Positions 1-32,816 of a DNA stretch of 32,816 nucleotides are shown here, piece after piece. Within the stretch, counting starts at the first letter, position 1; each line of letters opens with the position of its first letter. The notes beneath the pieces are model-generated. The model searched no databases, was not told where the DNA came from, and saw only the letters and a program-made list of their open reading frames with translations. Source of the DNA: an uncultured Gammaproteobacteria bacterium (GTDB lineage: Bacteria; Pseudomonadota; Gammaproteobacteria; Arenicellales; JAANXG01); NCBI GenBank assembly GCA_947259175.1, contig CAMYKW010000088.1, positions 1-32,816 on the forward strand. The letters are read 5' to 3'. Position numbers and translations under genes: made by a program.

Positions 1-477
1 ATTCAGCGACCGTATGCCGCACGGATGCGGCATCCGAGCCTCCATGGATGGATTCACGGCGGGTCGCGGAATGTATCCACCGGTTCATGTCCCTTACGGC
101 GCAGGGCTCAACCAACGCCCAATAAAACAATGCATTTCGACGTCTCTATCCGCGTTTCATGGGACAGCAGTGAATGATAGCCCTATTTTTGCAGCAATGA
201 CGGCCGCCGGCGCGCTTTATCCGAAAACAACCTAGATCCCGGCCCCGGGCTCATGCAACCGGGCGCCGCACCGGAACGAACCTCTTTTCAGATACAGGTC
301 GCGTGAAGGCGAATTGCAGGATCGCGCGAACCGGTCATCCACCGAGCCCATGCATGTGTTTCCGGAACCAGATCCGATGCAGGACTTGCCGCGAGCAGGG
401 ATTATAATCATGCGATTGTTACGCTGACTAACGACTGGTTGGGGAAATCGCGCCAATGATTTCTTACGAATCGTTGG
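1..477. other. Left-edge stretch with no supported gene
   Basis: I see no convincing gene here. Short open frames on both strands have no recognisable motif and no good ribosome binding site. A small dyad (ATGCCGC at 14-20 and GCGGCAT at 27-33) lies at the very edge and could be a stem-loop belonging to a gene outside the window. The stretch is the 3' flank of the CNNM-domain gene on the minus strand. Confidence 0.5.
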
Positions 478-1494
478 TTATTGTCGCGCCCGTATTGCGA
501 TGCCCCGCAGCAACCTGCCTATGATGTCCGAACCGGTGATAATCCTGCGCTCATTGGACCAAACCAGGACAATGTCTTGATCGACGATATCGTCGCTTGC
601 ATCCCGGGGGAACACCTGCAACCTCCGCAAAACGTCTCCCAGTAGAACCGATGAGTACTTTACAATTATCGGCCGATGACAGTAGCGATACGGGTTGAAT
701 CCGCCGGTCTCGAACAGGCAATCGCGAATGAACGCGTCTGCATCCAGCACGAGCTGCGGTTCTTCGTTGCTGTCGGCGATTATGACCCATTTCTTCCCTG
801 ACTGATGTATCCGCCGCAAAAACGCATCATCTGCGGAGCGCTCGAAAGCGGGAAATACCGGGCGGCCATCCGCAACCGGCAGCGTGATAATGCTCTTGGG
901 ATCAACCGGCTCGCCCTCCTGGGTAACCAACAGATCGTCGAGGGCGAGAAAATTCAGCGCACCAATCCCCTCCAGTTTGTCAATATCGGTGTCGCTGGCG
1001 TTTACGTGTTCACGTATGACTTCGCGAAGCTGGTGTTCGCGGAAATATTGGATGCTTTCCTTGCCCAGCCACCAGTCCAGTACCGCCGCGCTGGGTTTCG
1101 CCACCGGGTACAGGGCGAATTGATACAGCCGCAGCACCGGGGCCAGCTTCGCCCCCATGCGCAGGGCGTTGCGGGAGAAATACGCTTGCGGTGCGATCTC
1201 GCCGACCAGAGTGATGACCACGGTGGAAAAAAGAAACGCCGCAACCCCAGCCAACACCGAGTTGGAAAGCAGCGTCAGCAGAACATTGATACCGACATTG
1301 CCCCACAGGATGGTGGTAAGCAGGAAATTGGAATCCCTGCGCATCTCGGACACACGCCGCGCCGCCCGGTTGCCGGATGCCACTTCGACCTCCAGCCACA
1401 GCCGGCTGACGCCGAACATGGCAAGATTGAGTCCCGAAAACATGGCCGATTGGCTCACGCAGAGCACAATGCCCAACCAGATAAAAGTATCCAT
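478..1494 (-). CDS. CNNM/DUF21-domain membrane protein
   Basis: This 338-residue protein begins with hydrophobic segments characteristic of the CNNM (DUF21) transmembrane domain: a first helix at about residues 4-26, then helices around 58-100 containing the stretch GEIAPQAYFSRNAL, which resembles the conserved GE(I/V)xPK/Q turn of the family. The rest (about 190-330) resembles a CBS-pair module, with the motifs LDDLLV and PVADGRPVFPAF. Relatives are linked to magnesium or cobalt handling, but no substrate can be read from sequence. The C-terminal CorC/HlyC domain found in longer relatives is absent. The gene is divergent from the frameshifted gene at 1659, so the 164-bp gap probably holds both promoters. 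The family is fairly sure, the function is not. Confidence 0.8.
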   Translation of the reverse strand: MDTFIWLGIVLCVSQSAMFSGLNLAMFGVSRLWLEVEVASGNRAARRVSEMRRDSNFLLTTILWGNVGINVLLTLLSNSVLAGVAAFLFSTVVITLVGEIAPQAYFSRNALRMGAKLAPVLRLYQFALYPVAKPSAAVLDWWLGKESIQYFREHQLREVIREHVNASDTDIDKLEGIGALNFLALDDLLVTQEGEPVDPKSIITLPVADGRPVFPAFERSADDAFLRRIHQSGKKWVIIADSNEEPQLVLDADAFIRDCLFETGGFNPYRYCHRPIIVKYSSVLLGDVLRRLQVFPRDASDDIVDQDIVLVWSNERRIITGSDIIGRLLRGIAIRARQ

Positions 1495-1613
1495 TGTCGT
1501 GTAGTCCCAAGGTCTATGTTAGTCCGAGTCGCGGCGGATGCTTCTCACGGGGAGCAAACCGCTGCTTCAAGCACTTCACGGCTCGGGAAATTTTCTTTTC
1601 TCTCCCCGCATTA

Positions 1614-1625
1614 TGTGTTAACACA
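1614..1625. promoter_or_regulatory. 12-bp perfect palindrome in divergent intergenic region
   Basis: TGTGTTAACACA is a perfect palindrome between two divergent genes, 33 bp before the ATG at 1659. Its position fits an operator, but no regulator is known and a short palindrome can arise by chance. Confidence 0.25.
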
Positions 1626-1658
1626 CACATTAGTTCGCAATTTTAACGAGCGCATTTG

Positions 1659-2367
1659 ATGGCCTCCAAACAACAGCCGAAAACATCGCAAGACCACTGG
1701 TGGGGACAGTACCGGTTTACCCTTGGCCAGACCGGTCTGTGGCAGGTGGGCGCGTCCTCGCTGGCCGTGTCCAGACTCGACACCGAATGGCAAGTCCAGC
1801 ATCGGGAGAACCCGGTGCTCGGGGAGGATCACAACGGCTGGTCGGTGGACCTGCCCGGAAACCGTCTCGACGACGGGGTGGCGGTGCGGCGCCAATTGTT
1901 CAAGAAAACGAGTGCGAATCTGGAACTGCGGCCGGCGCTGGCGGACCGTCCCGTGGTGAGCAGCCCGGTGACGGCAGTCCATTTATCGCCCGGCGTAAAA
2001 GTCACCATCTTCGTCAGCTCCCCGGCATGGATCGTCGCCAGCACGGCCAATCCGGACGTGGTGTTGCTCGATGTGCCCCATCAACGCCCATCGGACACCT
2101 GGTTTGGGCCGTCGACCTGGGAGGGCGAGTTGTGCTACGCGGTGCGTACCCGGGCGCGGCTGAGCCTGGGCGAAATTCACCGATGCGAAAGGCACGCTGT
2201 GGACCGGCGACGTAACCGTAGTAATCGAAGACGCGGTCGCGTCCGCGGAGTTACACATTAATCGCGGTGCGCCCCGGCACGCAGACGGTGCCAAACTGCT
2301 TGCCAAACCGCGGGAGAAGGCTGATAGCCATGTGGTACGGCGTGCGCTGCATTCAATCTTCGGCTGA
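1659..2367 (+). pseudogene. Conserved-looking unknown protein, interrupted by a +1 frameshift
   Basis: The frame from ATG 1659 reads as an ordinary protein (about 171 residues ending in RTRARLSLGE) and then degenerates into Arg-rich sequence with a stop at 2261. Skipping one A in the AAA run at 2173-2175 restores a sensible continuation (FTDAKGTLWTGDVTVVIEDA and so on) to TGA at 2365-2367, for a total of about 235 residues. Visible features are WWGQYRF near the N-terminus and a middle segment SPGVKVTIFVSSPAW. The restored stop lies 11 bp before the MscS start, so the two genes probably form one transcript. A resemblance to DUF432 proteins is possible, but I cannot confirm it. The frameshift may be a real mutation, a sequencing error in a short homopolymer, or less likely programmed. 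Confidence 0.6.
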
Positions 2368-2378
2368 ACAATGACATC

Positions 2379-3239
2379 ATGAATGAATGGTTGACCGGTC
2401 TTGCTGACATCTGGGCATCGGGACGAGCCATGCCGGTGGTCAAAGCGGTGTTGCTCGTCACCGCGGGGTTTTTGGTGGCCAAATTTGCCGGCGCCGCATT
2501 TAACCGTTTGTTTCACGACCACCTCAGCAAGCACCAACTCGTACTCATCAAGCGCATTGTCTTCTACACCATCCTGATCCTGTTCCTGATTTCCGCGCTG
2601 CGCGAACTCGGATTTAAATTGACGGTTCTGCTGGGCGCCGCAGGTATTTTTACGGTGGCCATCGGCTTCGCCTCACAAACGTCCGCATCCAATATCATCA
2701 GCGGATTGTTTCTGCTCGGCGAACGGCCCTTTTCCGTGGGCGATATCGTCAAGATCAACGACACGACCGGCGAGGTGCTGTCCATAGACCTGTTATCGGT
2801 AAAGCTACGCACATTCGACAACCTCTACGTACGCATTCCCAATGAGACCGTCATCAAAACCAGCGTCACCACCTTGTCGAAGTTTCCCATCCGGCGCATA
2901 GACCTGCAGATAGGGATCGCCTATAAGGAGGACATTGCTCGCGTACGTGAGGTGCTGTTTGAACTGGCCGACAAGAATCCATTGTGTCTCGACGAGCCCA
3001 AGCCGCTGGTGATCTTCCAGGGATTCGGGGATTCCGCCATCGATCTGCAGTTCTCGGTATGGACAAAACGTGAAAATCTTCTCGATCTGAAAAACAGCAT
3101 ACAGATTGAACTGAAAGAGGCATTTGACCGTCTGGGCATTGAAATTCCGTTTCCGCACCGGGTTCTGTACACCGGCAGCGTCACCGATCCCTTCCCGGTC
3201 AAAATCGCAACAGGTTCGCAACAGCGGGAACAAACCTAG
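2379..3239 (+). CDS. MscS-family small-conductance mechanosensitive channel
   Basis: This 286-residue inner-membrane protein has the compact MscS layout: a helix at about residues 17-35, a second at 58-76, and the pore-lining third helix at about 82-118 with small residues (LLGAAGIFTVAIGFASQTSA) followed by NIISGLFLLGERPFSVGD, the classic junction into the cytoplasmic beta domain. The segment RTFDNLYVRIPNETVIKTSV matches the conserved (D/N)xxxxxIPN motif. The C-terminal alpha/beta domain ends with IEIPFPHRVLY, also typical. MscS channels open under membrane tension to release solutes on hypo-osmotic shock. The length matches E. coli MscS. The start is the ATG 11 bp after the restored stop of the upstream frameshifted gene, which suggests co-transcription. 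Confidence 0.93.
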   Translation: MNEWLTGLADIWASGRAMPVVKAVLLVTAGFLVAKFAGAAFNRLFHDHLSKHQLVLIKRIVFYTILILFLISALRELGFKLTVLLGAAGIFTVAIGFASQTSASNIISGLFLLGERPFSVGDIVKINDTTGEVLSIDLLSVKLRTFDNLYVRIPNETVIKTSVTTLSKFPIRRIDLQIGIAYKEDIARVREVLFELADKNPLCLDEPKPLVIFQGFGDSAIDLQFSVWTKRENLLDLKNSIQIELKEAFDRLGIEIPFPHRVLYTGSVTDPFPVKIATGSQQREQT

Positions 3240-3361
3240 CGTCACCGGGCTTTGGCAACCAGATCTTATACACGAAGGCCGGACGGGTTGGCGACTTGGG
3301 CGGACACCGGCGCTCTGGTCGCGACCGGCTGACGGCCTAATCGACCCCGATACCCTTGATT

Positions 3362-3994
3362 ATGGAGTCGTGGACCGAATACACGCGCCTGATTACCGCT
3401 TTATTGGTCATCCTGGATCCGTTTGCGGCCGTTCCGATATTCCTGGCGCTGACTAAAGACTACTCTACTATCGAGCGAGCACGGACGGGTTCCATTACCG
3501 CGTTTACCGTGGCGCTGGTGCTGGTCGTATCCGCTCTCACAGGAGAAACTCTGCTGCGATGGATGGGCACCAGTCTCGCCTCGTTCCGGGTGGGCGGGGG
3601 TATCGTCCTGCTGCTCATGTCGCTGTCGCTGCTGCGAGGTCAACCGGATCTGGTGCGCGCCACACCGACCGAGTCGCAAGAGGCGTTGTCGAAAACCTCT
3701 GTCGCGGTCGTGCCCCTTGCGATTCCACTGCTGGCGGGACCGGGAGCGATCAGCACCGTCATCATCGCGACCCATCGTTCCAATGCGGAATTCCACTGGC
3801 TGCTGGTGATTGGCTGCATCCTGCTGGTGAGCGGGATTTTGTGGCTGGTGCTGCGTGTCGCGTCGCGGATCTCAGACCTTCTGGGAACGATCGGCTTGAA
3901 TATCATCAATCGCCTGTTCGGCCTGATCCTCGCCGCCATCGCGATTGAAATCATGGCGAACGGCATGAAACAGCTGTTCCCGGGATTGAATTGA
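3362..3994 (+). CDS. MarC-family integral membrane protein
   Basis: This 210-residue protein has about six hydrophobic helices and the hallmarks of MarC/YhgN/YchE proteins: an N-terminal segment LLVILDPFAAVPIFLALT, the mid-region RVGGGIVLLLMSLSLL, and PLAIPLLAGPGAISTVI, the conserved PLA(I/M)P-x-GPG signature. The family is distantly related to LysE-type exporters; its substrate is unknown, and the old link to multiple antibiotic resistance is not supported experimentally. The ATG at 3362 is preferred over a TTG six bases upstream. No strong ribosome binding site is visible. It follows the MscS gene by 122 bp and converges on the ABC-like gene, with 6 bp between their stops. Confidence 0.92.
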   Translation: MESWTEYTRLITALLVILDPFAAVPIFLALTKDYSTIERARTGSITAFTVALVLVVSALTGETLLRWMGTSLASFRVGGGIVLLLMSLSLLRGQPDLVRATPTESQEALSKTSVAVVPLAIPLLAGPGAISTVIIATHRSNAEFHWLLVIGCILLVSGILWLVLRVASRISDLLGTIGLNIINRLFGLILAAIAIEIMANGMKQLFPGLN

Positions 3995-4000
3995 CTGCCG

Positions 4001-6508
4001 CTAACCATCAGTTATCAGTCGACTGAAATAAGTCCCCGCCCGCGACAGCTCATCAGCGCCGCCCTGCTCCTTGAGATTGCCGCCGGCAAACACCAACACG
4101 CGATCGAAGTATTGCGCCAATTCCGCGCGTTCCGTGATCCATAATAATCCCCGCCCACGCGCGGCGGCGGTCAGCGCCTTGACGACGGTGCGTTCTTTTT
4201 CCATCGACATCGCGGATACCGCGTGACATGCAATCAGGGTTTTTGCCGGTGTGAGCACGGCGCGCGCAAGGCCCAGTTTCTGGGAATATTCGCGGGACAA
4301 TTTAGACCCGGCGACGCCGATGTGAAAATCCAGCGCCGCCGCGACCACGTGGTCGTGCAGTCCAGTCGATTCGATCGCTTCTTCCAGCACCGCAGCCACC
4401 CTTTGCGCGGCCCTCTGGTATTCCATATCCGGCCTCCCGAACAGGAGGTTGTCACGCAGCGTCATGCCCGGATTGTAGGCCTGGGCGTCAAAAAATATCA
4501 CCGCCCGCCGTATCGCAGACGGCATGGCTTCGCGCATGGCCGCACGTGATGCGGTAATCGCGGCTTTTAGCGCCGCGGTGGAAAAATCGAAATCGATGCG
4601 ATCGATGACGATTGCCAAGGCCAGGCTCAGCAACAACCGTCGCTGGGACTTTAGCAGCGGATCGGTGCCGCCATTGCCGACTGTCGATACAATCGACTGC
4701 AGTTCGGACGCCCGGTCGCTGAGCAACTCGATGGTGTCAAGCGGCATTCGCCTGCGCCCCAATTCGGTGTTGGAGCTCGCCAGCAACACCAACTGCTCCA
4801 ATGCCCCCTCGAGATCGTTGTTGCGTAACGTCGCGCGGAACCAGCGGGCACTGAGCAATTGGTCGATATCGACCGTCTCCTTGTCGAGGCTGCCGAATAT
4901 GAGATTCTCCAATACCGTCCCGGGATCGTGATACTTGTCAACTTGAAACGGTCTGAATACGCGCCCGCCCTCCAGGTCCGCCAGCCGCTGACGAAGCTCG
5001 CCGCGCACCCGCAATATCTCTCTCTCGAGTTCCGGGTTATGGCGCAGGTCCACCCTCGCCTCGAGGCCGAAATCAACCAGGAACTCTCCCAGCCCACCTA
5101 TGCGCAATGCTTCCAACGCCTCTTCCCGCCACCCGCTTTGAGACGCGCCGGGTAAACCATAGGCGAGATTCTGCATAATCGTGCCGGTAAAAAACCGGGG
5201 GTCACCATCGACATAAGTGAACATGTGCGCAATTTTTGATTTCGAGACTTCGGTACTGGAAACGCCGTCCAGCAGCACGCTTCCTTCATGCGGCCGCTGT
5301 AAACCGATCAATAACCGCGCCAGCGTCTGGCCTTCCCGATAATCGGCACCGACCGCAATGACATGTTCATTCTCATCCAGGGTAAACGATAAGTTGGACA
5401 AAACCGGATCATCGTTCTCCAAGGCGCCGAGACCAATCGCCTCCACTCTGCCGCCGGCTTCTATCGCCGCGCCGTCCCCCTCGAAACTCTGTATGGGCAC
5501 TATCCCCGCCGGTCGAAACCGCGATGTCACCTGCTCGTATCTGACCCGCGCGTCTTGTTGGTCCTGGTAATAATCCAGGAGTTCCTTCCACGGCGGGGGC
5601 ACGTCCTTGTAGGCGACGACGACCGCCACCAACGCGCCAACCGTCAATTCATCGCGAATGACAAAATACCCGCCGATCAGGAACAGCAAGAAAGGCGCCA
5701 GTTGTGCAAGAAAATTGTTGAAGAATTTAACGAAGAATTTCTTGCGAAAAATCTGATAGCGGATCTCCAGAATCCGTCCGAGACGGTGATCCAGAACCTC
5801 GAGTTCATGCGCGACCATGGCGTTTGTCTGCAAATGGCTCGCCAACGACACACTTTCACTGAACCGCCGGGATAATCTCCGCATCTCCCGCACGCGTTTT
5901 CTCGAAAGCCTGTTCACTTGACGCTGAATTCTGGGAACCACAACAATCTGCACCGGAAGCAACGCCACCGAGGCCAGGCCCAAAACAACATCCTGGGCAA
6001 AAATAAACAGAAAAGCGGTCAGCAACAGACCGAGCTGCAGCACGGGCACCGAAATAGCATCTCCGATAAACCCGCCCAAGGACTCGACTTCCGAGGTGAT
6101 CATCGATACCAGTTCGGCGGGTGATACGTTGCGGAAGTGACTCGAAGGAAAACGCAACGCCTGGCTGCACAAGTTCAATCGCAGCCGGCGCAGCAACAGT
6201 TCTCCCAATCGCGCGCGTTTGAGATTGGCCACATATTTGAGCGCCCCGTTGACCGTGACCGCGGTCAGGAGCGCAAAGCAAAGCGCCGCCAAGAGCGGGA
6301 ATTGCTCGAGGTGAATCAACTCAATACCCCAGACCTTCAGACTGGCGGGGAATCGCTCGACTTCCACTCCCAGGCCCTTGTTGATTATCTGCCGGGGAAA
6401 ATCCAGCGCTGCGTAATAGAACGGAAGAGACAATACAGTCAGCGCCACAATGACCAGTTGTTGCCGCGCGCCGTGCCGAAGGATGAATTTGAATAAGCCG
6501 CGATCCAT
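4001..6508 (-). CDS. ABC-exporter-like protein with degenerate, expanded nucleotide-binding region
   Basis: The protein has 835 residues. Residues 1-330 resemble an ABC-exporter transmembrane domain (helices near 17-34, 72-90, 150-172, 174-192, 268-284, 288-302). From about 355 it resembles an exporter ATP-binding domain, but the Walker A position reads GADYREGQT (387-395) without the GKS/T lysine. The segment that follows the Q-loop in exporters (GTIxxNLxYG) occurs three times: NLAYG 447-451, NLIFG 535-539, NLLFG 687-691. A signature-like SKLSREYSQKLGLARA (735-750) is followed by a Walker B region with no Asp/Glu pair and an H-loop reading TER. The region is about 480 residues, twice the usual. 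ATP hydrolysis therefore looks unlikely, so a regulatory or scaffold role, or pairing with an active partner, is possible. It is divergent from the Sel1 gene. Confidence 0.8.
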   Translation of the reverse strand: MDRGLFKFILRHGARQQLVIVALTVLSLPFYYAALDFPRQIINKGLGVEVERFPASLKVWGIELIHLEQFPLLAALCFALLTAVTVNGALKYVANLKRARLGELLLRRLRLNLCSQALRFPSSHFRNVSPAELVSMITSEVESLGGFIGDAISVPVLQLGLLLTAFLFIFAQDVVLGLASVALLPVQIVVVPRIQRQVNRLSRKRVREMRRLSRRFSESVSLASHLQTNAMVAHELEVLDHRLGRILEIRYQIFRKKFFVKFFNNFLAQLAPFLLFLIGGYFVIRDELTVGALVAVVVAYKDVPPPWKELLDYYQDQQDARVRYEQVTSRFRPAGIVPIQSFEGDGAAIEAGGRVEAIGLGALENDDPVLSNLSFTLDENEHVIAVGADYREGQTLARLLIGLQRPHEGSVLLDGVSSTEVSKSKIAHMFTYVDGDPRFFTGTIMQNLAYGLPGASQSGWREEALEALRIGGLGEFLVDFGLEARVDLRHNPELEREILRVRGELRQRLADLEGGRVFRPFQVDKYHDPGTVLENLIFGSLDKETVDIDQLLSARWFRATLRNNDLEGALEQLVLLASSNTELGRRRMPLDTIELLSDRASELQSIVSTVGNGGTDPLLKSQRRLLLSLALAIVIDRIDFDFSTAALKAAITASRAAMREAMPSAIRRAVIFFDAQAYNPGMTLRDNLLFGRPDMEYQRAAQRVAAVLEEAIESTGLHDHVVAAALDFHIGVAGSKLSREYSQKLGLARAVLTPAKTLIACHAVSAMSMEKERTVVKALTAAARGRGLLWITERAELAQYFDRVLVFAGGNLKEQGGADELSRAGTYFSRLITDG

Positions 6509-6588
6509 GTTGTTAGGCAGAACTAAATAGCAATAGCCGAGTTTCGATTGACGCGATCAGTATCGACGCGACGCATTGATATATTATT

Positions 6589-6609
6589 CCCGCGTTTGCG
6601 GGGTTTTTT
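6589..6609 (+). terminator. Short intrinsic terminator-like hairpin
   Basis: CCCGC, a GTTT loop and GCGGG are followed directly by GTTTTTT. The stem is only 5 bp but all GC, and the T-run is good. No plus-strand gene ends upstream, because the ABC-like gene reads away. It may end a short unannotated transcript or a leader of the Sel1 gene, or it may be fortuitous. Confidence 0.4.
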
Positions 6610-6662
6610 CCCCAACCGTTTCAACGTGTTATTTCACCCCGGGAAATACGCCCAAGGGCTCA

Positions 6663-6690
6663 CAGTTTACGTGAATTTTGGCGTAAACTG
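6663..6690. promoter_or_regulatory. 9-bp perfect inverted repeat just before the Sel1 gene
   Basis: CAGTTTACG and CGTAAACTG are separated by a 10-bp spacer and end 16 bp before the ATG at 6707. This is either an operator half-site pair or an mRNA stem-loop close to the start codon. No regulator can be named. Confidence 0.45.
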
Positions 6691-6706
6691 GCCCCCGTAA
6701 CAGCCT

Positions 6707-7441
6707 ATGTTCAGCACGTCTAACAGGATATTGACTATTGTGAGCGCACTCGCCGTCTTGCCCTGGGCGTGGGCGGAATCCGACCTGGAAAAAGAACAGC
6801 AGTTGTTGCGCGCCTTGTCGGCGGCGCGGGTCGGGGACTACCAACACGCACTGCCCATCTTCCGTCGCCTGGCCGAACAAGGCCACCCCAGCGCACAACA
6901 CAACATCGGCGTGATGTATGAAAATGGGCATGGCGTGTTTCGCAGTTATCGCGAAGCGTTTGTCTGGTATCTCAAGGCCGCTGAACAGGGCTATGCCAAA
7001 GCACAATACAATCTCGGCGTGATGTACGACGGTGACAAAGGCATCCCACGCAATGACGCGCAGGCGTTGTTCTGGTATCGAAAGGCTGCGGAACAAAATC
7101 TTGCCCCGGCCCAGTACAATCTGGGCATTATGTACGCCACCGGCCAGGGCACACCTCAAGATAACGAACAGGCGTTTGACTGGTATCGCCGTGCGGCGGA
7201 ACAGGACCACCCGCAAGCGCAGTTCAATCTGGCCGTCGTATACGCCACGGGTCGCGGTTTACCCCGGGACGACGTCCGCGCCTACAAGTGGTTCAGTCTT
7301 GCGGCACAACACGGCGCGATCCGCCAGGCAATCATCCATCGCGGCACCCTCGCCGAGCGCATGACCAACGCGCAAATCGAGGCGGCGCGGCGACTCGTCG
7401 AGGCGTGGCGCCCGGAGGGCGGCGGCCTGCCTCCGGAGTGA
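6707..7441 (+). CDS. Secreted Sel1-repeat (SLR) protein
   Basis: The 244-residue protein starts with a likely cleavable signal peptide (about residues 1-23, ending WAWA before ESD), so it is probably periplasmic. About four to five Sel1-like repeats of roughly 36 residues follow, visible as AEQGHPSAQHNIGVMYENG, AEQGYAKAQYNLGVMYDGD, AEQNLAPAQYNLGIMYATG and AEQDHPQAQFNLAVVYATG, with a final YKWFSLAA typical of the last repeat. The C-terminus has a Gly/Pro-rich tail. Sel1 repeats form alpha-solenoids that bind partner proteins; no specific role can be assigned. The start codon lacks a clear ribosome binding site, but the signal peptide begins right at this Met. A perfect inverted repeat lies just upstream and may regulate it. 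Confidence 0.9.
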   Translation: MFSTSNRILTIVSALAVLPWAWAESDLEKEQQLLRALSAARVGDYQHALPIFRRLAEQGHPSAQHNIGVMYENGHGVFRSYREAFVWYLKAAEQGYAKAQYNLGVMYDGDKGIPRNDAQALFWYRKAAEQNLAPAQYNLGIMYATGQGTPQDNEQAFDWYRRAAEQDHPQAQFNLAVVYATGRGLPRDDVRAYKWFSLAAQHGAIRQAIIHRGTLAERMTNAQIEAARRLVEAWRPEGGGLPPE

Positions 7442-7613
7442 TGGCATGACGTTGACGTATCCGGGACGATTTCCAAGCAGGGACCGGCGTCGTCTCTGGG
7501 TCGGCACGGTGCGCCTCTTGGAGACGGTCGAGCGGTTTCTTGACCCAGATCATCGCGGCTTGCGGCCAGTTTGATGAACATTGAGGTCCAGGCAGAAATT
7601 GGAGGGTTATCGA

Positions 7614-8087
7614 ATGCCGGTAAGAAAGCTGAAAGAATTTCTCGATGCCAATCAAGTTCAGTACGAAACCCTGACCCACCCCACCACCTATACTGCCCAA
7701 CACACCGCGGAATCCGCGCACATTCCGGTCAAGGAATTGGCCAAAACGGTAATGGTCAAACTAGACGGAAAAATGGCGATGGCCGTGGTGCCCACTTCGC
7801 AACGTGTGGATCTCGATCTGCTGCAGAAAGCTACGGGGGCGGCGAACATCGAGCTGGCATCTGAGAAGGAGTTCCAGGACATGTTTCCGGGATGCGAGGT
7901 CGGCGCAATGCCACCGTTCGGAAACCTTTACGGCATGGAAGTTTTTGTCTCGCCCACGCTGACGGAAGATGAGAGCATTGCATTCAACGCGGGATCACAC
8001 ACTGAATTGATCCGCCTTTCGTACAAGGAATACGCTCAATTGGTGTCGCCCGTGGTCGTCAATCTCTCCAGCAGCGAAGCCGGCTAG
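7614..8087 (+). CDS. YbaK/ProX-family aminoacyl-tRNA deacylase
   Basis: The start is ATG 7614, preceded by GGAGGG at 7601-7606; an upstream TTG in frame is less likely. The 157-residue protein consists of a single YbaK-type editing domain: an N-terminal helix (MPVRKLKEFLD), VKELAKTVMVKLDGKMAMAV with the conserved lysine of the KTx(V/L)xxxD motif, and the C-terminal GAMPPFG and AFNAGSHTELIRLS, matching the family's G(x)xxPxG and GxxxxxxxL elements. Such proteins hydrolyse misacylated tRNAs in trans (for example Cys-tRNA(Pro) or Ala-tRNA(Pro)). The substrate cannot be decided from sequence. It lies upstream of the ribosome-associated HPF-type gene on the same strand, a loose translation-related pairing. 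Confidence 0.9.
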   Translation: MPVRKLKEFLDANQVQYETLTHPTTYTAQHTAESAHIPVKELAKTVMVKLDGKMAMAVVPTSQRVDLDLLQKATGAANIELASEKEFQDMFPGCEVGAMPPFGNLYGMEVFVSPTLTEDESIAFNAGSHTELIRLSYKEYAQLVSPVVVNLSSSEAG

Positions 8088-8111
8088 AAATCATCGGTGA
8101 CGCCGATTTCT
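8086..8111 (+). terminator. Stem-loop overlapping the stop codon of the YbaK-type gene
   Basis: AGAAATC, a 2-nt bulge and CGG pair with CCGATTTCT at 8103-8111. The stem begins within the TAG stop codon. There is no T-run, so it is a weak terminator at best and might instead protect the mRNA 3' end. Confidence 0.3.
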
Positions 8112-8163
8112 GTTCAAGCTTTACACCGAATATCCAGTCCACTCTGATTAGAGGAGGTTTGCC

Positions 8164-8730
8164 GTGCAATCTCCGTTACAAATCTCATTTCGCCGCATGG
8201 GTCACTCCGACGCGATAGAGGCGAAGATTCGGAAACGAGCCCAGGAACTCGACAAATTCTGCGATCAGCTGATGAGCTGCCGGGTAGTGATTGAGCCGGC
8301 CCATAAACACAAACACAAAGGCAACCTTTATCAAGTGCGCATTGACGCAACCGTCCCGGGCAGGGAACTCGTGGTCACGCGAGAGCCGGACAAACATCAT
8401 GCACACGAAGACATTTATGTCTCTATACGCGACGCTTTCGACGCGATGCGCCGCCAGTTGCAGAATTACAATAGTATCCAAAGAGGAGATGTGAAATCTC
8501 ATGACGTGCCGCCGCATGGCCGCGTAACCGAGCTGCTGGGAGAAGACGGTTACGGGATCATTACTACTGCGGATGGGCGACAAATTTATTTCCACCGCAA
8601 TAGCGTAATCAACGCCGAGTTCGAGGACCTGAAACTGAGCGATGAAGTACGCTTTGCAGAGGAACAGGGAGAGAAAGGTCCCCGCGCGACCACCGTTTAC
8701 CGGGTTGGCAAACATCACGTCGTCGGATAG
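8164..8730 (+). CDS. HPF/RaiA-family ribosome-associated protein fused to a cold-shock domain
   Basis: The 188-residue protein starts at GTG 8164 with a strong AGGAGG at 8152-8157. Residues 1-105 form a hibernation-promoting-factor fold: ISFRRMGHSDAIEAKIRKRA, a middle His/Lys-rich strand (PAHKHKHKG) and EDIYVSIRDAFDAMRRQL. Residues 115-185 form a cold-shock/S1-like OB fold: GRVTELLGEDGYGIIT (RNP1-like) and IYFHRNSV (RNP2-like). HPF domains bind the decoding region of the 30S subunit; the cold-shock domain adds single-stranded nucleic-acid binding. The likely role is stress control of ribosomes or mRNA, and the gene differs from the standard single-domain HPF found next to rpoN. The fold assignment is secure; the physiological role is inferred. 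Confidence 0.9.
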   Translation: MQSPLQISFRRMGHSDAIEAKIRKRAQELDKFCDQLMSCRVVIEPAHKHKHKGNLYQVRIDATVPGRELVVTREPDKHHAHEDIYVSIRDAFDAMRRQLQNYNSIQRGDVKSHDVPPHGRVTELLGEDGYGIITTADGRQIYFHRNSVINAEFEDLKLSDEVRFAEEQGEKGPRATTVYRVGKHHVVG

Positions 8731-8964
8731 GTCAGAACAAAACCCGGGGCGGATCGCGTGCTTTTCATCGCTCGAGGTGCGGAAAAAGTGCGCGCCTGGA
8801 TATGGATCGTGGTACGTCGGTGCAGCGGAACCGTTTTCGCGCTCGTCTGCCGGCACCGATGATCGTGCCCTACCGTGACCACAGTCAATTACGCATTGCG
8901 CGCGTTCTCTTAGAATCAACACTTGTATGGTCAGACGCTCAATCACCGATGCCAGGAGGGAAAC

Positions 8965-9204
8965 ATGACCAAACCTGTCGCAGTCCCCGAGGTAGGCGCG
9001 CCCGATCCTGAACTGAAGACTTCACCTATCTTCGATAATGAAACAGAGGAATGGGAGTACGAGGATTTGGAGCTCGAGTCCGGCGTCTGTTATTTCAATG
9101 ACGCCACTTTTCCGCTCGGTGAGCACGTATCCAGCGGTGGCGAGTTATTGTGCTGCATGGAACGCGGGGTGTGGGTACGCGTCGGGTCATCCCAGGTGAA
9201 ATAG
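8965..9204 (+). CDS. Small DUF1496-like protein
   Basis: This 79-residue protein starts at ATG 8965, well supported by AGGAGGG at 8954-8960. The N-terminal half is acidic and probably disordered (NETEEWEYEDLELE). The C-terminal half reads GVCYFNDATFPLGEHVSSGG followed by ELLCCMERGVWV, which matches the pattern of DUF1496 proteins such as E. coli YnjH: Cys-Tyr, then (Y/F)xxGxxV, then L-x-Cys and a final Trp. No signal peptide is seen, unlike YnjH, so it may be cytoplasmic. The function is unknown. The gap before it (8731-8964) holds no other supported gene. Confidence 0.7.
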   Translation: MTKPVAVPEVGAPDPELKTSPIFDNETEEWEYEDLELESGVCYFNDATFPLGEHVSSGGELLCCMERGVWVRVGSSQVK

Positions 9205-9226
9205 CGCTATCAACCCCTTAGCGGAT

Positions 9227-9243
9227 CCGCCGCGCCGCGGCGG
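9227..9243. other. GC-rich dyad downstream of the DUF1496-like gene
   Basis: CCGCCGCG, C, CGCGGCGG forms a near-continuous palindrome 23 bp after the stop codon. It lacks a T-run, so it is at most a rho-dependent pause or 3'-end structure. The remaining bases to 9497 hold nothing I can name. Confidence 0.25.
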
Positions 9244-9497
9244 CGAGACCGGGGTGTTCAGGCTCGTTTCGATCACGGGCCGCATTGAGTCCTGACGGCG
9301 CTCGAACGCGCCTGGTGGTGCAGCGAACACAATGGCCGGGAATTCACCCCATCGAACATCCAGTGGTCACAACAATTCCTGGCATTTTTGCAAAGTTGGA
9401 CTATGCTCGATAGATGTCAATTTTTTGACTAAAAACACCGCCTCCAGTTTGTTATAAAAGGATGGTCGAAATCGCAACTATACCTGGGAGACGACTG

Positions 9498-9791
9498 ATG
9501 CAAGTAACCACAAAATCGGGTTCGAGCTCACAATCCAACATTACCACCGGCGCCGGTCGTGCTGCGCAAACCGGTGCAAGAAAGGGTGCTAAGAAACCGG
9601 ATGTCAAAACCCGATCACGCTCCACGAAGACGTCCGTCAAAGCGGTCATCAGCGGCGCACAGCGTCATCAATTGATATCCGAAGCCGCTTACTTCAAAGC
9701 CGAACAGCGTGGTTTTGAGGTCGGCAACGCAGTGCAAGACTGGCTGGAGGCGGAAGCCCACATCGACGCGATGTATCGAATTGAAGGCTAG
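9498..9791 (+). CDS. DUF2934-domain small basic protein
   Basis: From ATG 9498, with GGGAG at 9486-9490, the protein is 97 residues. An in-frame ATG at 9462 has a poorly placed AAAGG and is less likely. Residues 1-55 are low-complexity, rich in Lys, Arg, Ser, Thr and Gly, and look like a basic disordered tail that could touch nucleic acid. Residues 56-97 carry the DUF2934 motif: HQLISEAAYFKAEQRGF, then AVQDWLEAEAHID. The domain is common in proteobacteria, sometimes with stress genes, and has no known function. The gene stands alone with 176 bp to glgC. Confidence 0.82.
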   Translation: MQVTTKSGSSSQSNITTGAGRAAQTGARKGAKKPDVKTRSRSTKTSVKAVISGAQRHQLISEAAYFKAEQRGFEVGNAVQDWLEAEAHIDAMYRIEG

Positions 9792-9967
9792 CTCGGATCG
9801 TGCACGGGGGAACCTGTGTACAGATTGCGGGCTGGATAATGACAAGAATAACTTGACGCGCTAGCGGCGATCGTCCGTTTGTCGGGCGGCACCCGGCCGC
9901 CAAGATTTGTTAGTTTGATGGTTTCATCGATAATCAATTGCGCGGCGTGTGCCGATCGTTGCACGGG

Positions 9968-11287
9968 ATGAATCACCTGGCGAATGTCACGCCGCGGCTT
10001 CGCGGTCGCGCGGAGAAACCGGTTCAACAGCGACGCAAGCTGGATCGCTTTAAATCCGCGTTCCACGATCCGGTGCGTGACACCCTCGCTCTGGTTCTCG
10101 CGGGCGGACGCGGTTCGCGATTAAAGAACCTTACCGATTGGCGGGTCAAACCCGCGGTCCCGTTCGGCGGAAAATTCCGCATTATCGATTTCACCTTGTC
10201 GAACTGCCTCAATTCCGGACTCCGGCACATCGGGGTGCTCACTCAATACAAGGCGCACTCCCTGATCCAGCACCTGCAACAGGGTTGGAGCTTTCTTAAA
10301 GGCGAATTCAATGAGTACATCGAGCTCATTCCGGCGCAGCAACGCGTTCTGGAATCCTGGTACACCGGCACCGCCGATGCGGTGTTCCAGAACATCGATA
10401 TTATTCGTCACCACAATCCGGATCGGGTTTTGATTCTCGCCGGTGATCACATCTACAAAGCCGATTACGGCATGATGATTCAGTTCCATTTGGAGCATGA
10501 CGCCGACCTCACGGTGGGTTGCGTGGACGTGCCGATAGAAAACGCCGGTCATTTCGGCATCATGGCCATCGATGATGACGATCGGGTGATTCGATTCCGG
10601 GAAAAACCCAACCAACCGGAACCCGTACCGGGCCGAAGCGATGTCGCGCTGGCGTCCATGGGCATCTATGTGTTCAACACTGAATTTTTGTTCGATCAAC
10701 TGAACAAGGACGCCCGGACACCGGGGTCCGAACATGACTTTGGAAAGAATATCATCCCCTCCTTGATTGACGAGCATAACGTCATTGCGTATCCGATCTC
10801 GCGCATCCAGGACGGCGCATACTGGCGGGACGTGGGCACCGTTGACGCCTATTACCAGGCCAATCTGGAACTGATCGGGGTGACGCCGGAGCTGAATCTT
10901 TACGATGAGAACTGGCCGATCTGGACATACCAGGCGCAGTTGCCTCCGGCGAAATTCGTATTCGATGACGACCTCAGGCGGGGCACGGCGGTGGATTCCA
11001 TGGTATCCGGAGGCTGCATCATCTCCGGCGCGCTGGTCAGGCACTCTATTTTGTTCTCCAGCGTGCGCGTCAACTCCTTCTCACTGGTACAAGATTCCAT
11101 CGTACTTCCCGAAGTGGATATCGGACGCGATTGCGTAATCAAGAACGCCATCATCGAAAAAGGCTGCCGCCTCCCCGCGGGAACCAAGATCGGTGTCGAC
11201 CCGATAGCCGACGCCGAACACTTCTACGTGACCCCCGGCGGTGTTACCCTGGTCACGCCGGCCATGCTCGGGCAGACCGTACGCTAA
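9968..11287 (+). CDS. glgC: Glucose-1-phosphate adenylyltransferase (ADP-glucose pyrophosphorylase)
   Basis: This enzyme makes ADP-glucose from ATP and glucose-1-phosphate, the committed step of bacterial glycogen synthesis. From ATG 9968 it has 439 residues, the usual length. The N-terminal nucleotidyltransferase motif [13 protein letters not shown] is followed by [20 protein letters not shown] and [33 protein letters not shown] and the [13 protein letters not shown] metal-binding region are intact, and the sugar-binding segment [10 protein letters not shown] is present. The C-terminal third carries the hexapeptide-type left-handed beta helix ([25 protein letters not shown]). An in-frame TTG at 9938 is a possible earlier start. 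No other glycogen gene is in the window. Confidence 0.97.
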
Positions 11288-11455
11288 ACATCCGGCGGCG
11301 GGCGCGAGGGTCGCCGGTCGGGCATGTCTTGCGCCGGACAGCCGGCACCGCAACCACCAACGGCGGGAACGGCCGCGGCGTTCGCATCCGTCGCGGCTGG
11401 CCGCGCAATTTGCGCTATCATCCCGGGTGGGCACATACATAGAACTTGATATCGC

Positions 11456-12139
11456 ATGCATCCCGCGTGGAAAGCTAAAATAACCGTGAACATCGGTATC
11501 AAAAGATTTATCGACCGCCTGGCGCTGATGTTAGCGCTTCTCGGCACGGCTTGCAGTCCGGCGAACGTGGTCAGCCAGCAGGTGTTGACGGGGGGCGCGT
11601 TACTGAAAACCCTGCAGTCCGGGGGAAACAACATCTACTTCCGCCATGCGCAGACCGACTGGTCGCAAAGCGACCACATTGAGCGCGCCGGGGACTGGAC
11701 GAGTTGCGACGCGTCGCGCGTCCGCCAGCTGTCAGACGAGGGACGCCGCACGGCGAAGGCGGTAGGGGCGCACATGCGGACGTTGCGTATTCCGGTGAGT
11801 AAAGTTCTGGCCAGTCCCTATTGCCGCACCGTGGAGACCGCCGAGTTATTGGATCTGGGAGCCGTCGGCACGACGACTGACATCATGAATCTGAGGGTGG
11901 CGGAGTATTTCGGCGGGCGAGAAGCCATTTTGAAACGCGCCCGTCTGCGCCTCGCCATGACGCCGCCGCCCGGCAGCAATATCGTGCTCGTCGCCCACGG
12001 AAACGTCGCGCGTGACGCGACCGACGTGTATCCCGGGGAGGCCGAGGCCGTTGTGTTCCGCGCACGCGGGGACGGTGATTTTACCTTTATCGGCCGCCTC
12101 ACTCCGGAACAGTGGGCGGAGCTGGCGCGACCCAACTAG
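11456..12139 (+). CDS. Exported histidine-phosphatase-family protein
   Basis: The protein has 227 residues. The N-terminus has a basic stretch, a hydrophobic segment LALMLALLGTAC and then SPAN; the Cys suggests a lipoprotein, though LGTAC is a non-ideal lipobox. The catalytic core follows: YFRHAQTDWS (RH motif with the nucleophilic His, Ala in place of the usual Gly), ASPYCRTVETAELL with the phosphate-binding Arg, and LVAHGN with the second catalytic His. The fold is that of phosphoglycerate-mutase-like phosphatases; the substrate is unknown. Its TAG stop (12137-12139) is also the first three bases of a small transposable element; the base after the element is G, so the gene ended at the same TAG before the insertion. 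Confidence 0.85.
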   Translation: MHPAWKAKITVNIGIKRFIDRLALMLALLGTACSPANVVSQQVLTGGALLKTLQSGGNNIYFRHAQTDWSQSDHIERAGDWTSCDASRVRQLSDEGRRTAKAVGAHMRTLRIPVSKVLASPYCRTVETAELLDLGAVGTTTDIMNLRVAEYFGGREAILKRARLRLAMTPPPGSNIVLVAHGNVARDATDVYPGEAEAVVFRARGDGDFTFIGRLTPEQWAELARPN

Positions 12140-12329
12140 CCCGCATTTCTCACCAGGATCCCGGATGCTGGCGCAGGACTCGTGCAGCTGCGCGCTGCGC
12201 CTGGAGCGAGACCCATAGCGAGCTATGGGTCGAGCGAAGGCCAAGCGCAGGTGTGCGAGAACCGGTATATTGCCTTATACATCAATGTCAACCGTCAACC
12301 TGGCGCCGCCTGGTGAGAAATGCGGGCTA
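12137..12329 (+). mobile_element. Small CTAG-targeted MITE, copy A (193 bp)
   Basis: Perfect terminal inverted repeats GCCCGCATTTCTCACCAGG are bounded by TA on both sides within CTAG (12136-12139 and 12327-12330). There is no room for a transposase. The left arm (about 12158-12246) is shared with copies B and C and contains a 10-bp stem GACCCATAGC/GCTATGGGTC around a GA spacer. The right arm differs from the other copies except for GGCGCCG next to the terminal repeat. The TA duplication and CTAG target match IS630-type (Tc1/mariner-like) insertion. It lies between the histidine phosphatase and the UxaA-type gene. Confidence 0.88.
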
Positions 12330-12483
12330 GCGCCATTCACTACCGGGAACCCATGCCGCCGGCGGGTGCATCGCGGCCGCAGATCATTTTCGCGGCCCAA
12401 CGCTGATTCCGGGTCGGACTTCTGCTAACCTCTAAACTATCTATCCAGCCCGCCGTTCCGGTGTCCACAAAGGAGAGAAGTCG

Positions 12484-14010
12484 ATGGTCTCCCACGCCGC
12501 AATTCGTCTCAGCCCCAACGACAACGTGGCCGTTGCGCTGCAGGATATCGCCAAGGGCGAAGGCGTTGCACCGGCCGCCATTACCGCTCGCGCCCCGATT
12601 CCACGCGGCCACAAGCTTGCCATCGAGGCTGTTGATAAGGACGCACCGGTGATGAAGTATGGTCAGATTATCGGTTTCGCATCCGAACACATCGCACCCG
12701 GCGCCCATGTGCACGTACACAACGTGTGTATGGGGGATTTCGAGCGGGATTACGCCTTCGGTGTAGACGCGACCGAGACCGCCATGGTGGCCGAGGCCGA
12801 GCGCGCCACCTTCGAAGGATTCGTGCGGGATGACGGACGGGTCGGTACACGAAACTACATCGGTATCGTCACCTCCGTGAACTGCTCGGCCACAGTCGCA
12901 CGACATATCGCGCGGGAGGTGGAGCAGCGCGGCATGTTGGATGGGTACGCCAATATTGACGGCGTGGTGCCGATCGTCCATGGCGCCGGCTGCTGCGTCG
13001 CCTCCGACGACGAGGGCTTCCGCATGCTGCAGCGAACCGTGTGGGGCCACGCCCGGCATCCCAACTTTGCGGCGGTGTTGATGCTGGGACTGGGTTGCGA
13101 ATCCAACCAGATTCCCCTCATGGTCAAGGCCGCGGGACAACCCCCGGGAGAAACCTTCCACTACACGACCATCCAGAAACAAGGCGGCACCCGTAAAACC
13201 ATAGAACAGGCGATCGCCTGGTTCACAAAGGCGTTGCCCCGCGCCAACGCGAAGCGGCGTCAGGCCGTGCCGGTGTCGGAGCTGACCGTGGCGCTGCAAT
13301 GTGGCGGGTCGGACGGCTACTCGGGCATCAGCGCGAATCCCGCCCTGGGTCTGGCCGTCGACACCCTGGTGCGCCATGGCGGCTCGGGGGTGTTGGCGGA
13401 AACGCCGGAGATCTACGGCGCCGAACATCTGCTCACGCGCCGCGCCGCGTCCCGCGAAATCGGTGAGAAACTGATCGAGCGTATCCGCTGGTGGGAGGAT
13501 TACACCGCGAGGAATCACGGCAACATGAACAACAACCCCACGCCGGGAAACAAAGCCGGCGGCTTGACCACCATTCTCGAAAAATCCCTGGGCGCGGTGG
13601 CCAAAGGCGGATCTACCAAGCTGGTCGAAGTGTATCGATATGCGGAGCCGATCACCGCCAAAGGCTTCGTGTTCATGGACAGTCCCGGTTATGACCCCTG
13701 CTCGATCACCGGCGAGGTGGCCTCGGGCTGCAACCTGGTGTGTTTCACCACCGGGCGCGGCTCGGTGTACGGCAACAAACCGGTTCCGAGCGTCAAAATG
13801 TCCACCAATACACCGATATATGAACATATGGCCGAGGACATGGATGTCAATTGCGGCACCATCATCGACGGCACCGAGACCCTGGAACAGGTCGGTGAAC
13901 GCATATTCAAGAAAATGCTCGCCGTAGCCAGCGGCGAGAAGACCAAGTCGGAGGAACTTGGATTCGGCGACGCCGAATTCGTTCCCTGGCAGGTTAGCGC
14001 GCAAATGTAG
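12484..14010 (+). CDS. uxaA: UxaA-type sugar acid dehydratase (altronate/galactarate family)
   Basis: This 508-residue enzyme starts at ATG 12484 with AGGAGA at 12471-12476. Residues 1-90 form the SAF domain (LSPNDNVAVALQDIAKGE, RGHKLAIEAV, APGAHVHVHN), closely resembling E. coli UxaA. The main body has FVRDDGRVGTRNYIGIVTSV, HGAGCC and CGGSDGYSGISANPALG, then MDSPGYDPCSITGEVASGCN and GRGSVYGNKPVPSVKM, motifs of the iron-dependent altronate/galactarate dehydratases. The usual reaction is dehydration of D-altronate to 2-keto-3-deoxygluconate. No uronate pathway gene is nearby, so the real substrate may be another hexonate or aldarate. It is followed by a LysE-type exporter 58 bp downstream. Confidence 0.9.
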   Translation: MVSHAAIRLSPNDNVAVALQDIAKGEGVAPAAITARAPIPRGHKLAIEAVDKDAPVMKYGQIIGFASEHIAPGAHVHVHNVCMGDFERDYAFGVDATETAMVAEAERATFEGFVRDDGRVGTRNYIGIVTSVNCSATVARHIAREVEQRGMLDGYANIDGVVPIVHGAGCCVASDDEGFRMLQRTVWGHARHPNFAAVLMLGLGCESNQIPLMVKAAGQPPGETFHYTTIQKQGGTRKTIEQAIAWFTKALPRANAKRRQAVPVSELTVALQCGGSDGYSGISANPALGLAVDTLVRHGGSGVLAETPEIYGAEHLLTRRAASREIGEKLIERIRWWEDYTARNHGNMNNNPTPGNKAGGLTTILEKSLGAVAKGGSTKLVEVYRYAEPITAKGFVFMDSPGYDPCSITGEVASGCNLVCFTTGRGSVYGNKPVPSVKMSTNTPIYEHMAEDMDVNCGTIIDGTETLEQVGERIFKKMLAVASGEKTKSEELGFGDAEFVPWQVSAQM

Positions 14011-14068
14011 CGCGGGGCATAAACAATGCGTGTAAACCCATCGCGCGCCAGATCGTTGTCGTCCCAAA

Positions 14069-14710
14069 TTGATTGATCCATCGACTATCGCCGTTTTTGT
14101 CGCCGCCTCCTTCGTGCTGTTGATTACACCGGGGCCGGCCGTGTTGTTTATCGTCACGCGCAGCCTCGACGGCGGCAGCCATGCGGGCGTCGCCGCCACC
14201 TTGGGCGTCGCCACCGGAACGCTTGTTCACGTCACCGCCGCCGCCCTCGGGTTGTCTACGCTTCTGGTCACCTCATCGTCGGCGTTTAACGTGGTCAAAT
14301 ACCTGGGCGCCGCGTACCTTATTTACCTCGGTCTGCGCTCACTCACCACGCGAGAATCCCCCATACCCTCCGGCACACCGGCCGCGAAGTCCTTACGCAG
14401 GATCTGGGTGGAAGGAATTATGTTGCAGTTACTCAATCCCAAAGTAGCATTGTTCCTGTTCGCGCTGTTGCCGCAGTTTATCGATCCGTCAAGAGGACAG
14501 CCGGCGCTGCAGATGTTTGTCCTCGGGCTGGTGTTGTTGACACTGGGCGTCGTCACCGACGGCGCCTACGCGCTGGGGTCCGGCGCGGCCCGCAAATGGT
14601 TGCGGCACCCGACGGTGCTTCGCGGTCAACGCCGGCTCTCCGGCGGGGTATTGATTGCGCTGGGTATCGCCGCTGCGGTGTCGGACGCCGGCGGCAGGGG
14701 CAAAACCTAG
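14069..14710 (+). CDS. LysE/RhtB-family amino acid exporter
   Basis: The 213-residue inner-membrane protein has about six helices and the family signature near the N-terminus: FVLLITPGPAVLFIVTRSL, then GVAATLGVATGTLVHVTAAA with its small-residue repeats, and KYLGAAYLIYLGLRSL. A later segment LLNPKVALFLFALLPQFID matches the conserved NPK-x-x-LFF-x-x-x-PQF motif. Relatives export lysine, homoserine, threonine, leucine or other small molecules. The reading frame opens with TTG at 14069; no ATG occurs nearby upstream in frame. It sits on the same strand as the UxaA-type gene, but a shared role is not obvious. Confidence 0.92.
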   Translation: MIDPSTIAVFVAASFVLLITPGPAVLFIVTRSLDGGSHAGVAATLGVATGTLVHVTAAALGLSTLLVTSSSAFNVVKYLGAAYLIYLGLRSLTTRESPIPSGTPAAKSLRRIWVEGIMLQLLNPKVALFLFALLPQFIDPSRGQPALQMFVLGLVLLTLGVVTDGAYALGSGAARKWLRHPTVLRGQRRLSGGVLIALGIAAAVSDAGGRGKT

Positions 14711-14925
14711 CCCGCCCGAGCACCCCATCCTCGCCCCTCGCCGGGCTTATTTTTCGTCTATTTATCCATGGGTTAAGCAGGTTCCGCAAAAAGCTGCTAG
14801 AACTATAAATAGGAACTGCATCAACAGCCGGTGAGGATCGAACTTGGTACGAGATAAACGCGAACAAGCAGTAGGCGTGGGCCACGGGTCCCCCCTCGCC
14901 ATGTCGTTAGTCAGGGAGGTGACCG

Positions 14926-16716
14926 ATGCGTTGGTATGAGCGGCTCAATGTACGGCTGATGGCGCCCATACTCATTGTGCTTCTGGTTTCGATTTCACTT
15001 TCGCTGGGCTGGCTGTTCAAACATCAGGAGGCGCAGGTTATCGATCGCGCGCGAGACGAGGCTCTTCTGATCAATCAGATCGTCAAATCGGCGATACGCA
15101 ACCAGATGCTGAAAAACGTCAATGACACGGCTCAGGATACGATCGCCACCATTCAGGCCCGTACTCAGCTCTCTGATATATCAGTGATCTCCAAGAACGG
15201 CGTTGTCCATCTATCCTCGAATCCCGCCAAGATCGGCACCACCGTCGACTGGACGAATCCCACCTGCTCCCGTTGTCATTCCTCCAAGGAGCGGCCCATG
15301 GCCCAGGCTACTTTCTTGAATACGGAAGAGTCCAATACGTTGCGATCTATGAATCTTATCGAAAACGAAGTTGCATGCCACGAGTGTCACGGGAAAGATG
15401 CCAAATACCTGGGTGTCATGATCGTGGATCAAGACGTCAGGAGAGACATCAACCGTGTAACGCAAGTTCAGAAATCTCTCATCGGGGCCGGTTCGATCAC
15501 TCTGGCCGCGATTTTCGGACTCATAATCATCATTGTTCAGCGACTCGTACAGCGACCCGTGGACCAGTTGCTCGTAGGCATACGGGGAATACGCAATCGA
15601 GAGTTCGACACACGGATCGATACCAAAGTTGGCGGTGAATTGGGGGAACTCGCCGGCGCGTTCAATGAAATGGTCGTCGATACCCGACACTATGTACAAG
15701 AAATCAATAGCAAGACTTTCGAGCTCTCGACGTTGTACTCAATTGTCGAGCGCGTCACCCGCAGCATCGATCTCAACCAGCTGCGGAATATCATTCTGGA
15801 TATCATCATGGATTCTTTTGCCAACGTTGAGCTGGGAGCCATCGTATTTGAGACCCAGGATAAGGACAGACTCCAGTTGAACCTGCGCAACGCGGGTGAT
15901 GCGGAGACTGTCTGCTTGGATTATGGCGACCGGTCCGATCAAGTTCAGGATCTGTTCGAATTCGAATTCCTGCAGCGCTGGTTACACGGGGACATCAACG
16001 AGGTCACCCACCTCGATCAGAGAAATGCGATTCTCGTGCCACTGCGGTCAGAGGGCAAGGACACGGGACTGCTGTACGCACGAAAACGGGCCGGCGAGTC
16101 GTTTTCCCAGGGCGAGACTCAACTGCTCGACGCGCTGCGCACGCACGTGTCGGTAGCGCTGGAAAATGCACGCCTTTATTCCCTTGCCATCACCGACGAG
16201 CTGACCCAGCTCTATACCATGCGTTACTTCCAGCACGCGATGCAGGAACAGACCACAAAATACATCCGATACGGGCAGAAGCATGCGCTGCTGATGCTCG
16301 ATCTGGATGACTTCAAGCAGATCAACGACGAGCACGGCCACCCGGCCGGTGACGCCGTGCTGTCGCGGATCGCAAAGGTCCTGCTTCGCTGCGTCAGAGA
16401 TATCGACATCATATCCCGCTACGGCGGTGAGGAGTTCGCTGTAATCCTGCCGGAAACCGACGAGAAAGCCGCGCGGGTGGTGGCCGAACGGATCCGTTCA
16501 GAAACCGAAAACGAACAGATCAAGATTGGCGACAAAACCCTGCAGTGCACGCTCAGCATCGGCATCGCATGCTGTCCGGCGCATGCCACCGTCGTGCGCG
16601 AGATCGTCGAAAAGGCGGATACCGCCCTTTACCGAGCGAAGGCGCTGGGAAAGAACCGAGCGTTCTCCGCGTCGGCGCTGGGTGATGATCAAAGAGAATC
16701 GCTTGCCATGACCTGA
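14926..16716 (+). CDS. Membrane diguanylate cyclase with periplasmic diheme (two CxxCH) sensor
   Basis: The 596-residue protein starts at ATG 14926, preceded by AGGGAGGTGA, a near-perfect Shine-Dalgarno. Order: TM helix (about 11-31), periplasmic domain (32-185), second TM (186-208), HAMP (about 205-260), GAF-like domain (about 270-418), GGDEF domain (about 420-585). The periplasmic domain carries CSRCH (114-118) and CHECH (151-155), two c-type heme attachment motifs. The GGDEF core is GGEEF (500-504) with the product-inhibition site RDID (491-494) five residues before it, and metal-binding LDLDDFKQIN, so it should be active in making c-di-GMP. Heme-bearing periplasmic sensors are known from Geobacter chemoreceptors; here one is coupled to c-di-GMP synthesis, probably sensing redox state, oxygen, NO or another heme ligand (inferred). 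Confidence 0.93.
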   Translation: MRWYERLNVRLMAPILIVLLVSISLSLGWLFKHQEAQVIDRARDEALLINQIVKSAIRNQMLKNVNDTAQDTIATIQARTQLSDISVISKNGVVHLSSNPAKIGTTVDWTNPTCSRCHSSKERPMAQATFLNTEESNTLRSMNLIENEVACHECHGKDAKYLGVMIVDQDVRRDINRVTQVQKSLIGAGSITLAAIFGLIIIIVQRLVQRPVDQLLVGIRGIRNREFDTRIDTKVGGELGELAGAFNEMVVDTRHYVQEINSKTFELSTLYSIVERVTRSIDLNQLRNIILDIIMDSFANVELGAIVFETQDKDRLQLNLRNAGDAETVCLDYGDRSDQVQDLFEFEFLQRWLHGDINEVTHLDQRNAILVPLRSEGKDTGLLYARKRAGESFSQGETQLLDALRTHVSVALENARLYSLAITDELTQLYTMRYFQHAMQEQTTKYIRYGQKHALLMLDLDDFKQINDEHGHPAGDAVLSRIAKVLLRCVRDIDIISRYGGEEFAVILPETDEKAARVVAERIRSETENEQIKIGDKTLQCTLSIGIACCPAHATVVREIVEKADTALYRAKALGKNRAFSASALGDDQRESLAMT

Positions 16717-16739
16717 ACCGCAGGGCGGCGGTTGTTTTC
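16716..16739 (+). terminator. Possible weak terminator after the diheme cyclase
   Basis: AACCGC and GCGGTT form a 6-bp stem with a 6-nt loop, followed by GTTTTC. It begins at the last base of the cyclase stop codon and lies between two convergent genes, where a terminator is expected. Confidence 0.4.
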
Positions 16740-16768
16740 AACCGATCGGCTTTGCTTGAACAGGAGGC

Positions 16769-17599
16769 TCAGGCGGGGACGGCGAGGACCGGACAGTTTG
16801 CGGCGCGCAGAATTCTTTCGGTGGTGCTGCCGCGCAAGGCGTCGAGAAATCCGTCATGCCCCTGGGTGGTCAGTACAATGAGATCCGCGAGCATATTCGT
16901 GGCCACGCTCAGGATTTCGTTGACCACGTCGCCGCGACGAACGGTGGACGTCCAGGACCAACGCTTATCTTCGGGCAGTTGCGGCTCCGGCGCGTTGAAC
17001 GTGTTACCGATATGGACTTTGGTGAAGCGCACACCCCGGGGACACCCCAGCAGGTCCGCCAGCTTAACCGCGGTGTAAATCGCCTGTTGCGGGTCCGGTT
17101 CGCGGTCCACCGCTATTAACACCCGCCGCAGGGTTGCGTTCCCGGTGTCATGGTCGACAAATCCGCGCACACCATGGGGCAGAAACAGGGTCTTGGTGTA
17201 TGAGTCGCGGGCGATAGGCTCCGAGACGGCCTTGTTTACCCATCGCGGGCGAATGTCCTGACGGCTGTTGGCCAACACGATCAGGCACGCAGGTTTTTCG
17301 ACCAACCGGCGCACGATGGCCTGCACGGGGTCTGGATCGGTCAATTGAATTTTCTTTACGCGTAGTCCGTTGCTGATGTCATCCGGCACCGGGCCGTCGG
17401 GCGGGATCAAGCGCCAGTGTATGAGTTTATTCCGCGTGCTGGGGAAACTCCCTCTGTCGATGGGTGTGGGATTCACATGCGCCACCGTGAGGGTGATCTC
17501 CCCTGCGAGGGCGATTTTCAGGGCGTGTTCGTACGCAATTTCGCTGGCATCGGAAAAATCCGACGGATGAAATACGTGTTTGAAATCCAAATCGCGCAT
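16769..17599 (-). CDS. Tandem UspA universal stress protein
   Basis: From ATG 17599 the protein has 276 residues and two Usp domains. The first begins FKHVFHPSDFSDASEIAYEHAL, the typical Usp opening; the second begins RRVLIAVDREPDPQQAIYTA and ends with ADLIVLTTQGHDGFLDALRG followed by GSTTERILRAANCPVLAVPA. The latter is the conserved GxxGxxxxxxxGS(T/V)-type ATP-binding tail in modified form: the first Gly pair is QGHDG, and GSTTERIL is intact. A GTG at 17635 in the same frame gives a 12-residue longer form, but the domain starts directly after the ATG. Tandem Usp proteins act in stress tolerance. It lies between two diguanylate cyclases and converges with the first. Confidence 0.9.
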   Translation of the reverse strand: MRDLDFKHVFHPSDFSDASEIAYEHALKIALAGEITLTVAHVNPTPIDRGSFPSTRNKLIHWRLIPPDGPVPDDISNGLRVKKIQLTDPDPVQAIVRRLVEKPACLIVLANSRQDIRPRWVNKAVSEPIARDSYTKTLFLPHGVRGFVDHDTGNATLRRVLIAVDREPDPQQAIYTAVKLADLLGCPRGVRFTKVHIGNTFNAPEPQLPEDKRWSWTSTVRRGDVVNEILSVATNMLADLIVLTTQGHDGFLDALRGSTTERILRAANCPVLAVPA

Positions 17600-18088
17600 G
17601 CGGGTAAACGGTCGTTCAGGCACCCGGATCAACACCGATACCTAACAGTCTAGACCAAACCGGAGACATCCTCCGGTCACGAACCAACGCGTTGTCGTCC
17701 ACCGCCTCGCCGCGGGGGTGGGCGCCGATGCCGGACTTGGTACGGCTATCCCCCGATCAGGCCCCGTCGCGCCCAAACCACGCGCTGTCGACCGGACCGG
17801 CGGCCGCATTCGAGGCGCGGAAAAACCAGGAAAAGAATTTGTCCTTGATCGCGCTGGCTGCGGCGCCGATCCCTTCGCCACACCTAATGGCAGCCAAAAA
17901 ATACCGTCAAAAAATACCTTCCATCGGCCACAAAATGCCATACGTCCGCTGCGCACGGGTAAACCCGTATGCCCCCGGGGGCCTGGCGCTTTTTATTCCT
18001 ATCTTGGTCTATGTTTGCTAGTACACGGATCTATGCGCGGGTAAACCTCGTTTGCCGGCGGCGGCGAGCCACCCCGGGGGAATGCATT
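17600..18088. other. Divergent intergenic region with palindromes
   Basis: No gene is supported in this stretch, which separates the Usp gene from the second diguanylate cyclase. It holds a 6-2-6 palindrome ACGGGT-AA-ACCCGT (17955-17968), a 12-bp palindrome GCCCCCGGGGGC (17971-17982) followed by a CTTTTTATT tract, and a direct repeat TCAAAAAATACC/CCAAAAAATACC near 17890-17915. The last two could form a terminator, or the first two could be operator sites. I looked for a GEMM-type c-di-GMP riboswitch core and did not find one. Confidence 0.4.
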
Positions 18089-19381
18089 TTGAGCACGCAG
18101 CAAGCACCACAAGAAACAACCAGCAAAGACGCCAATCGCAAACCCGCACGGAATCTAGCGGTCCGCTACGTGTTCGCCCTGAGCCTGGTGGCGGCGCTGA
18201 TCGTGGCGGGGCAGGTCCTGGTGCAATTGTCTCTGATGCAGCAAGAGCGCGACGCGCGTACGATCAACATCGCCGGCCGGCAGCGCATGTTGTCGCAAAG
18301 AATCCATGTCCACGTGCTTACCGCTGAGCGTGAGTCAGACGTCCAGCGGTTACGGGCGCGCGCGACCACGTTGGCCATGGATCTCGACCTCTGGCAACGA
18401 TCCCATGCGGGGCTGCGGCATGGCGACGTTGAACTGGGACTGCCCGGCAACAACAGCCCCGAAACCCAGGCGCTGTTTGCGAAACTCGAACCGCATTTTG
18501 CGGCCATAAAAACCACCGCGGACCGGGTGGTTGTGATAGGCGAAGCGGCGAACGCCACGCCCATCGACTTGCGGCCACAGATCGGCACGCTGGTTCTTCA
18601 TGTCGACCGCTTCCTGGAGACGATGGATCGAATCGTCCACGTCTACGAGCAGGAGGCTGCGGCCCGTGTGGCGAAACTTCAGCGGATCGAAGTGCTGTTG
18701 ATGGTAACTGCACTCCTGGTCTTGGCGCTCGAAGCGCTGTTCATATTCCGCCCCGCGGTGAGACGCATTCGAGCCGCCATCTCGGAGCTGAACCGGGTCA
18801 GCGGCGTCTTCCAACAACTGTCGCTGCGCGACGATTTGACGGGGGTGCCAAACCGCCGCTGTTTTGATGTGCTCTACGAACGGGAGATTCGGCGGGCGAT
18901 GCGAAGCTGTCAGCCACTTTCGCTGATCATGATCGATGTCAACAACTTCAAGGAATTCAACGACAATTTGGGGCACCAGTTCGGCGATACCTGCCTCAGT
19001 AAAATCGCCCGCACCCTACGTCGAGGCGTACTCCGTCCCGGCGACCTGGTCGCGCGTTTCGGAGGAGACGAGTTTGTGGTGTTGTTGCCCAACACGGACA
19101 TGCATGGAGCTCAGCACGTTGCCAGCGCCATGCGCCGGGCCGTGGATAAGCTCAAAATCGAACACGACTCGCCCCATGTCCCGCGGTCTCTTTCTATCAG
19201 CACCGGCGTCGCGAGCGCCACGCTCACACCAACGACCGCCATGCCCGTCGAACTGTTGCGGACAGCCGACGCTGCGCTGTTTCGCGCCAAACGTTCGCGC
19301 ACCGTCCACATCCCGGACACGTCTTGGAACGCGGCTGAGCTGGCGGTAGATCAACTCGGCGCCGGCCGCGTTTTCAGCTAA
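18089..19381 (+). CDS. Membrane diguanylate cyclase with PilJ/NarX-type N-terminal sensor
   Basis: The likely start is TTG 18089, with GGGGG at 18076-18080; the frame is open to 17969, but that extension is unlike a protein. From TTG it has 430 residues: TM helix (about 26-50), a periplasmic four-helix sensor with NIAGRQRMLSQR (60-71), the conserved motif of PilJ/NarX-type type IV pilus chemosensor N-terminal domains, a second TM (about 202-221), then GGDEF. The active site is GGDEF (325-329) with inhibition site RPGD (316-319), and LIMIDVNNFKEFND holds the metal Asp. It should make c-di-GMP. NarX-type domains bind nitrate or nitrite in some proteins, but the ligand here is unknown. Confidence 0.88.
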   Translation: MSTQQAPQETTSKDANRKPARNLAVRYVFALSLVAALIVAGQVLVQLSLMQQERDARTINIAGRQRMLSQRIHVHVLTAERESDVQRLRARATTLAMDLDLWQRSHAGLRHGDVELGLPGNNSPETQALFAKLEPHFAAIKTTADRVVVIGEAANATPIDLRPQIGTLVLHVDRFLETMDRIVHVYEQEAAARVAKLQRIEVLLMVTALLVLALEALFIFRPAVRRIRAAISELNRVSGVFQQLSLRDDLTGVPNRRCFDVLYEREIRRAMRSCQPLSLIMIDVNNFKEFNDNLGHQFGDTCLSKIARTLRRGVLRPGDLVARFGGDEFVVLLPNTDMHGAQHVASAMRRAVDKLKIEHDSPHVPRSLSISTGVASATLTPTTAMPVELLRTADAALFRAKRSRTVHIPDTSWNAAELAVDQLGAGRVFS

Positions 19382-19403
19382 ACACGGCGATGACCGGTTA
19401 GCT

Positions 19404-19540
19404 TTAAGGAAGCTCTGAATAATCCATCCCTGTATTATCAGAGCTCGAAAAACGAAAAGTGCGATTTTCGTTTTTCTCCACAGTTCAATGACTTACGTGA
19501 TGTACCGGCGGAACCTCTGAATAAATCAGAGGTTCCTTAA
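19404..19540. repeat. Triple-hairpin repeat element, copy 1 (137 bp)
   Basis: The ends are imperfect inverted repeats TTAAGGAAGCTCTGA and TCAGAGGTTCCTTAA (one mismatch). Inside are three consecutive hairpins: GCTCTGAATAAT with ATTATCAGAGC; GAAAAACGAAAA with TTTTCGTTTTTC around a 6-nt loop; and GGAACCTCTGA with TCAGAGGTTCC around ATAAA. A related shorter copy lies at 27737-27847. There is no coding capacity. It sits in the gap between two convergent genes and is best read as a non-autonomous repeat; a termination function is possible. Confidence 0.75.
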
Positions 19541-19576
19541 TGCATCGATACGCCCGCCCCGCCGGCGGGTGACAAT

Positions 19577-20146
19577 TCAGGTACGACTCAACCAGCCGCG
19601 GGCGAACTTTTCCTGCGGCGGGTCGGCGCGCATCGCGGTGACGTACAGGTCCCCCTGGAGGATGTTCATCAGCCGCAGCAGGTAGCGGGAATGGCGCTCC
19701 TGCCTGAGATAAGTGCGCAGAACGCGCAAGGTCACCGGACCGAACACACCGTCAGCGGTGATGTCCTTGTAGTCCCGTTCGTCGCGATTGAGCAGATTCA
19801 GGCTTTCCTGCAGGAACCGAACCGCGCGCCGCACACCCATATTGACACCGGTGTCGAACAACTCTACAGCGATCTCCTGTTCGCGCAGTGCATCTCCCGA
19901 GAACTTGTCCCAGTAATGTTTCTTGTAAAACCGCTTGACGGCATTGCCGAGCGTCGCGTCATCATCCAGGACGGCGGGGAAGCCGGGTTTCGCCTTTGCC
20001 GAATCGATGCGCTTCCAACCGGCCCATTGCGGATGAAACCGCCGCGAGATTCCCTTGTAGGTCTCGCCGCCGCGATCGTCCGGGTCATTCACATAACCAC
20101 CTTCGTGTCCGGCGATGATGGCGTAAGCTTCGTCGAAATCGGCCAT
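19577..20146 (-). CDS. GH108-family muramidase with C-terminal peptidoglycan-binding domain
   Basis: From ATG 20146 (GGGGG is 4-5 bases upstream; a GTG at 20158 is an alternative) the protein has 189 residues. The N-terminal region AYAIIAGHEGGYVNDPDDRGGETYKG has the E-G-G-Y motif of GH108 N-acetylmuramidases, with catalytic Glu15. FYKKHYWDKFSGDAL and ELFDTGVNMG match the family. Residues about 105-185 match the associated PG_binding_3 domain (DGVFGPVTLRVLRTY). No signal peptide is present, as in phage endolysins and their relatives. The start lies within 12 bases of the upstream peptidase-hydrolase stop, so the two are co-translated. Likely roles are cell-wall lysis or release, or an antibacterial toxin; no holin is nearby. 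Confidence 0.9.
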   Translation of the reverse strand: MADFDEAYAIIAGHEGGYVNDPDDRGGETYKGISRRFHPQWAGWKRIDSAKAKPGFPAVLDDDATLGNAVKRFYKKHYWDKFSGDALREQEIAVELFDTGVNMGVRRAVRFLQESLNLLNRDERDYKDITADGVFGPVTLRVLRTYLRQERHSRYLLRLMNILQGDLYVTAMRADPPQEKFARGWLSRT

Positions 20147-20157
20147 GGCGTCCCCCA

Positions 20158-22002
20158 CTAGTAGTCCAAAGAGTCTTCGGTGAATTGCGGTTGCGGCGTT
20201 TTACCGATGATGCGCTTCAGCAAATGATTCATAGTCACCGGATCGTTATCGAATCCACCGTGGGACTCGCTGTTGGACGCCGCACCGCCGGAGTCCCCGC
20301 CGTCGCTGTATGCAAAACCGAGCCGCGGGATCCCGTGTTGCTCGACGATCCGGCTGTGTCTCTGCATCCCCAGCAGCGGCGCGTCGCGCACGTCTTCGAA
20401 CGCCCGCGACACCAGATACAGCAACGACTTGCGATAGACATGGACGACGTGGTCGTCGCGTTCCCAATCGTCGTTTAGATTGTATACCAGCATGTCGTCG
20501 ACTCCGGTGTCCGCCGCGTCCGCCACCAGCAGGGGATAATAATGACTGTTGAATAAATCCACCGTCGCCGCCGGAGCCAGCAACGAGCAGCTCGCGACCC
20601 GCTGTACCGGGGCGATGCGCTCCAGGGCATCCAAGAAAAACGCCATCAAGATGGCGCCGGTGCTGTGCCCAGCCACGTGGAGCTTCATGCCGGTATTCCC
20701 GGCCCGCCACAATGCGTCCAGAAATGCGGCCAACACCTGGGCGCCGTCGTTGCTGCCCAGGAACGGCAATGACGCGCCGCGCTTCATCTCCCGCCACAGC
20801 GCCCGGCCGGGCACCCGCGTGGCGGCTTCGATCAAGCGGTCGGTCCAGTCGGTGAAGCCCGCCGCCCGTTCCTCCACGGCCTGTTCCTTGCCCAGCACCA
20901 CGTCCTTGATCTCCTCCATCACCCCGGTGTCGTACATGAAGTGATACGGATACACGCGGTTGTCCTTGAACGTTTCTTTCATCGCGGCGATGCGTTGCGC
21001 CGCGTCCTTGGGGCTGTTCAGGCCACCGTGGGCGTAGAACAGCAGGTGGTCGTAGCCGTTGCTGTTGGCAACCAGTTCGGCGGTGGCGTGCACGTCTTCG
21101 AGGTTGCTCCAGTAGCGCCCGTGGTCATGAAAGCGGCCGTCGTCCAGGTGCACGAAGTGCCCGGCGATTTCGGCGCGCGGGGGGTTGCGTTCGAAAAACC
21201 CCGCCTTGCCGCGCCCGGCCTCGGAAATTCCGGACACCGGCAGGTGCCAGATCTGGGGCGTGGGCAACGCCAGGCGCAACACCCAGGCATCCATGACGTT
21301 CGCCTGCCAGTCCTCATAGGTCCAAAGCGCCACGCCGTTGTTGCCCCAGCGCCGGCCCCACGAGTTTTGGATCCAGAAACCGGTTTTGTTGTAGCCGACG
21401 ATGGCAAACGCATGACCGCCCAAATCGTCTTCTTCGAGCTTGATCACCCCGGTTTTCTTATTGACCCCGTCCCACCCCGAATGCACTTTGGCTGAACAAT
21501 AGATCGCACCGGCTTCGTTGAGCGCGGCATGATAGTCCGACAGACGCACACCGAGGCGATAATAGGCGCCGAGGGTGTTGTTGCGCGCATCCTTGGCCGC
21601 GGCCACGGTCAGCGCGCCCGGATCTCCGTCTTCGTATCGCCAATGCCGCTCGCGGCACACCCCCATGTTGTACCAGCCCTGGATGGCGCCGCGGCAACTG
21701 GATCCCTGGTACTGTTCGCCGCGCCACTCGTCGTGCTTCTTGGCCATCTCATACAGCATGCGCGGGCTCACCGCGTAGCGGTTGCCGCGGCGCTGATTGA
21801 GCAGATTGATCACCGCCGCTAAGCCGAACCCGGAGCAGGACCCCTCCTCGCCCTGATCCACAACCTTCAAAGACCGGGGTTTGGGGATGGACCGTTTGAG
21901 CTGGATGAGGGAGGGCTCGTAGGTCCAGTCGCGGAAATCCGGAACATCGGCAAACGCGGTCAGGGCGAAACGCCCCAGCTTGGGAGGCTCAACGGTGGCC
22001 AT
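20158..22002 (-). CDS. Papain-like C1 peptidase fused to an alpha/beta hydrolase
   Basis: This 614-residue protein joins two enzymes. Residues 1-245 form a papain-fold C1 peptidase: VVDQGEEGSCSGFG with oxyanion Gln50 and nucleophile Cys56, GGHAFAIVGY with His197, and FWIQNSWGRRWG with Asn213. No propeptide or signal peptide precedes it. Residues about 300-600 form an alpha/beta hydrolase: LLFYAHGGLN (oxyanion-hole HGG, 325-327) and LHVAGHSTGAIL with nucleophile Ser447 in GHSTG. The catalytic acid and His cannot be assigned with confidence. Substrates are unknown. It directly precedes the GH108 muramidase on the same strand, with stop and start 12 bp apart, so three hydrolases (peptide bond, ester or amide, glycan) are made from one transcript. 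The copy B element lies 153 bp upstream of its start. Confidence 0.85.
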   Translation of the reverse strand: MATVEPPKLGRFALTAFADVPDFRDWTYEPSLIQLKRSIPKPRSLKVVDQGEEGSCSGFGLAAVINLLNQRRGNRYAVSPRMLYEMAKKHDEWRGEQYQGSSCRGAIQGWYNMGVCRERHWRYEDGDPGALTVAAAKDARNNTLGAYYRLGVRLSDYHAALNEAGAIYCSAKVHSGWDGVNKKTGVIKLEEDDLGGHAFAIVGYNKTGFWIQNSWGRRWGNNGVALWTYEDWQANVMDAWVLRLALPTPQIWHLPVSGISEAGRGKAGFFERNPPRAEIAGHFVHLDDGRFHDHGRYWSNLEDVHATAELVANSNGYDHLLFYAHGGLNSPKDAAQRIAAMKETFKDNRVYPYHFMYDTGVMEEIKDVVLGKEQAVEERAAGFTDWTDRLIEAATRVPGRALWREMKRGASLPFLGSNDGAQVLAAFLDALWRAGNTGMKLHVAGHSTGAILMAFFLDALERIAPVQRVASCSLLAPAATVDLFNSHYYPLLVADAADTGVDDMLVYNLNDDWERDDHVVHVYRKSLLYLVSRAFEDVRDAPLLGMQRHSRIVEQHGIPRLGFAYSDGGDSGGAASNSESHGGFDNDPVTMNHLLKRIIGKTPQPQFTEDSLDY

Positions 22003-22155
22003 GGTTGCTGCTCCTGGTCAAAGTGCGTGAAGATTTTGGCACGATATCTCGCACAAGGGGAACCGGGCAGCCGCGTGTTTCAGCCGTGCGGCCGGGTTTT
22101 TGTGACGTATGTCAGCGCCCATGGCTCCGGACCGCCCGTACTGCAGCGCAAGCCC

Positions 22156-22424
22156 TAGCCCGCATTTCTCACCAGGCGCCCAGCTACTATTCCTGGCATG
22201 CGGCTGAAAGACTCGTTACGTCATTTATATGCAGAGACAGCTTAAACTCCTGATGTGGATTGCTGAGAATAGTAGCTGGACTATCCCGGCCCTGGCTGGT
22301 CCTCGCACACCTGCGCTTGGCCTTCACTCCACCCATAGCTCGCTATGGGTCTCGCTCCAGGCACAGCACGCAGCCGTACGAGTCCTGCGCCAGCATCCGG
22401 GATCCTGGTGAGAAATGCGGGCTA
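22156..22424 (-). mobile_element. Small CTAG-targeted MITE, copy B (269 bp, inverted)
   Basis: It has the same 19-bp terminal inverted repeats as copies A and C, bounded by TA inside CTAG (22155-22158 and 22422-22425). The conserved left arm lies at the right side here, so the copy is in reverse orientation; its hairpin reads CCCATAGC/GCTATGGG. The right arm carries a private 100-bp segment bounded by its own inverted repeat (22180-22279). It lies upstream of the peptidase-hydrolase gene; the rest of 22003-22525 shows no gene. Confidence 0.88.
22180..22279. repeat. Nested inverted repeat inside copy B
   Basis: CCAGCTACTATTC (22180-22192) and GAATAGTAGCTGG (22267-22279) are perfect inverted repeats around a 74-bp interior with no open frame. 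This could be a second element inserted in copy B or a long hairpin of its right arm. The other copies lack it. Confidence 0.6.
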
Positions 22425-22525
22425 GGCGCATCGAGTGAAGTCCAAGTTCAGGCGTGCCTGGACCAGCCGCGGCACCCGCGTCGGTAGACACGTACTTGGC
22501 CCGATTTACCGTCATTGAAGAATAT

Positions 22526-23227
22526 TCAATCAAGAAACCGCTCCACCTCGTCCTTGACGATATCCTCTGAACGCCGCGGGTCCTCAATTGCGGAATCTTC
22601 CCCATCCTGCGGCTCGTGTTCCCAGTCGTAGCGTTTCTCCGCGGGCACGGGATCGCAGCTGCGCAGCAGGATCGCACAAACCGTACCGATAATGGCGCCG
22701 GACAAGTGGGACTCAAAAGAGATCCCCGCCTTGATGGGCAATATGCCCCACACCATGCTGCCGTACAGAAAAAACACCGTCAGCGATATGGCGATCGACA
22801 GCCGATCGCGCCTAAGGATGCCAAGCGTAAATAGAAAAAACATCATGCCGTAAGTGAGCCCACTGGCCCCGATGTGATAACTGCTGCGCGCGAATAGCCA
22901 CACTCCCAGACCGGAACCCGCGTAAATAGCGGGAATCCCGACCCGCGCCGACTTGGGATACGCGTACAAAAACGCGCTGCCCAGAATCAGTAACGGCAAG
23001 GTGTTACTGAACACATGCTCAAACGAGCTGTGTATCAGCGGGCCCGCCACTATCCCCACCAGACCGTCCGCTTCGCGAGGGAAGACGCCAAACCGCCCAA
23101 GCTGGAGACCGAAGGTGAGGTCAAGCAGCCAGATCAACCAGATAATCCCGACAAAGCACGCAGCGACAATCGCCGCTTGGCGCAACCGGCGTGTGTCATT
23201 TCTCGTGTCAACCACGATACCGGTCAC
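22526..23227 (-). CDS. Rhomboid-family intramembrane serine protease
   Basis: The 233-residue membrane protein has about six helices. The catalytic pair is visible: Ser in GASG (within SYHIGASGLTYGMMFF) on helix 4 and His in ESHLSGAIIG on helix 6. The HxxxN-type oxyanion segment is LIHSSFEHVFSNTLPLLILG. The C-terminal tail (about 195-233) is charged and cytoplasmic. Rhomboids cleave transmembrane substrates; the target is unknown. The frame begins with GTG at 23227 and I see no better start. It lies between two copies of the CTAG element, downstream of a NYN-domain gene on the same strand. Confidence 0.92.
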   Translation of the reverse strand: MTGIVVDTRNDTRRLRQAAIVAACFVGIIWLIWLLDLTFGLQLGRFGVFPREADGLVGIVAGPLIHSSFEHVFSNTLPLLILGSAFLYAYPKSARVGIPAIYAGSGLGVWLFARSSYHIGASGLTYGMMFFLFTLGILRRDRLSIAISLTVFFLYGSMVWGILPIKAGISFESHLSGAIIGTVCAILLRSCDPVPAEKRYDWEHEPQDGEDSAIEDPRRSEDIVKDEVERFLD

Positions 23228-23351
23228 AGCGGCGCAGGTTCATCGCACGTTAGCGTACTTGTTAGGCGCATCGATATGCAAACCCGCCACCCCGGCTCCG
23301 AGTCGGCGATGCTGATTGCCAAGAGTACCCAACAAACCGCATTTGAGTTCG

Positions 23352-23834
23352 CTACCGATTCCTTAGCAACAAGTTTTGTTCTATCGGTATGAACTTCGAA
23401 GCCGACTTAACCAACGACACAGCAGTCAGCTGCGCCACGCCGTATACTTCCACGATACAATCGTAGTTATTTCTTATTTTTTGCACCAATAAGTCAAAAT
23501 CACCATCGCCAGATGCCAACACAACCACATTTGACAATCTCGCATATTCCAGCACGTCAATCGTAATGCCGACATCCCAGTCGCCCTTCGCAGAACGATC
23601 ACTGCGCTGGATGAACGGCTTTAATTTCACTTCGAACCCAATTCCCCGCAGTATGTTTTGAAATTGCCTCTGTTTTTCATCGCCCCTGTCGATAGCATAG
23701 GCACTTGCTCTCACCAGCTTCCTAGCTGCCGTTACCTCACTCCAGAAAGCGTTATAGTCAAAATGACAGTTGTACACCTGCTTTGTGGTGTAGTAGATGT
23801 TCTGTACGTCCACAAATACCGAAACTGTGTCCAT
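23352..23834 (-). CDS. NYN-domain (LabA/DUF88-like) putative ribonuclease
   Basis: The 160-residue protein is a complete NYN (PIN-like) domain. It opens with VSVFVDVQNIYY, containing the first metal-binding Asp and the conserved Asn; KGDWDVGITIDVLEYA and VVLASGDGDFDLLVQKIR hold the further Asp residues of the nuclease site. Relatives include LabA/YaiI-like and MARF1-type RNases, thought to cut RNA. The gene is visibly more AT-rich than its surroundings (for example TTATTTCTTATTTTTTG on the plus strand near 23470) and uses different codons, so recent transfer is likely. It begins at ATG 23834 and ends at TAG 23352. Confidence 0.88.
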   Translation of the reverse strand: MDTVSVFVDVQNIYYTTKQVYNCHFDYNAFWSEVTAARKLVRASAYAIDRGDEKQRQFQNILRGIGFEVKLKPFIQRSDRSAKGDWDVGITIDVLEYARLSNVVVLASGDGDFDLLVQKIRNNYDCIVEVYGVAQLTAVSLVKSASKFIPIEQNLLLRNR

Positions 23835-23952
23835 GGGACAGGAGCTTAGCGTGTCGATGCCGAGGCAGCGAGTCTTCTGGTCATGGCTTTACCCGCCAAG
23901 GCTTGAACCCATTTTCCGTCGGCTTTCATGGCGTACGTCATCAACCCATGGC

Positions 23953-24200
23953 TAGCCCGCATTTCTCACCAGGATCCCGGATGCTGGCGCAGGACTCGTG
24001 CGACTGCGCGCCGCGCCTGGAGCGAGATCCATAGCGGGCTATGGGTCGAGTGAAGGCCAAGCGCAGGTGTGCGAGGACCAGCCAGGGCCGGGATAGGCGT
24101 GATTGTCTTAAACACTGTGTATCTCGTTAGTTCAGTAAACAGCCCGAAGTAACCAGCATGGAATTAGAATTTGGCGCCGCCTGGTGAGAAATGCGGGCTA
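23953..24200 (+). mobile_element. Small CTAG-targeted MITE, copy C (248 bp)
   Basis: Perfect 19-bp terminal inverted repeats are shared with copies A and B, with TA boundaries inside CTAG (23952-23955 and 24198-24201). The left arm is close to copy A. Its hairpin reads GATCCATAGC/GCTATGGGTC, where one C-to-T change leaves a G-T wobble pair. The right arm from about 24100 is unique until TTGGCGCCG near the end. Its right boundary TA falls within the TAG stop codon of the metallophosphoesterase. Confidence 0.88.
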
Positions 24201-24926
24201 GTGCCGATAGGCCACCAGGCGAATCTCGCCGGCGTCGACGGACACGTAGTGGAGCGGTGCTTGGGTCCACGAACCCGTGTTGAGATAGCGCACGCCATCG
24301 CACACTACGTCTTCGGGGTGGTGCGTGTGCCCGCAGGTGATCGCCGCAAAACCACCCTCCACTGCGCAGGCAACGGCGTTCTTTTTAACCTGTTCGGTGA
24401 ATATGCGATACAGGAACGGCGTCCATCGCTTGGCCAGCTCCGCAACGTGAACCGGCGCCGCACCGAGACGCAGCCGCAGTTTGTGAAAAAACAGGAACAG
24501 CCGGATGAACCACAGGTTGTTCGGCATCAGCGAGTCGAAGTCATCGCCGTGCACGATCATTAATTGCGTACCCAACGCCAGGTTGCGCAGGAATTCGATG
24601 CGGCCAGGATCCGTCATGCGGTAGTCCTCATCGTGGTTGCCGTAGATCCAGACTACCCGCCGCCGGTAAGCTTCCCGACGCAGCAGATTGAGCACCGCCT
24701 CGTCTTCGGCTTCCAGCGGCTTATACGGATTGTCGATGATGTCGCCGTTCAAGATCAGCGTGGTCCCGTCTTCCAGAGACTCCACTAGGTGCACAAATGC
24801 GCCTTTGTCGAACATCGGTAATCCGATGTGCAAGTCACTCACCACCACGGCGCGCAGACTCTCGGGCTCCAACACCATGTTGGAATGCACGTCCGCACGC
24901 TGCGCTGATCGATCCCGTTGTTCCAC
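24198..24926 (-). CDS. LpxH-like metallophosphoesterase
   Basis: The 242-residue protein carries all five metallophosphoesterase blocks: VVSDLHIG, LNGDIIDN, WIYGNHDED, MIVHGDDFD and CGHTHHPE, the dinuclear metal site ligands. Order and length fit the family of UDP-2,3-diacylglucosamine pyrophosphatases (LpxH) and its close relatives, which work in lipid A synthesis, but specific LpxH residues cannot be confirmed by eye. The stretch WFIRLFLFFHKLRLRLG is amphipathic and may touch the membrane. The frame opens with GTG 24926; ATG 24878 is an alternative start just before the first motif (NMVLEPESLRAVVVSDLH). The stop codon overlaps the CTAG element at its TA boundary. Confidence 0.88.
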   Translation of the reverse strand: MEQRDRSAQRADVHSNMVLEPESLRAVVVSDLHIGLPMFDKGAFVHLVESLEDGTTLILNGDIIDNPYKPLEAEDEAVLNLLRREAYRRRVVWIYGNHDEDYRMTDPGRIEFLRNLALGTQLMIVHGDDFDSLMPNNLWFIRLFLFFHKLRLRLGAAPVHVAELAKRWTPFLYRIFTEQVKKNAVACAVEGGFAAITCGHTHHPEDVVCDGVRYLNTGSWTQAPLHYVSVDAGEIRLVAYRH

Positions 24927-25351
24927 AATACATCCAACTCCAACAGATCCCGAAGGGCGCTACCAGCATCCGATTTACACCTCTGCCCCTGCCCCTTTCG
25001 TAGTTCCGCCATGCTATCAGAGTTCAACGATTCGCTGCGCTTTTTAACAGCTCATTTGAACGTGGCTTTCCGGTGCTCGAGCCAATAAATCGCGCGTGAA
25101 ACACACTCCCACTGTCATATTTCCAGACCCAGGGCGCGGAATGTTTCCTCCAACCCCATCCCACGCAGTGAATTTCAACACCTCGTTCCGGGCCAATTCG
25201 TCTTCGCTTACGCTCGAGCACAGCCGGCACCCGCATCGGTTGTGCAAACCCGAACTTCCCCTCGCCGGAAACCGACGGATTCGTCACCGCAAGTAATTAC
25301 CGAGTACAATACTGCGATGAACCTCCCCGTCCGACCGACCCGGTTCAACCG
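24927..25351. other. Intergenic region with no supported gene
   Basis: I see no gene here. A minus-strand frame (25024-25287) encodes an Arg-rich, unfamiliar peptide without a ribosome binding site. The stretch should hold the promoters of the divergent metallophosphoesterase and SulP genes, but I cannot mark them. Confidence 0.4.
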
Positions 25352-27598
25352 ATGAGCAACGGCGAGTCTGCAGCAACACCCATTACGGCCGGCACGTTGA
25401 AGACGGCCTATCTCTCAAACATCAAGGGCGACCTGTCGGGGGCAGTCGCCTCGGCGGTGATGGCGCTGCCGGGAAACATTATCTACGGCTTGATGGCATT
25501 CGCGCCGCTGGGACCCCACTACGCCGGCCACGGGATCCTGGCCGGATTATTCGCATCGGTGTTTGGCGGGTTCGTTTCCGCCGTTTTCGGCGGCACCCCC
25601 GGCAGCATCGCCGGTCCCCGGGCGCCAACCGCGCTGGTGCTCGGCTCATTCATCGGCCAGCTGTTGGCCTCCGGTGCTTTCACCAACGATGCGGCCACGG
25701 TGCTCACCCTGGGATTCTTCGTCGTCTTCCTGAGTGGGTTGATCCAGATACTGTTCGGCATTCTCCGGCTCGGCGGCGTGGTGAAGTTTATTTCCTATCC
25801 AGTGATCGCCGGCATCGTAAACGGCACCGTGATCGTGCTGCTCGCCGGAGCCGTATGGGGTTTTCTCGGCATCCCCAAACAACCCGGCGTCAACCTGCTC
25901 ACCCAATTGGACCAGATACAGGTTCAATCCGTGCTGGTTGCCCTGGTGACCATGGTGTTGTGGCTCAAGGCAAAACGAATTGCCCCGTGGGTTCCCGGCC
26001 CGCTGCTCGGCCTGCTGGGCGGCACCGCGCTCTACTATCTACTGCAAAGCCTGGGCGGCAGCATGGGGGAAACCCTTGCCGCCGTGCCGTTCGCCGTCCC
26101 GGCGCCGGACTATCTGCTCGGCTTCTTCGCGCTGGCTGATGACAGCTATTGGCGGTTCTTTCCGCTGGTCATCACCGCGGCTTTGACGGTCGCGATTTTG
26201 GGTTCGGTTGACTCCCTGCTCGCGGTGCTGACCCTGCAGAACCTGTCGGGCCAACGTGCGAACGGCAATCGTGAGTTAATTGCGCAGGGACTGGGCAACA
26301 TCGCGAACTCGTTTTTCGGCGCGATTCCTACCGCCGGCGCGGCGGCGAGGGTGTCGGCGAACTATCAGGCCGGGGGACGCACCCGATTGTCCGGGGCGCT
26401 ATTCGGTCTGATCTCGTTGCTGATGGTCGTCGCGTTTGCGCAATATATCGCATTGATTCCCCTAGCTGTGGTTGCCGGCATGACGATAATGACCGCGTGG
26501 ATTATTGTCGACAAATGGAGCTTTCAACTCATCGGACATGTATTCAACAAGGAACTCGTCAATCGACGCGAGTACCTGTGGAACCTGGCCATCGTTGTTG
26601 TGGTGGCCATCACCGTTGTGGCCGTTGATATTCTCACGGCGGTAGCCCTCGGAATGGTGACCTCTATTCTCATTTTCATCATCCAGATGAGCAAGTCCAT
26701 CGTCAGGAATGTGTTTCATGGGTCGAAGATCCATTCCAAGAAACAACGGCATGTCAAAGCCATGGATACGCTCCGTGAGCACGGCGACAACATCGCGGTT
26801 GTCGAGTTGCAGGGACCGCTGTTTTTCGGCGCAACCGACCGGCTGGTGCAGGAAATCGATACGCTCGTCAAGCGCGGCGTGCGCTACATCATTCTGGACT
26901 TCAAGCGCGTCAACGATGCGGACATCTCCGGGGCCACGGTGTTGATGCGCACTTACAAGCAATTGCAGCAAAAAGGGGTGGCCCTCGAGTTCAGTTACCT
27001 GCACCAGGGTGACCAGCTGTGGACGTTTCTCGACGACTTGGGTTTCTTGACCGACGCCATAAGTGATCATCTGTTTCCGGACACCGATCAGGCCCTGGAA
27101 AGCTGTGAAGACCTGGTGCTGAACGAAGTGAGCGCGAAACGGGATCACGAGCTGTCCCGCCCGTTGGAGGACTTGCTGGAACTGGAGGATTTGAACGACG
27201 ACGATCGGCAGGCATTGCATGCGGTTGTCGGCAACCAGGTGTTTTCCGCCGGCGACTATTTGTGCCGCCAAGGCGACCCCGGCGATTGCATCTTCATCAT
27301 CGAGAAAGGATCCGCGGAAATCTCGATCAAGATCCCGGGGCTCGATCGCAGCAAACGCCTTGCGACCTTGGGCGACGGGGCGATCTTCGGCGAGATGGCG
27401 CTGCTCGATCACGGCAAGCGCTCGGCGGACGTGCAGGCGCGCGAGGAGTTGCGCTGCTATCAGATTTCCAGCGCGGCGTTTGCGCAATTAAAAACGGATC
27501 GTCCCCAGATCGCATTGATGATCTTGGACCGGCTGAGCAAAATCCTCGTCGCCCGACTGCGCCTGGCGAACGAAACCATCGGCGAGTTGGAGCGATAG
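25352..27598 (+). CDS. SulP anion transporter with STAS and cyclic-nucleotide-binding domains
   Basis: The 748-residue protein has three parts. Residues about 25-440 form a SulP (SLC26) transporter: DLSGAVASAVMALPGNIIYGL, SIAGPRAPTALVLG, and the family-typical SVDSLLAVLTLQNLSGQRANGNRELIAQGLGN, with AIPTAGAAARVSANYQAGG. Residues about 480-570 form a STAS domain (IAVVELQGPLFF, DFKRVNDADISGATVL). Residues about 625-735 form a cyclic-nucleotide-binding domain with GDPGDCIFIIEKG and a phosphate cassette IFGEMALL (678-685), then GKR with Arg690. Substrates in the family include sulfate, bicarbonate and dicarboxylates; none can be named here. A cAMP or related ligand may gate transport directly (inference). 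The ATG at 25352 has no clear ribosome binding site. Confidence 0.92.
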   Translation: MSNGESAATPITAGTLKTAYLSNIKGDLSGAVASAVMALPGNIIYGLMAFAPLGPHYAGHGILAGLFASVFGGFVSAVFGGTPGSIAGPRAPTALVLGSFIGQLLASGAFTNDAATVLTLGFFVVFLSGLIQILFGILRLGGVVKFISYPVIAGIVNGTVIVLLAGAVWGFLGIPKQPGVNLLTQLDQIQVQSVLVALVTMVLWLKAKRIAPWVPGPLLGLLGGTALYYLLQSLGGSMGETLAAVPFAVPAPDYLLGFFALADDSYWRFFPLVITAALTVAILGSVDSLLAVLTLQNLSGQRANGNRELIAQGLGNIANSFFGAIPTAGAAARVSANYQAGGRTRLSGALFGLISLLMVVAFAQYIALIPLAVVAGMTIMTAWIIVDKWSFQLIGHVFNKELVNRREYLWNLAIVVVVAITVVAVDILTAVALGMVTSILIFIIQMSKSIVRNVFHGSKIHSKKQRHVKAMDTLREHGDNIAVVELQGPLFFGATDRLVQEIDTLVKRGVRYIILDFKRVNDADISGATVLMRTYKQLQQKGVALEFSYLHQGDQLWTFLDDLGFLTDAISDHLFPDTDQALESCEDLVLNEVSAKRDHELSRPLEDLLELEDLNDDDRQALHAVVGNQVFSAGDYLCRQGDPGDCIFIIEKGSAEISIKIPGLDRSKRLATLGDGAIFGEMALLDHGKRSADVQAREELRCYQISSAAFAQLKTDRPQIALMILDRLSKILVARLRLANETIGELER

Positions 27599-27658
27599 CG
27601 TAGCCTCGTCCGCCTCCTCCACACTTTGAAAAGTCCTATTGGCCACCATCCGACGCAC

Positions 27659-27713
27659 TGTGTGAGCGCTCTTCAAGCGCGGTTTTAGTTCGCGGTAACA
27701 AACCGCTCCCATA
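27659..27713. repeat. REP-like inverted pair
   Basis: TGTGTGAGCGCTCTTCAAGCGCGG and, in opposite orientation, CGCGGTAACAAACCGCTCCCATA resemble REP units of the TGTGGGAGCG(G)...CGCGA type. A matching single unit is at 29733-29760. They lie 60 bp after the SulP stop. The surrounding stretch 27599-27965 has no gene. Confidence 0.55.
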
Positions 27714-27736
27714 AAAGCTGCGCCCACCGCAATATC

Positions 27737-27847
27737 TAAGGTAGCTCTGAATAATTCATCCATGAATTCTCAGAGCACGAAAAACGAAAAATACGATTTT
27801 CGTTTTTCTCCATAGATCAACCACATAGGTGATTAGAGGTTTCCTAA
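27737..27847. repeat. Triple-hairpin repeat element, copy 2 (111 bp)
   Basis: It shares with copy 1 (19404-19540) the GCTCTGAATAAT start, CAGAGC, the GAAAAACGAAAA/TTTTCGTTTTTC hairpin and CTCCAxAGxTCAA. Its third hairpin has lost the left arm: the right end reads GATTAGAGGTTTCCTAA. It lies between the SulP gene and a convergent methyltransferase gene, again at the 3' ends of genes. Confidence 0.7.
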
Positions 27848-27965
27848 ATCTGGTCACCTTTAAGTCGCGGCGCTCAACTGCACCGGGTTCAATTACAACG
27901 AGCGAAGCAGCGCTCGCGGCGCATTGGGATCAGGGTTGCTCGTTTTCACGCGGGCGCGATGCGTC

Positions 27966-28781
27966 TTATACGCCAGAGGCCGCATGCCGGATGGCAAGCA
28001 TTCGCTGGTCGTCCTGGGGGTCGTCGCCGCTGACATGGCCCAATGCGCGCAACGGTCCGAGGTCCGCGAGCGACAGGGTGTTGCGAGCGCAGGCGGCACG
28101 ATAGAAATCCAAGCTGCGCCAGACGAGCGGGAAGCCCTGCCAGTGACCGTCGGACTGCGCGCCAACGTTGACGTTGGCCAGGAACACGCCGTCGGGGTTC
28201 AAGTGCCGGGCCACGAAACCCAACGCGCCGTCGAGGACGTCGTCACTCATGTGAATGAGCACCGAAAACGCCCAGATGTAATCAAACCTGCAACCCAGGT
28301 CCAGATCGGCGAGATCGGCGACTACCTGCAGCCGCGGCCTCTTGCCGGCCAGGCCCGTCTCGGCGAGTTCCTTGCGTCCTTCTGCGAGGACCTCTTCGCG
28401 CGCCTCCACCCCGCAGTAGTGCCCGACCTCCAGATATTTGATAAGGGGCAGGCCGCCGCGCAGGGTTCCGCAGCCCAGGTCCAGCAAGGTATGGCCGGGC
28501 TCCAGGCCTTGCGAGCGCAAAAACGAAATCTGAAACTCGCGTTTCATGCGCCACAGCTCGGCCGGTCCCACCAGGCGGTGACGGTGCTTCGCCGGATCGG
28601 GAACATGCGTTCCTCGGAGGCGTTTCCAACTGCCCAACATGCACTTGATGCGACTGGTTAATGTGCTAAGGATCTGCATTGAGTACGGTATCCAGGGATC
28701 TTGTTGAGAAACTCGCGATAGACGCTCGTCATTGTGGGGCGAATCCCGGTGCCCGGCGATGCGGCTTGGGGCGCGGAACAT
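27966..28781 (-). CDS. Class I SAM-dependent methyltransferase
   Basis: The protein has 271 residues. The Rossmann-fold core starts with HTLLDLGCGTLRGG (motif I, SAM-binding GxGxLxG in modified form), then HYCGVEAREE (acidic ribose contact), a third element LQVVADLADLDLG, and FDYIWAFSVLIHMSDDVLDG as the family's post-strand-4 helix. The substrate is unknown. The ATG at 28781 lies 10 bp after the YdcF-like stop, so the two genes are co-transcribed; ATG 28679 in the same frame is an alternative start closer to the conserved core. The plus strand also has a long frame here, but it lacks any domain and is a shadow. Confidence 0.85.
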   Translation of the reverse strand: MFRAPSRIAGHRDSPHNDERLSRVSQQDPWIPYSMQILSTLTSRIKCMLGSWKRLRGTHVPDPAKHRHRLVGPAELWRMKREFQISFLRSQGLEPGHTLLDLGCGTLRGGLPLIKYLEVGHYCGVEAREEVLAEGRKELAETGLAGKRPRLQVVADLADLDLGCRFDYIWAFSVLIHMSDDVLDGALGFVARHLNPDGVFLANVNVGAQSDGHWQGFPLVWRSLDFYRAACARNTLSLADLGPLRALGHVSGDDPQDDQRMLAIRHAASGV

Positions 28782-28790
28782 GGTCCGTGT

Positions 28791-29522
28791 TCAAGCCGTC
28801 ATCCAACCACGCCACCTGTAAATGGCCAGCCCGGCATATTCGTGGATGACGCTCCACAAATGATCCAGATTCTGCCACTTGGGATGAACGTTCCATGTAA
28901 ACCTTGGTGATCGAATGCTATGGGATATCACCTTGAATCCTTGCGCGGCAAAGGTTTTAACCGCGCGCGGGATATGGTGCTCGTGACTTACGAGTATCAG
29001 GGTCTTCACGTTCTTCGGAGTCAGCAGCTTCCCGATCCCGGTCGCCTCCTCGTAGGTGTTGTTCGCGCTTATAAAAAAAGTCTTGTCCCGGTCCAGCGCG
29101 TAGCCTTTTGCGAGCACCTCCAGAAACCGGTACGGTTGGGGTTCGCCGTCCCGGCGCCGATCCCGCGGCGAGCCCGAAAAGACGATCACTGGTGCACGCC
29201 CGGAATGCAATACATCCATGCCCGCCTCTATGCGCCGAATCGCGTTGTATGTGGGCAACGAGCCCTTGGTGTCCGCGCCGCCGAGCACAACAATGGCATC
29301 GGCGCGCTGGTTGGTGTTCTCCGGCACTTGCGCAAAAAGCGGCAGCGCCAGCAACTGCGTCACCGCCGGGCTGGTGAGAAGCAGCGTATAGATCACGAAT
29401 ACGGTCATTAAGCCCTTGTAGAGCACCCCCGTCTGTTGCCGGCCCTTCAGATACAGGATGATCAATACGATAAGAAACAGCGGCAGTGCGCTGGTAAGCA
29501 CAGTCTTGGCGATTTGTTCCAT
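28791..29522 (-). CDS. YdcF/SanA-family (DUF218) membrane protein
   Basis: The 243-residue protein has two N-terminal helices (about residues 10-25 and 38-60), then the DUF218 domain: ADAIVVLGGADTKG (the V-V-L-G-G opening), PVIVFSGSP, NNTYEEATGIGKLL (the N-T-x-E-x-A motif) and LILVSHEHHIPRAVKTF, matching the (T/S)xxxHxxRA motif. This layout resembles ElyC/YdcF-type envelope proteins, some of which affect peptidoglycan or lipid carrier metabolism. The exact role is unknown. It is the first gene of a two-gene unit with the methyltransferase. Confidence 0.9.
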   Translation of the reverse strand: MEQIAKTVLTSALPLFLIVLIILYLKGRQQTGVLYKGLMTVFVIYTLLLTSPAVTQLLALPLFAQVPENTNQRADAIVVLGGADTKGSLPTYNAIRRIEAGMDVLHSGRAPVIVFSGSPRDRRRDGEPQPYRFLEVLAKGYALDRDKTFFISANNTYEEATGIGKLLTPKNVKTLILVSHEHHIPRAVKTFAAQGFKVISHSIRSPRFTWNVHPKWQNLDHLWSVIHEYAGLAIYRWRGWMTA

Positions 29523-29732
29523 GGGTCAGGGTTGTTTCCGGTTAATGAGGGCGAGTATACAGGGCGCGACTCTTTAAGAACGGCAGCAGGCGGCCCGGCG
29601 CGGTCGGGGAGACACCGCCATGTCGACATGCCAGATGAGATTAGAGGAGATACTATTTCCAGTTGTCTCGGCCGTATCGATGCGTGGTCTGCGACCAGTT
29701 AGGGCGAACGCCATCAAACTGGACCAGAAAAC

Positions 29733-29760
29733 TGTGGGAGCGCTTTTCAAGCGCGATTGG
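29733..29760. repeat. REP-like unit
   Basis: TGTGGGAGCGCTTTTCAAGC continues to GCGATTGG; GCGCTT pairs with AAGCGC. It lies 16 bp downstream of the TPR gene stop, typical of REP sequences near gene ends. The rest of 29523-29776 shows no gene. Confidence 0.5.
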
Positions 29761-29776
29761 TTGTGGCGGCAATCGT

Positions 29777-31804
29777 CTAATGGCTGCCGGAGACCGGGAA
29801 TCCCGACAGCTCGGCGTGGCGGGAGGCCGCCGGCTCGTCGCCGATGGCGCGATAGCACCGCGCGAGCCAGTGATGGGTCGAGCGGTGATCCGGCCGCTGC
29901 TCGAGCGCTTGCAGAAACTCGGCGATGGCTTCACGGCAGCGACCCGCCTCCATCAATCCGTGGCCGAGATTGAACCGCGCCTGGAAGTGCTGCGGCTGCC
30001 GCGCCAGGAACTGCCGGTACTTGCGCTCCGCCGCCGCCCAATCTCCCACCTGCTGCAACGCATACGCGTGCATAAATCCGGCATCCCGGTAGCCCGGATA
30101 GATGCGCTCGATGCGCTGCAGGAAGGGCAGTGACTGCGCCGCTTCACCGGCGCGCTGAAAGTCCCGCGCAGTCTGGTATTGATAGTCCAGGTGGCGCGGG
30201 TCGAGTTCCGCCGCCCGCCGCATCACCAGGCGCGCCTCCGCCGGCTGCTCCAGCATCCGATACGCCCGCGCCAGCCAATAATGCGTCAAGCCCCAACGGG
30301 GCGCGAGGGTAACGCTTCGTCGCAGCAATTCGAGTCCTTCGTCGGCGCGTCCCGAGTGGATGTATAACATCCCCAGGTTGATGTGCGCATAGACGTGGTC
30401 CGGAACACGGCGCAGCGTCTCCAGGTAGTGGTGTTCCGCCAGCGCCGGATCGCGGCGCTGAATGCTGCGCGCGTAGTTCATGTGCGCCAGCGGCGTCGCG
30501 CCGTAGCGCACGCTCTGCGCCCAGAAGCGCTCTTCAGTGTGCCAGTTGCGGTTCAGCGCATACGTCGATACCCCGAAGTACAACAACCCGGCGGCAATCG
30601 CGGCCACCGCCGCGCCGCGCCGTTTCACCACCGTAAGCAACAACACCAGCAACAGCAACAGGAACGCCAATGATGGATACTGACGATAATCGGCGGCCAG
30701 GTAACGGAACGGACGAATCGACGACGTCGGCGCAAACAGCACCCAGTAGGAAAGTATCGACCACGCCGCCAGCGGCATGCGCCGCCACAGATAAAGGGCC
30801 ACGGCGATACTCGCCAACACCACCGCGACGCCCAACAGGACACCGGGCTCAAACGGACCGGCGGCGGCGTCGATGTGCGGCAGGGCGCGCATCTCGAACG
30901 GCCAGAATGCGTTGCGCAGATAGTAGAACACGTGCGTGCGCAGCATCGTCAAACCGTACAGCCATGGGCTCAGCTTGTCCGACTTGAGCTGATCCAGGTC
31001 GGAGAAATCCAGCACCCACTCGGTCCACACGAAAAATCCAGCCACCACCAGCGCAAAGCCGGACACGCGGGCCCACAAACGCCAATCGCCGATCGCGGTG
31101 CGCACCACGATCAGTTCGAACAACAGGATCAACATCGGCATTACCACACTGTTCTGCTTGGACAGCAACGACAACGCGAGCAGAGCAAGCGCCGCGGTCC
31201 AACCGACTACGGTCTCCCCCCGGCGTCGCATGCGCGTGTACACCAGCAACGATGCGACCAGAAACAACATCATCATCTGCAGGTCGCGCGCGCACACATA
31301 GTTCACCGGCACCGCGGCCACCGGATGCACGGCATACAACAGGGAGACGGCGGCCGCGAGTTCGGTCAGACGCTGTGTTGGCAGGTCAATGCGTGACCAG
31401 TGCCGCAACAACTCGCGAAGCAGCAGGTACAGCATGACGCACACCAGGATGTGGATGATGATGTTGCCCAGGTGATACCCGGTCAGCCGGTCGATGCCCA
31501 ACGCATCGCTGACCGCCGTGTTGATCGAAAGACTGAGCGGCAGCAGCGGGCGGTACTGCGCCAGTTGCGGCAGCGTGGCGCTGGTGCGCGGGTCGCTGAA
31601 GTGGCGCAATACCGGACGCACCTGCTCGAGCTCCGGGTTCTGCGCGACGCGGTAGACCGAATCCAGATGCATCTCGTTGCCCAGGGTGTTGCTGAACACC
31701 AGGGCCGGGAGAACGATCAGCAGCGCGATGTGCAACATGGCAAACGCCGATCGACTATCGGCATTGAAAAGGGCATGACGAGAAGAATAGAACTTGCCTG
31801 ACAT
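29777..31804 (-). CDS. TMTC-like polytopic membrane protein with C-terminal TPR repeats
   Basis: From ATG 31804, with GGGAG five bases upstream, the protein has 675 residues; the frame extends 20 codons further without a good start. The N-terminal two thirds have about 10-12 helices and a large first loop (VFSNTLGNEMHLDSVYRVAQ, QYRPLLPLSLSINTAV, GYHLGNIIIHILVC), a layout of GT-C-type glycosyltransferases and eukaryotic TMTC proteins. The last roughly 230 residues hold about six TPRs (for example YAHINLGMLYIHSGRADEGL and FQARFNLGHGLMEAGRCREA). TMTC proteins transfer mannose to proteins; a similar role in bacteria is speculative. Directly upstream on the same strand is a collagen-like gene. Confidence 0.82.
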   Translation of the reverse strand: MSGKFYSSRHALFNADSRSAFAMLHIALLIVLPALVFSNTLGNEMHLDSVYRVAQNPELEQVRPVLRHFSDPRTSATLPQLAQYRPLLPLSLSINTAVSDALGIDRLTGYHLGNIIIHILVCVMLYLLLRELLRHWSRIDLPTQRLTELAAAVSLLYAVHPVAAVPVNYVCARDLQMMMLFLVASLLVYTRMRRRGETVVGWTAALALLALSLLSKQNSVVMPMLILLFELIVVRTAIGDWRLWARVSGFALVVAGFFVWTEWVLDFSDLDQLKSDKLSPWLYGLTMLRTHVFYYLRNAFWPFEMRALPHIDAAAGPFEPGVLLGVAVVLASIAVALYLWRRMPLAAWSILSYWVLFAPTSSIRPFRYLAADYRQYPSLAFLLLLLVLLLTVVKRRGAAVAAIAAGLLYFGVSTYALNRNWHTEERFWAQSVRYGATPLAHMNYARSIQRRDPALAEHHYLETLRRVPDHVYAHINLGMLYIHSGRADEGLELLRRSVTLAPRWGLTHYWLARAYRMLEQPAEARLVMRRAAELDPRHLDYQYQTARDFQRAGEAAQSLPFLQRIERIYPGYRDAGFMHAYALQQVGDWAAAERKYRQFLARQPQHFQARFNLGHGLMEAGRCREAIAEFLQALEQRPDHRSTHHWLARCYRAIGDEPAASRHAELSGFPVSGSH

Positions 31805-31965
31805 GGATGCTCCCGGAACCGCGCGATTCCTTACCCGACCGGCATGGCGCAGCGGGATTTTCAATTCGTTGACGGCGATATTTAACGGCGAGCCGTTCCG
31901 TCGGTGCAGTTTAACCCCGAACAGGCTGCAATTGCACAGCGGGAAATATCAACGCAACAAGTTGA

Positions 31966-31988
31966 GAGGGGAGCCGACGGCCCCCCTC
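31966..31988 (-). terminator. Strong stem-loop after the collagen-like gene
   Basis: GAGGGG and CCCCTC pair around an inner GCCGACGGC dyad, 31 bp after the collagen-like stop (minus-strand sense). There is no clear T-run, so termination is uncertain; the hairpin might reduce transcription into the TPR gene. Confidence 0.45.
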
Positions 31989-32018
31989 AGTCTTGGTCAG
32001 CCGTGCGGCTAGTTGCCG

Positions 32019-32816
32019 TTACGGAACATTGTCATTATCCACGTCGAGACACAACAGCTCGATATACACCGGTACATCCGTGCAAGCAGTATCAATCGGC
32101 ACGGTACAGCGTGCAAACCATGCGCTTTGCGGCGGACCGAGGCTCGGCGACGGGACATGGGCCGACACCGGACAACCTTGCCCGCAATCAACCCCGGCAT
32201 TGACGATTATGTCGTCGATCGTGTTCGGATCGGTCAGCCCACATTCACAGGTCTGCGATGCGTTGCACCTCACCGTATAGAACAGGCTCGAATCAACCAC
32301 CCCCGGAGGCCCGGTGGGACCCGTGGGACCTGGAGGCCCTCCGCTCTCACCCGGTGGGCCTTCGGGGCCCTGTGGGCCGGTCGGTCCTGCCGGGCCTTGC
32401 GGACCGGTAGGTCCCTGCGCACCATCTTGACCTGGTGGGCCGGACGGTCCGGCTGGGCCTTGCGGACCCGAAGGTCCCTGCGCTCCGTCTTGACCTGGCG
32501 GGCCGGAAGGTCCGGCTGGGCCTTGCGGACCCGAAGGTCCCTGCGCTCCGTCTTGACCTGCTGGGCCGGAAGGTCCGGCTGGGCCCTGCGGTCCCGAAGG
32601 TCCCTGCGCTCCGTCTTGGCCTGGCGTGCCGGAAGGTCCGGCTGGGCCCTGCGGTCCCGAAGGTCCCTGCGCTCCGTCTTGACCTGGCGGGCCGGAAGGT
32701 CCGGCTGGGCCCTGCGGTCCCGAAGGTCCCTGCGCTCCGTCTTGACCTGCTGGGCCGGAAGGTCCGGCTGGGCCCTGCGGTCCCGAAGGTCCCTGCGCTC
32801 CGTCTTGGCCTGGCGG
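32019..32816 (-). CDS. Collagen-like (Gly-X-Y) protein, 5' end beyond the window
   Basis: Only the C-terminal part, about 265 residues, is present; the start lies past the right edge. About 170 residues are Gly-X-Y triplets built from a repeating 21-residue unit ([12 protein letters not shown], then GPAGPSGP with a final P, A or T). One register slip (GES-G-GPP) occurs near 32340. The last 94 residues form a Cys-rich domain with at least nine Cys (for example [20 protein letters not shown]), probably disulfide-bonded and extracellular. Bacterial collagen-like proteins are usually surface-exposed and mediate adhesion or structure. The stop is TAA at 32019-32021. A stem-loop follows, then the TMTC-like gene. 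Confidence 0.88.
32411..32816 (-). repeat. 63-bp tandem repeats with 189-bp higher-order period
   Basis: Units start at 32411, 32474, 32537, 32600, 32663, 32726 and 32789 (cut by the edge), exactly 63 bp apart. From 32474 onward the variants cycle in threes: CTTGACCTGGCGGG, CTTGACCTGCTGGG, CTTGGCCTGGCGTG, then again. The unit at 32411 is more diverged, which suggests recent amplification of a three-unit block. Confidence 0.85.

Follow-up and report, generated by a model that had tools for sequence, protein, structure and literature searches.

The window, that is, the whole stretch of DNA that was analysed (32,816 nucleotides, from an uncultured Gammaproteobacteria bacterium), carries at 14926-16716 a gene for a putative membrane-bound diguanylate cyclase whose extracytoplasmic sensor domain bears two CxxCH motifs. 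The gene and its parts are laid out as follows.

14926..16716, + strand: whole gene, predicted two-heme Cache - HAMP - GAF-like - GGDEF diguanylate cyclase, 596 aa (ORF translation and Pfam)
14950..15018, + strand: TM1, residues about 9-31 (hydropathy scan)
15013..15483, + strand: periplasmic single-Cache sensor domain, residues 30-186, ~155 aa (AF2, Foldseek, VIA)
15106..15108, + strand: Met61, predicted distal axial ligand of heme 2 (aligned with Met60 of GSU0935)
15265..15279, + strand: heme site 1, CSRCH, residues 114-118 (motif scan; orthologues; complete in 17/36 aligned domains)
15349..15351, + strand: Met142, candidate distal ligand of heme 1, a prediction (co-occurrence with site 1; 6/6 orthologues)
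15376..15390, + strand: heme site 2, CHECH, residues 151-155 (motif scan; orthologues; equivalent of C140-C143-H144 of GSU0935)
15478..15540, + strand: TM2, residues about 185-205 (hydropathy scan)
15541..15675, + strand: HAMP linker, residues 206-250 (Pfam PF00672, 31.0 bits, cut-off 25)
15769..16164, + strand: GAF-like domain, residues 282-413 (PF13185, GAF_2, 24.6 bits, below the cut-off of 28.6)
16186..16659, + strand: GGDEF diguanylate cyclase domain, residues 421-578 (PF00990, 154.8 bits, cut-off 23.8)
16396..16407, + strand: inhibition site RxxD (RDID), residues 491-494 (motif scan of the protein)
16423..16437, + strand: active-site signature GGEEF, residues 500-504 (motif scan of the protein)

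Hydrophobic 19-residue windows cover residues 6-33 and 183-212, with both CxxCH motifs in between; the first-pass annotation, which had set the two motifs between two membrane helices, agrees with this in positions and hydropathy. It had also described a HAMP-GAF-GGDEF protein with intact active and inhibition sites. Pfam recognizes the HAMP and GGDEF domains, GGEEF and RDID are both present, and the GAF domain, below cut-off in the window protein, is matched by GAF_2 and GAF_3 at E<=0.01 in 6/6 orthologues. Besides GGEEF, the GGDEF domain contains LDLDDF, with an Asp that we take to be the metal-binding one. On these features, the window protein is predicted to make c-di-GMP. A Pfam scan found no MCP domain in it, and the output is GGDEF, not chemoreceptor signalling. 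A promoter scan of 14600-16850 found none, and shuffled sequences gave as many terminator-like sites as the two detected there. A full-length AF2 model built from six orthologues was set aside (mean pLDDT 43.6, pTM 0.30).

A chance origin of the heme motifs was rejected on the strength of orthologue conservation and of 20,000 residue shuffles, which yielded two CxxCH motifs 0 times and at least one 64 times. The first-pass annotation had proposed a search for homologues with both motifs, and such proteins exist: both are invariant in all six orthologues (window protein included), of which the other five are 68-75% identical to the window protein. In one of the six, L016, a contig edge cuts the protein just inside the GGDEF domain, and the I-site Arg is Lys. 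Wider comparison relied on an alignment of 36 homologous sensor domains (A2), whose counts do not describe a random sample because its rows were picked by similarity: site 2 is complete in 36/36 (CxxCH in 29, CX4CH in 7), the Met61 position is Met in 36/36, and site 1 is complete in 17, present as CxxC without the His in 6 and in neither form in 13. The Met142 position is Met in 14 of the 17 site-1-positive domains (missing from 3) and in 0 of the 19 site-1-negative ones, a pattern to be read as a lead and not as a test, because 13 of those 14 fall into just two groups of closely related orthologues. Between the membrane segments, no His or Met other than His118, His155, Met61 and Met142 is invariant across the six cyclase orthologues. 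We predict that His155/Met61 is the ligand pair of heme 2 and, less surely, that His118/Met142 is the pair of heme 1; both CxxCH sites probably bind covalent c-type heme. In kinase relatives L040, L042, L044, L045, L046 and L049, site 1 is CxxC without the His, as if it had decayed there or served another metal or a disulfide.

An AF2 model of the sensor domain built from A2 (pLDDT 82.6, pTM 0.77) contains two N-terminal helices and five strands. Each heme site sits on a short helix, site 1 in the stretch that links strands 2 and 3, where confidence is lowest (about 62-67), and site 2 in the one that links strands 4 and 5 (helix 120-126, between strands 108-117 and 132-141, in model numbering). 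Foldseek and VIA match the model to the solved folds of WalK/YycG, DctB, CitA, DcuS and GSU0935, WalK 4ywz giving a VIA Z of 13.8 and an rmsd of 2.8 over 135 residues. As modelled, the sensor is a single Cache domain. When the A2 profile was compared with PDB sequences, it matched GSU0935 (3b42, E 9.1e-11) and GSU0582 (3b47, E 4.8e-10); roadblock dynein light chains, at E about 0.002 in the same search, were taken as noise. In the profile alignment, Met61 aligns with chain residue 26 of 3b42, whose CQSCH lies at 106-110. Since this motif is C140-C143-H144 in the numbering of PMC8396549, residue 26 is Met60, described there as an axial heme ligand. In structure comparison, 3b42 ranks third in Foldseek but with an rmsd of 13.8, and neither 3b42 nor 3b47 is among the 50 VIA matches listed; the claim of kinship with GSU0935 therefore rests on the profile match. 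The poor structural match may arise because GSU0935 is a swapped dimer (PMC8396549). The sensor domain scores below the cut-off of PF21563 (24.6 bits, cut-off 27), which matches 27/36 A2 domains at E<=0.01 and whose cut-off is passed by another two-heme cyclase, L055 (29.0). PF11845, the sCache_heme family, matches 20/36 A2 domains at E<=0.01 and the window sensor at 17.1 bits; the curated cut-off is 24.1, and the window protein is for this reason not filed under that family.

A quick tree of 65 domains joined 17/17 two-heme rows to the kinases, apart from 28 one-heme rows, with 100% SH-aLRT, and long branches were flagged at this two-heme/one-heme split. The tree was rebuilt from 57 rows, eight long or doubtful ones having been left out. 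In an AU test on these rows, a single group of all cyclase-type rows, window protein included, was not rejected (p 0.516), and the tree that holds them as one group scored 0.42 log units higher. An origin of the sensor from the kinase branch was dropped in view of the AU result and the long branches. One-heme cyclase-type rows group together in both trees (100% and 99% SH-aLRT), and on the 65-domain tree site 1 needs at least 3 changes, the shuffled mean being 15.3.

The distribution of relatives was followed through Pseudomonadota genomes. The six orthologues lie in 6 of 109 searched genomes of the order, comprising five of the six listed genomes of the genus and one more in the family. Among 369 genomes drawn from the class, at least 22 match the sensor profile. 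The 21 loci read there besides the window genome encode 15 one-motif proteins with a kinase-like C-terminus, two two-heme kinases (L039 and L041), one two-heme GGDEF protein with no GAF match (L055, in G357) and three one-motif GGDEF-type proteins (L057-L059); outputs were assigned by Pfam for L039, L043, L055, L057 and L058, while for the others a signature or the tail sequence served. At least 81 of 398 genomes drawn from the phylum match the profile. Thirty loci were read, among them the kinase of the window genome itself; each of the remaining 29 has a single motif, with outputs of GGDEF in 21, histidine kinase in four, MCP in two and no assignment in two. A second heme on a cyclase is an unusual element in these samples. 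A separate 185-aa ORF with both heme motifs (L035/L131, G005:C137) ends soon past the sensor and resembles the sensor part of a NarL-type kinase of G017; an ORF with four CxxCH motifs lies nearby.

The cyclase is flanked by glgC, a phosphatase gene, an altronate dehydratase family gene, LysE, Usp and a PilJ-GGDEF gene. This order is shared with G001, G003 and G005 (established partly by BLAST, partly by eye) and is absent in G002, which is of the same genus and whose contig ends nearby, and in G007; because it is not kept in these two, we do not use the flanking genes as operon evidence. A comparison of the window with all five genomes revealed no conserved respiratory neighbour of the cyclase. 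Past a Usp gene, 17969-19381 encodes a second diguanylate cyclase with a PilJ domain (PF13675, 56.2 bits); its position next to the window cyclase is conserved in G001, G003 and G005. This PilJ domain weakly matches 6gcv, a solved chemotaxis transducer that we take to be McpN (E 0.0063), and NarQ (E 0.26). The PilJ domain of McpN binds nitrate (PMC6381276). From such resemblance, the second cyclase is a possible nitrate-sensing partner. Farther along the window, the one domain that Pfam recognizes over cut-off in the 614-aa product of 20158-22002 is a papain-family peptidase domain (PF00112, 38.4 bits), and 25352-27598 encodes a sulfate permease-STAS protein with an extra cyclic-nucleotide-binding domain.

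Elsewhere in the window genome there are four matches over cut-off to PF01578 (cytochrome c assembly), a copper nitrite reductase (440 bits, cut-off 296) and aa3- and cbb3-type oxidases. A single NirS match scores 24.0 bits, or 30.9 with its neighbours (cut-off 25.5), and no NCBIfam model matched a third heme-copper oxidase candidate (563 aa), possibly a nitric oxide reductase, at 1e-10. Related sensors recur in the same genome. A two-heme Cache kinase with a CX4CH site 2 (L066, G000:C25:18000-36000, 3970-9267) neighbours a sigma-54 regulator, a nine-motif cytochrome and a cytochrome b561. A cluster of four c-di-GMP-type genes (L065, G000:C9:114000-132000, 6570-13283) encodes a GGDEF-EAL protein with one CxxCH, GEDEF replacing GGDEF and a PF11845 score of 20.5 bits (below cut-off), together with two GGDEF proteins and an HD protein with one CxxCH, the sensor part of which matches no Pfam family at 0.001. 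A stand-alone PF11845 protein scores 107 bits. At related-kinase loci, an ORF with five to nine CxxCH motifs lies nearby in 6/9 cases (L066, L074, L075, L076, L078, L081) and was not found in the 8-15 kb stretches of the other three (L077, L079, L082). The multi-CxxCH ORF of L074 stands beside a DMSO-reductase-like molybdoenzyme that is below its NCBIfam cut-off (587.8 of 777.7), and on a Rhodobacter plasmid the gene of a one-heme relative lies next to a molybdopterin oxidoreductase set. As the cyclase itself has no conserved respiratory neighbour, these contexts bear on it indirectly. Proteins rich in GMSGM repeats occur near the kinases at L074-L077, with molybdoenzyme-like genes in three of these four loci.

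Taking this evidence together, we give somewhat better than even chances to the reading that the window protein is a one-component membrane diguanylate cyclase whose periplasmic Cache domain reads the periplasmic redox state through two c-type hemes. Heme 2 would be held by Cys151 and Cys154 with His155 as proximal ligand, its sixth ligand being Met61 on the long N-terminal helix that continues TM1. Reduction would keep Met61 on the iron, and oxidation (or NO or CO) would free it; the resulting shift could move the helices and, through TM2 and HAMP, reach the GAF domain and the GGDEF dimer, so altering c-di-GMP output, which the I-site would limit. Heme 1, on Cys114 and Cys117 with His118 as proximal and possibly Met142 as distal ligand, would be inserted between Cache strands 2 and 3 as a second redox centre, and may either pass electrons on to heme 2 from respiratory cytochromes or alter the heme 2 potential; an electron relay would require the hemes to be about 14 A apart or less. 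We infer both that redox state is the signal and the direction of control. A more specific version, in which heme 1 (His118/Met142) is the electron port and heme 2 (His155/Met61) the switch of a two-centre receptor that senses periplasmic electron flow and not a dissolved ligand, is tentative, and we hold it rather unlikely in this full form. Under it, since one-CxxCH sensors sit on an EAL and an HD enzyme in the same cell, c-di-GMP would be both made and degraded according to heme redox state.

The redox reading draws on the invariance of both motifs and of the four His and Met residues in 6/6 orthologues, on the profile kinship to GSU0935 and GSU0582, whose Met60 switching is reportedly redox-driven (PMC8396549), on the Cache fold in a good model together with the PF01578 matches in the genome, and on the multi-CxxCH ORFs at six of the nine kinase loci and the molybdopterin oxidoreductase set beside the Rhodobacter plasmid relative. 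Weighing against it are the want of a conserved respiratory neighbour, the three kinase loci with no multi-CxxCH ORF and the low score at L074, as well as the Met142 gaps, the close-orthologue sets and a model that is weakest at site 1. Signalling-linked heme-Cache domains, moreover, are reported to act as NO sensors (PMC12889525), and the copper nitrite reductase of the genome would make NO. These last points feed the main rival, in which NO (or CO) displaces Met61 on heme 2 and thereby switches the cyclase, heme 1 being structural or keeping heme 2 reduced. One signalling-linked heme-Cache protein is described as binding NO tightly and forming no stable oxy-complex (PMC12889525), NO and CO bind GSU0582 and GSU0935 in place of Met60 (PMC8396549), and the nearby PilJ cyclase, with its weak likeness to 6gcv and NarQ, counts on the same side. 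Yet none of the scanned window genes next to the cyclase is specific to NO, several kinase relatives lie near multiheme cytochromes or molybdoenzymes, and NO binding would need no second heme. We regard NO sensing as possible, if on the unlikely side, and redox sensing as most likely. The first-pass annotation had named redox or gas control, and homology to GSU0935 and GSU0582 (PMC8396549) makes this its best reading still.

Two other accounts leave the hemes a lesser part. The hemes might be bound and not be the switch, the real input coming from a small ligand that binds in the Cache pocket or through the GAF domain in the cytoplasm; the fold indeed closely resembles that of Cache domains that bind ligands, CitA and DcuS among them, and a GAF-like domain is placed between HAMP and GGDEF. 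Retention of site 2 and Met61 in all 36 domains, across kinase and cyclase outputs, is what would be expected if heme were the working centre, and makes this account improbable. Still further down the scale, and very improbable in our judgement, is that one or both motifs carry no heme, site 1 for example being a metal site or a remnant. The six A2 relatives that keep CxxC without the His indicate that the site can exist without c-heme ligation, but the window protein and all five orthologues have both CxxCH motifs complete, the motifs lie on the periplasmic side, and the genome has cytochrome c assembly matches.

If redox sensing holds, the protein would be a direct, one-protein link from periplasmic redox state to c-di-GMP. 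Whether the cue is redox state or nitric oxide, the cell probably adjusts its attachment to it, through a presumed effect on biofilm. The two candidate His/Met pairs offer a clear structural handle on the contribution of a second heme to a Cache sensor, and the window genome provides a natural set for comparison: a two-heme cyclase, a two-heme kinase, one-CxxCH EAL and HD proteins and a stand-alone PF11845 protein.

Coupling of heme to c-di-GMP is not new, because heme-Cache fusions to GGDEF and EAL enzymes are already in print. The first-pass annotation had assigned heme-bearing periplasmic sensors mainly to Geobacter chemoreceptors; this is too narrow, as a 2026 preprint (PMC12889525) describes one-heme Cache domains of the heme-c type in different bacterial phyla, where histidine kinases, MCPs and GGDEF/EAL enzymes are their fusion partners and one signalling-linked member binds NO. 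The excerpted main text of that preprint contains no mention of two-heme Cache domains. A 2022 review of c-di-GMP stimuli (PMC8846402) covers heme, flavin, hemerythrin and disulfide sensors, and its excerpted text does not contain the terms c-type or cytochrome; titles and abstract openings of open-licence PMC papers yielded no paper on a two-heme Cache cyclase. Close counterparts are GSU0935 and GSU0582 (class 40H chemoreceptors, 3b42/3b47, PF21563), for which redox-linked Met60 switching and potentials of -156 and -251 mV are reported (PMC8396549). They share with the window protein a Cache/PAS-like fold, the heme motif at site 2 and the Met60 equivalent; they have one heme and chemoreceptor output, whereas the window protein has a second heme site, a GGDEF output and a score below the PF21563 cut-off. 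The sCache_heme domains (DUF3365/Tll0287, PF11845) are likewise single Cache domains with CXXCH on a helical insert between late strands and with fusions to c-di-GMP enzymes, but carry one CXXCH per domain (PMC12889525), where the window domain has two and lies below the PF11845 cut-off. PMC8396549 lists 12 signal transducers of G. sulfurreducens that contain CX2-4CH motifs, one or two each; of these, GSU0591 and GSU0599 have two motifs and GSU2622, a HAMP/GAF/HD-GYP protein, has the HAMP-GAF middle. The three are described there as cytochrome c family, two-component and HD-GYP proteins, and none is named as a cyclase. A further counterpart is the two-heme Cache histidine kinase of the window genome (G000:C25, L031), which has the same sensor arrangement, the site 1 CxxCH and Met at the 142 position, but a CX4CH site 2, a histidine kinase output and a sigma-54 response regulator alongside, in place of the CxxCH and GGDEF of the window protein. 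The window protein thus joins a sensor of known type, here in a two-heme form, to an output of known type.
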